A program made the position numbers and the translations under genes. A stretch of DNA of 64,000 bases from Desulfatibacillum alkenivorans DSM 16219. Its GTDB lineage: Bacteria; Desulfobacterota; Desulfobacteria; Desulfobacterales; Desulfatibacillaceae. The stretch spans positions 1-64,000 of the forward strand of contig NZ_FQZU01000001.1 in assembly GCF_900142135.1 (NCBI RefSeq), written 5' to 3'. Under the pieces are notes generated by a model. It made no database searches, was not told where the DNA came from, and was given only the letters and a program-made list of their open reading frames with translations. Shown one piece after another: positions 1 to 64,000 of the stretch; the first letter of the stretch is position 1, and each line of letters opens with the position of its first letter.

Positions 1-177
1 TTTTGACAGCCATCGCTTTCGTTTTTTGCCGAAATTCTCAATTTGCTCGTATGTGTCAGCCCCGGATACCACGGCGCATATGGCCATGACGATGATGTCT
101 ATTAGTTTATGCAGCGCGTTATGATGCCGGGGATCTTGCACGGTCTCGAAATACTGGTCTATGGTGCGTTCTTCCAT
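1..177 (-). CDS. ISAs1-family transposase, N-terminal part
   Basis: Only the first 59 codons are visible; the gene continues past the left edge. The protein begins MEERTIDQYFETVQDPRHHN and continues with KLIDIIVMAICAVVSGAD and a YEQIENFGK segment. This is the DDE_Tnp_1-associated N-terminal domain of ISAs1 (H-repeat) transposases, which catalyse cut-and-paste movement of their own element. The start is supported by an AGGAGG ribosome-binding site on the minus strand six bases upstream. The DDE catalytic residues are not in the window, so it cannot be said whether the transposase is intact. Confidence 0.8.
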   Translation of the reverse strand, partial: MEERTIDQYFETVQDPRHHNALHKLIDIIVMAICAVVSGADTYEQIENFGKKRKRWLSK

Positions 178-330
178 GAGCGCCTCCTTTGTTTAAGTCG
201 CCCACAGACCTTACACCAGTGCTTTAAAAAAGTCTAGTTGAAAAATATTTATAAGTATTTCAAGTTATTATAGATGTGCTACCATATACTGCACCCTGAA
301 GCCCGTCTTTTTTTACATGCGTATGCCCTG
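1..330 (-). mobile_element. End of an ISAs1-family insertion sequence (partial)
   Basis: The window opens inside an insertion sequence. The minus-strand reading frame at the left edge encodes an ISAs1-type transposase N-terminus. About 150 bases upstream of its start, the minus strand reads CAGGGCATACGCATG from position 330, a CAGGG-type terminus of the kind ISAs1 elements carry. I therefore place the IS border near 330. The opposite end and the target duplication lie outside the window, so the border is an inference. Confidence 0.5.
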
Positions 331-692
331 CAACGAAAATCGGTTTTGAGGGCCTTTGAGCCCCCTCGACTTTCTTAAGAAATTGGGCTGTTTGGAACAG
401 GGCGGGTTCAAAATAACATTTAATTGCATGGCGTGGCGCCTAAAGCCGAAATATGTGTAACGGCCCATAAAACGCCCCCCAAAAAAAAAGGCGTGACATG
501 AAGGGCGAATTATGACATATTCCACCCTTTCATCAACCGGTTTTCCGCCGCTTGTGAAAATCGATTTCTGAAAAGGCTTGAACTAAGGTTGCGTTGTTGA
601 CTAAGCTGCTGGGAGTAAGGCTTTCCGGCCTTAGCTGAATAATATGGACCCCCGTTTATTTCGGGGGCTGGATAAGGGAAAAAGGAGAAAGC
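331..692. other. Intergenic leader between IS end and redox operon
   Basis: No convincing gene is present. A 70-codon minus-strand open frame here has no family resemblance and low-complexity ends. Two hairpins lie just upstream of the redox operon: TAAGGC/GCCTTA at 616-633 and CCCCCG/CGGGGG at 649-667. The second ends 25 bases before the first gene, upstream of its AAGGAG ribosome-binding site, so it could influence translation or mRNA stability. No clear sigma-70 or sigma-54 promoter was recognised. Confidence 0.5.
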
Positions 693-2456
693 ATGTTATT
701 CGGTGACAAACTGCTTACCGTGATTTTCTACGCCTCGTTGGCTGTGTTTGTCTTGGGGACTATTTATAAGGTCTACGGGTGGTTTAAAGCAAAGGTCGGC
801 GCTCAGGCGCCGGACGCCGCCCCCGGGGAACGCATGGGCGCCGCCTTCAAGGGCGTTGTAGGAATGATTTTCAGCAAGAAGCTCTTCACCTTTCTGGAGG
901 CCCTGTTCCTGGACGTGATTTTGGGCCGCCGTCAATTCCAGGTGGACAAATTGCGCTGGATCATGCACTCCATGATCTTATGGGGCTTCACCTTGCTGGT
1001 GATCTTCCACGCCTTTGGAAAGCTGGTCAACCCCTGGTTTGTGGGAGAGTATTATTCGACCCTCAATCCGTTCTGGGTGCTTAGGGACGTTTTCGCAGTC
1101 ATGGTCTTTGCGGGAATCATCCTGGCCATCGTCCGCCGCGTCGCCAAAAAGAGCCCGCGCCTCAGCTCCAGCCCCATGGATATTTACGCCATCATCATCG
1201 TGGCTGTTATCATGTGCTCCGGCGTCTTGTATCAGGCCGCCCAGATGACTTCCTATTCCCTGTTTGTGGAAATGGTGGAATATTGGGCCGGCTTGGACAT
1301 GTACGATGACGAGGAGGACGTCCAGGCCATTGAGGCGTTCTGGGTCGCCAACTACGGATTGGTCTCCCCCAATATTGAGGAGCCGGATCCGGACATGGTG
1401 GAAATGGGAATCGACGCCAATGACAGCTATTGCGCGTCCTGCCATACCGCTTCCCCCAAAGCCTTTTTGAGCTACGGCTTCGCCAAGATGCTCAGCCCCA
1501 TGGCCGGCGTCTTGGACGGCTCCCGCAAAGCCTTGAAGTACTTCCATTTGCTGGCTTGCTTTTTGGGGCTGGCATATCTGCCTTTCTCCAAGATGTTCCA
1601 CCTGATTTCCACGCCCATCAGCCTGATCGCCAGCCGCGTGATGGACGAGAATTCCCTGCCCGAGAACATCGCCACCAGGCAGGCCATGGAGTTGGACGCA
1701 TGCGTCCACTGCTGCACATGCAGCAACACCTGTTCAGCCATGATGGCCAGCGTCACTTCCGGCAATAAGCTGGTGCTGCCTTCCGAAAAGATGCAGAGCC
1801 TCAAGAAATTGGCCAACGGCGGCGAGCTGAACGCCGATGAGCTGGAAGCCGTGAGCTACGGCGTATATATGTGCACCAACTGCAACCGCTGCACCGCGGT
1901 CTGTCCGTCGGGCATCATTCTTAAAGACCTGTGGATGTCCGTGCGCGAGTCCCTGATTCAGAAGCAAAAGGCCCAGCCCATGGTTCTGACGCCTTTGTCT
2001 TTCTTCCGCGGGTACAACCGCGCCAGGATCGCCCCGGAAACCTACGGCGCTCCGGCTCAAAAAGCCCAGGAAGCCGTGGCCGGCAAGTTCGAGCAACTGG
2101 CCGCCAAGGATGTCTCCATAGACATCACCCAGGCGTCTTCGGCAAAGGCCAATCCCATGTTTGCCTATTGCTTCGGGTGCCAGACCTGCACCACGGTTTG
2201 TCCTGTGGTGGGCGGGTTTGAGAATCCCGAAGAGGAGCTGGGTTTGGTTCCCCATCAGATCATGTGCTCTCTGGCCATGGGCCTGGAGGAAATGGCTTCC
2301 GGCTCCAAGATGATCTGGGACTGCCTGACCTGTTACCAGTGTCAGGAGCACTGCCCCCAAAAGGTTCCGGTTGCGGACATCCTTTATGATCTCAAAAATT
2401 TGGCTGCAGCGCGGGTGTTGCCCGAAAAGCAGGCCGAGAGCAGGAAGACCAAGTAG
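693..2456 (+). CDS. Membrane-bound Hdr-like iron-sulfur protein with a CxxCH motif
   Basis: This 587-residue protein combines a membrane part resembling the cytochrome b-type subunits of Hdr/Dsr/Nar complexes with a C-terminal ferredoxin-type part. Hydrophobic segments lie near residues 8-28, 90-115, 132-150, 160-185 and 285-310. Between the fourth and fifth is CASCH (about 247-251), a possible covalent heme c site. The C-terminal half holds four cysteine motifs: CVHCCTCSNTC, CTNCNRCTAVCP, CFGCQTCTTVCP and CLTCYQCQEHCP, enough for several [4Fe-4S] clusters. Such proteins pass electrons between the quinone pool and soluble Hdr subunits (family knowledge). An AAGGAGAAAGC ribosome-binding site precedes the ATG. 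It is the first gene of a row with hdrB, a selenocysteine hdrA piece and a nuoE-like gene. The electron-transfer direction cannot be read from the sequence. Confidence 0.82.
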   Translation: MLFGDKLLTVIFYASLAVFVLGTIYKVYGWFKAKVGAQAPDAAPGERMGAAFKGVVGMIFSKKLFTFLEALFLDVILGRRQFQVDKLRWIMHSMILWGFTLLVIFHAFGKLVNPWFVGEYYSTLNPFWVLRDVFAVMVFAGIILAIVRRVAKKSPRLSSSPMDIYAIIIVAVIMCSGVLYQAAQMTSYSLFVEMVEYWAGLDMYDDEEDVQAIEAFWVANYGLVSPNIEEPDPDMVEMGIDANDSYCASCHTASPKAFLSYGFAKMLSPMAGVLDGSRKALKYFHLLACFLGLAYLPFSKMFHLISTPISLIASRVMDENSLPENIATRQAMELDACVHCCTCSNTCSAMMASVTSGNKLVLPSEKMQSLKKLANGGELNADELEAVSYGVYMCTNCNRCTAVCPSGIILKDLWMSVRESLIQKQKAQPMVLTPLSFFRGYNRARIAPETYGAPAQKAQEAVAGKFEQLAAKDVSIDITQASSAKANPMFAYCFGCQTCTTVCPVVGGFENPEEELGLVPHQIMCSLAMGLEEMASGSKMIWDCLTCYQCQEHCPQKVPVADILYDLKNLAAARVLPEKQAESRKTK

Positions 2457-2534
2457 CAACAGGGCTTCCCGGGCGGACTCCGCCCGTATATATAAAAGTT
2501 TTTACGAACAACCAGGCAAAATAGGACATAGATT

Positions 2535-3404
2535 ATGAACTACGCATTGTTCTTGGGATGCAATATTCCGGCGCGGGTCCCCCAATACGATCAGGCGGCT
2601 CGTGCAGTGCTGAACAGACTGGGCGTCGAGGTTCTGGATATACCGGATTTCAACTGCTGCGGATATCCCATGCGGGACACGGATTCTCAGGCCTTTTTGC
2701 TTTCCTCGGCCCGGAACCTGGCTTTGGCCGAACAGTCCGGCTTGGATATGATGGTGCTGTGCAAATGCTGTTTCGGCGCCCTCAAAGCCGCAAGCTACGC
2801 TCTGGCGCAGGACTCGGCCCTTAAAAATGAAATCAACGCCTTGCTGGAGCCGGAAAAACTGTCTTACCAGGGGAAGGTGAAAGTAAAGCACTTCTTTTCC
2901 GTACTCCAAGACTCCGTGGGCCTTGACGAAGTGAAAAAGAAGGTGGAACGGCCTTTCCAGGGCCTTCGCATAGCAACCCATTACGGGTGTCACGCCTTGC
3001 GCCCCAGCGCCGTCACGGAATTTGACGACCCCGTCAATCCCAGCTTGTTCGATAAACTGGTGGAGGCCACCGGCGCTGAAAGCGTGGATTGGGCGGAAAA
3101 AACCGATTGCTGCGGCGCTCCCCTGATGGGCGCTAATGACGAGTTGTCCCTGAAGATCACCGGGAAAAAGCTCAAGGGCGCACGCAAGGCGGGAGCCCAC
3201 TTCCTGTGCGCAGGCTGCCCTTATTGCCAGATGCAATTTGACACGGTGCAGGCTTCCTTTATAAAATCGGAGCCGGGCAAAGGACCGATGGCGTCCATCC
3301 TGTATCCCCAACTCCTGGGCCTGTCCATGGGCATCGACGCCAAGGACCTGGGGTTGGATAATAATTGTTTGGACATCAGCAGCATCAAGCTGTTTCTAAA
3401 ATAA
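2535..3404 (+). CDS. hdrB: HdrB-type subunit (two CCG domains)
   Basis: The 289-residue product has the two cysteine-rich CCG domains of heterodisulfide reductase subunit B. Domain 1 carries C9, the NCCGYP motif near 41-42 and a CKCCFGA motif; domain 2 carries GCHALRPS, DCCGAPLMG and CAGCPYCQMQ. In HdrB these cysteines bind noncubane [4Fe-4S] clusters where disulfide substrates are reduced (family knowledge). The natural disulfide in a sulfate reducer is unknown; DsrC-type or small-thiol substrates are possible. It lies 78 bases after the membrane FeS gene and 15 bases before the hdrA fragment, so co-transcription is likely. The ribosome-binding site (AGGACA) is weak and 9 bases from the ATG. 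Confidence 0.88.
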   Translation: MNYALFLGCNIPARVPQYDQAARAVLNRLGVEVLDIPDFNCCGYPMRDTDSQAFLLSSARNLALAEQSGLDMMVLCKCCFGALKAASYALAQDSALKNEINALLEPEKLSYQGKVKVKHFFSVLQDSVGLDEVKKKVERPFQGLRIATHYGCHALRPSAVTEFDDPVNPSLFDKLVEATGAESVDWAEKTDCCGAPLMGANDELSLKITGKKLKGARKAGAHFLCAGCPYCQMQFDTVQASFIKSEPGKGPMASILYPQLLGLSMGIDAKDLGLDNNCLDISSIKLFLK

Positions 3405-3419
3405 GTAAAGGAGAAAACG

Positions 3420-3809
3420 ATGGCTGACCAGACTGTAGGTTCGGTCCTGGTGGTGGGCGGCGGAATTTCCGGCATGCAGACCGCCCTGGACCTGGCCGAT
3501 TCCGGCTATTACGTGTACTTGTTGGAAAAAAGTCCGTCCATTGGCGGGGTGATGTCTCAGTTGGACAAAACCTTCCCCACCAATGACTGCGCCATGTGAA
3601 TCATCTCTCCGAAACTGGTCGAGGTCGGCCGGCATCTGAACATAGAGTTGATTACATATTCCGATCTGGAGTCCGTGGAAGGAGCTCCGGGAAAATTCAA
3701 AGTCAAGGTTCGCAAAAGAGCGCGCAGCATCAGCACGGACCTTTGCACGGGTTGCGGCGCCTGCCTGGATGCATGCCCGGTTACCAATATAGTCAATGCT
3801 CCGGCCTGA
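3420..3809 (+). CDS. hdrA: Short HdrA FAD/ferredoxin module, selenocysteine at codon 60 (TGA recoded)
   Basis: Reading from the ATG at 3420 (AAGGAG upstream), the frame matches the HdrA flavin domain: dinucleotide motif [21 protein letters not shown], then FPTNDCAM followed by an in-frame TGA at 3597-3599 and [12 protein letters not shown]. In HdrA proteins this place is the second Cys of a CxxC motif, and it is selenocysteine in some lineages. The frame continues without a stop through [12 protein letters not shown], one [4Fe-4S] motif, and ends at TGA 3807-3809, giving 129 residues with Sec. A candidate SECIS hairpin follows the TGA. Full HdrA proteins are several times longer, so this is only the FAD half. 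An ordinary gene caller would miss it or split it. A nonsense mutation is unlikely because conservation continues on both sides. Confidence 0.82.
3615..3632 (+). promoter_or_regulatory. Candidate bacterial SECIS hairpin in hdrA
   Basis: Sixteen bases after the recoded TGA, the mRNA can fold a six-pair stem, CUGGUC with GGCCGG (two G-U pairs), closing a six-base loop GAGGUC. The loop contains AGGUC, like the apical loop of the E. coli fdhF SECIS (AGGUCU). The loop guanines are about 26 bases from the UGA, within the distance used by bacterial SelB. This supports selenocysteine insertion, but the fold was judged by eye. Confidence 0.6.
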
Positions 3810-3839
3810 TTCGACGCCGGACAAAGCCTAGGGTGCAAC

Positions 3840-4310
3840 ATGAAAAAAACAGATATTGACTGGCCCAAGATTACAAAGATCGTTCAAGACTATAATTCAG
3901 ACCCCGAGTGCCTGCTTATGATTATGCAGGATATCAGCGACATATATAATTATGTGCCGCCTGAGGTCATTCCCGTTCTGGTGGAAAAGCTGGGCGTCAG
4001 CGAAAGCCTGATATACAGCGTGGCGACCTTCTATAAAACCATCAGCCTGGAGCCCAGGGGTAAATACATCATCAACGTGTGCACCGGAACCGCCTGCCAC
4101 GTCCGCGGAGCCGAGAAGATCACCCATGCTCTGGCCGAGGAATTGGGCATTGAAGAAGGCCAGACCACGGCCGACGGCATGTTCACCCTGGATGCGGTGC
4201 GTTGCGTTGGCGCTTGCGCCTCCGGCCCGGTGGCCATGGTGAACCACGACACCCACGGCGCCCTGAACCGCTCCAGCGCCCTGGAAATGCTGGATCAGTA
4301 CAGGAAGTAG
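3840..4310 (+). CDS. nuoE: NuoE-like [2Fe-2S] thioredoxin-fold subunit
   Basis: The 156-residue product is a NuoE/HndA-type protein: an N-terminal helical region, PEVIPVLVEKLGVSESLIYSVATFY, then the thioredoxin-like [2Fe-2S] domain with CTGTAC (C81 and C86) and CVGAC (C122 and C126), the four cluster ligands. NuoE proteins pair with NuoF and pass electrons between NADH/FMN and other FeS subunits (family knowledge). It begins 30 bases after the hdrA stop and lies in the same reading frame. A NuoF-like partner is not adjacent but is encoded at 26133. The operon ends with a strong terminator 35 bases downstream. Confidence 0.88.
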   Translation: MKKTDIDWPKITKIVQDYNSDPECLLMIMQDISDIYNYVPPEVIPVLVEKLGVSESLIYSVATFYKTISLEPRGKYIINVCTGTACHVRGAEKITHALAEELGIEEGQTTADGMFTLDAVRCVGACASGPVAMVNHDTHGALNRSSALEMLDQYRK

Positions 4311-4345
4311 TCCCTGTAAATTTGCAGCAACCAATTTGGTTTTGA

Positions 4346-4380
4346 AAAGGCCCGCGCTTGCGCGGGCCTTTCTTTTTTTT
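4346..4380 (+). terminator. Rho-independent terminator of the Hdr/NuoE operon
   Basis: A GC-rich hairpin, AAAGGCCCGCG with CGCGGGCCTTT and a short TTG-like loop, is followed by a run of eight T residues. It lies 35 bases after the nuoE-like stop. Confidence 0.92.
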
Positions 4381-4462
4381 CAGGTTTGCTTGATTTCCAA
4401 CCCCCGCCTATAGGATAATACGGCCATTAATTGTCCTGAAGCATCCCAAGGGGAGGGTAAAT

Positions 4463-5902
4463 ATGAAAATCGCCATTGTAGGAGGCGGAAGCCGCTGTTT
4501 GTTTTTCATCAACATTTTGGCGACCTACAGGTTTTCTTCGGAAGTCCAGCCTCAAATTGTAGCCATAGCGGATATTAACCCGGACGCGCCGGGCGTAAAG
4601 CATCTGGTTGAGCGCGGGGTTTATTACACCGATGACTATTCCGAGTTTTTGACCAGGGAGGACCTGGACGTCGTGCTGGACCTGACCGGGGACGAAGAAA
4701 TTTTCACGTATCTTTGCAAGGAAAGAAACCTCCTCACCACCGTCCTCAACGACGAAACCGGCCTGATTTTCTTCGAAGGCTACCGGCCCAGGGAATGCGC
4801 GGGCAGCAGGCAGCTGAATTTCAAGCGCACCAAGCAGCTTTGCGATCTTTTTTTTACGGAGCTGGTCAATGAGGAAGTTTTTGTCATCGACACTTCGTTT
4901 ACCATTATCGATGTCAATAATCTGCCCTTGCAAAAATACGGCCTGGAGCGCAAGGACGTCATAGGCAAGCATTGCTACGAGGTGACTCATCAGGTTAAGG
5001 AGCCATGCAGCAGCAAGGCCCATCCCTGCCCCATGGTGGAAATTCAAAAAACCAGGCAGCCATACCGCTGCACCCATATTCACTACGACAAGGAAGGCCA
5101 CCGCATCCTCCACTCCATTTCGGCCTATCCCATATTCGAGGCCAACAAGATCGTGGGCATCGTGGAGCTGGCCCGGGACATCACCTGGGAAACCAGCCTC
5201 CAAAAATCCTTTGGAGACCAGGAGAAACTTTCCGCCATCGGCCGCCTGGCCGCCGGCGTGGCCCATGAACTGAACAATCCCCTGACTACGGTGCTCACCT
5301 CCACCATGCTCATTCAGGAGGACATGGACCCCAAACATCCGGATTACGAGGAACTGGACCTCATTAAAAACGAAACCCTCCGGTGCCGGAACATTGTGAA
5401 CAACCTCCTGAACTTTGCACGCCAGTCCAAGCCCATCAAGCAGGAAGCGGACCTGAACGAGATCGTGCAAAGCAGCATGGCCCTTATCCGCAAACAGGCG
5501 GATTTCAAGAATATCGTCATGAAATGCGACACCTGCCCGGAAAGGCTCATGGTCTATTGCGACCGGGACCAGATCCAGCAATGCCTCATCAACCTGGGGC
5601 TGAACGCCATTGACGCCACAGCGCCCGGAGGCCGCATCACCTTCACCACGTCCCTGGTGGACGACGGCAAAATGGCGAAGATTTCCGTGGCTGACACGGG
5701 AGAGGGGTTGCCCCAAAACATCAAGGACAGCATTTTCGAGCCTTTTTTCACGACCAAGGAGACGGGCACCGGCCTGGGGCTTTCCATCACCCACGGCTTT
5801 GTCAAGCAGCATAAGGGATTCATCGACCTGGAAAGCACCCAGGGGCACGGCGCCACATTCTCCATAAGGCTGCCCTTTCAGAGGGAGGAGGCCCATGCCT
5901 GA
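4463..5902 (+). CDS. PAS sensor histidine kinase with N-terminal Rossmann-like domain
   Basis: The 479-residue protein has three parts. Residues 1 to about 115 form a Rossmann-like domain starting MKIAIVGGGSRC, with VAIADINPDAPG and VLDLTGDEE, like the dinucleotide-binding domain of dehydrogenases. A PAS domain follows (about 135-245) and carries a cysteine cluster: HCYEVTH, PCSSKAHPCPM and YRCTHIHY. The transmitter has the HisKA box GVAHELNNPL with phospho-accepting H268 and an HATPase domain with DTGEGLP and GTGLGLSI. There is no membrane segment, so it should sense a cytoplasmic signal, possibly nucleotide or redox state (inference). A GGGGAGGG ribosome-binding site supports the start. It overlaps the next gene, its probable partner, by 8 bases. 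Confidence 0.87.
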   Translation: MKIAIVGGGSRCLFFINILATYRFSSEVQPQIVAIADINPDAPGVKHLVERGVYYTDDYSEFLTREDLDVVLDLTGDEEIFTYLCKERNLLTTVLNDETGLIFFEGYRPRECAGSRQLNFKRTKQLCDLFFTELVNEEVFVIDTSFTIIDVNNLPLQKYGLERKDVIGKHCYEVTHQVKEPCSSKAHPCPMVEIQKTRQPYRCTHIHYDKEGHRILHSISAYPIFEANKIVGIVELARDITWETSLQKSFGDQEKLSAIGRLAAGVAHELNNPLTTVLTSTMLIQEDMDPKHPDYEELDLIKNETLRCRNIVNNLLNFARQSKPIKQEADLNEIVQSSMALIRKQADFKNIVMKCDTCPERLMVYCDRDQIQQCLINLGLNAIDATAPGGRITFTTSLVDDGKMAKISVADTGEGLPQNIKDSIFEPFFTTKETGTGLGLSITHGFVKQHKGFIDLESTQGHGATFSIRLPFQREEAHA

Positions 5903-7328
5903 ACCCAAGGCCAAAATCCTCGTCATTGACGATGAAGAGGCCATCTGCAGGAATTGCGAAAAAATCCTCTCCCGCTCCGGCCATACCGTCAAATGGGCTT
6001 TGAACGGGTACAAGGCCATGGAGATGATGTACAAGGAGGCCTTTGACCTTGTCATCACGGACCTCAAAATGAATTCCATGGGCGGCCTGGAAGTCCTCTC
6101 CCGCGTCAAGGATGAGTGGCCCCAAACCCAGGTGATCGTCATCACGGGCTACGCCTCGGTGTCCTCGGCCGTGGAGGTCATGAAGACCGGCGCCTTTGAC
6201 TACCTGCCCAAACCCTTCACCCCGGACGAACTCCGGGGCGCCGTGCGTCAGGCCCTGGCGCCGGAAGAGCTGTTCAACGACGCCAAGCCGGACGTCAAAA
6301 AAATCTCCCGAAAAATCACCACCCACCAGCTTGTGGGGGACAGCCCCCAGATGCAGGGCGTCATCCGCATGCTCGCCAAGGTGGCGCCCACGGATTCCAA
6401 CGTGCTCATTTACGGAGAATCGGGCACGGGCAAGGAAGTGATCGCCCGGGCCATCCATGCCAACAGCAAGCGCAAAGGGGAGGTTTTTTTCGCCGTGGAC
6501 TGCGGCGCCCTGGCCGAAAATCTTTTGCAAAGCGAGCTTTTCGGGCACACCAAGGGAGCTTTCACAGGCGCGGTCAAGGATAAAAAAGGCATATTCGAAC
6601 TGGCCGACGGAGGCACGGTCTTCCTGGACGAGGTGAGCAGCATCAGCATGTCCATTCAAAGCAACCTGCTCCGGTTTTTGGAAACCAGGGAGGTGCTGCC
6701 CATAGGCGGAACCGCACCGGTCAAGGTGGACGTTAGACTGATCTTCGCCACCAACCAGGATCTTAAGGAGATGGTGAGCCAGGGGAAATTGCGGGAGGAT
6801 TTTTACTACCGCATCATGGTGTATCCCATTTTCACCCCTCCGCTCAGGGAGCGCAGGGCCGACATCCTGCCCATCGCCTACCATTTTCTGGACTTGTTCT
6901 CCCACTCCATGAGCAAGGATATTCGGAGCTTTTCCCCGGACGCCGCGGAAATCCTCCTGGATCACTCCTGGCCCGGGAACGTGCGCCAGCTTCGCAACGC
7001 CATTGAAAGAGCGGTAATCCTGTGCGAAGGCCGCACCATCTCGGCCAGGGAGTTGGAGCATCTCCAGGACAGGCCCGGTCAGGAGCATCACCAGGGTGCG
7101 TACACCATCACCCATGACTATCAGGTTCCCGCAAACGCCGAAGAGCTTAAAGAGGCCAAAAAAATCATCCGGCAGTTGGCGGTGGAGCAGGTGGAGCGGG
7201 ATTTTTTAACCCAGGCCCTGGAAAACGCCGGCGGCAATATCACCCGGGCCGCCGAGCAGGTGGGCATGCAGCGCAGCAATTTTTCCAACCTCATGAAAAA
7301 ACACGGCGTCCGCGCCGTAAAAAAATAA
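5895..7328 (+). CDS. NtrC-type sigma-54 response regulator
   Basis: This 477-residue protein has the full NtrC layout. A receiver domain carries DDEE near the start, phospho-acceptor D56 in VITDLKM and the usual lysine in YLPKPF. The AAA+ domain has Walker A GESGTGKE (about 174), the sigma-54 contact loop GAFTGA (about 222) and GGTVFLDEV. A C-terminal Fis-type helix-turn-helix (about 440-475) carries GGNITRAAEQVGMQRSN. Phosphorylation should license it to remodel sigma-54 RNA polymerase at target promoters. The start overlaps the upstream kinase gene, so the two form a two-component system. Its targets are unknown; the sigma-54 promoters at 24500 and 40487 are candidates only. Confidence 0.93.
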   Translation: MPEPKAKILVIDDEEAICRNCEKILSRSGHTVKWALNGYKAMEMMYKEAFDLVITDLKMNSMGGLEVLSRVKDEWPQTQVIVITGYASVSSAVEVMKTGAFDYLPKPFTPDELRGAVRQALAPEELFNDAKPDVKKISRKITTHQLVGDSPQMQGVIRMLAKVAPTDSNVLIYGESGTGKEVIARAIHANSKRKGEVFFAVDCGALAENLLQSELFGHTKGAFTGAVKDKKGIFELADGGTVFLDEVSSISMSIQSNLLRFLETREVLPIGGTAPVKVDVRLIFATNQDLKEMVSQGKLREDFYYRIMVYPIFTPPLRERRADILPIAYHFLDLFSHSMSKDIRSFSPDAAEILLDHSWPGNVRQLRNAIERAVILCEGRTISARELEHLQDRPGQEHHQGAYTITHDYQVPANAEELKEAKKIIRQLAVEQVERDFLTQALENAGGNITRAAEQVGMQRSNFSNLMKKHGVRAVKK

Positions 7329-7389
7329 CTTTGGATTTGAAAAAGCGGATTTCTTTATAAATCCGGAACCATGCAGGGAGTTTTACAGA

Positions 7390-7767
7390 ATGGCGAAGCA
7401 GGATGACAAAAAAAACCGGATTGTGGCCGACGCCCTGGCCTCCCAAAAGGAAAGGGAAAAAGGCTACCGGGAGAAGGCCCTCAAGATGTATCCCCACGTT
7501 TGCGGCAAGTGCGGCCGGTCCTTTGAAGGCAAGCGGATCCAGGAACTGACCGTCCACCACAGGGACCACAACCACGACAACAATCCCCCGGACGGCAGCA
7601 ACTGGGAGCTTTTGTGCATCTATTGCCATGAGGACGAACACGCCCGCCACTCCGTGGCCGACGCCTACGGCGGCCGCAACACGGAGGAGGACGCGGCCGG
7701 CGGAGACATGGACAACAAGCCTTTCGCCAACCTGGCGGCCCTGCTGCAGAAGAAAAAAAGCAGATAG
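7390..7767 (+). CDS. Small HNH nuclease-like protein (YajD type)
   Basis: The 125-residue product starts with a lysine/glutamate-rich helix (residues 1-33) followed by a zinc-knuckle HNH domain: CGKCGRSF, then TVHHRDHNHDNN, then NWELLCIYCHEDEH. The CxxC pairs would hold zinc, and HH followed by N and H are the ββα-metal residues. This resembles YajD-type HNH proteins; their cellular role is not settled. A short acidic tail and a basic end (KKKSR) follow. It starts 61 bases after the response regulator with GGGAG 11 bases before the ATG, so it may be read from the same transcript. No toxin or immunity partner is adjacent. Confidence 0.8.
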   Translation: MAKQDDKKNRIVADALASQKEREKGYREKALKMYPHVCGKCGRSFEGKRIQELTVHHRDHNHDNNPPDGSNWELLCIYCHEDEHARHSVADAYGGRNTEEDAAGGDMDNKPFANLAALLQKKKSR

Positions 7768-7884
7768 CCGGGATTCAAACCAGGGAAAAGGGGGCTTATG
7801 CAGGTCAATCCAAGGTTTTTCCCATAGGCTTGCGACGCTCTGGAAAGAATCCTACCGCTCGGTAAAAAAATCGCAAAAAAATAT

Positions 7885-7913
7885 TTGACATAGTTTGGTA
7901 TGCGAACTATATT
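7885..7913 (+). promoter_or_regulatory. Sigma-70 promoter with MarR operator in its spacer
   Basis: TTGACA at 7885-7890 and TATATT at 7908-7913 are separated by exactly 17 bases, a near-consensus sigma-70 promoter. The spacer contains the interrupted palindrome GTTTGGTATGCGAAC (7893-7907). The same 15-mer, with one change, recurs at 8423 before the next gene. A repressor bound here would cover the promoter, as expected for MarR autorepression. Transcription should begin about position 7920. Confidence 0.72.
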
Positions 7914-7920
7914 TGCAGCC

Positions 7921-8394
7921 ATGGAAACGAGATCAACATACACCGACATTCTTAAGCTCTTCAGAAGGGTGGTCAATAAATACCGCAGCCTGGAAAAAGC
8001 GCCCATCCTGTTCGGTACTGGCGACTCTCTTTTCAGACAGGAAGTCAGCGCCATTCAGGCCATCGGCGCAGACCCGGGCAGGAACGTGAGCGAACTGGCC
8101 CATATTCTGGGCGTCACCAAAGGAACCGCGTCGCCCATCGTGACGCGCCTGGCCAAGCGGGGTTTGGTGAATAAGTATAAGAACTTGGATAATAACAAGG
8201 AAGTGCTCCTGGAACTCACCGTTCGGGGCGAAAGCGTGTATCACGAGAATGAGCTTTTGCTGATTAAGCTGCGCCAAGCCCTTTTTGAACGCTATGAAAA
8301 GGAAAATCCTGAGTATTTGGAGTTCTTGAAGGATTTTTTAGTGCAGATGGAAGAGTTGATCGAAGAGCACTATGCCGAGCTTCGGAGCCAGTAG
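7921..8394 (+). CDS. MarR-family transcriptional regulator
   Basis: The 157-residue protein has the MarR winged-helix core: AIQAIGADPGRNVSELAHIL, then the recognition segment TKGTASPIVTRLAKRGLV, then the wing NKYKNLDNNKEVLLELT, with helices at both ends for dimerisation. I chose the ATG at 7921. The in-frame ATG at 7900 lies inside the promoter spacer and would not be in the mRNA if transcription starts near 7920. That would make the message leaderless or nearly so; no ribosome-binding site is visible before 7921. The operator in its promoter and its copy at 8423 suggest autoregulation and control of the exported-protein gene. The ligand is unknown. Confidence 0.87.
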   Translation: METRSTYTDILKLFRRVVNKYRSLEKAPILFGTGDSLFRQEVSAIQAIGADPGRNVSELAHILGVTKGTASPIVTRLAKRGLVNKYKNLDNNKEVLLELTVRGESVYHENELLLIKLRQALFERYEKENPEYLEFLKDFLVQMEELIEEHYAELRSQ

Positions 8395-8422
8395 GCGGAC
8401 CCCCTTTTTTTTGGGATATATG

Positions 8423-8437
8423 GTTTGGTATGCTAAC
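8423..8437. promoter_or_regulatory. Second MarR-type operator
   Basis: GTTTGGTATGCTAAC matches 14 of 15 bases of the operator in the upstream marR promoter. It lies 29 bases after the marR stop and 160 bases before the exported-protein gene. This suggests that the same regulator controls the downstream gene. Confidence 0.6.
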
Positions 8438-8596
8438 AAAATCCTAACGGATTGGGGCGAAAGCAAACGTGGAACCCGCCGGAATAAGGCCCCCGGGCCG
8501 CCGGCTTTAACATACCGGAAAGAGATTTGTTCGGCCGGCAAATCTCAGCTCCGGGCAAAACATATTTAACCGTGCTTTATTTAAAGGAGTGGCAGC

Positions 8597-9145
8597 ATGA
8601 AAAAGATGGTTTTTTTGTGTACATTGATCGTGGGATTTTGCGCAGCGCTGAGTCCCGCCATGGCTGGGGAGATCGCCTCCCTGCAGGTTGTTGATTTTCC
8701 CAAGGCCGACCTCATGATCGTATTCGCGGACAAGGACGCCGCTGTAGAAGCTCCCGCCCATGTGGATGTCAAGGGCTGCGGGGAATACTCTTTGGTCAGG
8801 CTGCTGGATTACTCGGCGGGAAAAGCCATGGTAGCCTCCATGCCTTGGGGCCACAAATCCGTCGCCAAGGAGGAATGGACCCAGTTGGAAGGTTGGTTTA
8901 AAAACGCCGTCATGGAAAAGAACGGTAAAGAGGGCTTCCTGGCCGCAGCCGTGCCTGAAGGCAGTTTTTACTCTGTGGACCAGGGCGCGGCCGGCGCCGT
9001 CGCCAAAGCGGGAACCGGAGAGGACGTTGCAGCGATCCTGGAAAACTCAAAGACCCCCGCAGTGGGCAAATACATCCTGGAAAAGGAGCATCACAGCTGG
9101 TGGCCGCCCAGGGCGCCGGAAGATGATATGATTCCCACCATCTAA
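8597..9145 (+). CDS. Exported protein of unknown function
   Basis: The 182-residue product begins with a clear Sec signal peptide: MKK, a hydrophobic stretch, and a likely cleavage after SPAMA near residue 23. I recognise no family in the mature part. It contains GCGEYSLVRLLDY and ends HHSWWPPRAPEDDMIPTI, rich in aromatic and proline residues. It has only one mature cysteine, so a disulfide-stabilised fold is unlikely. AAGGAG precedes the ATG by 7 bases. The upstream copy of the MarR operator suggests that it is the regulated target of the neighbouring MarR protein. It is followed by a strong terminator 158 bases downstream. Confidence 0.75.
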   Translation: MKKMVFLCTLIVGFCAALSPAMAGEIASLQVVDFPKADLMIVFADKDAAVEAPAHVDVKGCGEYSLVRLLDYSAGKAMVASMPWGHKSVAKEEWTQLEGWFKNAVMEKNGKEGFLAAAVPEGSFYSVDQGAAGAVAKAGTGEDVAAILENSKTPAVGKYILEKEHHSWWPPRAPEDDMIPTI

Positions 9146-9302
9146 CGGCAGGATTTACCCGGAGTTGTAATTGCGGACCGGGAGATTCCCCCCTTTTCCC
9201 GGCCGCCCGGCGAATGCCGCCCCGGCTCCCCAGAGATCGCGCCCCTTCCGCGATCGTTGGCCGGCGCAATCATCCGCCTGACGGATACTGTTTCGGGTGT
9301 TT

Positions 9303-9339
9303 CACGGGCCTCTGATAATCAGAGGCCCGTGTTTATTTT
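9303..9339 (+). terminator. Rho-independent terminator
   Basis: A 13-pair perfect hairpin, CACGGGCCTCTGA with TCAGAGGCCCGTG and a TAA loop, is followed by TTTATTTT. It closes the marR/exported-protein unit. Between it and the gene lies a small inverted repeat, GATCGCG/CGCGATC, at 9235-9255. Confidence 0.9.
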
Positions 9340-9565
9340 AAGGAGGAGTCAAGGCGGCTGCTTGGGGCTTGGCCGCCGTCTATTCTGTAAGTTGAAAGCC
9401 TTGCCAAATCCCCGAAAATCCCAGGTCAAAAAACATAAAAGGGACTGTTTTCCTCAAAGACTTGTGATTGGCTTGCCAAAACGCTGCTTTTGTGATTAAT
9501 GAAAGCCATTCCACTTCATCCCATCCACAATAAGACGGAACGCAGCTTTAGCCAGGGGAGGAAAA
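9340..9565. other. Intergenic region before the NfeD/flotillin pair
   Basis: No gene was recognised. An 80-codon plus-strand frame across it has no convincing start or family. No clear promoter was seen. GGGGAGG at the right end is the ribosome-binding site of the next gene. Confidence 0.4.
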
Positions 9566-10171
9566 ATGGACGGTTTAAACACCTTGGAGATCTTTTACCT
9601 GTTTTGCGCACTCTTGGGCGGAATTCTCGTCGTCTTCAGGATGATCATGCAAGTCCTGGGGGCGGCGGATGTGGATATGGATTCCGGCGGCGGCGTGGGC
9701 GGCGATATGGGCGGCGACGTGGGAGGAGACGTGGGCGGCGATGCTTCCGGCCATGACGACTCGGACGCGGGATTCAAGCTGCTGTCCATGCATGGGCTTT
9801 CCTCCTTCATGCTTATGTTCGGGCTGGTGGGTTACATTGTATATCATAATGAACGGGCCGGGGTCGCCCTGTCCCTGGTTGCAGGCTCGTTCGCCGGATA
9901 TATCAGCGTATGGATTATCAAAAGAATTTTCGACTTCATGATCAAAATGCAGTCCAGCGGCACCTTGGAGATGTCAGCCGCCGTGGGCGCCGAAGGCGAG
10001 GTCTACCTGACCATTCCTAAAGGCGGGGCCGGCAAGGTGATGGTGAATTTCTGCGGGCGTCTGCGCGAGTTCGAAGCCATGTCCGAAAACGGCGAGGAAA
10101 TGAAAACCGGAGTAAGAATCAAGGTGGTCCGCATCAGCGGGAGCACCTTAATGGTGGATCGAATGGTGTAA
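9566..10171 (+). CDS. NfeD-like membrane protein partnered with flotillin
   Basis: The 201-residue protein has a first membrane helix (about 8-30), then a Gly/Asp-rich linker (about 35-65, repeats of GGDxGGD) which may bind divalent ions, then two more hydrophobic segments (about 72-115). The C-terminal soluble domain (about 130-201: GAEGEVYLTIPKGGAGKVMV ending GSTLMVDRMV) looks like the OB-fold of NfeD proteins. NfeD proteins are typically encoded beside and work with SPFH proteins in membrane microdomains (family knowledge), which fits the flotillin gene 42 bases downstream. GGGGAGGAAAA precedes the ATG. Confidence 0.75.
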   Translation: MDGLNTLEIFYLFCALLGGILVVFRMIMQVLGAADVDMDSGGGVGGDMGGDVGGDVGGDASGHDDSDAGFKLLSMHGLSSFMLMFGLVGYIVYHNERAGVALSLVAGSFAGYISVWIIKRIFDFMIKMQSSGTLEMSAAVGAEGEVYLTIPKGGAGKVMVNFCGRLREFEAMSENGEEMKTGVRIKVVRISGSTLMVDRMV

Positions 10172-10213
10172 TAGGTAAATCAATCCTTAATTAATAAGGG
10201 AGGTTTTTGAATT

Positions 10214-11869
10214 ATGGGCGGAGAAGGGTTGTTGGGTTTCATAGGCTGGCCGCTTGTGGTGGTAGTGTTGGCGGTTTTTATAATCTCAACCTTGGTTTTT
10301 TTGGCGTCGCGCTATAAACGGTGCCCCTCGGACCAGATTTTAGTGATCTACGGCAAGGTCGGGGAAGGGCAGTCAGCCCGATGCATCCATGGCGGCGGCG
10401 CCCTGGTGTGGCCTTTGATTCAGGACTATTGCTACATGAGCCTCACGCCCATGACCATCAATATTCCTTTGAGCAAAGCCCTGTCCATGCAGAACATCCG
10501 CATCAACGTGCCCAGCACATTCACCGTGGGCATCAGCACGGAGCCGCAGATTATGACCAACGCGGCCGAGCGCCTTTTGAACCTCCCCAAAGAGGTCATC
10601 GAAGACATGGCCATGGAAATCATTTTCGGCCAATTGCGTCTTACGGTCGCCTCCCTGACCATCGAGGAGATCAACCAGGACCGGGAGCGCTTTTTGGAAG
10701 CCATCCGCCGAAACGTGGAGCCCGAGCTGAACAAGATCGGCTTATATCTCATCAACGTGAACATCACCGACATCACGGATGAGTCCGACTACATCGAAAG
10801 CATTGGGAAAAAAGCTGCGGCCGAGGCCATCAACCAGGCCAAGGTGGACGTGGCCGTCCAGGATAAGACCGGTTCCATCGGCGAGGCCGAAGCCTTCCGC
10901 GAAAAGGAAATCAAGGTGGCCGAAAACGTGGCCCAGGCGGAAAAAGGCAAGAAAGCCGCCGAAGCCGACCGCCGCGTTTACGTGCAGCAGCAGGAAAGCA
11001 AGGCCACCATCGGTGAGGCTGAAGCCAACAAGGAACTGAACATCAAGGTGGCTGAAAACGAAGCCCAGGCGGAAAAAGGCAAGAAAGCCGCCGAAGCCGA
11101 CCGCCGCATCTACGTGCAGCAGCAGGAAGCCGAGGCCGTGGGCGGGGAAAACAAGGCCAAGGCCGACATCGCCGACGCCGACGCCCAACTGGCCATCAAG
11201 CAGGCTGAGGCCAAACGCCAGGGCGAAGTGGCCAAGCGCCAGGCCGAAGTGGAAATCCAAAAAGCCCAATACCTGGCGGAGCAGCAACGCTTGAACGCTG
11301 AGCAGATCGTCGTCCAGGAGACGGAAAAGCAAAAGATAGAAATCGCGGCCGAAGCCGAGGCGGAAAAAACCCGCCGCGAAGCCAAAGGCCAGGCCGACGC
11401 CGTCCTGTTCAAGTATCAGGCCGAAGCCCAGGGCGTCCGGCAGGTGCTCCAGAGCAAGGCCGAGGGCTACAACCTTTTGGTCAGAAGCTGCGCCGGAGAC
11501 GCCAAGGCTGCAGCCACCTTCCTTTTGGTGGAAAAGCTGGAGGAGTTAGTCAAGGTCCAGGTGGAAGCCATCAAGAACCTCAAGATCGACAAGATCACGG
11601 TCTGGGACGGCGGCGGCCAGGACGGCGGAAAAACCGCCACGGCCGATTTTTTATCCGGCATGGTCAAAAGCCTGCCTCCCCTCCACGAAGTGGCGGGCAT
11701 GGCCGGTGTGGATCTGCCCCAATACTTGGGGGATATGGCTGCGGAAAAGGAGCCTAAAGAGGAAAAGAAACCCGTGCAAAGTCCCAATACGGTCAGGGTT
11801 TCCGTTCCCAAGCCGGCGGCCGGGCTCAAAGCCCCGGAGCCGCCCAAAGAGCCGGAAGGCAAGGAATAG
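10214..11869 (+). CDS. Flotillin-like SPFH protein
   Basis: This 551-residue protein has an N-terminal membrane anchor (about 8-35), an SPFH/Band 7 domain (about 36-210) and a long Ala/Glu/Lys coiled coil (about 210-450) typical of flotillins, ending in a Pro/Lys-rich tail. Within the coiled coil a block of about 44 residues is duplicated: KVAENVAQAEKGKKAAEADR and KVAENEAQAEKGKKAAEADR, each followed by a YVQQQE segment. Bacterial flotillins assemble into membrane microdomains and affect fluidity and protein localisation (family knowledge). It forms a two-gene operon with the NfeD-like gene; GGGAGG precedes the ATG. SPFH proteins of this length with the long coiled coil are flotillins rather than HflK/C. 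Confidence 0.9.
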   Translation: MGGEGLLGFIGWPLVVVVLAVFIISTLVFLASRYKRCPSDQILVIYGKVGEGQSARCIHGGGALVWPLIQDYCYMSLTPMTINIPLSKALSMQNIRINVPSTFTVGISTEPQIMTNAAERLLNLPKEVIEDMAMEIIFGQLRLTVASLTIEEINQDRERFLEAIRRNVEPELNKIGLYLINVNITDITDESDYIESIGKKAAAEAINQAKVDVAVQDKTGSIGEAEAFREKEIKVAENVAQAEKGKKAAEADRRVYVQQQESKATIGEAEANKELNIKVAENEAQAEKGKKAAEADRRIYVQQQEAEAVGGENKAKADIADADAQLAIKQAEAKRQGEVAKRQAEVEIQKAQYLAEQQRLNAEQIVVQETEKQKIEIAAEAEAEKTRREAKGQADAVLFKYQAEAQGVRQVLQSKAEGYNLLVRSCAGDAKAAATFLLVEKLEELVKVQVEAIKNLKIDKITVWDGGGQDGGKTATADFLSGMVKSLPPLHEVAGMAGVDLPQYLGDMAAEKEPKEEKKPVQSPNTVRVSVPKPAAGLKAPEPPKEPEGKE

Positions 11870-11907
11870 TACACCCGGTTTATCCAGTATGACGCATCGG
11901 GTTCAAC

Positions 11908-11944
11908 GCCGGGCGAGGGCTGCTTTTAAGCCGCCCCGCCCGGC
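11908..11944 (+). terminator. GC-rich hairpin after the flotillin gene
   Basis: GCCGGGCG at 11908-11915 pairs with CGCCCGGC at 11937-11944. The inner part, GGGCTGC with GCCGCC, pairs imperfectly around TTTTAA. No T-run follows, so it may be a weak or factor-dependent terminator between the convergent flotillin and MttB-type genes. The remaining bases to 12094 hold nothing recognised. Confidence 0.45.
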
Positions 11945-12094
11945 GAGTTGTTTTTGGCTTATGGATTCCTGTTGCAGTGCAGCGGCGCCTTCTTTGCGGG
12001 CGCCTTTCAAAAGAGCCCCTTATACACTCCCGTGGCCGTCCAAATCTTTTTTTCCCGGCGGCAAGAATTCCGTTTTGGATTTTTCACGGCCCCG

Positions 12095-13438
12095 TCAAAA
12101 CCATTCCTGGGGAATGTTCTGCAATGTGTGGGAGTGGCTGCCGAAATCGCCGTTATAAGTGTCTATGGTTTCTATAATGACTTCCAGCAGCCTGTCCTTT
12201 TCCCGGTGAAAGAGGAGCGTGGGATCCTGGTAAAACATTTCGGCTCTTTGTATGTCCCGATTCAATCTTACGTTGTTCGCCAGGACGGCGGTGATTCCGT
12301 TTTCGTCCAAACTCTGAATGTGCCGCAGGGCCAAAATGTCGTCTTCCGCCTTTTCAAAAGAGAAAAACGCCAGGTCATTCAGGAAGCCGTAGCAGTGGCG
12401 GACCATATGCCATCCTTCGAACATGTCGTCCCAAAGGATCATTGCTCGCACCGTCTGGTAATCCGTGCCAAGCAGGTCGTCCTTGTGAATCCGCCCATCA
12501 ATGGTGCAGCCGGATTGGATGCTGGCGATATCCAATAAGCGGGAGGTGTAGGCCACCAGATAATTCACGAAATTGTGCACCACGGAGCCAAGTTTCAGCA
12601 CCGGATTCTTTCCGGGGGTGCACATGGTCGGTAAGGCGCCGTTGACGACCTTGGTTTCAGGGTTGATCCCAAAAGCAATCGCCATTCCCGCCAGAAATTC
12701 GGCAAAGGCCAGCAATGCAATGCCGTAAGGCGTCATGGGGCCGTTTTGTCCGCTAAAAGGCTGGGTGACAAGCATCACGGGTATTCGCCGCTGGACGCAC
12801 TGGACGAACACATCGATATTTTCCTTAAAGGACAATGTCAGAGGGGAACTGAAAATCGTGTGATTCGTGATGATATACTGGCCCGACTGGATTTGTTCTT
12901 CAGCCTCTTGCACGCCGGAGTCCGTGGATATATTGAAAAACTTGGGGCCGCTGAATATATTGGATGTAACGCCGAATTGCTCCACTTCGTATTGGCTCAG
13001 CTGCCTGGCGCAGACAAATGAAAAGGGCATTTCATTGTCCCGGGCCAACATCGCCTGCTTGAGGATATGGTTCAACTGGGGATCCTTTAACTCATAATCC
13101 TCTTCCCCTTGTTTATGAATGAACGCCGCGACGCCGCCAGGCCCGAAAGCTCTGTCGACTATGGGAAAATCAAAGCGATACGCCTGATCAACGACGCTTT
13201 GTATATACGCGGGCTCAAAATGAATGCGGCTGGTCCCAGGGTCGTAAATCGCCCCGTAATCGGTTCCCTTGGTTGTACGACGGATGATTTCGGAGTAGTC
13301 GACAAAGGAGCCGTTTTGCTTTCTGTGGGGAATCTTGACTCCGCAATAGAGCAATACTTCCTTGGCGTCATATATCAGATTTCGAACCAGCCGGTTCCAT
13401 AGGTTTTTATAATCATTGTAGCGTATTTTTTTTAGCAA
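12095..13438 (-). CDS. MttB-family (trimethylamine methyltransferase-like) protein, non-pyrrolysine
   Basis: The product (447 residues from the TTG) resembles the MttB superfamily, whose members transfer a methyl group from quaternary amines to a corrinoid protein. Matching segments include GAIYDPGTSRIHFEP, SQYEVEQFGVTSNIFSGPKF, SFKENIDVFVQCVQRRIPVM and GALPTMCTPGK. The frame contains no in-frame amber codon, so it is the non-pyrrolysine type, several of which act on glycine betaine-like substrates (family knowledge). No corrinoid protein or activase gene is adjacent, so the substrate cannot be inferred. The open frame extends to an ATG at 13513, but the TTG at 13438 has GGGGGG at good spacing and begins the conserved region; I prefer it. 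Confidence 0.75.
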   Translation of the reverse strand: MLKKIRYNDYKNLWNRLVRNLIYDAKEVLLYCGVKIPHRKQNGSFVDYSEIIRRTTKGTDYGAIYDPGTSRIHFEPAYIQSVVDQAYRFDFPIVDRAFGPGGVAAFIHKQGEEDYELKDPQLNHILKQAMLARDNEMPFSFVCARQLSQYEVEQFGVTSNIFSGPKFFNISTDSGVQEAEEQIQSGQYIITNHTIFSSPLTLSFKENIDVFVQCVQRRIPVMLVTQPFSGQNGPMTPYGIALLAFAEFLAGMAIAFGINPETKVVNGALPTMCTPGKNPVLKLGSVVHNFVNYLVAYTSRLLDIASIQSGCTIDGRIHKDDLLGTDYQTVRAMILWDDMFEGWHMVRHCYGFLNDLAFFSFEKAEDDILALRHIQSLDENGITAVLANNVRLNRDIQRAEMFYQDPTLLFHREKDRLLEVIIETIDTYNGDFGSHSHTLQNIPQEWF

Positions 13439-13857
13439 GATTGTCCCCCCATTTGGATTCTCTTGTCGTTTTTCTTTTCCTCCGCATTCGATTTCGTTAT
13501 GAGTTGTCCGCACGTCAACTTGTTCTGACTGAGCCGCAATCCGCCGCCGCCTGCTCAGGCGAAAACAGACCCCAGCATGGAACTACTTTAACATACGCAA
13601 AACGTTGCATCAAATTTTCGTTTTGTGGTTTTTTGAATGATAAATGGCGGGAAATGGATATTAATGCGATGCGGCCGCCCCCTTTGGGGACGGCTATGGA
13701 AGGAGGGTTGCGCGTCCTCGGCGTCCTCCCGGGGTCTGCTGCTTCCGTTAAATGTTACCCAGCGTTTTCGACAGTTCAAGCGCCTTCCATTTAACGCTTT
13801 GGGATTTCCAATAGAATCCGGTTGGCGCGCCTGTGCCTGGATTCGGCGTTTTACCCA
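13439..13857. other. Intergenic region upstream of the MttB-type gene
   Basis: Apart from the possible longer MttB N-terminus (to 13513), no gene, repeat or clear promoter was recognised in these roughly 420 bases. Short open frames on both strands have no family resemblance. Confidence 0.4.
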
Positions 13858-14619
13858 TTACCCAACCACTGCATCCCAGATCAGCTTAACAAGCGTTACG
13901 CCCACCACTGCAAGAAATACGCTCCGCACAAAGCTGACTTTACGCACGATCACCATTCGGGAACCCAAATAGGCGCCCGTCATCTGGCCTGTCCCCATGA
14001 GGACGCCAATGGTGAAAATGACGTTGCCGCCGATGATGAAGGCGATCAGGGCCACGATGTTGCTGGTGAAATTAACGATTTTGGTAAAGGCGGTGGCCTT
14101 TTTCAAATCCAGGCCGATAAGAAGGACAAGGCCGATGGTCCAGAACGATCCGGTTCCCGGGCCGAAGAAGCCGTCATAAAATCCAAGGAGCAAACCGGCC
14201 GCAACATAAAACGCGTGCTTTCCCATACGGGCTTTCCGGTCTTCCTGCCCTAGCTGGGGGGTGAGGAGGGTGTAAAAAAAGATGCCCGCCAACAAGAAAG
14301 GGATGATCACGCTCAGAAAGTCGGCCGACAGCATTTGAATGGACACGGTGCCGATGGTCGCTCCAATGGCGGTGAACAGCACCGGCATCCAGATTCCGGA
14401 AAGCGAAACCAATCCCTTGCGGCTGTAGTTCACCGCAGCCGTAAAGCTGCCGAAGCTCGCCTGGAGCTTGTTCGTCCCCAGGGCGAGATGCGGGGGAATC
14501 CCCATGGCGAGTAGAACGGGCATGGAAAGAATTCCGCCCCCGCCTGCAATGGAGTCCACAAATCCGGCGCAAAGGCCCGTCAATAAAAATACTGCGTAAT
14601 GATATAGTTCAAAATCCAA
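13858..14619 (-). CDS. TSUP (TauE/SafE) family membrane permease
   Basis: This 253-residue hydrophobic protein belongs to the TSUP family. The signature GAGFVDSIAGGGG-like segment is present as CAGFVDSIAGGGGILSMPVL, followed by LALGTNKLQASFGS, and a second half-repeat contains GFYDGFFGPGTGSF. About eight membrane segments alternate through the length, as expected for the family, which exports or imports sulfite, sulfonates or other small organic anions. No substrate genes are adjacent. The start appears to be a TTG at 14619 with GGAACGG upstream on the minus strand; no in-frame ATG fits the family N-terminus. Confidence 0.85.
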   Translation of the reverse strand: MDFELYHYAVFLLTGLCAGFVDSIAGGGGILSMPVLLAMGIPPHLALGTNKLQASFGSFTAAVNYSRKGLVSLSGIWMPVLFTAIGATIGTVSIQMLSADFLSVIIPFLLAGIFFYTLLTPQLGQEDRKARMGKHAFYVAAGLLLGFYDGFFGPGTGSFWTIGLVLLIGLDLKKATAFTKIVNFTSNIVALIAFIIGGNVIFTIGVLMGTGQMTGAYLGSRMVIVRKVSFVRSVFLAVVGVTLVKLIWDAVVG

Positions 14620-14907
14620 TGGCTACCGTTCCGACCTTTTATGATGCGCCGACAAAATCCCCGGCGCGCCCAATCCGTCCGCCGTCGCTAAGCCCCAAGG
14701 AATAACCTCGGGAAACAGACTTCTATGGGGCGCCGGGCAAAAAGTCAATAACTTAGAACCGTTCGGGCCTGCGCAAAAATTTTGGGGGACGTCTCTCAAA
14801 ATTTTGGGGGACGTCTCTCAAAAACTCAATAACTCCAGCCCCAAAAGATTTTTACAGAGACAGCAGCCGGGCAGGGGGCCTTTTTTATGAGGCCCCCATC
14901 AGATCCC
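14620..14907. other. Intergenic region with hairpin and tandem repeat
   Basis: This spacer contains a two-unit tandem repeat (14776-14819) and, just beyond the trmO stop, a hairpin GGGGGCC/GGCCCCC (14875-14898) without a following T-run. No gene was found. Confidence 0.5.
14776..14819. repeat. 22-bp perfect tandem duplication
   Basis: The unit AAAATTTTGGGGGACGTCTC plus TC occurs twice head to tail at 14776-14797 and 14798-14819 with no mismatch. It contains an AAAATTTT palindrome. Its origin is unknown; it could be a replication-slippage product or the scar of a small transposable repeat. Confidence 0.85.
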
Positions 14908-15453
14908 TTATTCTTCTTTTTTCAAATCCTCCATCAAATCGTCCAGCCATTGGGGGACCGTCACTTTTTCGTAATTGGGATAGCTTAAAGTGAAGGGCTT
15001 GATGTCCAGGATGGGGCTGCCGTCCACCGCGTCCAGGCCCTGGACTTTCAGGATGTTGTCCTTACGTTCCAGGAGGCGCACGGCCGAAACCAAAATAGGA
15101 TTGGGCCTGGCCGGGCTGCATGTGGCGTAGATGCCTTTCAGGGGGATGTTCTTTCTTCCCATGGGGTGGACCTGACGCATGGACCGCCTGTCTTCGGGAA
15201 TGAGGTGGGGCCAGTAAATCACCAAAATGTGGGAATATTCTTCGATGCCGTCCAGAATGCCTTCCAGGTTGGGATCGATTTCCAGTTCGCTTTCCAGGGA
15301 ATTCAGTTTTTTCCGGGTCTTGCGTTGCTCCTTGATGCGGTTGTCATAATCCTCATCGCCCATATCAGGGCGAAACGCGGGCTTGTCCATGGAGGTATGC
15401 ACCACGCCCACGGGGGTGACGGTGAATTCGTTCAGGCTTCTGTAATCCGGCAT
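14908..15453 (-). CDS. trmO: TrmO-like tRNA t6A37 N6-methyltransferase
   Basis: The 181-residue product is a TrmO/TsaA/YaeB protein: TVTPVGVVHTSM near the start, then HILVIYWPHL, HPMGRKNIPLKGIYATCSPARPNP (RxxNPI is the family signature) and DAVDGSPILDIKPF. TrmO proteins form a β-barrel and use SAM to methylate t6A at tRNA position 37 (family knowledge). There is an inserted charged segment (KEQRKTRKKLNSLESELEID) at about 40-60. I start at the ATG at 15453, preceded by AAAAGGAGCAAC; an upstream in-frame ATG at 15510 lacks such a site. Some archaeal and deltaproteobacterial members have no proven tRNA substrate, so the activity is probable rather than certain. Confidence 0.82.
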   Translation of the reverse strand: MPDYRSLNEFTVTPVGVVHTSMDKPAFRPDMGDEDYDNRIKEQRKTRKKLNSLESELEIDPNLEGILDGIEEYSHILVIYWPHLIPEDRRSMRQVHPMGRKNIPLKGIYATCSPARPNPILVSAVRLLERKDNILKVQGLDAVDGSPILDIKPFTLSYPNYEKVTVPQWLDDLMEDLKKEE

Positions 15454-15520
15454 TGTTGCTCCTTTTCCGCTCTTCAAGCGCAGACAAAAAGGCCGCCAAG
15501 GCTCAACCATACAGGTTCGT

Positions 15521-15770
15521 GCGCCTTCACGGCGTGAGTGTGAATATTTAAATGCTTTATATGCGCCTTCATGGCGTGATTTTTTTAATACAATAAGGCT
15601 GGGGTATTAGAGTTGTCAATGACCGGTGAACCAAGAACTACAGCTAGCGCCTTTCCATTTCAGGCTTGACACATGATTTACAAGCCATTATCCTCGAACA
15701 AACTCCGTCCGAAGGCGGAACGTAAAAACAGCTCCAAACAATATAATTGAATATTTAAAGCCATGAAGGC
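15521..15770. repeat. Short palindromic repeat family upstream of the ABC importer
   Basis: GCGCCTTCAYGGCGTGA occurs at 15521-15537 and 15563-15579. The inverse core GCCATGAAGGC is at 15760-15770. TGAATATTTAAA stands beside two of the copies (15541 and 15748). The second copy is followed by seven T residues and could act as a weak terminator. The inverted arms could pair across about 180 bases. The rest of 15454-15826 shows no gene; no Fur box or B12 riboswitch core was recognised. Confidence 0.6.
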
Positions 15771-15826
15771 CGATGCGAGGAACGCGTGTCGCCTTTTTGG
15801 CTTTTTTTATTTGGGGAGAAAATTTC

Positions 15827-16936
15827 ATGAAAAAAGGCCTTGTATTGTTACTGGTTGGAACCCTTGTTTTTTCCTTGTTTTCAAGTGTTTGCTATGCAGA
15901 GCAAAAGATCGTGGACGCCATGGGACGCACCGTTTCCATCCCGGATAAAGTGGAGAAAGTCATCTGCTCCGGCCCCGGATGTTTGCGGCTGCTCACCTAC
16001 CTCCAGGCTCAGGACCGCATTGTGGGCGTGGACGATATGGAAACCCGCCGGACCCAGTTTGACGCCCGGCCATATGCTTTGGCCAATCCTCAGTTCAAGG
16101 AGTATCCCGAGTTCGGCAGCTTTCGCGGCCACGATAATCCCGAGCAGATCCTGGTGCTGGAGCCTCAGCCCCAGGTGATTTTCAAAACCTACGCAACCAT
16201 GGGGCATGACCCCATCGAGTTATCCCAAAAAACAGGCATTCCGGTCATCGTACTCAATTACGGAGACCTTGGCGGCAATAGGAGCCAGTTGTTCCAGGCC
16301 GTCCGCATCATGGGCCAGGCTTTGGGCCAGGATAAAAGGGCCGAGGAGGTTGTCGCTTTTTTTGAATCCGCCATCCAGGACTTGCACGACCGGACCAAGG
16401 ACATTCCCGAGGACAAACGGCCTTCCTGTTATATTGGCGGCATCGCCTCCAAAGGGCCCCACGGCTATCAGTCCACGGAGCCGGGATATCCTCCTCTCGC
16501 CTTTATTCACGCCAACAACGTGGCGTACAGCACAGGCTTGAAAGGCAAGGCCCTGATGCACAGCAACGTGGCCAAGGAGAAAATCGTGGATTGGGATCCG
16601 GAAATCCTTTTTTTGGATCTTTCCACCCTGCAAATGGGCGATCAGGCCGGCGGCCTCTACGAGTTGAAAACCGATCCCGCCTATGCAGCCCTGACCGCGG
16701 TCCAAAAGGGCAAGGTCTACGGCGTGCTGCCTTATAACTGGTACTCCCGGAATTACGGCTCCATCCTGGCTAACGCCTATTACATGGGAAAACTCATTTA
16801 TCCCGACCGCTTTGAAGACGTGGAGCCCCAGGCCAAAGCGGACGAAATATATTCATTTCTCATGGGCAAAGGCGTGTTCGACATTATGAATGAGAGCTTT
16901 CAGCACCTGGTTTTCAAGCCGGTCCCCGTCAAGTAG
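15827..16936 (+). CDS. ABC importer substrate-binding protein (iron/corrinoid chelate type)
   Basis: The 369-residue protein is a periplasmic binding protein of the FecB/BtuF (type III) class. It begins with a signal peptide (MKKGLVLLLVGT, cleavage near VCYAEQ), then the typical DAMGRTVSIPDKVEKVIC opening, QAQDRIVGVDD, and a conserved SKGPHGYQST segment. It delivers a metal chelate to the FecCD-type permease and ATPase encoded directly downstream. Relatives bind ferric siderophores, cobalamin or other metal complexes; the sequence does not settle which. I start at the ATG at 15827, with GGGGAG nine bases upstream and an ideal signal peptide; a longer frame from 15773 is less likely. No TonB receptor gene is nearby. 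Confidence 0.87.
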   Translation: MKKGLVLLLVGTLVFSLFSSVCYAEQKIVDAMGRTVSIPDKVEKVICSGPGCLRLLTYLQAQDRIVGVDDMETRRTQFDARPYALANPQFKEYPEFGSFRGHDNPEQILVLEPQPQVIFKTYATMGHDPIELSQKTGIPVIVLNYGDLGGNRSQLFQAVRIMGQALGQDKRAEEVVAFFESAIQDLHDRTKDIPEDKRPSCYIGGIASKGPHGYQSTEPGYPPLAFIHANNVAYSTGLKGKALMHSNVAKEKIVDWDPEILFLDLSTLQMGDQAGGLYELKTDPAYAALTAVQKGKVYGVLPYNWYSRNYGSILANAYYMGKLIYPDRFEDVEPQAKADEIYSFLMGKGVFDIMNESFQHLVFKPVPVK

Positions 16937-16946
16937 GGAGCGAAAC

Positions 16947-18017
16947 ATGCACCTGAATCACGGCGAAAAACACGAAGAATACTCCCGCTATGTGGGGCGC
17001 AAAGCCGCCTTGCTGGCGTTCTCCGGAATAGTATTGGTATTGATTTCCCTGGTGAGCATCTCCAAGGGCGCGGCCAGCCTGCCCATTGGAGAGGTGGCCA
17101 AAGCCCTGTTGGGATTTGACGCGGCCAAGCGCACGGAGTTGATCGTCTGGAACATCCGTCTGCCCCAGGTGCTGGCCGCCATCGTGGCCGGAGCCGGGTT
17201 GTCCCTTTCCGGAGCGGTCATGCAGTCGGTTTTGCGCAATCCCTTGGGCTCGCCCTTCACCTTGGGCATATCCCACGCCGCTGCCTTTGGAGCCGCCTTT
17301 GCAGTGATGATCATGGGCTCGGGAACCATGGCCAGCTCCCACGTGGGCGCGGTGACCATTTCCAATCCTTACGTGACCACCGGCATGGCCTTCCTTTTTT
17401 CCATGGGCGCTTCCGGGGTGATTGTGGGAATCTCCCGCATGCGGGGCGCTTCGCCGGAAATCATGGTGCTATCCGGCGTGGCTTTGGGCGCCTTGTTTAC
17501 GGCCGGGACCATGTTTCTTCAGTTTTTCGCCGACGACGTGCAGCTTGCCGCCATGGTTTTCTGGACCTTCGGCGACGTGGGCCGGGCTTCCTGGTCCGAG
17601 CTGGGGGTGCTGTCCGTCATCACCCTGGCGGCGTCGGCCTATTTTCTTTTGAACGCCTGGAATTACAACGCCGTGGACGCCGGAGACGAAACCGCCCAGG
17701 GCCTGGGAGTCCGGGTGCAGCGGGTGCGCATATGGGGCATGATCATCGCCTCTCTGGTGACGGCCGTGGCCGTGGCCTTTCTGGGGATCATCGGCTTTGT
17801 GGGTTTGGTCTGCCCCCACATGGTCAGGCGCCTGATCGGCGGGGACAATCGATACCTCCTGCCGGCCTCCATGCTGCTGGGCGCCATTTTGCTTTTGGCT
17901 TCGGACACCGTGGCCCGGCTGATCCTGGCGCCGCATCTTTTGCCCGTCTCCATTCTTACGGCGTTTATGGGCGCGCCGGTTTTTCTGGCATTGATCATCA
18001 AAGGATACGCAAAATGA
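16947..18017 (+). CDS. FecCD-family ABC transporter permease
   Basis: This 356-residue membrane protein has the length and motifs of BtuC/FecCD permeases: IRLPQVLAAIVAGAGLSLSG, QSVLRNPLGSPFTLGIS, GVALGALFTAGT, FWTFGDVGRASW, FLGIIGFVGLVCPHMVRRL (coupling helix region) and LILAPHLLPVSILTAFMGAP. About ten membrane helices are expected. The pair of these subunits forms the channel for the metal chelate. The start at 16947 has GGGAG eight bases upstream and is only 10 bases after the binding-protein stop. The gene ends overlapping the ATPase start (ATGA), so the two are translationally coupled. Confidence 0.93.
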   Translation: MHLNHGEKHEEYSRYVGRKAALLAFSGIVLVLISLVSISKGAASLPIGEVAKALLGFDAAKRTELIVWNIRLPQVLAAIVAGAGLSLSGAVMQSVLRNPLGSPFTLGISHAAAFGAAFAVMIMGSGTMASSHVGAVTISNPYVTTGMAFLFSMGASGVIVGISRMRGASPEIMVLSGVALGALFTAGTMFLQFFADDVQLAAMVFWTFGDVGRASWSELGVLSVITLAASAYFLLNAWNYNAVDAGDETAQGLGVRVQRVRIWGMIIASLVTAVAVAFLGIIGFVGLVCPHMVRRLIGGDNRYLLPASMLLGAILLLASDTVARLILAPHLLPVSILTAFMGAPVFLALIIKGYAK

Positions 18018-18769
18018 TTCTGGAAGTGGACGGCGTAAAATTCGGATACAACGGCAAGGACATCCTGAAGAACGTCCAATTGAACGTGGACCGGGGTGAA
18101 ATGCTGGTCATCCTGGGCCCCAACGGGGTGGGAAAAACCACCCTTTTGCGGTGCATCAACGCCATTTTAAAACCCAAGGCCGGAACCATCATGGTGGAAG
18201 GCGGGGACGTCCTGAAAATGGAGCCCGCCGCCATCGCCCGCAGGGTGGGGTACGTGGCCCAGTATCAGGCCAAAACCCGCATGACCGCCTTTGACGCCAT
18301 CCTCATGGGCCGCAAGCCCCACATAAGGTTTCGCACCTCAGAGGACGACATCCGCATGGTGGACGGCGCCATCAAGGTTTTGGGCCTGGAAGACCTGGCC
18401 ATGCGCCACATCGACGAAATGAGCGGCGGCGAATTGCAAAAGGTGGCCGTGGGCCGGGCCTTGGTTCAGGAGCCCCGCTTGATGCTTTTGGACGAGCCCA
18501 CCAGCAGCCTGGACCTCAAGAACACCATGAACATCCTGTCCCTGATCCAAAGGGTGGTCAAGGAGCACAACGTGGGTGCGGTTATGACCATGCATAATCT
18601 GAATTCCGCTTTACGCTTCGCCGATAAATTCGTGTTTCTGAAAAACGGAGAAATCCATTCGGCCGGCGAAATCCAGGAAGTCTCCGAAGAAATGATAGAA
18701 GAGGTGTACGACATCCCCGTGGAAATCCTCCACCACAACGGCCGGCCTTTGGTGGTCCCGTTGAACTAA
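18014..18769 (+). CDS. ABC transporter ATP-binding protein
   Basis: The 251-residue protein is the ATPase of the importer. Walker A is GPNGVGKTT, the Q-loop lies in VGYVAQYQAKT, the signature is MSGGELQKV, Walker B is LMLLDEPTSSLD and the switch histidine is in TMHNL. Related to FecE/BtuD-type ATPases. The start ATG at 18014 overlaps the permease stop; the longer open frame that begins inside the permease gene is not used. A dimer of this protein powers chelate uptake across the inner membrane. No regulatory site specific to this gene is visible. Confidence 0.94.
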   Translation: MILEVDGVKFGYNGKDILKNVQLNVDRGEMLVILGPNGVGKTTLLRCINAILKPKAGTIMVEGGDVLKMEPAAIARRVGYVAQYQAKTRMTAFDAILMGRKPHIRFRTSEDDIRMVDGAIKVLGLEDLAMRHIDEMSGGELQKVAVGRALVQEPRLMLLDEPTSSLDLKNTMNILSLIQRVVKEHNVGAVMTMHNLNSALRFADKFVFLKNGEIHSAGEIQEVSEEMIEEVYDIPVEILHHNGRPLVVPLN

Positions 18770-19059
18770 CCCAAACGGTATCGGCGAGATTATGAAGACA
18801 TCCGGGCCTTTGAACCCGGGAGATTTGGTCCGGCCGCCGAGTCGGCCTGCTTTCGCCGAAATGATCGGATCATTTCCTTTTCAGCTAATTACAAAAAATG
18901 TTTGACTTCTGTTAAACATGGGTATTAAGTGAGCCCGGATCGTTGTATCATATTTGGTATAAGGATGGCCTTCCGTTGTATCATATTTGATATATAGACC
19001 CGTTCGTTGAAAAACGATCTTTCTTTCCTTACATGAATTTACAAGTTGTGGAGTTCAAA
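18770..19059. other. Intergenic region upstream of the porin gene
   Basis: About 290 bases without a gene. It contains the paired palindromes described separately (18942-18992) and, upstream of them, TTGACT and TATTAA elements (from 18902) with a short 15-base spacer, a possible weak promoter. Confidence 0.4.
18942..18992. promoter_or_regulatory. Twin operator-like repeats upstream of the porin gene
   Basis: GTTGTATCATATTTGGTATA (from 18942) and GTTGTATCATATTTGATATA (from 18975) are direct copies 33 bases apart, about three helical turns. Each contains an inverted repeat TATCA-TATT-TGATA (perfect in the second copy). The arrangement, about 50-110 bases before the porin start, suggests a cooperative regulator binding site. 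The regulator is unknown. Confidence 0.55.
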
Positions 19060-20619
19060 GTGTCGGTAAAAAAAATGTTGCTGATGGTAGGCGTGGTGTT
19101 GTTGCTGGTCTCCGGGGCTTATGCGCAGGATTCTTTTAATAACAACTTATTGGAAATATTAGAAACCAAGGGGATTTTGTCCTCTCAGGAAGTGACGGCG
19201 CTTCAAAAAAAGGAGGCTGCAAACACGGAAGCCGGGGCGGCCGCCCAGGAAGCCCTGGTGCTGCTCCTGAAGAAAAAAGGGGTGCTCACCGAAGAGGATG
19301 CCGCGTTCATTTTGGGGGGCGAGGCCGCGCAGGATGACTCTCTGAATCTTTCTCAAGAGGCGTCTCCGGCTTTGGGCGGCAAGGAGTCCGGCAAGGAGCT
19401 TGTGGGCGTCCTGGATGACGGCTTTTGCCTGAAAACTCGGGACGGCTCCGCCCGGTTTCATCTGAAGGGCCTTTTGCAGACGGATTATAAGGCCTATGAC
19501 TATGACCTGGAGCCCGAAGGAATCGGCACGGACCCGGGAACGGACGGTTTTGACATTCGCCGGGCCAGGCTGATCACCAAGGGCAAGCTCTCCCCTTTGT
19601 TTGACTTTGCCATGTCTTACGAGTTCCAGGGAGTCAACTCCCGGCGTTTGCTGGACGCCTATGTGAACGCCCGGATTCATGACGCGTTTTCCCTCCGTGC
19701 AGGCCAGTTCAAGGAGCCTTTTGGCCTGGAAGCCCTTTCTTCGGACAGCGACCTGTTTTTTACGGAGCGCTCCATGGGCTTTGGCCTGAATCCCGGCAGG
19801 GACGTGGGCGTCATGGCTTTCGGCGGTTTTTGGGACAACGCTTTGTATTACAGGCTGGGCGTGTTCAACGGCGACGGCATGGATGACGCCTCCGGAGGAA
19901 ACGTGGACGAGCCCGAAGTGTGCGCCCGGATCGGCGCGGCCCCCTTCGCCCACGCAGGATTTCCCCTGTTACAAGGCTTTCATCTGGGCGCCAGCGGTTC
20001 TTATCAGCGGGCGGACGCCAACACGGTCAGCCTGGATATCAGCACGGCCGGCCGTACTGATTTCTTTTCCTTAGCCACCAATGCGAAGTTCAGCATCATC
20101 CGAAACTGCGACACCCTCATCCGCCACGGCGCGGACGCGGCCTGGACCTACGGCCCCGTGGCCCTGTTCGGCGAGTACATCCAGGCCCGGTACGATGACG
20201 TAGAAAGCAAGGCTCAAACCTTTGACGCCGAAATGACGGGCTATTACGGAGCGGGCGCCTGGATCATCACCGGCGAGCCCGTCCTTGCGTCCCGGGGCGC
20301 CATCCAGCCCGTCATTCCCGCGAACGCATTGGGAGACGGAGGCTATGGAGCCTTGGGCCTGGCTTTCCGGTACGATAATTTCGACGCCGGCGACAAGGTG
20401 TACGACACCTTGGTTTTTGTGGGCGATTCCGTGAGGGAAGCCGAGGCCATGACCTTTGGCCTGAATTGGTACTTGAACCAGTACGCCCGCCTGTCCCTGG
20501 AATTCACCCGCACCACATTCGATCAACCCCTCCTGATATACCGGGATTCCAGCACCGGCACATCCCTGTATAGCGACAAGGAGGATCTTATAATAAGCAG
20601 GTTCCAATTAGGTTTTTAA
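19060..20619 (+). CDS. OprP/OprO-like outer-membrane porin
   Basis: The protein (about 519 residues) has a signal peptide (KKMLLMVGVVLLLVSGAYAQ), a charged helical region (about 20-110, rich in EE and KK, probably a periplasmic coiled coil), and a β-barrel domain resembling phosphate-selective porins O/P: GLLQTDYKAYDYD, DGFDIRRARL, LRAGQFKEPFGLEALSS and a C-terminal phenylalanine (ISRFQLGF), the outer-membrane sorting mark. I prefer the GTG at 19060, which has GGAG seven bases upstream; the in-frame ATG at 19033 lacks a site. The substrate may be phosphate or another anion. It precedes a gene for an exported protein with two CxxCH motifs by 4 bases and is probably co-transcribed with it. Confidence 0.83.
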   Translation: MSVKKMLLMVGVVLLLVSGAYAQDSFNNNLLEILETKGILSSQEVTALQKKEAANTEAGAAAQEALVLLLKKKGVLTEEDAAFILGGEAAQDDSLNLSQEASPALGGKESGKELVGVLDDGFCLKTRDGSARFHLKGLLQTDYKAYDYDLEPEGIGTDPGTDGFDIRRARLITKGKLSPLFDFAMSYEFQGVNSRRLLDAYVNARIHDAFSLRAGQFKEPFGLEALSSDSDLFFTERSMGFGLNPGRDVGVMAFGGFWDNALYYRLGVFNGDGMDDASGGNVDEPEVCARIGAAPFAHAGFPLLQGFHLGASGSYQRADANTVSLDISTAGRTDFFSLATNAKFSIIRNCDTLIRHGADAAWTYGPVALFGEYIQARYDDVESKAQTFDAEMTGYYGAGAWIITGEPVLASRGAIQPVIPANALGDGGYGALGLAFRYDNFDAGDKVYDTLVFVGDSVREAEAMTFGLNWYLNQYARLSLEFTRTTFDQPLLIYRDSSTGTSLYSDKEDLIISRFQLGF

Positions 20620-20623
20620 GCGC

Positions 20624-22342
20624 TTGATGAAGAAAGGGAGGAAAATGAAGAGACCGGTATTGTTGTTTGCCATTTTACTAATTGCCATTACAGGATCCAC
20701 GGGCATGGCGGCTTATCACCATCAGGGGGAAATCGACTCGGACAATTTTACGGCGGTGTATCCCGCCGCCTCAGGCACCAAACTGGACCAATGCGCCTTG
20801 TGCCATTGCGGCGGGGAGTACGAAAAAAACGGCAAAACCGTCACCCTGGGAAGCTGCCAGTGGTGCCACGACAGTGAGCACGGATACGGGTACGACGAGT
20901 CCGGCAACATCTGGAACACCCTGAACCAGTACGGCAAGGATTACTTCACCGCCGGACGCAATCAGGCGGCGGTCGCGGCCATTGAAGACGATGATTCCGA
21001 TGGAGACAATTACACCAACCTGGAGGAAATCACGGCTGTCTCCTATCCTGGCAACGCGAACGACGACCCCTCCAAAACCCCCGCGGCGTTCCGGGTCTAT
21101 TCCATGGATCAGATCGAAGCCATGGATCAGCACACCCAGTTTCTGCTTATGAACACCAGCCGCTCCGGCGATTTTTACGCCGAGTACACGGGCGTGATTA
21201 TGGAAGACCTTCTTGAAGACGCCGGCATTCTGGACTCCGCCACAGGCATCACCGTGTTCGCCCCCGACGGATGGTCCAATTACCATCCCATGGAAGCGGA
21301 CGGCCAGGAAAACCATTACCATGTGAAGGGAGAATACGCTGAGGCCCAGTTCCAGTATGACGCCGAGGCCGACGAGGCCTTGAACGCCGATGGATGGTGC
21401 GATTACAGCGCGCCCTCCTGCAAGGGCCGCAACCACGGCGACGTCATTGCCGTGGACGGCGGACTGCACATGATCCTCGCCTACCAACGGGAGGGAAGCT
21501 ATCTCGATACAGGCGTTCTGAACAATGACAATAAACTGGACGGCTCCGGGCCTTTCCGGGTGGTGCCCCCCCAGGTGACCCCTTGTCCGCCCGACCAGTC
21601 CAGCAAATCCGATGTGCAGGACGTGGTCTGGCCCTATGACTATGACTGGGATCATAACGCCGGCGCATCCAGCCGCTCGGCCACCATCATCCGCGTGGAG
21701 CCCCTGCCCGACGGCATTACGGATATCGACATCCTGGAAGCCGGCTGGAATTACGTGGACCAGGGCAAGATCATCATCTACGGCGCCATTGACGGCGCCG
21801 ACTCCAACGGAAACGGCATTCTGGACAGCGAGGAAGGCGACTCCGCAGATCCTAAAAAAGCGCAGTTCCGGCCCATGACAGGCCTGGACAATATGACCGC
21901 GGAAGTGGATGCAGGGGAACTGAAAAAAGTGGAAGCCCTGTACTGCGACGATCCTTCCCTGAGCCAAACCAACAAGCCCGCCAGCATGAGCTATCCCTAC
22001 GGCGCCTTTAAGCTGGAAGTCCACGGCCTGAACGCAGCCAGCGCGGACGGAGACATCGTCACCCTGACGCTTACCTTCCCCGACGCGGTTCCCACCAACG
22101 CCAAGTTCTATAAAATCGTGGCCGGCGGCTGGGTCAGCCTGCCTTTTGACGACAACGACGGCGACGAAACCATCGTGGTCACCCTCCAGGACGGAGACCC
22201 GGACACCGACGCTGACGGAACCATCAACGGCGTGATTGTGGACCCGGGCGTCCTGGCGACTCCGGCCGCCTCTTCCGGCTCCAGGTCTTCTTCAGACGAC
22301 GGCGACTCCAGCTCCTGCTTTATCAAAGCCCTGCTGCAGTAA
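20624..22342 (+). CDS. Exported protein with two CxxCH motifs, choice-of-anchor-like domain and a C-terminal CFI motif
   Basis: The 572-residue protein has a signal peptide (cleavage near GMAA, residue 30). Two heme c motifs follow, CALCH (about 57) and CQWCH (about 78), then an acidic Ca-binding-like segment DDDSDGDNYTNLEE. The middle (about 160-430) is unrecognised; it contains a second acidic motif, DSNGNGILDSEEGD. Near the end, VTLTLTFPDAVPTNAKFYKI to DADGTINGVIVDPG resembles the choice-of-anchor U domain. A Ser/Arg/Asp-rich stretch and CFIKALLQ end the protein, like a short C-terminal sorting tail, although the usual hydrophobic helix is missing. The start at 20624 is uncertain: an ATG at 20645 has GGGAGG but only three bases away. 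It may be a periplasmic or surface electron-transfer protein. Confidence 0.75.
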   Translation: MMKKGRKMKRPVLLFAILLIAITGSTGMAAYHHQGEIDSDNFTAVYPAASGTKLDQCALCHCGGEYEKNGKTVTLGSCQWCHDSEHGYGYDESGNIWNTLNQYGKDYFTAGRNQAAVAAIEDDDSDGDNYTNLEEITAVSYPGNANDDPSKTPAAFRVYSMDQIEAMDQHTQFLLMNTSRSGDFYAEYTGVIMEDLLEDAGILDSATGITVFAPDGWSNYHPMEADGQENHYHVKGEYAEAQFQYDAEADEALNADGWCDYSAPSCKGRNHGDVIAVDGGLHMILAYQREGSYLDTGVLNNDNKLDGSGPFRVVPPQVTPCPPDQSSKSDVQDVVWPYDYDWDHNAGASSRSATIIRVEPLPDGITDIDILEAGWNYVDQGKIIIYGAIDGADSNGNGILDSEEGDSADPKKAQFRPMTGLDNMTAEVDAGELKKVEALYCDDPSLSQTNKPASMSYPYGAFKLEVHGLNAASADGDIVTLTLTFPDAVPTNAKFYKIVAGGWVSLPFDDNDGDETIVVTLQDGDPDTDADGTINGVIVDPGVLATPAASSGSRSSSDDGDSSSCFIKALLQ

Positions 22343-22366
22343 CCTCGCCCCTGCATGAAAAAACAC

Positions 22367-22390
22367 GGGAGGCCGCATTTGCGGCCTCCC
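22367..22390 (+). terminator. Hairpin after the diheme-type exported protein gene
   Basis: A perfect 10-pair stem, GGGAGGCCGC with GCGGCCTCCC, closes an ATTT loop 24 bases after the stop. Only a short mixed T tract follows, so termination may be weak. Confidence 0.6.
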
Positions 22391-22429
22391 TATTCCCTAC
22401 AAACAACAGATAAAGAAAAAGGGTTTTTC

Positions 22430-22573
22430 GCCTCCGGCGGCCAACTGCCGCAGACGGAAAAGCATGCCTCCGGCGGTAAACTGCCACAGACGGAAAAGCA
22501 TGCCTCCGGCGGCAAACTGCCAAAGACAGAAAAGCATGCCTCCGGCGGCAAACTTTTTGAAAAAAGTTTGATC
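22430..22573. repeat. 36-bp tandem repeat, four units
   Basis: Units start at 22430, 22466, 22502 and 22538, each beginning GCCTCCGGCGG and ending GGAAAAGCAT (or a near variant). The fourth is cut short by AAACTTTTTGAAAAAAGTTT, an inverted repeat. The unit is a multiple of three, so spurious open frames cross it. No spacer separates the units, so it is not a CRISPR array. Confidence 0.9.
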
Positions 22574-22623
22574 AAAAACTATTCAATGGCGCTGCGCGCA
22601 AAAGCGTGGTCAGATTTGTCACT

Positions 22624-22890
22624 CCTGAATGGCCCTATCGGGAATCCAGCGCCCCCTGTCCTTGTCTTTGGGGGGCGCCGGCAGAGCAGTATCCTGCCAG
22701 TGTGCGGAGCATTTTTTGTTCGAGCAAGGCTGATTTCCAAGCTAAAAATGATTTGCTTCCCTTTTTCTCGGTCCCATGGTTCCCGTGGGAATGCATATCT
22801 CAAGCAACTGAATTCATGTTGCTTCCCCCTTGCCGAGGAGCGTTTGAGTCCGTCATTCCCGAATGCAGTAATCGGGAATCCGGCGCCATA
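22624..22890. repeat. Cluster of dispersed palindromic repeats
   Basis: This stretch holds two copies of a TCGGGAATCCRGCGCC element (near 22638 and 22872), the second preceded by CCGTCATTCCCGAATGC, and one copy of a GGCAGAGCAGTATCCTGCC element (22671-22711) that recurs at 31771, 36268 and 51728. They look like REP-type intergenic repeats. No gene was found between 22343 and 22918. Confidence 0.65.
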
Positions 22891-22918
22891 GAGAAGAGGT
22901 CCTTGATAAGGGGATTTG

Positions 22919-23623
22919 TCATTTTATCGATAGTTGTGCATCCATAGTCAGAGCCTTGGCTTTATCCGCCGGCTGGGGCGCGCCGTAGCACCATGCCCTC
23001 AAAAAATCCACGTGCTGCAGCAGCAGGCGGATCATCCAGCCCACGGCAAAGGCGGCGATAAAGGTCCCTTCGCGCAGGCCGAGGATCTGCCGGGCGCCGA
23101 TAAGGGAAATGGCCAGGGCCGTCACCACCAAAGACACATCCAGCCCCACCTTCACCAGGCCGAACTCCTTCTTTTTCGCGTAGCAAAAGGCCTGGGCGAA
23201 TCCTTCTCCCGGTATATATATAAGGTCAGCCGTCAGTTCACAGGTGATCCCGGCAGCCAGGACAAAGCACCCCAAGAGCAACTCCACGATTTGCTTCCAA
23301 TAGGCGTCCGGGATGTAAAACTCGGTCAAATACATGCCCACGTCAATGAAGACCCCAAAGATGGTTATGACAACCAGCTGAAAATACTGAATCCTTCGGA
23401 ACTCCTTTTTAAGCAGGATCATCTGCCCTATTATAAACAGGATGTTGAAAATAAAGGTCCAGGTCCCGAAGCTCAGGGGCGACAAAAAGGTCAGGACGTA
23501 AGGCACGCTGGAAATAGGCGTGGTTCCCAGGCCGGCCTGCGTGCTTAATGCAACGCCCAGCCCGGCCAGCGCAAGGCCCACGCCCAGGCAGATCATCCGT
23601 CTTCGTAATTCCCGGCTAGGCAT
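22919..23623 (-). CDS. YczE/YitT-like integral membrane protein (DUF6198 type)
   Basis: This 234-residue protein has about five or six membrane helices. It resembles the YczE/YitT/DUF6198 group: GLALAGLGVALSTQAGLGTT near the start, then SFGTWTFIFNILFIIGQ and TADLIYIPGEGFAQAF. Members are uncharacterised membrane proteins. Its start overlaps by 8 bases the end of a MarR regulator gene on the same strand, so the regulator probably controls this protein. The end lies next to a repeat cluster. The tail AQPADKAK-like region is polar and short. Transported substrate, if any, is unknown. Confidence 0.8.
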   Translation of the reverse strand: MPSRELRRRMICLGVGLALAGLGVALSTQAGLGTTPISSVPYVLTFLSPLSFGTWTFIFNILFIIGQMILLKKEFRRIQYFQLVVITIFGVFIDVGMYLTEFYIPDAYWKQIVELLLGCFVLAAGITCELTADLIYIPGEGFAQAFCYAKKKEFGLVKVGLDVSLVVTALAISLIGARQILGLREGTFIAAFAVGWMIRLLLQHVDFLRAWCYGAPQPADKAKALTMDAQLSIK

Positions 23624-24053
23624 TGGCGCTCTCCTTGAGCAGGTTGCTCCGGAGCTTTTTCAAAAGGGGAATCAGGAATTCCTCCTCCTCCCTGCCGACT
23701 TCTTTCAAAGCCCTGGCCTCCACAATGGCGAAGGCCCGCTTGACCTTTTGAGCGGTTTCATAGCCCTTTTCAGACAGGGAAACCGTTACGGTCCGGCGGT
23801 TTTCGTGGTTTCTGACGCGTTCGATCAGGCCGGCGGCCTCCATTTTCGCGAGAATATTCGTCAGGGTGGGGGGCTCAATAAAGCAGCCTTCCGCAATCTC
23901 GCATTGGATGGAATGGGGCTCGGCCATGAGAAAGGCCAGGACCTTGGGCTGCCCCGGCGACAGGTCCGGGCAGGTCTTGGCGATTTCCTCCAGGATCGTT
24001 TTTTTGAACACGGATTGGGTGGCCATGAGTTCGTAATGCATTTCGTTGCGCAT
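23616..24053 (-). CDS. MarR-family transcriptional regulator
   Basis: The 145-residue protein has the MarR fold: a first helix with SVFKKTILEEIAKTCPDLSPGQPKVL, the recognition region IAEGCFIEPPTLTNILAKME, and the wing LIERVRNHENRRTVTVSLSEKG. It carries two cysteines in the winged-helix part and one near residue 28, which might allow redox sensing (inference). AGGAAG precedes the start on the minus strand. It forms a two-gene unit with the YczE-like membrane protein. A near-perfect AT-rich palindrome lies 15-36 bases upstream of the start and is the likely autoregulatory operator. Confidence 0.9.
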   Translation of the reverse strand: MRNEMHYELMATQSVFKKTILEEIAKTCPDLSPGQPKVLAFLMAEPHSIQCEIAEGCFIEPPTLTNILAKMEAAGLIERVRNHENRRTVTVSLSEKGYETAQKVKRAFAIVEARALKEVGREEEEFLIPLLKKLRSNLLKESANA

Positions 24054-24067
24054 ATAATTATCTTCCT

Positions 24068-24089
24068 AATAATTAGGTTTCGAATTATT
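24068..24089. promoter_or_regulatory. AT-rich palindrome, probable operator of the marR gene
   Basis: AATAATT and AATTATT are exact inverted copies separated by eight bases (AGGTTTCG). The site lies 15 bases upstream of the marR start on the minus strand, the usual position for a MarR operator. Confidence 0.55.
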
Positions 24090-24499
24090 AAGTTCCGAGG
24101 TTAATACGCCCATTGAATCTCCTTTGCAAGAAGAAAAAGGCATAAATAAAAAATACATGCAAAAAATATTTGTCCTATTATAATAATTTGAATTAATTAT
24201 AAAATATCCTGATAAACCTTGTTCCGGGCCGGCGCATAGGCATGAAATCGCCTTCGGGCGGCATGGGGAAAGATATACGCCGTATATGAAATATATACAT
24301 TAAAATATTCGGGTGTTTCACTAAACTATTTACTTTATATTCAAGAATTTATTTATAAATACCCTCCTGTGTTTAGGGGCGTGCGGGGAAAATCACCGAT
24401 CAAGGCGGCGTATAATTTTTTGTGACGTTTTTAAGGCGGAGGTTTTGCCAAAACGAAAATAGTAAAATAAATCAATATGTTAAATAAAAATATTCTGGT
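24090..24499. other. AT-rich intergenic region with palindromes
   Basis: No gene was recognised in about 400 bases. It contains the inverted repeats TTATAAT/ATTATAA (24178-24202) and ATATAC/GTATAT (24273-24287), both upstream of the sigma-54 promoter at 24500. They lie farther upstream than most enhancer sites but could bind an activator. Confidence 0.4.
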
Positions 24500-24515
24500 T
24501 GGCACGATTGATGCT
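24500..24515 (+). promoter_or_regulatory. Sigma-54 promoter
   Basis: TTGGCACGATTGATGCT carries GG at 24501-24502 and GC at 24513-24514 with exactly ten bases between, matching the -24/-12 consensus TGGCACG-N4-TTGC with one change. Transcription should begin near 24526, 43 bases before the double-receiver gene. Confidence 0.75.
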
Positions 24516-24568
24516 CTTAAGGAAAGCGACGATGTAACGTGAAACACCTCTTACGAAAGGAGGACCTT

Positions 24569-25903
24569 ATGAGCCAAATCCAAAGAATCTTAGTGGTGGA
24601 CGACGAGCCCGGCATCCTGCAGAACGTGACCAAAATTCTGTCCAAAGCCGAATATGAGGTCTTCCAGGCGTCCAGCGCCAAGGAAGCGCTGGAAGAGATG
24701 GCCAAGCGGTCATACTCCCTGTTGATTTCGGATATAGTCATGCCGGAAATGAATGGCCTGGAATTGCTCAAAATGGTCAAGAACCAATGGCCCCTGACCC
24801 AGGTGCTGATGATGACGGCTTACGCTTCCACGGAAACCGCCGTCAAGGCCATCCGCCTGGGCGCCCTGGATTATCTGCCCAAGCCTTTCACCCCGGACGA
24901 ACTGCGCGAACTGGTGGACCGGTCCGTGGCCGGAGACCTGTACGAAGCCTCGGTGGGCGACGTGGAGCGGGAAGACATTGACGCCATGCACCTGAACCTG
25001 CCCCTGGACATGCTTTCGGAAGCGGACGTGGGGGAGGGCTTCTGCGACATCGGCAAGAAGGTTTGCAATGTTTTCCAGAAGTTGGGCCACACCTGCAAGG
25101 CCGGCGAGAAAAAGGGCCTGTGCCCCCAAGAGGCCAAAAAGGCCAAGGCCGAAGACGCCGCCCCTGCCATTCAGGAGTTGATCGGCGTGGATATGCCTTT
25201 TAACTACGAGGAAGTGGTGGAAGCCACAGGCCCGGAATACGTGGCCAACCTGGGGCGCGACGGCTTTGCGTTCATGCCCTACGAGGAGCTGAAGGCCAGC
25301 GCCGCGCGCATGGAGGCCCGTTTGAACCGGGCCAGGCTGGCGGCCATGTACAAGAAGAAGGAAAGTCATATCCCCGGGACCACCGACGCCCTGTCCGACA
25401 TTACGGACGCCGTGGGAACCGAGTACGTCAAGCATTTGGATCGCGACGGGTTCTCCCGCATTCCCTTTGAGGAGCTGAGGGGAAGCGTCCGGAAGATGGA
25501 GGCGAAATTGAGCGGTAAGGAGATTGAACTGGCCCTGGCCTCGGATATTCTGGTGGTTGACGACGAGGTGGCGGTCAATAACAACATCCGAAAGATTCTG
25601 AAAAAAGGGCAGTACACCGTGGATCAGGCGACCACGCGGGACGAAGCCCTGGAAAAAGTCAGCAAGGGATTTTACCGGGTCATCATCCTGGATCTCAAGA
25701 TGCCCGGCGTGGTCGGACTGGAGCTCCTGGAAGCGGTGCACAAAATGCAGCCTAACGCCAAGATTGTGATCATCACCGGGTACGCCAGCATCGAGACGGC
25801 CGTGGAGACTTCCCGACTCGGCGCCATGCTGTACGTTCCCAAGCCCTTCACCCCCGCAGAAATTCGCACGGCTGTGGAAAAGGCCTCCCGCCTTGCCGCA
25901 TAG
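24569..25903 (+). CDS. Double-receiver response regulator without output domain
   Basis: The 444-residue protein has receiver domains at both ends. The first (about 4-120) has VVDDEP, phospho-acceptor in LISDIVMPEMNG and YLPKPFTPDEL; the second (about 325-440) has VVDDEV, IILDLKMPGVVG and YVPKPFTPAE. Between them are a segment with four cysteines (CDIGKKVCNVFQKLGHTC and a fourth Cys) and two related blocks, EATGPEYVANLGRDGFAFMP and DAVGTEYVKHLDRDGFSRIP, each followed by a helix with RMEARL or KMEAKL. There is no DNA-binding or enzymatic domain. It may act as a phosphate sink or switch two partners. I chose the ATG with AGGAGG upstream. It is driven by the sigma-54 promoter. Confidence 0.88.
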   Translation: MSQIQRILVVDDEPGILQNVTKILSKAEYEVFQASSAKEALEEMAKRSYSLLISDIVMPEMNGLELLKMVKNQWPLTQVLMMTAYASTETAVKAIRLGALDYLPKPFTPDELRELVDRSVAGDLYEASVGDVEREDIDAMHLNLPLDMLSEADVGEGFCDIGKKVCNVFQKLGHTCKAGEKKGLCPQEAKKAKAEDAAPAIQELIGVDMPFNYEEVVEATGPEYVANLGRDGFAFMPYEELKASAARMEARLNRARLAAMYKKKESHIPGTTDALSDITDAVGTEYVKHLDRDGFSRIPFEELRGSVRKMEAKLSGKEIELALASDILVVDDEVAVNNNIRKILKKGQYTVDQATTRDEALEKVSKGFYRVIILDLKMPGVVGLELLEAVHKMQPNAKIVIITGYASIETAVETSRLGAMLYVPKPFTPAEIRTAVEKASRLAA

Positions 25904-25926
25904 CCGAGTTGCGACCCCTCATAACA

Positions 25927-25963
25927 GGCCGCGGAACCCTTAGGGGTCCGCGGCCTTTTTTTA
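25927..25963 (+). terminator. Rho-independent terminator
   Basis: GGCCGCGGAACCC and GGGGTCCGCGGCC pair to a long GC-rich stem, followed by TTTTTTTATT. It ends the double-receiver transcript 24 bases after its stop. Confidence 0.93.
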
Positions 25964-25992
25964 TTGACAATGTTTTTCCTCATCAGTATTCT
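25964..25992 (+). promoter_or_regulatory. Sigma-70 promoter upstream of the nuoF-like gene
   Basis: A perfect TTGACA (25964-25969) and TATTCT (25987-25992) are separated by 17 bases. The leader to the nuoF-like ATG would be about 135 bases. No other promoter was seen between the terminator and the gene. Confidence 0.6.
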
Positions 25993-26132
25993 TTTGGTTT
26001 CTTGATAGTTTGCGCGGGGAGGTTCCGGCCTCATCCGCCGGACCTGGTTTGACCAAATCATGAATGTTACATTAAGCTGCGTGTTTCGGGCGATTTTTAA
26101 TTCTCTATACGCGCCTGGGGCGCCGGAGGTAG

Positions 26133-27989
26133 ATGGTGGACAGGTTAAAAAACAGAGACGAACTAATTACACTCCGTAAAAACCTTGTGGCCCAGCACAA
26201 GGATGGCAATAAAAAACTTATTTCCCTCTGCTCCGGATCGGGCTGCGGCGCTTACGGCACTGCCAGCGTTTACGACAGCCTTGTGGCCGAACTGAAGAAA
26301 GCCGGCCTTTCCGATCAAGTGGAGGTGCGTCTTACGGGCTGCCATGGCTTTTGTGAAAAAGGCCCTATCATGGTCATTCACCCGGAGGGAATTTTCTATC
26401 CCCAGGTGAAGCCCGACATGATTCCTGACATCGTGGAGATGACGCTGAAGAACGGGGAGATCGTGGAGAAGTTCCTGTTCAAGGACCCTGTCAGCAAAAA
26501 GAAAATCATCCACGAAAAGGACATCCCCTTTTACAAGCTCCAAAAGCGCGTCATTTTCGGCCGCAACCAGATGATCGATCCCACGAACGTCCTCCACTAT
26601 ATCGCCGAGGACGGTTACAAGGGCCTGGAAAAAGCCTTGTTCGAAATGGAGCCCCAACAGATCATCCAGGAAATCAAGGGCGCCGGCCTCAGAGGCCGGG
26701 GCGGCGGCGGCTTTCCCACGGGCATTAAGTGGGCCTCCTGCGCCAAGCATGACGGCGACCGCTACGTTATCTGCAACGCGGACGAAGGCGACCCCGGCGC
26801 ATACATGGACCGCAGCCTTTTGGAAGGCAACCCCCACAGCATCATCGAGGGCATGCTCATCGCGGCCGTGGCCATGCAGTCCCACAACGGCTTCGTCTAC
26901 GTGCGCCATGAGTATCCCCTGGCGGTCAAGAACCTGAACATCGCCCTGAAAAGCGCCCGGGAAATCGGTCTTTTGGGCAAGAACATCCTGGGTTCGGGCT
27001 TTGATTTCGACATCAAGGTCAGCCGGGGCGGCGGCTCCTTTGTCTGCGGCGAGTCCACGGCGCTCATGGCCTCCCTGGAAGGAAAACCCGGCAGGCCCCG
27101 CGCCAAATACGTCCATACCGTGGAAAAGGGATTCCGGGAAAGCCCCTCCTCCCTGAACAACGTGGAAACCTACGCCAACGTGCCCCATATCATCAACAAC
27201 GGCGCCGAATGGTACGCCTCCATGGGAACCGAAGGCAGCAAGGGCACCAAGATCTTCTCCCTGGTGGGCAACGTGGTGAACACCGGCCTGGTGGAAGTGC
27301 CCATGGGAACCAACCTCCGCACCATCATCTACGACATCGGCGGCGGCATTCCCAAGAAAAAGAAATTCAAGGCGGTCCAGAGCGGCGGGCCTTCCGGCGG
27401 CTGCATCCCGGAGCAATTCCTGGACGTCCCCGTGGACTTTGACGAACTGGTCAAGATCGGGTCCATGATGGGCTCCGGCGGCATGATCGTCATGGACCAA
27501 GACACCTGCATGGTGGACGTGGCCCGGTACTTTCTGGACTTCCTCAAGGAAGAATCCTGCGGCCAGTGCAACCCCTGCCGCGAAGGCATCAAGCAGATGC
27601 TGGACGTATTGACCCGCATCTGCGCCGGCCACGGCAAGGAAGGCGACATCGAGCTCCTGGAGGAACTGGGCGCCATGGTCCAGAAATTCTCCCTGTGCGG
27701 CTTGGGAACCTCCTCGCCCAACCCGGTTTTGACCACCCTCATGTATTTCCGGCATGAGTACGAAGCGCATATCAAGGACAAAAAATGCCCCGCGGGCGTG
27801 TGCAAGCCCCTGTTCCACTACGAGATCGTGGACGGAACCTGCACAGGCTGCGGCCTTTGCGCCCGGAAATGTCCCCAGGACGCCATCACAGGGGCCAAAA
27901 AGGAAACCCATGTGCTGGACCAGGACAAATGCATCAAGTGCGGCATTTGCTACGATGCATGCAAGTTTAACGCAATTGCAATCCGATAA
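26133..27989 (+). CDS. nuoF: NuoF-like NADH:FMN subunit with extra ferredoxin domains
   Basis: This 618-residue protein has the HndC/NuoF layout. An N-terminal thioredoxin-like [2Fe-2S] domain (about 30-115) contains CSGSGC and TGCHGFCEKGP. The flavin/NADH core has GRGGGGFPTG (about 187), NADEGDPGAYMDR and the SLBB region. ESCGQCNPCREG (about 474) binds a [4Fe-4S] cluster. The C-terminus carries two ferredoxin motifs, CTGCGLCARKCP and CIKCGICYDAC. Such subunits oxidise or reduce NAD(H) in bifurcating hydrogenases, formate dehydrogenases and Hdr complexes. GGAGGTAG precedes the ATG. It is followed by a NuoG/HdrA fusion gene 21 bases later. A partner NuoE is at 3840. Confidence 0.93.
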   Translation: MVDRLKNRDELITLRKNLVAQHKDGNKKLISLCSGSGCGAYGTASVYDSLVAELKKAGLSDQVEVRLTGCHGFCEKGPIMVIHPEGIFYPQVKPDMIPDIVEMTLKNGEIVEKFLFKDPVSKKKIIHEKDIPFYKLQKRVIFGRNQMIDPTNVLHYIAEDGYKGLEKALFEMEPQQIIQEIKGAGLRGRGGGGFPTGIKWASCAKHDGDRYVICNADEGDPGAYMDRSLLEGNPHSIIEGMLIAAVAMQSHNGFVYVRHEYPLAVKNLNIALKSAREIGLLGKNILGSGFDFDIKVSRGGGSFVCGESTALMASLEGKPGRPRAKYVHTVEKGFRESPSSLNNVETYANVPHIINNGAEWYASMGTEGSKGTKIFSLVGNVVNTGLVEVPMGTNLRTIIYDIGGGIPKKKKFKAVQSGGPSGGCIPEQFLDVPVDFDELVKIGSMMGSGGMIVMDQDTCMVDVARYFLDFLKEESCGQCNPCREGIKQMLDVLTRICAGHGKEGDIELLEELGAMVQKFSLCGLGTSSPNPVLTTLMYFRHEYEAHIKDKKCPAGVCKPLFHYEIVDGTCTGCGLCARKCPQDAITGAKKETHVLDQDKCIKCGICYDACKFNAIAIR

Positions 27990-28010
27990 CAGCGTCACGA
28001 GGCTAAACAC

Positions 28011-31000
28011 ATGATCACATTTAAGTTAAACGGCAAAAAAGTCCAGGGGGAAGACGGGCAAACCGTCCTGCAGGTTGCCGAAAAATACGGGGTGGAAATC
28101 CCTACCTTATGCCATCACAAGGCATTGGACCCGGCGGGCATGTGCCGCATGTGCACCGTGGAAATGTTTGACGGCAGAAGAACCAAGTTCGTCACGGCCT
28201 GTAACTATCCCATTTGGGAAGGCATGGAAATTTTCACGGATACGGACACGGTTCATGAAGGGCGCAAGCTCATCGTGGAAATGCTCCTTTCCCGCTGCAC
28301 CTCCGTCCCGGAAATTCAGAACCTGGCCAAAAAATACGGCATTGAAAAATCCCGTTTCGGCGAAGATAACGAAAACGACTGCATCCTGTGCGGCCTGTGC
28401 GTGCGCGTTTGCGAGAAAATGGGCAACAGCGCCATCACCCTCACCGGACGCGGCCTGGAAATGAAGGTGGACACCCCCTTCAGCGTCCAGTCCGACATCT
28501 GCAAGGGATGCGGCGCCTGTGAGTTCATCTGCCCCACCGGCCACATCAAGTTGGAAAACATCAACAAAGGCGAAATTAAAAAGATTCCGTCCGAATACGA
28601 GCTGGGCCTTGCAGGCCGCAAGCCCGTTTACGTGCCCTACGCCCAGGCCGTGCCCAACACCCCGGCCATCGACCGGCGTTACTGCATGCATTTCAAGACC
28701 GGCGGCTGCCAGATTTGTACGGAAGTCTGCGGCGTCAACGCCATCGACCACACCATGCAGGACGAAATCGTGGAGCTGGAAGTGGGCTCCATCGTCCTGG
28801 CGCCCGGCGCCAAGGTGTATGATCCGGGCAAGCACGACACCTACAACTACAAGACCAACCCCAACGTGGTGACCTCCCTGGAATTCGAGCGCATCCTGTC
28901 CGCGTCCGGCCCCTACGGCGGACACCTTGTCAGGCCTTCGGACCACGTGGAGCCCAAGAAAATCGCCTGGATTCAGTGCGTGGGCTCCCGCGACGAGCAC
29001 CTGGACGGCAAGGGATACTGCTCCGGCGTATGCTGCACCTACGCCGTCAAGGAAGCCATGCTGGCCAAGGATCACTGCGCCGAGGGCCCGGACGGCCTGG
29101 ACGCGGCCATCTTCTACATAGACATCCGCACCAACGGCAAGGATTTCGAGCGATTCTACAATCGCGCCAAGGACGGCGGCGTGCGCTTCGTCAAATCCAA
29201 GGTCACCAAGGTGGATCACAACGACGAATCCGGCATGGAAATTCTGCGGTACGTGGACGCCGCGGGCAAGCTCCAGGAAGAGGAGTTTGACATCGTGGTC
29301 CTTTCCGTGGGCTTTGAAGTCGCCGAAGAGACCAAGGAAATGGCCAAAAAACTGGGCCTGGAAGTGGACAAGAACGGCTTTGCCGTGTCCTCCAGCTTCA
29401 ACCCGGTTCAGACCTCCAGGGACGGCGTGTTCGTATGCGGCGCTTTCTCCGCGCCCAAGGACATCCCCACCTCGGTCATCGATTCCTCGGCGGCCGCGGG
29501 CGTCACCGGCGGACTCCTGGCCGATTCCCGCTTCACCCTGACCAAGACCGCGGAAATTCCGCCGGAAAGGGCCATCAAAGGCGACCCCACCCGCATCGGC
29601 GTGTTCCTGTGCTGCTGCGGCTCCAACATTGCAGGCGTTGTGGATATGCCCAAGCTGGAGGCCTTCGCCAAGACCCTGCCCAACGTGGCTCACGTGGAAG
29701 TCAACATGTACTCCTGCTCCCAGGACACCCAGGAAAAAATGTCCGAGGTTATCCGGGACCAGAACCTGAACAGGGTGGTGGTGGCCGCTTGTACGCCCAA
29801 GACCCACGAACCCCTGTTCCAGGAAACCCTGATCAACGCCAGCCTGAACAAATACCTGTTCGAAATGGCCAATATCCGCAACCATTGCTCCTGGGTCCAT
29901 AAGGACGCTCCGGACAAGGCCACCTTAAAAGCCATGGAAACCGTCCGCATGTCCGTCCAGAAAGCGGCCCTGGCTCAGCCCCTTACCGAGCCCAAGCTCA
30001 GCATTGTGGAAAAGGGCCTGGTTATCGGCGGCGGCGTGGCCGGCATGGAAGCGGCCAAAAACCTGGCGGCCCAGGGATACGAAACCCATATCCTGGAACG
30101 CACGGATCAACTGGGCGGACAGGCGCGCTCTTTGCACAAAACGTGGAAGGGCGAGGACGTCCAGAAATACCTGGCCAAGCTGATCAGCGATATCGAATCC
30201 AACGAACTCATCACCGTGCATAAAAACGCCGAAATCACCAACGTGGAAGGCTTTGTGGGCGACTTCAAAACCACCTTCAAAGTGGGTGAGGAAGAAACCA
30301 CCTGCAACCACGGCGTGACCATTTTCGCCTGCGGCGCAACGGAATACAAGCCCACGGAATACCTGTACGGACAGGATCCCAGGGTGGTCACCAACCTGGA
30401 ACTGGAGAAGAAGCTCATCGAAGGCGACGCCGCCTTAAAGAGCGCCGGCGCGGCCGTGTTCATCCAGTGCGTGGGATCGCGCATCCCGTCCAGACCGTAC
30501 TGCTCCAAGCTGTGCTGCACCCAGTCCATCAAGAACGCTTTGGCCCTCAAAAAGGCCAATCCCAAAAAGCCCGTGTTCGTGCTTTATCGGGACATGCGTC
30601 CTTACGGACTCCGGGAGAACCTGTACCGCGAAGCCCGCGAACAAGGCGTGACCTTCATCCGGTACAATAACGACCAGCCCCTGGAAGTGACCGGCGGCGA
30701 CAAGGCGCTGACCGTGTCCTTTACGGATTACGTGCTTGGCAAAAAGCTCCGGATCAGCCCGGAAATGGTGGTTCTGGCGGCGGCCATCACGCCTGAGGAA
30801 AGAAACCCCCTGGCCCAGGCCTTCAAGGTCTCCCAGAACCAGGACGGGTTCTTCGCGGAAGCCCACGTCAAACTCCGTCCCAACGATTTCGCCACGGACG
30901 GGGTGTTCCTGTGCGGCCTCACCCACGGCCCCAAGCCCATTGACGAGTCCATCGCCCAGGCTCAGGCCGCAGCGGCGAGAGCGGTTACGCTCCTTTCCCG

Positions 31001-31244
31001 CAAGGAAATCTCCGTGGCCGGAACCGTTGCCAGCGTGGATTCCGCATCATGCAGCGCATGCAAGGTGTGCGTGTCCATCTGCCCGTACTCCGCGCCTTTG
31101 TTCAACGAAAAAACCGGCAAGGCAGAAATCCAGTCCACCCTGTGCAAGGGCTGCGGACTGTGCGTGGCCTCCTGCCGCAGCGGCGCCATCCATCTGGCGG
31201 GATTCGACACCTCCCAGATTTTCAGCATGATCGACGCCCTGTAA
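28011..31244 (+). CDS. NuoG-like/HdrA fusion iron-sulfur flavoprotein
   Basis: The 1077-residue protein starts with a NuoG-type [2Fe-2S] domain (about 1-80, LCHHKALDPAGMCRMC) and further clusters (CILCGLCVRVC at about 124; CKGCGACEFICP at about 164). From about 200 it matches the second half of HdrA (VYVPYAQAVPNTPAIDRRYC, WIQCVGSRDEH, GYCSGVCCTYAVKEAM). From about 525 an HdrA N-terminal part follows (VFLCCCGSNIAGVVD, CSWVHKDAPDKAT) with the FAD motif VIGGGVAGMEAA (about 670), then another WIQCVGSR-like half (FIQCVGSR, YCSKLCCTQSIKNAL), and two C-terminal ferredoxin motifs (about 1013 and 1044). The CxxC/U motif expected after the FAD motif is missing. It follows the nuoF-like gene by 21 bases and likely links NADH, ferredoxin and Hdr-type electron flow. 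Confidence 0.9.
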   Translation: MITFKLNGKKVQGEDGQTVLQVAEKYGVEIPTLCHHKALDPAGMCRMCTVEMFDGRRTKFVTACNYPIWEGMEIFTDTDTVHEGRKLIVEMLLSRCTSVPEIQNLAKKYGIEKSRFGEDNENDCILCGLCVRVCEKMGNSAITLTGRGLEMKVDTPFSVQSDICKGCGACEFICPTGHIKLENINKGEIKKIPSEYELGLAGRKPVYVPYAQAVPNTPAIDRRYCMHFKTGGCQICTEVCGVNAIDHTMQDEIVELEVGSIVLAPGAKVYDPGKHDTYNYKTNPNVVTSLEFERILSASGPYGGHLVRPSDHVEPKKIAWIQCVGSRDEHLDGKGYCSGVCCTYAVKEAMLAKDHCAEGPDGLDAAIFYIDIRTNGKDFERFYNRAKDGGVRFVKSKVTKVDHNDESGMEILRYVDAAGKLQEEEFDIVVLSVGFEVAEETKEMAKKLGLEVDKNGFAVSSSFNPVQTSRDGVFVCGAFSAPKDIPTSVIDSSAAAGVTGGLLADSRFTLTKTAEIPPERAIKGDPTRIGVFLCCCGSNIAGVVDMPKLEAFAKTLPNVAHVEVNMYSCSQDTQEKMSEVIRDQNLNRVVVAACTPKTHEPLFQETLINASLNKYLFEMANIRNHCSWVHKDAPDKATLKAMETVRMSVQKAALAQPLTEPKLSIVEKGLVIGGGVAGMEAAKNLAAQGYETHILERTDQLGGQARSLHKTWKGEDVQKYLAKLISDIESNELITVHKNAEITNVEGFVGDFKTTFKVGEEETTCNHGVTIFACGATEYKPTEYLYGQDPRVVTNLELEKKLIEGDAALKSAGAAVFIQCVGSRIPSRPYCSKLCCTQSIKNALALKKANPKKPVFVLYRDMRPYGLRENLYREAREQGVTFIRYNNDQPLEVTGGDKALTVSFTDYVLGKKLRISPEMVVLAAAITPEERNPLAQAFKVSQNQDGFFAEAHVKLRPNDFATDGVFLCGLTHGPKPIDESIAQAQAAAARAVTLLSRKEISVAGTVASVDSASCSACKVCVSICPYSAPLFNEKTGKAEIQSTLCKGCGLCVASCRSGAIHLAGFDTSQIFSMIDAL

Positions 31245-31266
31245 TAGTTTCAGGTAAATAAAACCC

Positions 31267-31304
31267 AAAAAAGGGGAAGCTCCGTTTGGAGCTTCCCCTT
31301 TTTT
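31267..31304 (+). terminator. Rho-independent terminator of the nuoF/hdrA operon
   Basis: GGGGAAGCTCC and GGAGCTTCCCC pair around GTTT, flanked by A6 and T6 runs. The symmetric flanks would allow termination in both directions. Confidence 0.93.
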
Positions 31305-31379
31305 GCGTCAGGCTGTTTAGGCCTTTTCGCCCTTGGAAAACATTCTCAATTCCACCCAACCTGATATTCTTACAGGAAA

Positions 31380-31720
31380 TAGCGTAGGCTGGGCGGAGCT
31401 TCCGAAACCCTAAATAATTGATCGGTTATCCTTGATAGAAGGCAAGTTGGAATTTGCGAAACCCAACAAAAAACAATGTCGGGTTTGAAGTCCTCCAACG
31501 TTTTCGCCCGTGTGAACCGCCAAGCCGGACTACGCAACCCGACCTACGGCTCTGCATGGAGCGGCGTAGGTTGGGTAGAGCTTGCGAAACCCAACAAAAT
31601 TGATCGGTTATCCTTGATAGAAGGCAAGTTGGAATTTGTGAAATCCAACAAGAAAATTATTGTCGGGTTTGAAGTCCTCCAACGTTTTCGCCCATATAAA
31701 TCGCAAAGACGGATTTAGTA
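31380..31720. repeat. Array of dispersed intergenic repeats, left of the CHAT cassette
   Basis: A 60-base segment starting TTGATCGGTTATCCTTGATA occurs at about 31419 and again 180 bases later at about 31599, each followed by a copy of the GTCGGGTTTGAAGTCCTCCA repeat (31477-31602 complete; 31657-31720 partial and diverged). Short open frames in this stretch are products of the repeat and not genes. Confidence 0.8.
31477..31602. repeat. 126-bp direct repeat, left copy
   Basis: The sequence from TGTCGGGTTTGAAGTCC to ACCCAACAAAATTG is repeated at 36379-36504 with a single difference (T/C at the GAGCYTGCG position), judged by eye. The two copies lie on either side of the CHAT/TPR gene pair. A degenerate relative is at 60537-60661. 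Confidence 0.92.
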
Positions 31721-31726
31721 ATCCGA

Positions 31727-31814
31727 TGACTCCACGGGGGGATGATGGCGACCGACGGCGGTTGCTGCATGGGTGGCCCTGGCAGAGCGGTATCCTGCCA
31801 GGGTGCGGAGCACA
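31727..31814. repeat. Dispersed palindromic repeat
   Basis: From CTCCACGGGG through GGCAGAGCGGTATCCTGCC to GTGCGGAGCACAC this matches segments at 36225-36312 and, for the core, 22671-22711 and 51728-51763. CTGGCAGAGCGG and the following CCTGCCAGGG can form a hairpin. It appears to be a mobile or REP-like intergenic element. The bases from 31815 to 32138 hold no other recognised feature. Confidence 0.65.
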
Positions 31815-32138
31815 CTTGGTTTTTTGTAGTGAACAGGATATTTTTGGGAGATTTTACGCGCCTCTTTAATTCGCATTTACCCAATAAATCCGTCATCCCC
31901 GCAAGGACGACCCGCATTTCAGGATTGTCCGCAAGCGGGGACCCAGCGTCGTACATTTCTGAAAGCCCATTCATCCTAAGGATCACAAGATATCCCCAAT
32001 AATGTGCAAGTCATTTTGCATGAGAGAACCACTGACTTTGCTACAAGTATTGACAGCCCTCACATAGAACACTATTTAATAACCATAGCCTTGCACTCAA
32101 AAATCCAACTGGCTTTATTCGTAGCGAACGGACGGAAT

Positions 32139-35100
32139 ATGGATAAAAATACCCTGGTTATCCGACACGTGTCCTCAGATCCTAATTGTTTTATGGTGAT
32201 TGCGGGCGTTAAAACATCCCAACCCGTTGAAATAGGTCCACCCGAATCCTTTAAGGTGGAAGGGAGGCCCAACTCCAACCTTACCCTGGACTTGCGGTGG
32301 TATCTTGAGGACTTTCTCACCTATCCTTTTCATCCGGACACGGACAAGGCCCATAACGTGCAGGATTGCCTGGCCCAATGGGGCGAAAGCGCCTTCAAAG
32401 CACTTTTTGATAACCTGGAAGGCGGGGGCATGCTTAGGCAAGCCATGGATGGGCATTACAAAAACCTGAACCTGATCATATCTTCGGACGATCCCGGGGT
32501 TCTGTCCTGGCCGTGGGAGGCTTTGCGAGACCCTCAGATAGGGTATCTGGTCCATGCCTGCCAGATGGGACGGCGCATCGACTCCGCCGCCGATCCTGCG
32601 CCCATTTCCGAAAAACTGCCCAAGGACCGCCTGAACATCCTCATGGTCACGGCCCGGCCCTATGAAAATGATGTCCGGTACCGCTCCATTTCCAGGCTGG
32701 TGGTGGATCAGGTGGAGAAGCAGGGTCTGCCCGCGGAGGTGCACATATTGCGTCCCCCCACCTTTGACAATCTGCGGAATACCCTGCGCGCCAACCCGGA
32801 TTTTTTTCACGTGGTGCATTTTGACGGCCATGGCGCCTATGGAAGTTTAGATGGCCCGGTGGATATCTCGGGCGGATATCAGTTTAAAAGCAAAAACCAG
32901 GGCTGCCTGATTTTTGAAAATGAAAAAGGAGAGGCGGAGCCTATAAAGGCGGGTCTTTTGAGCGACCTGCTGCGGGAATACTCCATCCCCATGGTGGTGC
33001 TAAACGCCTGCCAGTCCGCCATGATAGATGAAAACGCGGGGGATCAGTTTGCTTCCGTGGCTTCGGCCCTGGTCCGGGCCGGGTGCTCCGGGGTGACGGC
33101 CATGGCTTGGTCTTTGTATGTGTCCGGCGCCCATCAGTTTTTGCCCGCCTTCTACTCCCGATTGTTCGAAACCGGCAGCTTGGCCCATGGGGTGCGGGCG
33201 GGCCGCAGACAGATGCTCGCCAAACCGGACAGGGTGTGCTCCAGGGGAGAATTCCCTCTGGATGACTGGCTGGTTCCCGTGGTCTACCAGCAGCAGGACC
33301 TGGATTTTTCCTTTAAGAATCAGGGCAAAGAACAGCGCGAAAAAGCGCCCCTGCCCCAGGAGATCAACGACGCATCCAACCCCTTCGGCTTTGTGGGAAG
33401 GGACGCCGCCATCCTGGAGATGGAGCGGCGCCTGCATAAAGAGATTCCGGCCATTCTCATCCACGGCATTGGCGGGGCGGGCAAGACCACCCTGGCCAAG
33501 GGCTTTGTCAAATGGCTGGCCGATACCCACGGCCTGGGCGCGGGGTGCTTCTGGTTCGCCTTCAATGACATCCGCAGCGCGGAATACGTCATCAACGACA
33601 TGGGCGAAAAACTGTTTGGAGGCAATTTTCGCGCAGCGTCCCTGGAAGACCGCATCAAAGCCCTTTGGCAAGAATTTAAGAAGCATCGGTATATCATTGT
33701 ATGGGACAACTTTGAAAGTGTCTGCGGCATACCGGGTACGGAAGTGAAGCCCATGTTGCCGGAACAGGACAGGCAGCTATTGAAAGACTTTTTGCAAGGA
33801 CTTCGCGGCGCCCCAACCAAGGTCATCATCACCAGCCGAAGCACGGAGGACTGGCTTAAGGCGGACCGGAAGAAGTTGGGCATCCGGGGCCTTGCGGGAG
33901 AAGAGCTTTGGGAACTGGTGAACGCCGTCCAGGATCACCTGGGCCTGAAAATCGACCGGAAGGATGAGGATATACAAAAGCTCATGGACCTATTGGGCGG
34001 CCACCCCCTGGCCATGCGGGTGACCCTGCCCCTCTTGGAGGACCATACGCCCGGCCAGTTGATGGAGGCCATTAACCAGGGCCGGAATATTTATGGGCGG
34101 GATGCTGACGAAGCTACTGCCAAATTTTACTCCACCATGGAAATGGCGGTTCAAACCCTTCCTAAAGATTTGCAGCCCTTGCTTATTCCTCTGGGGCTTC
34201 ATGAAAAATATTTTATGATTAAGCAGTTAGAGGCTATAGCCCAAAGGGTGGATTCTGCATGGACAAGGGAAAGGCTGGATGCCTTTTGCCGGGCCATGGT
34301 GCACCTGGGCATGCTTTCTCCTCTGATCGGACCGTTTTATGAGCTTCATCCGGCCCTGACCGGTTACTTAAGGTGCGTAACTCAAGATAGGAAACTTAAC
34401 GAGGAGTGGCAAAGAGCTTTTGTGGATATATTAGCAAGAATAGCAGATGCTTTTGCCTCGAAACCCTTGCCTGATCAGAGGATGGTTTTTAACATAAACA
34501 AGGCCAACTTTTACCATGCCATGGCCCTGGCTCAACAACTGGAAACAGATTTGGCTTATTTGGCACTTGTGCAGGCTCTTGCCCTCCATGCCCAAAATAT
34601 AAGGAATTTTGGTGAAGGAAAGACTCTTTTTGAACAACTGGCAAGTGCTTATCATGCACGAGGTACTATAGAGGGCGAGGCAGTAGCCTACCACCAACTG
34701 GGGTTAATTGCCCAGGAAGCAAGGAATTTTTCGGCAGCTATAGAATGGTACGAAAAATCTCTGGATATTAAAGAAAAACAATGTGATGAACATGGTGCGG
34801 CAATATCGTATCACCAGTTGGGTATAATTGCCCAGGAACAAAGAGTTTTTTTAGAAGCAGAAAAATGGCTAAAAAAGGCTTTGGGAATCTTTGAAATAGC
34901 AGGCAATGAGTTATCCTTTGCGGCATCCTGTCACCAGTTGGGAATAGTCGCTCAGGAACAAAGGGATTTTCAGGCAGCTAAAACATGGTATATGAAATCC
35001 CTAAAGATTGAAGAAAAACAAGGCGTCGAGCATAGTGCAGCAATCACTTATCACCAGTTAGGGATAATAGCTCAAAAAGAAGGGGATTTTCAGGAAGCTG

Positions 35101-35651
35101 TTAAATGGTGTAAAAAAGCATTGGGGATTCAGGAAAGGAAAGGTAATAATAGTGAAATATCAAATTGTTATCATCTGTTAGGGACTGTTCTCCTGGAGCA
35201 AGGTGATTTTTCAGAAGCTGAAAAATGTTATAAGAGGTGCCTCAATATCGATGAAAAGATAGGAAACGAGTTGGGCTTAGCAAGTAGTTATCATCAGTTG
35301 GGAGTAGTCTCCCAAGCGGAAGGAGATTTTGAAGCAGCCGAAAAATGGTATAAAAAAGCAGTGGACATATTGGAAAAATATTACAATGAACATGACGCGG
35401 CACAATCTTATGGCCAGTTGGGTGTTTTACATGGACTCCAAAAGAAGTTTGAATCTTCTGGCAGATGGTTCATAAAAAGTATTAAAGTCTTTGTCAGAAC
35501 CAATGATTTGCATGAGGCGCAAAAGCATTCCCGAAATTTTATGATTACATATCTTAGCGCCCCGGCCGCCATGCGAGAAAAACTGGAGGCCCTCTGGAAA
35601 GAGGCCGGGCTGCCTGACTTGTCTGAAAAGCCTGAGGAAGGGGATGACTGA
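32139..35651 (+). CDS. CHAT protease / NB-ARC NTPase / TPR protein (STAND-type conflict protein)
   Basis: The product (1170 residues) has three modules. A CHAT caspase-like protease domain occupies about 1-370; catalytic residues appear as H231 in VVHFDGHG and C291 in VVLNACQSA. An NB-ARC/STAND NTPase follows (about 415-770) with Walker A GIGGAGKTT (K449), Walker B-like YIIVWDNFES and VIITSRSTEDW. The C-terminus has seven or eight tetratricopeptide repeats of about 40 residues, each with a YHQLGxxxQ and an AxxWYxKSL-like motif. In STAND proteins, ligand binding by the repeats releases the NTPase and activates the effector (family knowledge). I prefer the ATG at 32139, the start of the conserved CHAT region, over 32004. 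The stop overlaps the next start by one base. The TPR part is clearly AT-richer than the rest. Confidence 0.88.
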   Translation: MDKNTLVIRHVSSDPNCFMVIAGVKTSQPVEIGPPESFKVEGRPNSNLTLDLRWYLEDFLTYPFHPDTDKAHNVQDCLAQWGESAFKALFDNLEGGGMLRQAMDGHYKNLNLIISSDDPGVLSWPWEALRDPQIGYLVHACQMGRRIDSAADPAPISEKLPKDRLNILMVTARPYENDVRYRSISRLVVDQVEKQGLPAEVHILRPPTFDNLRNTLRANPDFFHVVHFDGHGAYGSLDGPVDISGGYQFKSKNQGCLIFENEKGEAEPIKAGLLSDLLREYSIPMVVLNACQSAMIDENAGDQFASVASALVRAGCSGVTAMAWSLYVSGAHQFLPAFYSRLFETGSLAHGVRAGRRQMLAKPDRVCSRGEFPLDDWLVPVVYQQQDLDFSFKNQGKEQREKAPLPQEINDASNPFGFVGRDAAILEMERRLHKEIPAILIHGIGGAGKTTLAKGFVKWLADTHGLGAGCFWFAFNDIRSAEYVINDMGEKLFGGNFRAASLEDRIKALWQEFKKHRYIIVWDNFESVCGIPGTEVKPMLPEQDRQLLKDFLQGLRGAPTKVIITSRSTEDWLKADRKKLGIRGLAGEELWELVNAVQDHLGLKIDRKDEDIQKLMDLLGGHPLAMRVTLPLLEDHTPGQLMEAINQGRNIYGRDADEATAKFYSTMEMAVQTLPKDLQPLLIPLGLHEKYFMIKQLEAIAQRVDSAWTRERLDAFCRAMVHLGMLSPLIGPFYELHPALTGYLRCVTQDRKLNEEWQRAFVDILARIADAFASKPLPDQRMVFNINKANFYHAMALAQQLETDLAYLALVQALALHAQNIRNFGEGKTLFEQLASAYHARGTIEGEAVAYHQLGLIAQEARNFSAAIEWYEKSLDIKEKQCDEHGAAISYHQLGIIAQEQRVFLEAEKWLKKALGIFEIAGNELSFAASCHQLGIVAQEQRDFQAAKTWYMKSLKIEEKQGVEHSAAITYHQLGIIAQKEGDFQEAVKWCKKALGIQERKGNNSEISNCYHLLGTVLLEQGDFSEAEKCYKRCLNIDEKIGNELGLASSYHQLGVVSQAEGDFEAAEKWYKKAVDILEKYYNEHDAAQSYGQLGVLHGLQKKFESSGRWFIKSIKVFVRTNDLHEAQKHSRNFMITYLSAPAAMREKLEALWKEAGLPDLSEKPEEGDD

Positions 35652-36103
35652 TGCAGGATAAAATGCTGGCCCTGGAAGACAGGGACGCTGTACGCATATT
35701 TACAGCCATGGCAAAAATGATTGCAGACGGCCAAGAGCAGGACGCCGCCCAAGGCCTTAGCCCGGAAATGGCCCGCGCCCTGACCGTCCATTTTGGAGAG
35801 CCGGACGGTAAGGCCGCAGCCGGGGATCTCGCCCGTCGGGGCCTGTTGGTGTTGGCGCAATCTCCCGAATACAAAGACCGCCTTGAGCATCTTGTGAAAG
35901 GTCCGCCGCCCCAGGCCTTTGACATGGGCCTGGGTGCGACCGCCGCCATCCTCACCGCCGCCATTGTGGTCCTGCAGACGGAAGTGGCGTTCGTAAAGGA
36001 CAAAAAAGGCAAGACCACCCTAAAAATCAAGAAGAAGGCCCTTTCGGAAAACTTTCTCACGGATTTTGTGAAAAAACTTTTGTCTGTTGCAAAGGGCGGA
36101 TGA
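35651..36103 (+). CDS. Small partner protein of the CHAT-STAND gene (unknown)
   Basis: I recognise no family in this 150-residue protein. Residues 1-90 are helical and charged (MARALTVHFGEP, DLARRGLLVLAQSPEY). Residues about 90-114 form a hydrophobic, alanine/glycine-rich helix (MGLGATAAILTAAIVVLQT), followed by a very basic segment (KDKKGKTTLKIKKKAL) and an amphipathic end. It starts inside the stop codon of the CHAT gene (TGATG), so translation is coupled and the two are probably made together. A hydrophobic helix beside basic residues would suit a membrane-active effector or a CHAT protease substrate, as seen for other CHAT systems, but this is inference. Confidence 0.72.
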   Translation: MQDKMLALEDRDAVRIFTAMAKMIADGQEQDAAQGLSPEMARALTVHFGEPDGKAAAGDLARRGLLVLAQSPEYKDRLEHLVKGPPPQAFDMGLGATAAILTAAIVVLQTEVAFVKDKKGKTTLKIKKKALSENFLTDFVKKLLSVAKGG

Positions 36104-36378
36104 GCACAAGTTAGTGCAACAAACTGGACGTTCTTGGAGGCGATGAAAAAATAAAGACGCTGGGTCCCCGTTTCCGCCATTACGGCATGATGATTGCCAA
36201 ACCGCAGGCAATCATCCCGCCTCCATGGCTCCACGGGGATGACGGAGAGCGGCGGCTGTTCCCCTATGGGGGGTACAGGCAGCGCAGTTTGCCGCCGGGC
36301 GCGGAGCACACAAGGCGCGGCCGGGAAAGATTGGAGAAACCAAGTAAGTTCGGCGGGCGGATAGGGGAGTAAAACTGT
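36104..36378. repeat. Repeat-rich spacer right of the CHAT cassette
   Basis: No gene is present. From about 36225 to 36312 it carries a copy of the CTCCACGGGG to GCGGAGCACAC element also found left of the cassette at 31727-31814. GGGTCCCCGTTTCCGCC (near 36162) resembles the GTCATTCCCGC-type repeat seen elsewhere. Confidence 0.6.
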
Positions 36379-36504
36379 TGTCGGGTTTGAAGTCCTCCAA
36401 CGTTTTCGCCCGTGTGAACCGCCAAGCCGGACTACGCAACCCGACCTACGGCTCTGCATGGAGCGGCGTAGGTTGGGTAGAGCCTGCGAAACCCAACAAA
36501 ATTG
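36379..36504. repeat. 126-bp direct repeat, right copy
   Basis: This is the near-identical partner (one difference by eye) of 31477-31602, in the same orientation, 4.9 kb away. It ends just before the phosphotransferase gene. The two copies could recombine and excise the CHAT gene pair. Confidence 0.92.
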
Positions 36505-36515
36505 CGTGGTTATTC

Positions 36516-37487
36516 TTAGGAAATAGAACGAATGCCGGCGAAAAGAGCGGTTATGTCTTGGGCGTGCTTGGCGAGGAAATTCAGGTAATCGGTTTCTAAA
36601 GAAATCATGGCGTCCTCTTGGCCTCGAAGCCATTCGGACAGCCAGGCAAAGCGAACTAAAAGCATCAAAGGAAACAACTTTTCCCAACTTTCCCTCTCAT
36701 AAATCCCGGACTTCCATAGCTCGATTAAAAATGCGCCCACATAATCTCCTGATATAGCCGGAGGATATTCAAAGCCGGCGCATCCGATCATCAAGGCGGC
36801 GTCGTACAACTCGGGCCGCATGCCGCAGAATTCCCAGTCAATGACCGCCCGGATGGATTTCTCCCCCCAGATGACGTTCACGGGATGAAAATCTCCGTGG
36901 CAGAATCCCAGAGGCAAGTCCTTAAATACCGGCAGAAAACTTTCGGCCAGGGACAGGGCCGGGGATATGCGCTTCAATAATCGAGGATCGCGGGCCGAAA
37001 TTTTCCGGACAAGATCCGGCACAAAATCCTGCAGGGAAAAATCATCCGATTCTTCCGGCGGCATTTCAGCCTTTGTCCAGGCCTGTCTTAACATAACCAG
37101 AAAGTCGGCCATGGCCCGGCCCCGCCAAGCCTGATCCAAATATTCCGGCCGGGGCAGGGGAGAGCCTTCAATATAGGGGCTGAGCTGATAATAGCCGTCT
37201 TCCAGGGAAATGATGCGGCGACCGGGTTCGTAGGATAAATACGGCGCAATGCCCCCCAAATCCGCCCGGGAAAGAGCCTCTATGGCTGCGGCTATGGTTT
37301 GCTTTCGATTCACCGTCTCGGGCTTGAGGGCTTCCAGAAGAAACAGGCCGCCTTGGTCGTCTTCAACCGCCATTCTTTCCAGGGAGCGTTCCGGGCTGCC
37401 TTCCAGGGGAAGGTCCGGCCTTATCCGAAAGAATTGGAGCTCGTAGGCTTTTAATATAATTTCAATGGTTTGATTTTTTAATGTCAA
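36516..37487 (-). CDS. Aminoglycoside phosphotransferase/ThrB-II-like kinase
   Basis: The 323-residue protein has the APH/choline-kinase fold. FCHGDFHPVNVIWG contains the catalytic HxDxxxxN motif and AVIDWEFCG the metal-binding aspartate; an ATP-contact region with GLFLLEALKP lies near residue 50. Members phosphorylate small alcohols such as homoserine, choline, sugars or aminoglycosides. Nothing nearby indicates the substrate. The start is uncertain: the open frame begins at a TTG (37487) without a good ribosome-binding site. A possible alternative start lies near residue 38. The gene is separate from the CHAT cassette, on the opposite strand, and ends at the right direct repeat. Confidence 0.82.
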   Translation of the reverse strand: MTLKNQTIEIILKAYELQFFRIRPDLPLEGSPERSLERMAVEDDQGGLFLLEALKPETVNRKQTIAAAIEALSRADLGGIAPYLSYEPGRRIISLEDGYYQLSPYIEGSPLPRPEYLDQAWRGRAMADFLVMLRQAWTKAEMPPEESDDFSLQDFVPDLVRKISARDPRLLKRISPALSLAESFLPVFKDLPLGFCHGDFHPVNVIWGEKSIRAVIDWEFCGMRPELYDAALMIGCAGFEYPPAISGDYVGAFLIELWKSGIYERESWEKLFPLMLLVRFAWLSEWLRGQEDAMISLETDYLNFLAKHAQDITALFAGIRSIS

Positions 37488-37821
37488 GTTGCAGCCATTC
37501 GTACAAATGAAAAGATTGGAGTTTCGGGGGCGCGATCCTTATCTCATTATGCGTTAAGCTGGTTTGGATGGCCATGCCTGAGATAAGGTCATGTCCCCCA
37601 AACTCTTCCCGCCGCCTCTATCATGGGGATGACGGATAGGGACGGCGTCAGCACATGATGTTGGGCCTCCACATGCTATAGAGTCCCTATATTGTTTTTA
37701 AACAATGCTTATTCCGAATAACAGGATGCAAACCGGAAAAAATACCAATTTCGGAAAAAAAAGCCCGGTCTGACTGCAACATGCAATAGGACCGGGCTTG
37801 GAATAACAAATTGGGGCCGGA
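37488..37821. other. Intergenic region between phosphotransferase and rubredoxin genes
   Basis: About 330 bases without a gene. It includes a degenerate REP-like segment (ATCATGGGGATGACGGA, near 37620) and an inverted-repeat-like pair, AAGCCCGGTCTG (from 37760) and GGACCGGGCTTG (to 37800), which could terminate rubredoxin transcription on the minus strand. Confidence 0.4.
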
Positions 37822-37980
37822 TTATTCCACTTTTTCGAAGTATTGCTTTTCCGCGCCGCACAGGGGGCAGACCCAATCGTCGGGAAGGTCTTCAAACGCG
37901 GTTTCGGGCGGAACATGCCGTTCCGGGTCTCCCAGTTCAGGGTCGTAGACATAGCCGCAGGGGCATTCGTACTTATCCAT
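37822..37980 (-). CDS. Rubredoxin (52 aa)
   Basis: The minus strand encodes 52 residues, [19 protein letters not shown] at the start and [18 protein letters not shown] near the end. This is a one-iron rubredoxin, an electron carrier. The second iron knuckle is standard (CPLCG), but the first is CPCGY with a single residue between the cysteines instead of the usual CxxCG. AGGAGG is six bases before the ATG. The gene starts 10 bases after the stop of the adjacent zinc-ribbon gene, so both are probably in one transcript. It was too short to appear as a long open frame. Confidence 0.9.
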
Positions 37981-37990
37981 GCAAATCCTC

Positions 37991-38188
37991 CTATTTTAAA
38001 TTGTCCAAGGCGCCGTGCCAACTGCACCGATCGCAAAAAACATCCGTATCTTCCTCCAGATCGCACTGGCCGGATACCTCTTTGTCGAAAACGGGTTTTC
38101 CGGTGGAGCAATCAAAGCAATACACTTCGAATTCGTCCTCAGCATCCTTCACATAAAACCGCTGGCATTTACATACGGGGCATTTCAT
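37991..38188 (-). CDS. Small zinc-ribbon/rubredoxin-like protein
   Basis: This 65-residue protein starts MKCPVCKC and has further cysteine pairs CFDC and CDRC plus a lone cysteine, with acidic residues between. The pairs could hold one or two zinc or iron atoms. I do not recognise a named family. AGGAG precedes the ATG at a normal distance, and the rubredoxin gene follows 10 bases later on the same strand. That suggests a joint role in electron transfer or oxidative stress, but this is inference from position. Confidence 0.7.
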
Positions 38189-38253
38189 GGAAATCTCCTG
38201 TTTACGCGACCTGTTGGTATATGAATATAGGAACGATTATCATTAGGTCAATC

Positions 38254-39417
38254 CTATTTTGGCTCAAACGACAAAATAGCCTTGGCGACGGCTTCCTGAT
38301 CCTCCTCGTTGATATAAGGGTGCATGGGCAGGGAGAAGACCCTGGCGGCGCAATCGTCGCTCACGGGAAAGTCTCCCCGGGCATGGCCCAGGTCCGCAAA
38401 GGCGTCCTGGCGGTGCAGGGGCTTGGGATAGTACACGGCCGTGGGGACGCCTTGCTCCTGAAGATGCTTCAAAAGCGGATCCCTCCACTCCGGCTTTGCA
38501 GCCTTGAGGGTGTATTGGGCCCAGGCGCTTTGGTTTCCCTCTTCAACAAAGGGCGTGACCACCTTGTCCGAACCGGCCAGCAGGCTGTTATATCGCTCGG
38601 CCGCTTTTTGGCGCAGATCCAGCTCTTCGGGGAAGATGGAAAACTTGCTGATGAGCACCGCCGCCTGGAACGAGTCGATGCGGCCGTTGATTCCAATGCG
38701 CACGTTGTCGTACCGGTCGTCGCCCTGGCCGTGCATGCGCAGGGAGCGCATAATTTTGTCCAGTTCCTCATCGTCCGTGAAGCACATGCCGCCGTCGCCG
38801 TAGCATCCCAAAGGCTTGGCCGGAAAAAAGGAGGTGCAGGCGATATGGCCGAAGGAGCAGGCTCTTTTTCCGTTCTGCAGTGCGCCGAAGGACTGGGCCG
38901 CGTCTTCGACGACAAACAACCCGTGCTTTTCGGCGACAGCCTCGATGCGTGCATAATCCGCAACCTGCCCGAACAGGTCTACGGCGATAATTCCCTTGGG
39001 TTTGGGGAGACTGTCCGTCTTGGGCAGGGGGAGGTCTCCGGCGCCGGACTCCATGGCCAGGATGGTCTTTTCCAGGGCCTCGGGATCCATATTAAAGGTC
39101 TTGGGGTCGATGTCCACAAAGACCGGTACGGCGTTCAACAGGCTGACCACTTCCGCTGTGGCGATGAAGGTGAATGGCGTGGTCAGGATGGCGTCTCCAG
39201 GGCCGATTCCCTTGGCCAGCAGAGCCAGGAGGAGCGCGTCGGTTCCCGAGGCGCAGCCCAGCCCGAATTTCGCGCCGGAAAAATTAGCCAAACTTTCTTC
39301 AATTTCGTCGATTTCAGGCCCCATCACATAGCGGCCGTGATCCAAAACTACTTTTAACCGGGCCTCGACGTCCTCCCGGATTCTTGCTTGTTGCGCTTTT
39401 AAGTCTATGAATTGCAT
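38254..39417 (-). CDS. DegT/DnrJ/EryC1-family sugar aminotransferase
   Basis: The 387-residue protein is a PLP-dependent nucleotide-sugar aminotransferase of the WbpE type. The start IDLKAQQARI is typical, followed by GLGCASGTDALLLAL, VFVDIDPKTFNMDP, VEDAAQSFGA and SFFPAKPLGCYGDGG, where the lysine binds PLP. The C-terminal part has the usual AVYYPKPLHRQDAF. Such enzymes make amino sugars for O-antigen, capsule or glycoprotein. No other sugar-biosynthesis genes are adjacent. AAGGGAG precedes the ATG. The 155 bases upstream, up to the IMP cyclohydrolase gene, show no other feature. Confidence 0.93.
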   Translation of the reverse strand: MQFIDLKAQQARIREDVEARLKVVLDHGRYVMGPEIDEIEESLANFSGAKFGLGCASGTDALLLALLAKGIGPGDAILTTPFTFIATAEVVSLLNAVPVFVDIDPKTFNMDPEALEKTILAMESGAGDLPLPKTDSLPKPKGIIAVDLFGQVADYARIEAVAEKHGLFVVEDAAQSFGALQNGKRACSFGHIACTSFFPAKPLGCYGDGGMCFTDDEELDKIMRSLRMHGQGDDRYDNVRIGINGRIDSFQAAVLISKFSIFPEELDLRQKAAERYNSLLAGSDKVVTPFVEEGNQSAWAQYTLKAAKPEWRDPLLKHLQEQGVPTAVYYPKPLHRQDAFADLGHARGDFPVSDDCAARVFSLPMHPYINEEDQEAVAKAILSFEPK

Positions 39418-39572
39418 GCCATCTCCCTTGGGTGCAGGTTATTATGAATTCATAGATGTCACAGTCCGCGCCGCAGGGTCAAGGCTAAACGAACAAAGCG
39501 GATTGACGGGATGCGAAAAAGCCGGTATTGTTCTTATATAACTGATGAAAATAACCATTATGGGAGGATGAT

Positions 39573-40256
39573 ATGGCAGTAAATGTAGTGGACCGGGCCG
39601 ATGACCCCGTACAAATCAAACACGTGCTCATGAGCGTCTCCGACAAAGCGGGCCTGGAAATCTTTGTTCCCGGCCTGTTGGAGGCCTGTCCAGGGGTGAA
39701 GATTTTCTCCACCGGAGGAACTTACAATAAAATCGCGGAAATCCTGGGCGGCAAAGCCAAGGGCTGCCTGGAAGCCGTTTCCGACTACACCGGCCAGCCC
39801 GAAACCCAGGGCGGTTTGGTTAAGACCCTGGATTTCAAGATTTATCTGGGCCTTTTGACCGAAACCTACAACGACTCCCACCAGTCCGACCTGAAGCGCA
39901 CCAACGGCGTGCCCATCGACATGGTGGTGGTCAACCTCTACCCCTTCCGGGAAACCATCGCCCAGCCCAAGGTCACCCCGGAAATGGCCCGGGGCCAGAT
40001 CGACATCGGCGGGCCCTGCATGATCCGGGCGTCAGCCAAGAATTTTCTCCGGGTGTCTTCCGTGGTGGATCCGGACGACTATCCCATGATTCTGGACGAA
40101 CTCAAGGCCAACAACGGCTCCACGACCATGCGGACCCGCTACCGTTTGGCCCGCAAGGCTTTCCGCCATACGGCCTCTTACGACAAGGCCATTGCAGACT
40201 ACCTGCAGGAAACGCCTTTTGATAATGCACGGCCTTGTTACAAATTTGAGGATTAG
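39573..40256 (+). CDS. purH: Stand-alone IMP cyclohydrolase (PurH N-terminal domain)
   Basis: The 227-residue protein corresponds only to the cyclohydrolase half of PurH: LMSVSDKAGLEIFV, FSTGGTYNKIAEI, KTLDFKIYLGLL, VVVNLYPFRETI and GQIDIGGPCMIRASAKN. It would close the purine ring (FAICAR to IMP). The formyltransferase domain, usually fused, is absent. The sequence ends shortly after FRHTASYDKAIADYL, where that domain would start. Another enzyme must therefore supply the formyl step. GGGAGGATGAT precedes the ATG. A strong terminator follows at 40281, so this is a single-gene unit. Confidence 0.9.
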   Translation: MAVNVVDRADDPVQIKHVLMSVSDKAGLEIFVPGLLEACPGVKIFSTGGTYNKIAEILGGKAKGCLEAVSDYTGQPETQGGLVKTLDFKIYLGLLTETYNDSHQSDLKRTNGVPIDMVVVNLYPFRETIAQPKVTPEMARGQIDIGGPCMIRASAKNFLRVSSVVDPDDYPMILDELKANNGSTTMRTRYRLARKAFRHTASYDKAIADYLQETPFDNARPCYKFED

Positions 40257-40280
40257 TTTTTTAAACAGCCATGTTTTGGA

Positions 40281-40319
40281 GGGGGAGTCCGGATCTGACA
40301 GGTCCGGCTCCCCTTTTTT
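40281..40319 (+). terminator. Rho-independent terminator of the IMP cyclohydrolase gene
   Basis: GGGGAGTCCGGA pairs with TCCGGCTCCCC (one unpaired base) around CTGACAGG, followed by six T residues. Confidence 0.92.
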
Positions 40320-40361
40320 ATGGCCTGGCGCGTCTAAAAAGGGAAATATTTTCCAAAGCGC

Positions 40362-40408
40362 AATACAAAAGTGTATTTTTTATAGGAGCAAAAATACAAA
40401 AATGTACT
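40362..40408. promoter_or_regulatory. Twin palindromes, candidate enhancer sites for the glnD promoter
   Basis: AATACA-AAAG-TGTATT (40362-40377) is a perfect palindrome. A second copy, AATACA-AAAA-TGTACT (40393-40408), lies 31 bases further on, about three helical turns. Their centres are near -143 and -112 relative to the predicted sigma-54 start (about 40513), the usual place for activator binding. They do not match the canonical NtrC box. Confidence 0.5.
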
Positions 40409-40486
40409 ATCGGATGATATAATTGCTTTTGGTTTGAAAGAGGTAACTATCTAGATTTAAATAAAAAAATAATCATTAATCCATTG

Positions 40487-40502
40487 TGGCACGTCCTTTG
40501 CT
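40487..40502 (+). promoter_or_regulatory. Sigma-54 promoter of the glnD-amt-glnB-glnA cluster
   Basis: TGGCACGTCCTTTGCT matches the consensus TGGCACG-N4-TTGCW without a mismatch. Transcription would start near 40513, 58 bases before the glnD ATG. This links the cluster to an NtrC-like activator, as expected for nitrogen genes. Confidence 0.92.
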
Positions 40503-40570
40503 CTCTAAGCAGGTCAGTTGAAACGTACGGTAAAATAAACGAATCAAAACACCGGCCCCCAAAAGGACGT

Positions 40571-43252
40571 ATGAATAACCCTGAAGCCATTACGAATCTG
40601 ACCAAAAGCCTGGAAGAACTCCAAACCCTGGACGAGCCCCGGGAGTTGGACAATCTCCATGCCAGGGCTGTCGCAATCGACGATTATTTTCGGGCCACCT
40701 TTGAAAACAGCTCCGTGGGCCCCCGCATGCGGGTGGACAAAAACCCCTACGCCCTCATTGCTCTGGGAGGGTACGGCCGCCGGGAGCAGTGCATCGGCTC
40801 CGACGTAGACATCCTGTTTTTATTTGAAAAGAAAATGCCGGACCAGGCCACGGAACTGGTCCAGGAAGCCATTTATCCCCTGTGGGATCTGGGTATGGAT
40901 GTGGGCCACGCCACCCGCACCCTGAAGGAATGCATCAGCCTGGCCTCCAAGGATTTCGATGTGTTGACCCCCTTGCTGGACGCCCGCTTCATTTGCGGCA
41001 TGTCCCCCCTGTACACCCGCTTGATGGAGATGGTCCACGACAAGGTCTTGAAAGGCAAGACCCGGACCGCCTTTTTGAAGTGGCTGGCCTCCACCAAGCA
41101 GGATCGCCACGACCGCTATGGAGACTCCAGCTATCTCCTGGAGCCCAACCTGAAGGAAGGGCGGGGAGGCTTGCGGGACTACCATGCCATGTTGTGGATC
41201 GGCAGGATCGCCCATGGCGTTCGGGACCCCCGGGACCTGGAGTATTTGGGCCTTTTATCCCACGGCGAGTACGCCACCCTGACCCAGGCCCTGGATTTTA
41301 TCTGGAAGGTGAGGAACCACCTGCACCACATCGCCAAGCGCAAATGCGACCAGCTTTTCTTTGAGTATCAGCCGCTGGTGGCCCAGGCTTTGGGATTCGG
41401 CGGAGACCAGGATCTTCAGGGCATCGAGCAGTTTTTGAAAACCCTGCACCGGGCCATGGAGCAGGTCAAGCAGCGCCACAAGATGTTCATGCTTTCGGCT
41501 TTGCCCAGGAGCAGGCCGGGCAGGCCTTTCAAGGCCGTGCGCCCCACCAGGACCCCCGGCATTATCGTGGAAAAAGGCGCCATGGTTTTTGAGGATCCCA
41601 GCGCCCTGGCCAAGGACCCTGCGCTGCTCATGGAAATTTTTGCGGAAAGCGCCCGGGAAAGCCTTCCTTTGAGTCTGGACGCCAACCGCCTTGTGCGGGA
41701 TTTCGCCCAGGTGGTGGACGACTCCTTCCGGAGCGATCCCCGGGTTGTGAAGGCCTTTGAAAAGGTCCTTTCCACGCCCGCGCCTGATTTCAATCCCATG
41801 GAGGAGATGTTCGCCACGCGCTTTATCACGGCCTTCATTCCCGAAATGGGCGCCATCATGGACCGGATTCAGTACACGCATTACCACGTGTTTCCGGTGG
41901 ACAAGCACTCCATCAAGGCTTTGCAGATCGTCAAGTCCTTCGCCTCGAGGGCGGAGGATCGCAGGAACCACGACCTGTACAACGCCCTGTATCAGGAAAT
42001 TCCCAACAAAAAGACCCTGCACTGGGCCGTTTTACTGCACGATGTGGGCAAAGGCAGCCCGGAAGGCGGCCATTCCGGCAGGGGCGCCAGAACCGCCCGG
42101 GAGATTTTAAGCCGCATGGGCTACGGCGAGGCCATGATCAAGGACGTGGAATTCCTGATCAGGGAGCATTTGCTCCTGGCCAAGACGGCCACCCGCCGCG
42201 ATTTGCACGATGAAAACACCTCCCTTGCCTGCGCCCGAAAGATCAAGGATCCCGACCGCTTGAAAATGCTCTATCTGCTCACGGTTGCGGACTCCCAGGC
42301 CACAGGCCCCAAGGCTTGGAACGACTGGACCTCCGTGCTTCTTCAAAGTTTGTTCATCAAGACCCACCAGATTCTCACGAAAGGGGAACTGGCCACGGAA
42401 GAAGCCACCCGGATGGTCAAGGACAAAAGAAAGCAAGTGCTGGCCGCCGCGCCGGAAAGCATGAAGCGGGAATGGTACAACCTGTTTACGCTCATGTCTC
42501 CTCGTTATTTGCAATACACCCAGCCCAAGGAAATCGTGGATCACATCCGGCTTTACGAAAGATTGCAGGATGCGGACGCAGTCATAGAAGCCGCCCCCTC
42601 CCGGGACGCCAACCTGCGCACCGTCACGGTGTGCGCCAAGGACCGCCCCGGCCTGTTTTCCAAGATCGCCGGCGTATTGACCCTTAACAATTTGAATATT
42701 TTTGACGCGCAGATCTTTACATGGCGCAACCATACGGCCATGGACATTTTTCAGGTTACGCCGCCTCTGGATTCCCTGTTTGAAAAACGCACCTGGCAAC
42801 GGGTGGAGAGGGATCTGGGCAAAGTGCTTTCCGGTGAAATGGATTTGAGCAAGGCCCTGGAGGACAAACCCGTAGCAAAAAGCGATGACAACAGCGCCAG
42901 CGCTTTGCGCCGGGAGAGGGTTTCCGTGGACAACGGCAGTTCCGGGTTTTTCACCATTGTAGAGGTGATCGCCTACGACCAGTTGGGGCTCTTGTACAAG
43001 ATTACGGATGCACTGTACCGCTGCGGTTTGGACATCTGGGTCGCAAAGATTGCAACCAAGGCGGATCAGGTGGTGGACGTTTTTTACGTGCGCGATTTTG
43101 ATGGACAAAAAGTTGATTCCCCGGAAAGCGTGGATGCCATCAAGCAAACCATATTGGAGACGCTGCACGGGGAGCGGGATAACAAGGGCGTTCAGCCTGC
43201 AGGCCTGGGCGAGACTGGGGACGAACCCAGTCCATCAAATCCAATCCATTAA
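40571..43252 (+). CDS. glnD: PII uridylyltransferase/uridylyl-removing enzyme GlnD
   Basis: The protein (about 893 residues) has the GlnD order: a nucleotidyltransferase domain with GGYGRREQCIGSDVDI, the PII-uridylyltransferase helical region, an HD domain with LLHDVGKGSPEGGHSGRGA, and two C-terminal ACT domains (VTVCAKDRPGLFSKIAGVL and VEVIAYDQLGLLYKITDAL). It uridylylates PII at low glutamine and reverses this at high glutamine. An open frame exists from 40484, but that ATG lies in the sigma-54 promoter and cannot be transcribed from it. The ATG at 40571 has AAAGGACGT in front. It is the first gene of the nitrogen cluster; amt follows 22 bases later. Confidence 0.95.
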   Translation: MNNPEAITNLTKSLEELQTLDEPRELDNLHARAVAIDDYFRATFENSSVGPRMRVDKNPYALIALGGYGRREQCIGSDVDILFLFEKKMPDQATELVQEAIYPLWDLGMDVGHATRTLKECISLASKDFDVLTPLLDARFICGMSPLYTRLMEMVHDKVLKGKTRTAFLKWLASTKQDRHDRYGDSSYLLEPNLKEGRGGLRDYHAMLWIGRIAHGVRDPRDLEYLGLLSHGEYATLTQALDFIWKVRNHLHHIAKRKCDQLFFEYQPLVAQALGFGGDQDLQGIEQFLKTLHRAMEQVKQRHKMFMLSALPRSRPGRPFKAVRPTRTPGIIVEKGAMVFEDPSALAKDPALLMEIFAESARESLPLSLDANRLVRDFAQVVDDSFRSDPRVVKAFEKVLSTPAPDFNPMEEMFATRFITAFIPEMGAIMDRIQYTHYHVFPVDKHSIKALQIVKSFASRAEDRRNHDLYNALYQEIPNKKTLHWAVLLHDVGKGSPEGGHSGRGARTAREILSRMGYGEAMIKDVEFLIREHLLLAKTATRRDLHDENTSLACARKIKDPDRLKMLYLLTVADSQATGPKAWNDWTSVLLQSLFIKTHQILTKGELATEEATRMVKDKRKQVLAAAPESMKREWYNLFTLMSPRYLQYTQPKEIVDHIRLYERLQDADAVIEAAPSRDANLRTVTVCAKDRPGLFSKIAGVLTLNNLNIFDAQIFTWRNHTAMDIFQVTPPLDSLFEKRTWQRVERDLGKVLSGEMDLSKALEDKPVAKSDDNSASALRRERVSVDNGSSGFFTIVEVIAYDQLGLLYKITDALYRCGLDIWVAKIATKADQVVDVFYVRDFDGQKVDSPESVDAIKQTILETLHGERDNKGVQPAGLGETGDEPSPSNPIH

Positions 43253-43274
43253 AAAAAAAGAAGGAGAGACTTAA

Positions 43275-44492
43275 ATGAATTCCGGCGACATTGCATGGAT
43301 GTTATGCGCATCAGCCATGGTCCTTTTCATGACACCAGGACTGGCGATCTTTTACGGCGGCTTGGTCAGGTCCAAGAACGTGCTTGGAACCATCATGCAC
43401 AGCTTCATCATAATGGGCGTGGTTTCCATCATGTGGGTCCTTTACGGCTATACCATGGCCTTTGGCCCGGACCTTGGGGGCGGACTTTTAGGCGGCGCAA
43501 AATACCTGGGGCTCAGCGGCGTGGGCGCGGATATTGGCCCCTACTCCGACACCATTCCGCACATTTTGTTTTGCGCTTTTCAATTGATGTTTGCAGTCAT
43601 CACCCCGGCGCTCATCACCGGAGCTTTCGCCGAACGCATGAAGTTTTCCGCCTTTTTGGCTTTTACGATCCTGTGGACCACCTTGGTCTACTTCCCGGTT
43701 TGCCACTGGGTGTGGGGCGATGGCGGATGGCTGGGCGCCATGGGCGCTTTGGATTTTGCAGGCGGCACGGTCATTCACATTAATTCGGGCGCCGCAGCTC
43801 TGGTTTGCGCCCTGTTCCTGGGCAAACGCAAAGGATACGGCACCGATCAGATGCATCCCCACAACCTGCCCCTGACCATTTTCGGGGCCGGCGTGCTGTG
43901 GTTCGGCTGGTTCGGCTTCAATGCAGGCAGCGCTCTGGCCGCTGACGGAACCGCTTCCATGGCCCTGTTCGTGACCCAGGTTGCAGCCGGAACCGGCGCT
44001 GTGCTGTGGATCATCGCGGAATGGATTTACCAGGGCAAGCCCACGACGCTGGGCGCCGCTTCCGGCGCTGTGGCCGGTCTGGTCGCCATCACCCCGGCAG
44101 CCGGATTTGTCGGCCCGGTCGCCTCTATCATAATTGGAGGCGTTGCGGGAGTTTTGTGCTACGGCGCTGTTGTTGTGAAGGGCAAATTGGGTTATGACGA
44201 CGCCCTGGACGTTGTGGGCATCCATGGCGTGGGCGGCCTGTGGGGCGCTTTGGCCACCGGCCTTTTTGCAGCCGAAGTATACGGCGGCGTGAACGGCCTT
44301 TTTTACGGAAATGCGAACCAATTCGTTATCCAGGGCATCGGCGCGGTGGCGGCCATAGCCTACTCCCTCATTTTGACCGCAATCATCCTTAAGATTGTGG
44401 ACGCCGTCTTCGGACTTCGGGTTGATGATGAAGAAGAACACCAGGGCCTGGACGTCTCCCAGCACAGTGAGGTAGGATACCGTATCGTTTAA
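43275..44492 (+). CDS. amt: Ammonium transporter Amt
   Basis: The 405-residue protein is an Amt/Mep/Rh channel. It has about eleven membrane helices and family motifs FYGGLVRSKNVLGT, FAFQLMFAVITPALITGAFA-like, VHINSGAAALVCALFLGKR-like (VIHINSG), FGWFGFNAGSALA and DVVGIHGVGGLWGALATG (the second pore histidine region). It carries ammonium across the inner membrane and is gated by the PII protein encoded next. AAGGAGAGAC precedes the ATG. There is no signal peptide beyond the first helix, as in many Amt proteins that start directly in the membrane. Confidence 0.96.
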   Translation: MNSGDIAWMLCASAMVLFMTPGLAIFYGGLVRSKNVLGTIMHSFIIMGVVSIMWVLYGYTMAFGPDLGGGLLGGAKYLGLSGVGADIGPYSDTIPHILFCAFQLMFAVITPALITGAFAERMKFSAFLAFTILWTTLVYFPVCHWVWGDGGWLGAMGALDFAGGTVIHINSGAAALVCALFLGKRKGYGTDQMHPHNLPLTIFGAGVLWFGWFGFNAGSALAADGTASMALFVTQVAAGTGAVLWIIAEWIYQGKPTTLGAASGAVAGLVAITPAAGFVGPVASIIIGGVAGVLCYGAVVVKGKLGYDDALDVVGIHGVGGLWGALATGLFAAEVYGGVNGLFYGNANQFVIQGIGAVAAIAYSLILTAIILKIVDAVFGLRVDDEEEHQGLDVSQHSEVGYRIV

Positions 44493-44528
44493 ACAAGTTG
44501 GACGGATATATACAACAGACCGAATTAA

Positions 44529-44882
<354 letters not shown>

Positions 44883-44996
44883 AGCCCATGCCGCAAAAAA
44901 CAGTGCGGCAGGCCGGAACAAACAGTTTACATCAGCACATGCATACGATACATAGGCGCGCGGCTTAAGCCGTATAAACAAACAAGGAGGAACACC
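44883..44996 (+). other. Spacer between glnB and glnA with two inverted repeats
   Basis: TGCCGCA/TGCGGCA form a hairpin at 44889-44910, directly after the glnB stop, without a T-run. A second palindrome, CGGCTTAAGCCG, is at 44961-44972, 24 bases before glnA. They could reduce read-through or mark an mRNA processing site that sets glnA expression apart from the upstream genes. No separate sigma-54 promoter for glnA was seen. Confidence 0.45.
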
Positions 44997-46409
44997 ATGA
45001 CACCCAAAGAAGTATTAGAGTTTGCAAAAGAACAAGGCGCAAAGGAAGTTGATATCCGTTTTATGGACTATCCCGGCCTTTGGCAGCATTTCAGCGTACC
45101 CCTTTGCGAGCTCTCCGAAGATAGCTTTGAAGAAGGCTTTGGCTTTGACGGCTCCAGCATCCGCGGCTGGCAGCCCATCAACGCCAGCGATATGCTGGTC
45201 GTGCCCGACGCCTCCACCGCTTTGATGGATCCCTTCTTCGCCAGCCCCACTCTGGTTCTCATCGGCGACATCAAGGACCCCATCACCGGCGAACCCTACT
45301 CCAGGGATCCCCGCAACGTGGCCAAGAAAGCCGAAGCATACCTGAAGAGCACCGGCATAGGCGACACCGCTTTCATCGGCCCCGAAGCTGAATTCTTCAT
45401 CTTCGACAACGTGCAGTTTGAATCCGCCTCCAACGTGAGCTACTACGAAGTGGACTCCGTGGAAGGCATCTGGAACACCGCCCGTCCCGAAGAGCCCAAC
45501 CTGGGCTACAAGCCCCGCCACAAACAAGGCTACTTTCCCGTACCGCCCATGGATAAGTTCCAGGACCTTCGCTCCGAGATGATGTTGACCCTGGAGCAGC
45601 TGGGCATCGCCGTGGAATGCCAGCATCACGAAGTGGCCACCGCAGGCCAGGCTGAAATCGACATGCGCTTCGCTCCCTTGCTGAAAATGGCCGACCAGCT
45701 CATGTGGTTCAAATACGTCCTGAAAAACGTGGCTTACAAGGCAGGCCACACCGTGACCTTCATGCCCAAGCCCCTTTACGGCGACAACGGCACCGGCATG
45801 CACACCCACGTCAGCATCTGGAAAGACGGCCAGCCCCTGTTCGCAGGCGACAAGTACGCCGGCGTTTCCGATACCGCCCTGTACGCCATCGGCGGCATCC
45901 TGAAGCATTGCAAGGCTCTGTGCGCTTTCACCAACCCCACCACCAACTCCTACAAGAGACTGGTGCCCGGGTACGAAGCCCCCGTGAACCTGGCTTACTC
46001 CAGCCGGAACCGCTCCGCGTCCGTGCGCATCCCCATGTACTCCTCTTCGCCCAAGGCCAAGAGAATCGAGTTCCGTACGCCCGACCCGTCCTGCAACGGC
46101 TACCTGGCCTTCTCCGCCATCCTCATGGCAGTGCTGGACGGCATCCAGAACAAGATCGACCCGGGCCAGCCCCTGGACAAAGACATTTACTCCCTGCCCC
46201 CCGAAGAGCTGGCAAACATTCCGTCCGCTCCGGGCTCCCTGCAGGAAGCTCTGGCAGCCCTCAAGGAAGACCATGACTTCCTGCTGAAAGGCGACGTGTT
46301 CACCCAGGACGCCATTGAAATGTGGATCAACTACAAGACCGAAAACGAAGTCGACGCCGTCAACCTGCGTCCCCATCCGCATGAATTCATGCTGTACTAC
46401 GACATTTAA
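44997..46409 (+). CDS. glnA: Type I glutamine synthetase
   Basis: The 470-residue protein is GSI. It has the start [69 protein letters not shown] (ATP/metal site) and [14 protein letters not shown]. The adenylylation tyrosine is Y398 in [12 protein letters not shown], so activity is probably controlled by adenylylation (GSI-β). It ends with [14 protein letters not shown]. It makes glutamine from glutamate and ammonia, the output of the cluster. AAGGAGGAACACC precedes the ATG. A terminator follows. The last 50 bases and the terminator are duplicated at 51476-51607. Confidence 0.97.
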
Positions 46410-46491
46410 TCCGGCTTCGGCATCCAGGGATTTTTCGGATGTCCTTGCGGCAGTAAAAACGGGGGAGGCGCCTGAAAAGGGGCCTCCCCCG
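46359..46491. repeat. glnA 3' end repeat, left copy
   Basis: The last 17 codons of glnA, its stop and its terminator are repeated at 51476-51607, about 93 percent identical by eye (eight substitutions and one missing base). The two copies bracket the two sensory genes. Confidence 0.9.
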
Positions 46492-46498
46492 TCCTTTA
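46460..46498 (+). terminator. Rho-independent terminator of glnA
   Basis: GGGGGAGGC pairs with GCCTCCCCC (GGGGCCTCCCCC strand) around CTGAAAAGG, followed by GTCCTTTATC. The T-run is short, but the same structure is duplicated at 51578 with a longer T-run. Confidence 0.8.
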
Positions 46499-46747
46499 TC
46501 ATCCAACGGCGTGGGCGCGGCCGACGGTATAGGGCGCGCGCATTGCGGCGGTTTAACTAGAAAACGTTTTGTTAAGTTATTCTAAATGCAGGATAACAGA
46601 ATACCTCACCATTCAATTTTTATGGACATGGATTTTGACAAGAATAGTGAATGGAGTTAATATTTAGCAGGGAAAACGCGTTTTATGAGCTAGATGGCAT
46701 AAGGGTTCGTGTGTCGAAAAACCAGCGGTGATCTGATAAGGGGGCGT
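46499..46747. other. AT-rich spacer upstream of the CheB/CheR-PAS gene
   Basis: About 250 bases without a gene. The stretch is AT-rich from 46560 on. No clear promoter or ribosome-binding site apart from GGGGG near 46740. Confidence 0.4.
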
Positions 46748-49700
46748 ATGGGAAATAGCACTCAAAGCAACGGAAAGACTTCCCCTACCCATTATGTAGG
46801 CATTGGGGCTTCGGCGGGCGGACTGGAGGCCATAGATTCCTTTTTTGCCAACATGCGGCCCCAGAACAATCTTGCTTTTATAGTGATCCAGCACCTTTCG
46901 CCGGATCATAAAAGCCTGATGGTGGAATTACTCTCCAAAAAGACCGAAATGCCTGTGCACCGGGCTGAGGAGGGAATGCGGGTGCAGGCCAACCACGTCT
47001 ACCTGATCCCTCCCAAAAAAAATCTGACCATATTCCATGGGGAACTGATGTTGACGGACCAGGATTCCTGCCGCGGCATCAACCTGCCGATCGACGTGTT
47101 TTTTCGCTCCTTGGCTGATGATGCGGCTGACAAGGCCGTGGCTGTGGTCCTTTCCGGCACGGGCAGCGACGGCACCCGGGGAGTGCGGGCTGTGAAGGAG
47201 GCCGGGGGGATGGTGATGGTCCAGTCCCCGGAGAGCGCCAAGTTTGACGGCATGCCCAGGGCGGCTATTTCCACGGGGGTGGCGGATTTTGTGCTGCCGC
47301 CGGAGGAAATGCCGGAGCAGCTGCTGGCTTTCGCCAGCCACTCATCAATCAACCGCACCGCCGCCTCCAATATCTTGCTGGGGGATGAGGATGGCCTGAC
47401 CAGGATATTTGCGGAATTGCGCGAGAAAACCAAGGTTGATTTCACCTACTACAAGCCCAGCACCATCACCCGCCGGCTGGAGCGCCGCATGACGGTAAAC
47501 CAGATTGACGAAATCAGTGATTATGTGCGGTATATCCGGACCTATCCCGGGGAGCTTATGACCCTTTACCGGGAGTTGCTTATTGGGGTCACCAGTTTTT
47601 TTCGGGATCCTGAAGCGATGGAGTTTTTGCGCAGCGAATGTTTGCCCGAGTTGCTCATGCGGGTCAAGGATCGTGAAGTCCGCTTTTGGGTGGCGGGATG
47701 CTCCACCGGGGAAGAAGCCTATACCTTCGCCATTTTAGCGAAAGAAGCCATGGAGCGTCAGCGCATAAGCCGCGACATCAAAATTTTTGCCACGGATATA
47801 GACCGGGACGCCATCTTGCAGGCCAGCACCGGGGCCTATCCGGAAAGCATCGCCGCTGACTTGGATCCGGGGGTGCTGGCCAAGTATTTCTACAATAAGG
47901 AAGGGGTGTATCAGATTGCCCGGCATATCCGGGAGATGGTGGTGTTTGCCCAGCACAACTTGGTCAAGGATCCTCCGTTCACCAATATCGACCTGATAAG
48001 CTGCCGTAATCTTCTCATTTACTTTCAGCCTGTTCTGCAGCAAAAGGCCCTGGAAATGTTCAATTTTTCGCTGAATCCCCAAGGGGTGCTCTTTTTGGGA
48101 ACCAGTGAAAGCATAGGGGATATGGCCGCCTGTTTTGAAACCGTGCATCAGAAGTACAAGATCTATCGGTCGCAGGGGAAGGCCATCCCTGGCGGGCAGG
48201 GTAAGGGCGTGGGGGATATGGAGGAGAAAACCCGCCGGATCCAGCCTTTTTTCGTCCGGGAAAAAGGGCGGCAGCTGGCGCAGCCTGACGACAGCCGTCT
48301 TCTGTCGCGTCTGATGGATGTCGCTTCCAACGGCTATATGCCCCTCTCTGTAATAGTGAACGAACAATTGGAAATCATTCATATCGTAGGAGATCCTTCT
48401 CCTTATTTCAAAGTTCCCACCGGCCGGACTGCGTTTGACATCACCAAAATGGCCTCCAAGGATTTGGCCATTCCATTGGCCACAGGCATTCAAAAGGTCT
48501 TTCGCACCCGGGATAAAGTCACTTATAACAATGTGCTGCTGCATTTTGGACAGGAAGTCCAGACCCTGCGCCTGAATATCCTTCCCCTGCCGGAGCAAAA
48601 AGGCGCTGATTCGCTGGCGGCCGTCTTTATTGAGGAGGTGGACAAAAAGTCTGTTCCGGAGACCCCCGGGGAAGGGGAGTATGACCTGGGAAAGGAAACG
48701 GAGCAACGCATCCGGGACTTGGAGCAGGAACTCCAGTTTGCAAGGGAAAACCTGCAGGCCACCATTGAGGAGTTGGAAACCTCCAATGAGGAGTTGCAAG
48801 CCACCAACGAGGAACTGCTTGCCAGCAATGAGGAGCTGCAAAGCACCAACGAGGAGTTGCAGTCCACCAATGAGGAGCTTTACACGGTCAATGCCGAATA
48901 TCAAAAAAAGATCATGGAGCTGACCGAGTTGCACAACGATGTGGACAACTTGCTCACGTCTTCGGGCATCGGCACCCTGTTGCTGGACGAAGATCTGGAA
49001 ATTCGGCGGTTTTCGCCGGAAATCAACCGGTTATTCAATATTATGGAATCGGATGTGGGACGTCCCTTGACCCACCTTTCCCACCGGCTTAAAGACTTTG
49101 ACCCCTTGAAGATCGTCCGCAAGGTGCAGGTGGATAATAAGCCCCGCCAGTTGGAGGTCAAGTCCGAAGAAGGAAAAGCCTACCTGGCCCGGGTCATCCC
49201 TTACACTATCGGGGTGGGCGCTTTTTCCGGCCTTGTCATGACCTTTGTGGACATCTCCACGTTGACTTCCATGCGGAGACGGCTGAATCAGGCTGAGAAG
49301 ACCTCCCAGGAAATTCAGCAATTTATGCCGGCGGGGCTTTATGTCTACTCCCTGAATGACGCCGGACAACTGATTTTGGAGGAAAGCAATCCCGAAGCGG
49401 AAAAGCTCACGGGCGTGTCCGCGGATCAATGGAAAGGCGAACCTTTTGAGGCCATCTGGCCCCGGGCGGGCGCAATGGATCTTAGCAAGTCGTTTTTGGA
49501 GGTGATAAAAACAGGACAATCCTATGCCATGGACGATTTGGTTTATGCCGACGACCGCATCAAGGGGGCCTATTCCATCCAGGCGTTCCGCTTGCCTGAA
49601 AACCGGTTGGCGGTCATGTTTCAGGATGTGACCGAGCAAAAGAAAATGGAAGCTGATCTGGTAGCCAGTGAGTCCAAATACCGCAAGCTTTTTGAAACCA

Positions 49701-50077
49701 TGGCCCAGGGAGTGGTGTATCAGGATAAGGACGGCAACATCATTTCCGCCAACCCTTCCGCCGAACGCATCCTGGGGCTGACTCTGGATCAGATGATTGG
49801 CAGGACATCCATGGACCCCAGGTGGCAGGCCGTCAAGGAGAACGGAGAGCCTCTTCCCGGCCAGGAGCATCCTGCCATGGCGGCCCTGGCCACCGGAAAG
49901 CCGGTCACGGGTTATATCATGGGCGTGAACAACTCCCAGCACAACCAAACCCGCTGGATCATGGTCAACTCCACTCCCGAATTCCTGGACGGCGAAACCA
50001 AGCCCTGCCAGGTTTTTTCCACCTTTGACGACGTCACGGACAAGATTAATTTGCAAAGAGGACAGTATGACCGGTAA
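46748..50077 (+). CDS. CheB-CheR-PAS fusion protein
   Basis: This protein (1109 residues from the ATG at 46748) has a CheB-type methylesterase domain ([27 protein letters not shown]), a CheR methyltransferase domain ([18 protein letters not shown] site; [14 protein letters not shown]), and then an Asn/Glu-rich coiled coil built on repeats of [12 protein letters not shown] and STNEELQ. Three PAS-like domains follow (about 740, 860 and 980 onward). There is no histidine kinase at the C-terminus, unlike many CheB/CheR/PAS kinases. The partner gene overlaps the end and is also kinase-free, so output must come from elsewhere. The upstream ATG at 46709 is a possible but less likely start. Confidence 0.88.
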
Positions 50078-51416
50078 AACCTTTCCCAGTGCCGACGCAT
50101 TGCGTGCCAGGGCCGAGAATATAGCCAAGTCCAAACCCCGGCAGCCGGAGTCCATGAATCCGGAACAGATGCGTGACTTGTTGGAAGAGTTCCAGATTCA
50201 CGAGATTGAACTGGAGTTGCAAAACGAGGAACTGCGGCGCTCTCATATTAAGGAAGAAGAGACAAGGCAGCATTATTTCAATCTTTTTCATCATGCCCCT
50301 GTGGGATACGCCGTGCTGGATTCCGCCGGGATCATCAAACAGGCCAATGCCGCCTTGGGAAAAATGATTGGCAAGGAGTCCGCCGAATTGCACCATAAGG
50401 CTTTTGCCGATTTCTTGCGCCCGGAAGACAGCCATGTATTTCGCTCCCGCTTTAAGTCCTTGCTGAATTATCCCGATGGCAAGTCTCTTGAAGTCCAGAT
50501 TGCCTCCAAAGGGCTTTCCACCATCCACGCCTCCATCCATGCGGTTCCCCACCCGCGGAAAGCCTCTAAGGAAGGGAGCGCGGCCGAGGAGCTGCTGCTT
50601 AGTATCACGGACATCACGGTTCAAAAGAAAGCAGAGGCGCAGCTGCAGGAGGCCTTGGACTCCAGCCGGCAGCATGTCCGGGAAATCTCCGGTCTTTTAA
50701 AGGGCGCCCGGGCCGTATTGGAACAAAAGGACTTCGCCCAAACAGCCCGCCTTATTTTTGACGTATGCCGGGAATTGACCGGCGCAGCCTCCGGGTATGT
50801 GGCGCTTCTTTCAGATGACGGGGAGGAAAATGAGTTGCTATTTCTCGAGGCCGGGGGACTGCCGTGCTCGGTGGATCCCAATCTGCCCATGCCGGTCAGA
50901 GGGCTTCGGGCCGAAGCCTACAATCTAAACACGGTAGTGTACGACAACGATTTCATGGAAAGTCAATGGGTGAAATACATGCCGCCCGGACACGTGGTCC
51001 TGAATAACGTGCTTTTCGCCCCCCTGGTGATCAACGGCGTCACGGTCGGCATCATCGGCCTGGCCAACAAAGACGGCGATTTTAACGAAAACGACATCAA
51101 AATGGCCGCCGGTCTTGGAGAACTGGCCGCCATAGCCTTGCAAAACAGCCGCAACCTGGAAAAACGGCAGGAGGCGGAAAAAGCCCGGGAGCGCACGATT
51201 CAGGAACTGGAAACGGCCTTGTCGGAAGTCAAAAAATTGAGCGGCCTCCTTCCCATCTGCGCCCACTGCAAGAAAATCCGGGATGACCAAGGATACTGGA
51301 AGCAACTAGAGGCTTATATTACAAGCCATTCCGAAGTATGGTTCAGTCACAGCGTTTGTCCAACATGCGCCAAAATTCACTATCCTGATATTGATATTTA
51401 CGAAGAAGAACCCTGA
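50067..51416 (+). CDS. PAS-GAF sensory protein with C-terminal zinc-ribbon-like motif
   Basis: The protein (449 residues) has an N-terminal helical stretch, a PAS domain (about 75-185, HHAPVGYAVLDSAGIIKQAN), a helical linker (about 185-220), a GAF domain (about 225-370, GLANKDGDFNENDIKMA) and a coiled coil. It ends with LPICAHCKKIRDDQGYWKQL and HSVCPTCAKIHYP, a four-cysteine motif often found at the end of bacterial PAS proteins without a kinase. The start ATG at 50067 has GAGGACAGT and overlaps the upstream gene by 11 bases. It may work with the CheB/CheR fusion. No catalytic domain is visible. Confidence 0.85.
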   Translation: MTGKTFPSADALRARAENIAKSKPRQPESMNPEQMRDLLEEFQIHEIELELQNEELRRSHIKEEETRQHYFNLFHHAPVGYAVLDSAGIIKQANAALGKMIGKESAELHHKAFADFLRPEDSHVFRSRFKSLLNYPDGKSLEVQIASKGLSTIHASIHAVPHPRKASKEGSAAEELLLSITDITVQKKAEAQLQEALDSSRQHVREISGLLKGARAVLEQKDFAQTARLIFDVCRELTGAASGYVALLSDDGEENELLFLEAGGLPCSVDPNLPMPVRGLRAEAYNLNTVVYDNDFMESQWVKYMPPGHVVLNNVLFAPLVINGVTVGIIGLANKDGDFNENDIKMAAGLGELAAIALQNSRNLEKRQEAEKARERTIQELETALSEVKKLSGLLPICAHCKKIRDDQGYWKQLEAYITSHSEVWFSHSVCPTCAKIHYPDIDIYEEEP

Positions 51417-51475
51417 TATTCTGAATTTGTGAAGGATAGCGGTTGTTGGCGATTGACTGCCAAATCGCAAAAGAA

Positions 51476-51607
51476 GTCAGCCTGCGTCCCCATCCGCGCG
51501 AATTCATGGTGTACTACGACATTTAATCCGGCTTCGGCGTCCAGGGATTTTTCCGATGTCCTTGCGGCAATAAAGACGGGGGGGCGCCTGAAAAGGGGCC
51601 TCCCCCG
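51476..51607. pseudogene. Duplicated glnA 3' end (remnant)
   Basis: The stretch encodes VSLRPHPREFMVYYDI and a stop in the same frame as glnA's [16 protein letters not shown], followed by the duplicated glnA trailer and terminator. The three residue changes are all replacements; no silent change is seen. Upstream, KEV is followed directly by SLRP, so two or three residues of the glnA pattern are missing and no other part of glnA precedes it. It is a fragment, not a gene. The 51429-51686 open frame across it is in another frame and not real. Confidence 0.85.
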
Positions 51608-51616
51608 GTTTTTTTT
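51578..51616 (+). terminator. Terminator in the duplicated glnA trailer
   Basis: GGGGGGGCGCC to GGGGCCTCCCCC forms the same hairpin as after glnA, followed by GG and eight T residues. It now terminates the PAS-GAF transcript. Confidence 0.85.
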
Positions 51617-51727
51617 AGAGGAGTCTTTTAATGATAGATTTTTGCCAAAATTTCCGGGATTTTCATTAGCAAGACAGATTCCCTAACGAATCGTATAGCC
51701 GTCTGTATGACAAAGAAATTGTTCGCG

Positions 51728-51763
51728 GGCGCCCCTGGCAGAGCAGCATCCCGCCGGGATGCC
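51728..51763. repeat. Dispersed palindromic repeat
   Basis: GGCGCCCCTGGCAGAGCAGC followed by ATCCCGCCGGGATGC matches the family seen at 22671, 31771 and 36268. GCATCCCGCCGGGATGC is an almost perfect inverted repeat and may terminate the methyltransferase gene on the minus strand. Confidence 0.65.
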
Positions 51764-51777
51764 TAAACATCCTTTAC

Positions 51778-52383
51778 TTACTTGACGGCATAGCAGAGCT
51801 GATGGACGCGCTTGTGGACGGTGCACTCCACTTGGGTGAATCCCGCCACCAAGGCCATGTCCTGCATCTGCTCGTTGGAGTACAGGCGCATGCCAAAGCG
51901 TTCGGCGATCCAGCGGCCCCGGCCCGCCGGGTGGGTTATGACGGCCATGCGGCCTCCCGGCGCCAGGACCCTGCAAAACTCCCGGAGGGCGGCCTCCGGC
52001 ATGGGAAGGAAGAAAAACACATTGGCGGCGGCGAGGCAGGTGAAGCTCTCGTCGTCCCAGGGCAGGTTTTCGGCGTCTCCCTCCAGGACTTCCAGACGGC
52101 CGGACTCCACGGCTTCCTGGTTCTGCTCCATGGCCAGGGCGGCCATGTCGGGGCTCAAGTCGACGCCCGCGGCCCTGGAGGCCGTCTCCAACGCCATTTT
52201 CAAGAGCGCTCCGCCTCCGCAGCCCACCTCGCAAAAAACGTCGTCCGGACCGATCTCCAACTTCTCCAGGACAAGCCGAAAGCCCGGAATGTGCCCTTTG
52301 GGATTTTTGTACATCAGTCTGCCGACCCGTCCGCTGGGAATTCTGGCCATTGCATCCCACATTTTGGAAAAAGGGCCTGACAT
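51778..52383 (-). CDS. SAM-dependent methyltransferase
   Basis: The 201-residue protein is a class I methyltransferase: motif I is CEVGCGGGALL, followed by GVDLSPDM, GDAENLPWDDESF and REFCRVLAPGGRMAV (motif IV/post-I pattern of UbiE/BioC-like enzymes). The substrate is unknown. GAGGGAACGCT precedes the ATG. It lies 22 bases downstream of the duplicated-domain gene on the same strand and may be co-transcribed with it. No membrane segment is present. UbiE-type naming would over-interpret it, because the region around the substrate side has no specific signature. Confidence 0.85.
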   Translation of the reverse strand: MSGPFSKMWDAMARIPSGRVGRLMYKNPKGHIPGFRLVLEKLEIGPDDVFCEVGCGGGALLKMALETASRAAGVDLSPDMAALAMEQNQEAVESGRLEVLEGDAENLPWDDESFTCLAAANVFFFLPMPEAALREFCRVLAPGGRMAVITHPAGRGRWIAERFGMRLYSNEQMQDMALVAGFTQVECTVHKRVHQLCYAVK

Positions 52384-52405
52384 AGCGTTCCCTCTTGAGG
52401 CGCCT

Positions 52406-52828
52406 TTAAAATGCCCCCAACTGGCAGGGCTTGATCCTGATTTCCAGGGTTTCGCAGGTTGAGCTTACGGACATTTTGGAAATGTGCAGCCGCTTGGCGA
52501 TCTCCCAGCATGCAAAGCAGGGGATTCTGCCGTCCCGCGTCTGCTCTTTGATGGCGGCTTCCAGGTTCGGCTCCACAATGGAGGCGGGCTTGATGATTTT
52601 TTTATTGGGCTTGTACCCAAACAGGCCCATCTGGCATTTGGCAAGGCGAAAGCCCAAAAGGTCCGTGGCTTTTCCTATGTCGGCGGGGGAATAACCGGAT
52701 TCCTCTGCCAGGGCGAAGGCCACGGCGCAGGCAAGGGTTCCGTCCTTCACCACTTTTTTTAAGGCTTTTTCCAGGTCCGGTTCCACTACGGCGTCCGGGG
52801 AGTGCTTTTCTCTAAAGTCCGTTCCCAT
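52406..52828 (-). CDS. Duplicated-domain cysteine-containing protein (possible winged helix)
   Basis: The 140-residue protein consists of two related halves of about 60 residues. Half one runs VVEPDLEKALKKVVKDGTLA to KCQMGLFGY; half two runs IVEPNLEAAIKEQTRDGRIP to PCQLGAF. Each half has one or two cysteines (AC before AxA; CFAC in half two) and a helix-turn-helix-like region (SPADIGKATDLLGFRLAK; ISKMSVSSTCETLEIRIK). I do not recognise a named family with certainty. ModE-like or other regulator-like relationships are possible. AGGAG precedes the ATG. The gene faces away from ispG. Confidence 0.65.
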   Translation of the reverse strand: MGTDFREKHSPDAVVEPDLEKALKKVVKDGTLACAVAFALAEESGYSPADIGKATDLLGFRLAKCQMGLFGYKPNKKIIKPASIVEPNLEAAIKEQTRDGRIPCFACWEIAKRLHISKMSVSSTCETLEIRIKPCQLGAF

Positions 52829-52988
52829 TCGATTTCTCCTGTCCTTTGTTAAGATGCGAGAATATCATACTTAAAAACAGGCCTATGGGCAAGCGCGGGG
52901 ACGCAATAACCCGTGGAGTAAGGCGCTAAAACGTGCTATACTCAGAATGAACAATTGTTGGCCTTACATTTTGGTAGCAAAGGTTGAT

Positions 52989-54053
52989 ATGCCCCTTCAA
53001 ATTAATAGAAAAACAACCCGGCCCATCCGGGTGGGAGATGTTCCGGTGGGCGGCGGCGCCATGGTGTCCGTGCAGTCCATGACCAATACCTTCACCCAGG
53101 ACGTGGAAGCGACTGTCGCCCAGATCAAGAGGCTGGAGGCCGCCGGATGCGAGATCATCCGGTGCGCGGTTCCGGACATGGAGGCCGCCCGGGCCGTCCG
53201 ATCCATCAAGGAGAAAATCTCCATTCCCTTGATCGCGGACATCCATTTTGACCACAAACTGGCCATCGCCAGTGCGGAAAAGGGCGCGGACGGCCTGCGG
53301 ATCAACCCAGGAAACATCGGCAGCGAGGATAAGGTCCGGCAAGTGGTGCAGGCGGCCAAGGACCACGGCATGGTCATCCGTATTGGGGTGAACGCGGGAT
53401 CCTTGGAAAAGGATCTGCTGAAAAAATACGGAGCGCCCACGGCCGAAGCCATGGTGGAAAGCGCCGTGAACCATATCGACATGGTGCGTTCCTGGGATTT
53501 CCACGACATCAAGGTTTCCATCAAAGCCTCGGACGTTTTCAAGACCATCGAGGCTTACCGGGCCTTGTCGGAAAAGACCGACCTGCCCCTGCATTTGGGC
53601 ATCACCGAGGCGGGCGCGCGGTACGCCGGTACGGTGAAAAGCTCCCTGGGCATCGGCCTGCTCTTGTTTGACGGCATCGGCGACACCATCCGGGTGTCCC
53701 TGACCGGCGATCCGGTCACGGAGGTTCGGGTGGCCTACGAAATTCTTCGCAGCCTGAAAATACGGGAGCGGGGGCCGGAGATCATATCATGCCCTACCTG
53801 CGGCAGGACGGAAATCGACGTGTTAGCCATCGTGGATCAGGTGGAAAAACGCCTGCAGAATATGACCAAGCCCATGAAAATCGCCATTATGGGGTGCGTG
53901 GTGAACGGTCCTGGAGAAGCCCGGGAAGCGGACGTGGGCATAGCCGGCGGCCGGGGCGTGGGCATTGTATTCCGGCGCGGACAAGTAATCAGGAAGGTCA
54001 AGGAAGCCGAATTGGTGGAAGCCCTTCTGGAAGAAATAGGAAAGGATGAATAA
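52989..54053 (+). CDS. ispG: 4-hydroxy-3-methylbut-2-enyl diphosphate synthase IspG
   Basis: The protein (354 residues) is IspG/GcpE, the [4Fe-4S] enzyme of the MEP isoprenoid pathway. It has GGGAMVSVQSMTNT-like start, DIHFDHKLAI, GLRINPGNIG, GITEAGA, ISCPTCGR with C268 and C271, and MGCVVNGPGEA with C303, the three cluster cysteines. The open frame starts at 52947, but the ATG at 52989 begins the conserved part and has AAGG seven bases upstream; I prefer it. proS starts directly after its stop, so the two are co-transcribed. Reductant is probably ferredoxin or flavodoxin. Confidence 0.95.
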   Translation: MPLQINRKTTRPIRVGDVPVGGGAMVSVQSMTNTFTQDVEATVAQIKRLEAAGCEIIRCAVPDMEAARAVRSIKEKISIPLIADIHFDHKLAIASAEKGADGLRINPGNIGSEDKVRQVVQAAKDHGMVIRIGVNAGSLEKDLLKKYGAPTAEAMVESAVNHIDMVRSWDFHDIKVSIKASDVFKTIEAYRALSEKTDLPLHLGITEAGARYAGTVKSSLGIGLLLFDGIGDTIRVSLTGDPVTEVRVAYEILRSLKIRERGPEIISCPTCGRTEIDVLAIVDQVEKRLQNMTKPMKIAIMGCVVNGPGEAREADVGIAGGRGVGIVFRRGQVIRKVKEAELVEALLEEIGKDE

Positions 54054-55571
54054 ATGGGAAAGCAAATGAAAACGGCGATTACGCCGACGCGGGAGGAAGA
54101 TTATCCTGAGTGGTATCAACAAGTGGTCAAGGCTTCGGATCTGGCGGAAAACTCGCCCGTCCGGGGGTGCATGGTCATCAAACCCTGGGGCTATGCAGTC
54201 TGGGAGAAGATTGTCGCCAACCTGGACCGCATGTTTAAGGAAACCGGGGTGAAAAACGCTTATTTTCCCTTGTTCATCCCCTTGCGGTTTCTCCAAAAGG
54301 AAGCCAAGCACGTGGAAGGTTTCGCCACGGAATGCGCCGTAGTCACTCATCATCGTCTGGAAAAAGGCCCGGACGGAAACCTGGTTCCCGCGGGGGAGCT
54401 GACCGAACCCTTGATTGTGCGCCCCACCTCCGAAACCATTATCGGCGATTCCTTTTCCCGCTGGGTGTCATCCTACCGGGATCTCCCCATCCTGCTTAAC
54501 CAGTGGGCCAACGTGGTGCGGTGGGAAATGCGGCCCCGGGTGTTTTTGCGCACTGCGGAATTTCTGTGGCAGGAAGGCCATACGGTGCACGCCACCTCCG
54601 AGGAAGCCTACGAGCGCACGGAAATGATGTTGAACGTCTACGCCGATTTTGTGGAGGAGTTCCTGGCCATGCCCGTGCTCAGGGGCGCCAAAAGCCCGGC
54701 AGAACGCTTCCCCGGGGCTGTGGACACCCTGTGCATCGAAGCCATGATGCAGGACCGCAAGGCTCTTCAGGCGGGCACCTCCCACTTTTTGGGCCAGAAC
54801 TTCGCCATAGCGTCGGAAATCAAGTTTCAGTCCGCCGAAGGCAAGGAGGAATACGCCTGGACCACCAGTTGGGGCGCCTCCACCAGGCTCATGGGCGGCT
54901 TGATCATGGTTCATTCCGACGACGATGGTTTGGTTCTGCCTCCGCGTATCGCACCGGCCCAGGTGGTGTTGATGCCCATCATCAAAAAAGAGGAAACCCG
55001 GCAGGCGGTCATGGATTACACCAATTCCCTGGCGGACGAACTCCGCGCCCTGGATTTTCACGGCGAGAAGCTGTCCGTGGAAATCGACGACAAGGACAAA
55101 CCCGGCCGCGCCTGGGACTGGATCAAAAAAGGCGTGCCCATCCGGGTGGAAATCGGCCCCCGGGACATGGAAAAGAACGCTGTCTTCATGGGCAGGCGCG
55201 ACACGCCGGGTCACAAAAAAGAGTCCATGGACCGGAACGATTTCGTCGCCAAGACAGTGGACATGCTGGACGATATGACTCAAAAGCTCTTCCAAAAAGC
55301 CCTGGACCACAGAGCCGAGTTCACCGAAAAAGTGGACGGCAAAGACGCTTTTTATAAGTACTTCACGCCCAAGAACGCCGAAAAGCCGGAAATGCACGGC
55401 GGCTTCGCCTTATCCCACTGGTGCGGCGGGATGGAATGCGAAGAGAAAATCAAGCAGGACCTGGCAGTGACCATCCGCCTGATTCCCTTTGATGCGGAGG
55501 AAGAGGCGGGCGAATGCATTTGCTGCGGCAAGCCCAGCAAAAAGCGCGTTGTCTTCGCCAAGTCCTATTAA
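54054..55571 (+). CDS. proS: Prolyl-tRNA synthetase (archaeal/eukaryotic-like type)
   Basis: The 505-residue protein is a class II ProRS without the editing insertion, of the type found in archaea and eukaryotes. It starts REEDYPEWYQQVVKASDLAE, then KPWGYAVWEKI, RPTSETIIGDSF (motif 2 region), RWEMRPRVFLRTAEFLWQEG, and GTSHFLGQNFA. The C-terminal zinc-binding domain has CGGMECEEKIK and CICCGKPSKKR and ends in tyrosine, as in this type. The ATG follows the ispG stop without a gap. It is the housekeeping synthetase only if no other ProRS exists in the genome. Confidence 0.95.
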   Translation: MGKQMKTAITPTREEDYPEWYQQVVKASDLAENSPVRGCMVIKPWGYAVWEKIVANLDRMFKETGVKNAYFPLFIPLRFLQKEAKHVEGFATECAVVTHHRLEKGPDGNLVPAGELTEPLIVRPTSETIIGDSFSRWVSSYRDLPILLNQWANVVRWEMRPRVFLRTAEFLWQEGHTVHATSEEAYERTEMMLNVYADFVEEFLAMPVLRGAKSPAERFPGAVDTLCIEAMMQDRKALQAGTSHFLGQNFAIASEIKFQSAEGKEEYAWTTSWGASTRLMGGLIMVHSDDDGLVLPPRIAPAQVVLMPIIKKEETRQAVMDYTNSLADELRALDFHGEKLSVEIDDKDKPGRAWDWIKKGVPIRVEIGPRDMEKNAVFMGRRDTPGHKKESMDRNDFVAKTVDMLDDMTQKLFQKALDHRAEFTEKVDGKDAFYKYFTPKNAEKPEMHGGFALSHWCGGMECEEKIKQDLAVTIRLIPFDAEEEAGECICCGKPSKKRVVFAKSY

Positions 55572-55580
55572 AAAAACAAT

Positions 55581-55650
55581 GGGGTCAAGTCTACGTTTGA
55601 CGTTTGAGACTTAAAGCACGGGCTCAAACGTCAAACGTAGACTTGACCCC
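55581..55650. repeat. Perfect 28-bp inverted repeat (RAYT/REP-like hairpin)
   Basis: The arms at 55581-55608 (starts GGGGTCAAGTCTACG) and 55623-55650 are exact inverted copies with a 14-base loop. The same arms recur at 63223-63292, with a different loop, and as a half-site at 62203-62230. A further repeat fragment, GGGTTGAACTTGCGAAACCC, follows near 55671. The element sits 10 bases after the proS stop and could also act as a terminator. Confidence 0.93.
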
Positions 55651-55770
55651 CTAACTCCCCTAACCTGGGTTGAACTTGCGAAACCCATCAATATTGGTTT
55701 TTGAGGCGCCCATTATGCACGCGTTTTATGTGAAATGGGGTTATAGCCAAATTTTTATAATGACGGCGTT

Positions 55771-57912
55771 ATGATTCGAATTCAGGACATAATTGACAAG
55801 GTCATGGATTATAATCCGGATGCGGATTTTGACCTCATAGAACGGGCCTACATTTTTTCCGCCCGGGTTCACGACGGGCAGGTGCGCCTGTCCGGGGAGC
55901 CTTATCTTTCCCATCCATTGGAAGTGGCGGGAATTCTGGCGGACATGCACCTGGACGTCACCAGCATTGGGGCCGGCCTGCTTCATGACGTGGTGGAGGA
56001 CACCCACGCCACCCCGGAGCAGATTGATTCCATGTTCGGCGCTGACATGGCCCACATCGTCAAAGGCGTGACCAAACTGTCCAAGCTCAGCTTTCGCAGC
56101 AGCCAGGAGAGGCAGGCGGAAAGCATCCGCAAGATGATCCTGGCCATGGCCGACGACATCCGTGTGGTTTTAATCAAACTGGCTGACAGGGTGCACAACA
56201 TGCGCACCTTGCAGTTTCAAAAGGAGAACAAGCAGGTCCGCATCGCCCAGGAAACCCTGGACATCTACGCGCCCATCGCCGGACGTTTGGGCATCTACTG
56301 GATCAAGCAGGAGTTGGAGGACCGCTCCTCCATGTATTTATATCCCGAGCAGTACCGGGAGATCGAAAATCTTCAGAATCAAAAGAAGCACGAACGCGAC
56401 GCCTACGTGGAAAAGGTCAAGGGCATCCTGCACGACAAATTGGGGGAAGCGGGCCTGAAAGGCCAGATTTTAGGCCGTTATAAGAGCTTCTACAGCATTT
56501 ACAATAAGATGCTTCAGCAAAACCTGGAGTTTGAAGAAGTCTATGACATCATCGCCTTCCGCGTGATTCTGGACACCATCCCCCAATGCTACGAAGCCTT
56601 GGGCCTGGTGCACAACATCTGGAAGCCCATCGCCAAAAAATTCAAGGACTATATCGGCAATCCCAAGCCCAACATGTACCAATCCCTGCACACCACGGTG
56701 ATCGGCCCCTTTGGGGAGCGCATGGAAATCCAGATTCGCACCCAGGAAATGGACGCCGTGGCCAAGTCGGGCATTGCCGCGCACTGGAGCTATAAGGAAG
56801 GCAAGCAGGCGGATGAGAAAACCCGTCAGGCCTTCGCCTGGATTCAGGATATTGTGGAGCATCAGAAAAATGTAAAAGATCCCCAGGAGTTTCTGGAAAA
56901 CGTCCGCATCGAGTTGTTTCCGGACGAAGTGTACGTGTTCACCCCGGCCGGCGACGTCAAAGCCCTGCCCCGGGGCGCCACTCCCTTGGATTTCGCCTAC
57001 GCCATTCACTCGGAGGTCGGAAACCATTGCACCGGCGCCAAGGTGAACGGCCGCATGGTTCCGTTGCGCACGGAGTTGAAGACCGGAGACAGCGTGGAGA
57101 TTCGGACCCAGAAGAAAGGGCATCCCAGCAAGGACTGGCTGCTGCACGTCAAGACGGTGAAGGCCAGGACCCGCATCCGCCAATGGATTAAAACCGAAGA
57201 GCGGGAAAGAAGCCTGGCCCTTGGCAGGGAAATGTGCGAAAAAACCTTTCGGCGCAACCGCATGGCTTTATCCACCATGCTGAACAGCCCGGAAGTGGAG
57301 AAAATATACAAGGATTTCGGATACAAGGATGCAGACAGCATGCTGGCGGCCGTGGGCTACGGCAAGCTGACCCCGCTGCAAATCCTCAAGAAATGGGCCC
57401 CTCAACCGGATTCCGACGAAGAAAGCAAACTCCCGACTCACGCTCCCCCTCCCCCCAGGAAAAAGAAAGATGCCACGGGAATCCTGGTTAAAGGCATGGA
57501 TGACATGCTCATCCGTTTCGGCAAGTGCTGCAACCCCCTGCCGGGAGATCCCGTCGTGGGCTATATCACCCGGGGACATGGGGTGACCGTGCATTTGAAA
57601 GGGTGCGTCAACGCCATGCAAATGGACCCGGAAAGGGCCATTGACGTGGAATGGGCCGAAGACGTGACCCAGACCTATCCGGTCAGGCTGTATGTGAGAG
57701 CCAACGACCGGGTGGGGCTGCTGGCGGACATCACCGCCGCAGTCAGCCAATGCGACGCCAACATTACATCCATCAACACCCGTTTGGGGGAGGATCAGCA
57801 GGCCAATGTGTACCTGATTGTCCAGGTGGCTGGAAAGGATCGCCTGGATGTGGTAATGGCAAGTATCCGCAAGGTCAACTCGGTCACCCTTGTCAGAAGG
57901 CAGAGCAGGTAG
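55771..57912 (+). CDS. Bifunctional (p)ppGpp synthetase/hydrolase RelA/SpoT
   Basis: The 713-residue protein has the full long RSH order: an HD hydrolase domain (GAGLLHDVVEDT, with H and D in the metal site), a synthetase domain (GRYKSFYSIYNKM, YIGNPKPNMYQSLHTTV), a TGS domain (VFTPAGDVKALPRGATPLDF), helical/zinc-finger-like region with GKCCNPLPGD, and a C-terminal ACT domain (RLYVRANDRVGLLADIT). Intact HD and synthetase motifs indicate both activities. It controls the stringent response. The gene starts at an ATG 121 bases after a repeat element; no strong ribosome-binding site is seen. Single RSH enzymes of this kind are usual in deltaproteobacteria. Confidence 0.95.
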   Translation: MIRIQDIIDKVMDYNPDADFDLIERAYIFSARVHDGQVRLSGEPYLSHPLEVAGILADMHLDVTSIGAGLLHDVVEDTHATPEQIDSMFGADMAHIVKGVTKLSKLSFRSSQERQAESIRKMILAMADDIRVVLIKLADRVHNMRTLQFQKENKQVRIAQETLDIYAPIAGRLGIYWIKQELEDRSSMYLYPEQYREIENLQNQKKHERDAYVEKVKGILHDKLGEAGLKGQILGRYKSFYSIYNKMLQQNLEFEEVYDIIAFRVILDTIPQCYEALGLVHNIWKPIAKKFKDYIGNPKPNMYQSLHTTVIGPFGERMEIQIRTQEMDAVAKSGIAAHWSYKEGKQADEKTRQAFAWIQDIVEHQKNVKDPQEFLENVRIELFPDEVYVFTPAGDVKALPRGATPLDFAYAIHSEVGNHCTGAKVNGRMVPLRTELKTGDSVEIRTQKKGHPSKDWLLHVKTVKARTRIRQWIKTEERERSLALGREMCEKTFRRNRMALSTMLNSPEVEKIYKDFGYKDADSMLAAVGYGKLTPLQILKKWAPQPDSDEESKLPTHAPPPPRKKKDATGILVKGMDDMLIRFGKCCNPLPGDPVVGYITRGHGVTVHLKGCVNAMQMDPERAIDVEWAEDVTQTYPVRLYVRANDRVGLLADITAAVSQCDANITSINTRLGEDQQANVYLIVQVAGKDRLDVVMASIRKVNSVTLVRRQSR

Positions 57913-58031
57913 TTTCTTTCCCGCCGTGTTTTACGGGAAAGGCTGTTTCCATAGTTTAAATACGATGCCGTTATCATTGGTCCCAACCCTCGCATCATGA
58001 CTCAGTTTCATGCATTAAAGAGGATCGGAGC

Positions 58032-60530
58032 TTGTTTTCTTCTCAAAGCCAACCGGAAATGAATAACGATCGCCGCATAACCCCAAAAGATATTTTGGAT
58101 AAGTTCCGTCTTTTGGAAAAGCGCGTCCTGAGAAGCCAGGAAGGTCTGGAGCAGCTTTCTGCGTTTATTGAAGAATTGCCCATCGGCATCCTGGATTTTG
58201 ACCTGGAAACCAAAAGAGTGGTGGGCCTAAACCGCGCCTTGAGGGATCTTTCCGGGTATGAGGTCCACGAAGCAGCCTCCATGGCGCCCAAGGACTTTCT
58301 TGCGCCCGAATGCATGGACCTGATGAAAAACCGGGTGGCGCGAAGTCTGAAAGGCGAAAACATTTCCGAGCATTCCGAATACGCTTTTTATACCAAATCG
58401 GGAAAAAAGCTCTGGTGCCAGTTGGCGCAAAGGCTGATTCTGAAAAACGGCAAGCCCTGGCGTATTCTGGCGGTGGTTCAAGACATCACCTACCGGAAGC
58501 GTTTGGAAAAGGCCAGGCAGGAAGGGGAGGAGAAATTCCGCAATATCCTGGAAAACACTCAGGATTGCTTCTATCAGACCGATATCCATGGGAATTTGAT
58601 ATGGACAAGCCCCGCCACCGCCAAATTGCTGGATTATGCCTTGGATGAGGTGATAGGCAAGAATGTGGCCCGCACCTTTTACGCCAGACCGGAGGATAGG
58701 GAGAGGCTTTTGGAAACCATGCGCAGTTCCGGCAAGGTTTCCGATTATGAGGTGCTTTTGCAGCGCAAAGACGGGACCACCGTTTGGGTGAGCACCAATT
58801 CCCAGTATTACACCGACGAGAACGGCGTGATCCAGGGCGTGGAAGGCGTGTTCCGCGACATCTCCGCCCAAAGGCGCGCGGAAAAGCAATTGCGGGAGGC
58901 CCACGCCCAACTGGAGCAGAGGGTGGCCGAACGCACCAGGGATTTGGAGGAAATCAACCGGGACCTCAAAGAGGAAATCGCCCGTCGAAGAACCTCGGAA
59001 AAGGCGCTCAATGACTCGGAAAACAAATACCGCACCATCCTGGAAAACATAGAGGACGGGTATTACGAGGTGGATCTGAAGGGGAACTTTACCTTTTTCA
59101 ATGCCGCCATGGCCAGGATTCTTGACTGCACGCCTGACGAACTGCAAAACCTGAATTATCGAAAATTGGCCGATAAGGAAACCGCCGGCAAGGTTTTCCA
59201 GGTATTCAGTAAAGTGTTTAAAACAGGCAAACCCTTCAAGTCGGCCGATTATCAACTGGTTAAAAAGGACGGAACCCGGGCCTTGTTAAACATCTCCGTT
59301 TCCCTGATTCGCGACATGGACGGCGGAAACACGGGCTTCCGGGGCGTGGTCCGCGACATCAGCGAACGCAATGCGGCCGAGGAGGAAAAAAGGGATTTGG
59401 AGCTCAAACTCCTCCAGGCCCAGAAAATGGAGGCCATGGGCACCCTGGCCGGCGGGGTGGCGCACGACTTCAACAACCTCCTCATGGGGCTTCAGGGCAA
59501 TGTAAGCCTTATTCTGTTGGAGCTTGGCAAGGACCATCCCACCTACGAACGCCTCAAAAAACTGGAAGGCTTTATCAAGGACGCCACCGGCCTGACTCGC
59601 CAGCTGTTGGGCTTCGCCCGGGGCGGCAAGTACGAAGTCACCACCACGGACATCAATCAACTGATTGCCAAAACCCTGGAAATTTTCGGCAGAACCCGCA
59701 AAGGCATAAGGATTTCCAAAGCTCTCGGCGACGTATGTCCCGTGGACGTGGATCAGGGGCAGATCGAACAGGTGCTGCTTAACCTGTACGTCAACGCCGG
59801 GCAGGCCATGCCGAAGGGCGGCAATCTAAAGGTGTCCACCCGGAACGTGCACCTGGATGAAACCTTTGTGGCGCCGCACGGCCTGAAAAAAGGGCGCTTC
59901 GTCAAAACTTCGGTGACGGACACGGGCATCGGCATGGATCTGGCCACCCAGCAAAAGGTGTTCGACCCCTTTTTCACCACCAAAGACATTGGCAGGGGCA
60001 CCGGACTCGGCCTGTCGTCAGCCTACGGCATCATGAAAAACCACGGAGGCGTCATCAACGTGGTCAGCAAGCCGGGCAAAGGCTCCACCTTCAATATCTA
60101 CCTGCCGGCATCGGAAAGCAGCGTCCAGGAAGCGTCCCCGGAGGCGGAGGGCGTGGAGTACGGCGTTGGAACCGTGCTTTTAGTGGACGACGAAGAGGTG
60201 GTCCTGCGGGCCGGCCAGGAGATCTTGAAGATTTTGGGATACACGGCCCTGGTCGCCAACCGGGGGCGAAAGGCCATTGAAATCGTCAAGGCCATGCAAG
60301 GGAAGATCGATTTGGTGATCCTGGACCTCATCATGCCCGACCTCCACGGCGGCGAGGTCTTTGACGTCATCCGGGAGATCAACCCCAAAATTAAGGTGCT
60401 TCTTTCCAGCGGATACAGCCTGGACGGCCAGGCCGCGGAAATCATGGCCCGAGGCTGCGAAGCATTCATCCAAAAACCCTTCACCGTGGAGGCCCTGTCC
60501 CAAAAAATCAAAGCCGTCATTGGATCATAA
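58032..60530 (+). CDS. PAS hybrid histidine kinase with C-terminal receiver
   Basis: This 832-residue protein has at least three PAS domains (about 45-160, 175-290, 340-460), a coiled coil between the second and third (about 290-330), a HisKA domain with [15 protein letters not shown] (H near 477), an HATPase domain with DTGIGMD and [10 protein letters not shown], and a receiver domain at the end ([22 protein letters not shown]). It has no membrane segment, so it senses a cytoplasmic signal. The likely start is the TTG at 58032 with AGAGGA upstream; an ATG at 58059 is possible. No separate response-regulator gene is adjacent, so its receiver may pass phosphate to a distant partner. Confidence 0.88.
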
Positions 60531-60861
60531 AAAAAGCGGGTTTGAAGTCCACCAGAGCTCTTGCCCATGTGAAGGGCAAAGCCGGACTTCGCAACCCGGC
60601 CTACGGCCCAGCATCCGTGACATACAAGATCGGGTAGAGCCCCGCTAAACCCAACAAAATTAGTGGGATATCTTAATGCGGTTTCACCCGCACAACAACC
60701 TATTCAATGCATTAACCAAAAAGGATCGCCATCCCCGTACGGGGCTGCCGCCGGTGGATTTCAGGGACATGAAATGATTTCTGCAAGATCGGAAAAAGCC
60801 GCCGGTGAAGAAAGCTGCAATCAGCATCGTCCCTCAAAATCCGGGTTGCGGCTTGACAATG
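60531..60861. repeat. Intergenic region with a degenerate copy of the 126-bp repeat
   Basis: 60537-60661 (GGGTTTGAAGTCCACCAGAG to AACCCAACAAAATTAG) is a diverged copy of the repeat at 31477 and 36379. It follows the hybrid kinase stop directly. The rest to 60861 holds no gene; the 79-codon open frame there has no family resemblance. Confidence 0.75.
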
Positions 60862-61353
60862 TCAGTCCTTTTTTTCCGTTTTGGAAACCAGAAAAAAACT
60901 GATGCTGAGGGCGACGATAACCACGCCTGTAGCCCATACATAAGCCGCCTCCAAATTTCCATAATCAAAAACAATCACCTTGCGGGCGGCGGCCATGAGC
61001 GCCGTGGCGACCACCAGTTTAACGTGTATTACCTCCTCCCTGAGATACAAGATGATGTTCATGAAGATTTCTATGGCGATCAAGACGGCGAGAAAACCGC
61101 CAAAGGTGTTCAGGATGTCATCCAGCTTGAGAATGCCGTAAGGCGGCGTGATAATATTATTAAAGAGTATCCAGACGACATCCAGAACACTCCAAAGGAT
61201 CACCAAAGTCATGAGCACAGCCAATGCACGCACCAGGTACAGGATAACTTTGTGCAAAAGAACAACAGTGCGCTCCTCTTCATTAAAATGGTAGCAGAAA
61301 CTGTTAAATTTATCCGAATGATTCAGTTTGCTGTCGTTGCTGTTGTCAGGCAT
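60862..61353 (-). CDS. PsiE-like membrane protein
   Basis: The 163-residue protein has four hydrophobic helices (about 30-60, 75-95, 100-115, 130-155) and resembles the phosphate-starvation-inducible PsiE family: VLLHKVILYLVRALAVLMTL, NTFGGFLAVLIAIEIFMNII, EEVIHVKLVVATALMAAARK. PsiE proteins are short membrane proteins of unknown function. I start at the ATG at 61353 with AGGGGGAATC in front; the longer frame from 61416 is less likely. The N-terminus (MPDNSNDSKLN) is polar and the C-terminus charged (KTEKKD). It stands alone on the minus strand. Confidence 0.82.
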   Translation of the reverse strand: MPDNSNDSKLNHSDKFNSFCYHFNEEERTVVLLHKVILYLVRALAVLMTLVILWSVLDVVWILFNNIITPPYGILKLDDILNTFGGFLAVLIAIEIFMNIILYLREEVIHVKLVVATALMAAARKVIVFDYGNLEAAYVWATGVVIVALSISFFLVSKTEKKD

Positions 61354-61439
61354 GATTCCCCCTGGAGATGACGTGACGGGGTCTTTGTTTGACCGTTGAC
61401 AGGTTCCAAAAGTCAACCAAAGACCTGAACTCTATAATA

Positions 61440-62066
61440 TCATGGCAAAGCGCCGGCTGTGAACCGGCCTGCGTGAAGCTCAGCCAGGAGTTGGGCGTCG
61501 TCCTTGATGTCCTGTTCAAAAATGGTCACGTGAACGCCCAGATCCTGGATCAAATGGGCGTCGCTGCCTCCTGTTCCGGGCTTGCCCAGTTTATCCGCCA
61601 CCTGTGCGGCCAGGGCGTTGTCGTTATCCGACACCTTGCCGTTACGGACCTCAATGGCGTGGACGTACTTGAACACCTTTTTGGCCGCGGCCTGGTCCAG
61701 GTTCATTTCCAACTGGCCCACGCCGAAGGTCTTGAAGCCCCGGAACGGATGAGCGGCGATGGCGAAAGCCCCGGCCTCTTCCACGTCCTTCCATAAGGCC
61801 CGGGCCGTGACCACGCCCTGGACGTCTTTTTCCAGGCCGAAAACCAGAATGTCGCCCTGGGCCGTGGTGATTTCGTTTCCCCGGAAAATTTTTACGCCAT
61901 GGCCTGCGGCAAGCGCCTTGACGTCCTCCAGGTCCCAAAGCGCTTGGTGCTCGGTCAGGCAAAAGCCGTCCAGGCCGATCTCCTTGGCTTTCAACACCAG
62001 TTCAGCCGGTTCGATCTGACTGCATTGAGACTTGGGCCATGTATGGACGTGTAAGTCGATTATCAC
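61440..62066 (-). CDS. PHP-domain metal-dependent phosphoesterase
   Basis: The 208-residue protein has the PHP fold motifs: DLHVHTW (motif I), LTEHQALW, GNEIT, AIAAHPFRGF and GSDAHLIQDLG, which supply metal ligands for a trinuclear phosphoesterase site. It likely hydrolyses a phosphoester, possibly a nucleotide or phosphosugar; related small PHP proteins have several substrates. The start is a GTG at 62066 with GGAGCGAAC in front. It is not adjacent to a polymerase or histidinol-phosphatase partner. It ends 86 bases before the PsiE-like start, so both may be on one transcript. Confidence 0.88.
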   Translation of the reverse strand: MIIDLHVHTWPKSQCSQIEPAELVLKAKEIGLDGFCLTEHQALWDLEDVKALAAGHGVKIFRGNEITTAQGDILVFGLEKDVQGVVTARALWKDVEEAGAFAIAAHPFRGFKTFGVGQLEMNLDQAAAKKVFKYVHAIEVRNGKVSDNDNALAAQVADKLGKPGTGGSDAHLIQDLGVHVTIFEQDIKDDAQLLAELHAGRFTAGALP

Positions 62067-62202
62067 CGTTCGCTCCTTTTTCTTGAATGTTCACAGGCCC
62101 AACTGGCCGTCCCTCTCGTTCCCATGCTGTCAGCCAGTATCGCAGCAGTTTTTTTGCGATATGGGCTGTCGCGTGGGAATGCAAACGGGAGCCGCCAACT
62201 TC

Positions 62203-62230
62203 CTCAAACGTCAAACGTAGATTTGACCCC
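62203..62230. repeat. Half-site of the 28-bp inverted-repeat family
   Basis: CTCAAACGTCAAACGTAG followed by ATTTGACCCC matches the right arm of the hairpins at 55581 and 63223 with one mismatch. The left arm is missing. It lies six bases beyond the stop of the DUF2889-like gene. The remaining spacer to 62067 holds no gene. Confidence 0.85.
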
Positions 62231-62235
62231 ATTGC

Positions 62236-62655
62236 TTATGCGGGCTGCCAGTTTTCCAGGAACGCCTCCTGGTCCAGGCCGGGATCGGTGCACAAGGCCA
62301 GGTAAAGATCCCGGGACCTTAAGGCCTGCTCAAAACAGCGGCCGCATTCGATGACGATTTCCGCAAAATGTTCGCATCCCTTGCGGCCGATCTCCTTCAT
62401 GATGGCTTTGTCCCAATCCTTGGTGCGCAAAGACATTCCCACGGCGGTCTGCAAGACGGGCACGGCCTGGGGGCACACAAAATTGGTGTAGCGCTTCATG
62501 TCGCCTTCGATCTTTACGATTTCGCCGTCCGAAATGCGGACGTCCATGTTGATTTCCATATTGTAAATATGGTCCGTCTGGCTTCCGTTGAACCGGATGG
62601 TATCGTCGTCTATGAATTCAGCCCCGATGATTTGGCTGCGATTGAATGATATCAT
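62236..62655 (-). CDS. DUF2889-like protein
   Basis: The 139-residue protein resembles DUF2889 proteins: a β-rich first part (IIGAEFIDDDTIRFNGSQTD, MEINMDVRISDGEIVKIEGD), then CPQAVPVLQTAVGMSL, WDKAIMKEIGRKGCEHFAEI, where the GCxH motif is a family mark. Function is unknown. It lacks a signal peptide. AGGGGAGGAATCC precedes the ATG. A second, diverged gene of the same type lies immediately upstream on the same strand (62709-63200), so the two are a paralogous pair. Both stand next to repeats of the RAYT/REP type. Confidence 0.7.
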   Translation of the reverse strand: MISFNRSQIIGAEFIDDDTIRFNGSQTDHIYNMEINMDVRISDGEIVKIEGDMKRYTNFVCPQAVPVLQTAVGMSLRTKDWDKAIMKEIGRKGCEHFAEIVIECGRCFEQALRSRDLYLALCTDPGLDQEAFLENWQPA

Positions 62656-62708
62656 GGATTCCTCCCCTGAATGATCATGGAAAGTCGCGTTTTAAAAAAC
62701 AAGACGGA

Positions 62709-63200
62709 TTACAGGTCCAGCCCTTTCATGATGGGGCTGTCGTCCTGGAACGAAATGCAGCTGCGCACCAGCCTGGGGCTGCTCTTGACCATAGCCCGCA
62801 CGGCTTCCAGCCTTTCTTCGTCGGTTTCCAGGGCTTCCCCGATTTCCAGACCGGGCCGGGTGAAGTGCAAAATCACCGCGTTGCAGCATTCCAATACCGC
62901 TTCGGACAACAGGGACTGGCCTTCCGGGCCGCCCAATACGCCGCGTACGATCTTCCTGAGGCCCGCGCCGATGTTCACGCCTTCCACGTCTTCGATAATC
63001 TCGGAAGCGTCCTCCAGGCCCTTGGGAACGAACCTGCCAAGCTCCGCCGTCGCTTCGATGATCTCCAAAGCCGGGGGCTGCACCACCAGGTTGACTTCCA
63101 TTTTCAGCAGATCATCCGTAAGCCTCCAGGAGACTCTCAGGGTTCCGTCTTTCCGCGGCTCCACTTCCACGACTTTATTTCTCAGGAATTTTACGATCAT
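62709..63200 (-). CDS. Second DUF2889-like protein
   Basis: The 163-residue protein has a similar layout to its neighbour: MIVKFLRNKVVEVEPRKDG, a β-rich part (LRVSWRLTDDLLKMEVNLVV), PPALEIIEATAELGRFVPKG, VNIGAGLRKIVRGVLGGPEG, and a C-terminal helical part with ECCNAVILHF. The GCxH motif of the neighbour is not kept here; two adjacent cysteines stand at ECCN. I start at the ATG at 63200 with AGGAGGGACAG in front. The longer frame from 63269 would include the repeat hairpin and is not real. Function is unknown. Confidence 0.65.
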   Translation of the reverse strand: MIVKFLRNKVVEVEPRKDGTLRVSWRLTDDLLKMEVNLVVQPPALEIIEATAELGRFVPKGLEDASEIIEDVEGVNIGAGLRKIVRGVLGGPEGQSLLSEAVLECCNAVILHFTRPGLEIGEALETDEERLEAVRAMVKSSPRLVRSCISFQDDSPIMKGLDL

Positions 63201-63222
63201 CTGTCCCTCCTGTGTTTTCAAT

Positions 63223-63292
63223 GGGGTCAAGTCTACGTTTGACGTTTGAGACGTGAGATTGGCGCTCAAACGTCAAACGTAGACTTGACCCC
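63223..63292. repeat. Second copy of the 28-bp inverted repeat hairpin
   Basis: The arms at 63223-63250 and 63265-63292 are identical to those at 55581-55650; only the loop differs (ACGTGAGATTGGCG against ACTTAAAGCACGGG). It lies 23 bases upstream of the second DUF2889-like gene, where its promoter would be expected. Confidence 0.93.
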
Positions 63293-63536
63293 AGTCCTTT
63301 TGGTTGGAATTAAGTCGGCCTTTGGGATAAGTCGTAGCAAAGGCCCGGTATGCTTGGCAATGAAAATAGGGTGATTCCCGCATCGAGCCGCAAAACAGGG
63401 AGAAATTCCAGCCTGGAAGAGGCGATATCCCCTGATTATCAGCGGGACAGGTGTGACTTTTCTGAATCTGAATTCCTGGGGAGAATATTCAGAATTCACG
63501 CCGTACGGCGCCAAGGCCGGTATGGGAAAGCCGAAC
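63293..63536. other. Intergenic region before the radical SAM gene end
   Basis: No gene was recognised in about 245 bases. An 82-codon minus-strand frame across it runs into the hairpin and has no family resemblance. AATTCCTGGGGAGAATATTCAGAATT is partly palindromic (near 63470-63496). Confidence 0.4.
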
Positions 63537-64000
63537 TCAAGCGTCGTACCAGTCGGGCTTCCACAAGGTGTCGATGCCGGAGAATCCCTTGAAGCGTGTG
63601 CCTTGGGTCAGGGTTCCCTTCAGATCCTTCAGAATAACCCGCATAATGGCGAAGGCGAACCACCGGTGCAGGTCCCTTCGGATGGGATGGGGCGAAAACA
63701 TGCGGCTGAAATATTGCAAAGGCTTTTTGGCCACAAAGTTTTTGTAGCACCATTGGGTGGCTTCGGCCACTTCCTCCCGGGAGCAATGATAGGTGCGCAT
63801 GGAGGGGTAGAACATGTCGAATTTTTCGAAGTTGGTTTCTTCAACCAGGCCTTCCTTCAAGGCCCAGTCGTAAAACTGAGTGCCGGGAAAGGGCTGGATG
63901 GGATGAAAGGCGGCGAAATCCAGGTTGCAGGCGTGGGCGTGCTTTAACAGGCCTTTGATGGAATCCACGGTGTCGTCGGGAAGGCCGGTGATGTAGGTGG
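63537..64000 (-). CDS. Radical SAM protein, C-terminal part (continues past the window)
   Basis: The visible 154 residues are the C-terminal end of a larger protein whose start lies beyond the right edge. Reading from the edge, TYITGLPDDTVDSIKGLLKH matches the end of a radical SAM/B12-binding-type core (GLPxxT...), followed by AFHPIQPFPGTQFYDWALKEG, another family motif, and a C-terminal region RWFAFAIMRVILKDL. The cluster cysteines are not in the window. Members modify lipids, cofactors or antibiotics; the sequence does not settle the substrate. The ATG at 63968 is internal. Confidence 0.8.
   Translation of the reverse strand, partial: TYITGLPDDTVDSIKGLLKHAHACNLDFAAFHPIQPFPGTQFYDWALKEGLVEETNFEKFDMFYPSMRTYHCSREEVAEATQWCYKNFVAKKPLQYFSRMFSPHPIRRDLHRWFAFAIMRVILKDLKGTLTQGTRFKGFSGIDTLWKPDWYDA

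Follow-up and report, generated by a model that had tools for sequence, protein, structure and literature searches.

The window analysed here, a 64,000-nt stretch of the Desulfatibacillum alkenivorans DSM 16219 genome, carries on its forward strand at positions 3420–3809 a gene, hereafter referred to as hdrA_N, that is predicted to encode a 129-aa selenocysteine (Sec)-containing N-terminal piece of a split HdrA. A standard ORF finder returns a 59-aa ORF from it. Read with the in-frame TGA at 3597–3599 (+) as Sec (residue 60), the translation displays a FAD-binding beta-alpha-beta unit with its GGGISG start, a CxxU motif in which the TGA occupies the second Cys position of the NDCxxC motif of HdrA, and one 4Fe-4S motif (CxxCxxCxxxCP) located after Sec60 and followed by a TGA stop at 3807. 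Residues 8–121 matched HdrA chains of solved structure (8rvv_A with an E value of 2.4e-45; 5odc_A over its residues 146–258), with Sec60 aligning with position 197 of 5odc_A HdrA. The same protein matched positions 141–256 (of 777) of NF040770 at 158.2 bits, the full-length cut-off of 1100 bits not being reached. Thus, as the original prediction had it, HdrA sequence runs past the TGA to a [4Fe-4S] motif. The closest short gene in the named genomes (best 80 of 310 listed) was 95% identical and came from a Desulfatibacillum MAG; identity was also 95% with the short gene of G001, a genome of the window's genus.

hdrA_N lies just downstream of a gene for an HdrB-like (CCG) protein (2535–3404, +), itself preceded by that of an HdrC-like membrane iron-sulfur protein combining nitrate-reductase-gamma and 4Fe-4S dicluster parts (693–2456, +), and is followed by the gene for a NuoE-like [2Fe-2S] subunit of thioredoxin fold (3840–4310, +; 140.6 bits against a cut-off of 141). 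Two genes classed by reading as those of a histidine kinase and a sigma-54-type regulator come after NuoE (4463–7328, +). A NuoF-like subunit of the NADH/FMN-binding family is encoded 22 kb from NuoE (26133–27989, +; 462.7 bits against a cut-off of 558.7), 229 bp after the gene for a protein with two response-regulator domains (24539–25903, +), and precedes the gene for a 1077-aa protein (28011–31244, +; referred to as the partner), 24.6 kb from hdrA_N. NuoE, NuoF and NuoG-like domains are all present, NuoG being represented by only about the first 180 residues of the partner.

Evidence for a selenocysteine codon in hdrA_N

The codon at residue 60 was compared across 86 listed short loci drawn from the named genomes (best 80 of 310 relatives) and from relatives, some genomes being counted twice from two collections and short frames in G026 and G054 lying outside the examined set. 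It was TGA in 81 loci, TGC in four and TGT in one; the loci terminated in TAA (39), TGA (30) or TAG (17), and the tails past the Sec codon measured 65–86 residues. Because TGA predominates at this one codon while the terminal stops are mixed, a chance in-frame TGA is excluded. In all 44 aligned rows chosen from these loci, residue 60 was Cys or TGA (read as C) and the 4Fe-4S cysteines after it were invariant; the comparison with Cys-containing HdrA that had been proposed at the outset places the Cys homologues in register with the Sec codon. Estimates of dN/dS were 0.03 before the TGA and 0.07 after it (87 and 116 usable pairs, respectively, from 150 sampled). An assembly error in hdrA_N was considered and rejected on the 86-locus comparison and on codon conservation.

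A bacterial SECIS element is a hairpin located just after the UGA, with a G near the start of its apical loop. Such a hairpin is found at 3615–3632 (+), its stem (CTGGTCG/CGGCCGG) pairing 3615–3621 with 3626–3632 around the loop AGGT (AGGU in the RNA), in agreement with the rule of a G near the loop start; its first base is the 16th after the TGA, where it had been predicted to begin. Folding of 3597–3650 recovered this hairpin, as anticipated, but did not render it more stable than dinucleotide shuffles of the sequence (z -0.54; 55 of 200 equally stable); this single-sequence test not being significant, comparison was needed to decide on the SECIS. Across 71 distinct short TGA sequences, from which duplicates and sequences cut short were left out, codons +6 to +11 read CTG GTC GAG GTC GGC CGG without exception, making the 18 nt of the hairpin invariant in 71/71. 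The codons around this block mostly vary synonymously in the same sequences (mean pairwise dS ~1.7), and the search patterns used for the short loci did not contain the six SECIS codons. Measured against synonymous recodings, the hairpin scored a mean z of -1.93 across a set of 95 TGA sequences that included both short and long genes, and of -0.59 in 11 Cys sequences, three of which lay at -1.65 to -1.88. An Rfam search of 1–10000 yielded five matches, all below gathering scores and none of them a SECIS.

The genome was also found to contain the Sec machinery for which a search had been recommended, namely selA (531 bits), a SelB C-terminal domain (75 bits) and tRNA-Sec (76.1 bits against a gathering score of 47); ARAGORN reported no tRNA in the 64,000-nt window. 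Of 14 named genomes serving as controls, five scored above the cut-off for tRNA-Sec, two for SelA and one for the SelB domain, so that the tRNA hit alone is weak and selA and selB weigh more. With an in-frame TGA, conserved coding beyond it, the same codon in most short loci and this machinery, 3420–3809 is, as judged from its sequence, a selenoprotein gene with Sec at the CxxC position of HdrA, in line with the original prediction.

Complementarity of hdrA_N and the 1077-aa partner

Seven HdrA-type genes with a CxxC or CxxU motif were found in the genome, comprising hdrA_N, four full-length paralogues with TGA at the Sec codon (L011, L012, L014 and L015), one full-length paralogue with TGC (L013) and one short paralogue with TGC (L010). 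The open frames of HdrA relatives mostly exceed 1000 residues, against 129 in hdrA_N. In a tree of 102 rows, 69 short Sec and four short Cys genes grouped in one clade (98/92) together with two long Cys genes; the tree has too few columns for the split to be dated from it.

The partner starts with a NuoG-like N-terminus (residues ~1–185; 2Fe-2S and 4Fe-4S), continues with an HdrA devoid of its first part (~190–510) and ends with a second HdrA (527–1077) in which the N-terminal cluster domain is present and Cys197 absent. Its match to NF040770 (788.3 bits; cut-off 1100) was best over positions 256–566, compared to 141–256 for hdrA_N, and the two proteins cover residues 244–510 and 146–258 of 5odc_A, respectively. 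Jointly, they account for the N-terminal FAD domain and the inserted ferredoxin domain of HdrA. The paralogue L011 (a 1006-residue stretch) similarly aligned with hdrA_N over its residues 3–117 (72%) and, by BLAST, with the partner over its residues 52–1006 (55%), the overlap at 52–117 corresponding to the NuoG-like 4Fe-4S part of the partner laid against the HdrA motif. Since CxxCxxCxxxCP is found on both chains at the join, the pieces overlap slightly and the cut is not a clean one. In 26 aligned partners (that of the window and 25 relatives chosen of 39), Cys 534, 536, 569 and 594 were invariant and no Cys occurred at residues 700–726, the expected site of the motif. One chain therefore carries a cluster domain without Cys197, and the other, hdrA_N, carries the corresponding residue 60.

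The gene had originally been presented as an unusually short HdrA module, which holds as a description but misses that it forms the N-terminal half of a split HdrA, the complementary part being encoded at 28011–31244. On the evidence of these alignments, the short length of hdrA_N is that of a separately conserved subunit of a split HdrA and not the outcome of truncation, and hdrA_N and the partner very probably have to assemble to work. Single-chain structure models built from alignments of 44 (hdrA_N) and 26 (partner) sequences both had HdrA chains as their best structural matches. The hdrA_N model (mean pLDDT 64.3) displays a beta-alpha-beta core and an ill-defined CxxU region, with residues 51–60 below 50; that of the partner (mean pLDDT 70.6) falls below 50 at residues 119–261. 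The models would fit incomplete domains needing each other, short of proving it, and are too uncertain at the interface to be used there.

Gene order, linkage and co-occurrence of the two halves

The usual order in relatives is hdrA_N (short Sec), NuoE, NuoF and the NuoG/HdrA partner. A NuoE homologue directly follows hdrA_N in 80 of the 86 listed short loci, after which most loci of sufficient length continue with NuoF (~617 aa) and a protein of ~1080 aa. The six loci without NuoE are two near a contig edge (L119 and L126), the Cys genes L010 and L046/L135 (L046 and L135 appearing to be one locus), and L130, in the masked DNA of which none was found. As in the window, hdrA_N is preceded by HdrB, alone or accompanied by an HdrC-type gene, in L175, L181 and L183; by reading, such genes also lie near it in L212 and L213. 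Genes for MvhD and Flx-like proteins come after the partner in L178 and L180, as identified with Pfam, and in L176, L177 and L179, as judged by reading; in the window, no MvhD or other Sec gene was seen after the partner, nor a Flx-like gene just after it. Homologues of the kinase and sigma-54-type regulator lie upstream of hdrA_N in part of the relatives, and regulators that by reading resemble the protein with two response-regulator domains lie upstream of it in relatives such as L070, L072 and L082.

Relative to this order the operon of the window is rearranged, hdrA_N and NuoE being separated by the above 22 kb from NuoF and the partner, and the kinase/regulator genes standing after NuoE instead of before hdrA_N. 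The halves are also apart in G001, on different contigs. Inspection by eye of 25904–26132, between the regulator and NuoF, revealed nothing recognisable as a remnant of hdrA_N or NuoE. Between the partner and the gene for a 1215-aa protein (TPR-rich by reading), a 92-nt repeat occurs twice (89%) within 31382–31726, as does a 74-nt repeat (81%), with spacings of 182 and 184 nt. At the edge of the window, positions 1–177 (−) hold a gene start resembling, by reading, an ISAs1-type DDE transposase.

In 389 genomes of the host's order, set thresholds returned both halves in 87, the partner only in 21, the short gene only in six and neither in 275, i.e. the partner in 108 and the short gene in 93; the Fisher value of 2e-58 for this co-occurrence overstates it because related genomes are not independent. 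At 78 of 117 partner loci, a short gene in the same orientation was located within 6 kb upstream of the partner (75 TGA and three Cys; median 2893 nt), matches in frames of >215 residues being left out of this count except in G117 (listed frame 10839), where NuoE follows at once. Among 59 relatives, 14 had a split-type partner and 13 of these the short gene; the contig of G015 ends just before NuoF.

Of the 39 partner loci lacking a short gene alongside, 20 were inspected (G000, G001, G015, G045 and 16 loci of 15 genomes) and 19 judged from coordinates. The halves are separated in G000 (the genome of the window) and in G001; in G074, they lie at a great distance from each other on a single contig. 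A contig edge lies at the partner locus in G015, G081, G276, G285, G296, G136 and G237, and cuts the short gene in G108, G300 and G367. Short genes of 57–62% identity are in place in G181 and G323, and a Cys one in G045. G209 and G308 have no short gene beside the partner and a Cys short gene elsewhere, near HdrB and NuoF-like genes. No short gene was found near the partner of G263 and near one fetched partner copy of G269; at the other partner of G269, a Cys HdrA_N and the partner are fused in one 1228-aa ORF (L185).

Outside the host's order, Cys HdrA_N and NuoE share one frame of 228–244 residues in L216, L220, L221, L222 and L223. Of 395 genomes sampled from the phylum, 17 contained the partner, six of them being already included in the order count. 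The other 11, with one locus each, had a Sec short gene in two cases (G489 and G517) and an HdrA_N match upstream of NuoE in eight (that of G616 being truncated where the fetched stretch ends), G675 lying too near a contig edge. In the five of those eight in which the motif was read, it was Cys (5/5), and these are the five fusions of HdrA_N to NuoE just listed. From the presence of HdrA_N pieces across this sample, the cut is widespread in the phylum; the Sec form of the short gene was found in the host's order and one further family. Short HdrA_N genes of a second class, which have Cys and lie away from any partner, were also observed (G000:C3:27954–28325, listed as L010 and L203, and L204–L211). 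By reading, an HdrD-like gene (six loci) or MvhD neighbours several of them, and a 2-hydroxyacyl-CoA-dehydratase-like gene lies near those of L203, L204 and L211.

Discussion

We propose that hdrA_N is the subunit contributing Sec to a split HdrA, and that this HdrA belongs to a bifurcating complex fed by NADH, in which hdrA_N is joined with the partner and Sec60 acts as a ligand in trans, and we hold this reading with good, if not full, confidence. By homology to HdrA, hdrA_N would bring the first part of the FAD-binding (thioredoxin-reductase-like) domain, the remainder residing on the 1077-aa partner, and the two proteins would join non-covalently to restore one HdrA unit with a composite FAD site. 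Sec60, at the Cys197 position, would then act through its selenolate as a ligand of the iron-sulfur cluster that the partner's second HdrA carries in its N-terminal domain; as this second HdrA has four invariant Cys and no equivalent of Cys197, the simplest reading has hdrA_N completing the FAD domain of the first HdrA and donating its selenolate to the second HdrA's cluster. NADH oxidised by NuoE and NuoF would supply electrons to the HdrA flavins, which may bifurcate or confurcate electrons between ferredoxin and an HdrB-, MvhD- or Flx-linked partner. Given the MvhD/Flx-like or HdrB neighbours seen in relatives, ferredoxin and a DsrC- or disulfide-type acceptor appear likely. It is conceivable, albeit rather improbable, that hdrA_N is an exchangeable selenium ligand subunit for which a Cys paralogue (e.g. 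C3:27954–28325) substitutes when selenium is scarce, tuning the redox properties of the complex.

Were hdrA_N instead an independent small ferredoxin-flavin adaptor, folding alone and shuttling electrons between NuoE/HdrB and other proteins, one would expect it to keep its own 4Fe-4S motif, as it does in 44/44 aligned rows, and to occur without the partner, as do the orphan Cys short genes found near MvhD and HdrD-like genes with no 1077-aa-type partner in the fetched stretches. We nevertheless find this unlikely, since hdrA_N has no more than the opening part of a Rossmann FAD domain, the partner possessing what is lacking, and since it both co-occurs with the partner and is found fused to it. 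Another reading retains the split HdrA and dispenses with NADH-fed bifurcation, the short gene and NuoE of Desulfatibacillum working with HdrB and the membrane HdrC-like protein in menaquinone-linked transfer. The local order at 693–4310 (HdrC-like membrane protein, HdrB, hdrA_N, NuoE) suggests as much, and L181 (L044) has similar neighbours and L183 (L047) an HdrB. Both L181 and L183, however, keep NuoF and the partner downstream in the same cluster, so that the HdrB/C genes look added to the NADH module and not exchanged for it, which makes this proposal very unlikely. Harder still to sustain is the view, compatible with the 59-aa ORF of standard ORF finding, that the TGA is a plain stop ending a 59-aa peptide and that the downstream part is kept for other reasons such as RNA regulation: the codons past the TGA evolve as protein, Cys versions read through at the same codon, and the 4Fe-4S cysteines beyond it are invariant in the 44 aligned rows. 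The idea of a decayed remnant, that is, a truncated full-length HdrA with an ordinary TGA stop and a pseudogene behind it, might appeal to how much shorter hdrA_N is than its relatives, but is practically untenable in the face of a dN/dS of 0.07 past the TGA, an invariant SECIS block, a near-constant length in 86 listed loci ending in TAA, TGA or TAG, and conservation across many genera.

If hdrA_N is, as we propose, the Sec-bearing subunit of a split HdrA, then a core electron-bifurcating flavoprotein occurs in nature divided within its FAD domain, its Sec carried by the smaller part. The split would offer a handle on the role of residue 197, in that Sec, Cys or Ser versions of the 129-aa subunit could be mixed with one large partner. 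Because a gene caller stopping at the TGA yields a 59-aa fragment, the part needed to complete an NADH/Hdr complex can go unseen; the large half of that complex was found in 108 of 389 sampled genomes of the order.

FlxABCD-HdrABC is an NADH/heterodisulfide reductase. The assembly proposed here resembles it in bringing together NADH and HdrA and in the MvhD/Flx-like genes that follow the partner in several relatives, and differs from it in drawing, for its NADH side, on NuoE/NuoF and a NuoG-HdrA fusion as well. The nuoEFG-mvhD-hdrA units reported in Desulfotignum phosphitoxidans (PMC4046663) possibly represent, from their description only, the same gene set, with the 1077-aa-type gene called NuoG; neither a short selenoprotein nor a split HdrA is mentioned in the extracts consulted of that paper. 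Extracts of PMC9012536 describe how Cys197 of methanogen HdrA ligates the iron-sulfur cluster of the other HdrA, as well as tandem or fused HdrA heterodimers in which the cluster domain and Cys197 are divided between the two HdrA, each having only one of them. We take 5odc to be the structure meant in that paper, although M. wolfeii is the organism named there and Methanothermococcus thermolithotrophicus the one in the PDB title. Compared to these heterodimers, as the extracts present them, the Cys197-bearing segment is here a separate piece of the domain and the residue is Sec.

HdrA selenoproteins are already known from methanogens and deltaproteobacteria, as the original prediction stated (PMC1794560, PMC2702500 and PMC5109826, in extracts), and NF040770 is listed with CxxU in the part consulted of a review (PMC13188914). 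Like hdrA_N, these proteins carry Sec at the second CxxC position in a homologous sequence; the TGA relatives that we found are single long chains, however, whereas the Sec piece is here a 129-aa subunit. A search confined to open-access literature turned up no description of a split Sec-HdrA combined with NuoE/NuoF. A precedent for the split is a single sentence of PMC1794560, a paper covering hdrA_N/hdrA_C genes of S. fumaroxidans, on hdrA_N-unknown-hdrA_C genes in bacterial glpC-hdrA-frhDGA hydrogenase operons. Compared by this description only, those operons share with the present system an HdrA encoded as N- and C-terminal genes, and differ from it by the one unknown gene in between and the hydrogenase context, with no mention in the extracts of NuoE/NuoF or a NuoG-HdrA fusion. 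As far as these partly consulted sources allow, Sec-HdrA is thus known and an hdrA_N/hdrA_C split was mentioned once in passing, while the split Sec-HdrA/NuoE/NuoF assembly proposed here appears to be new.
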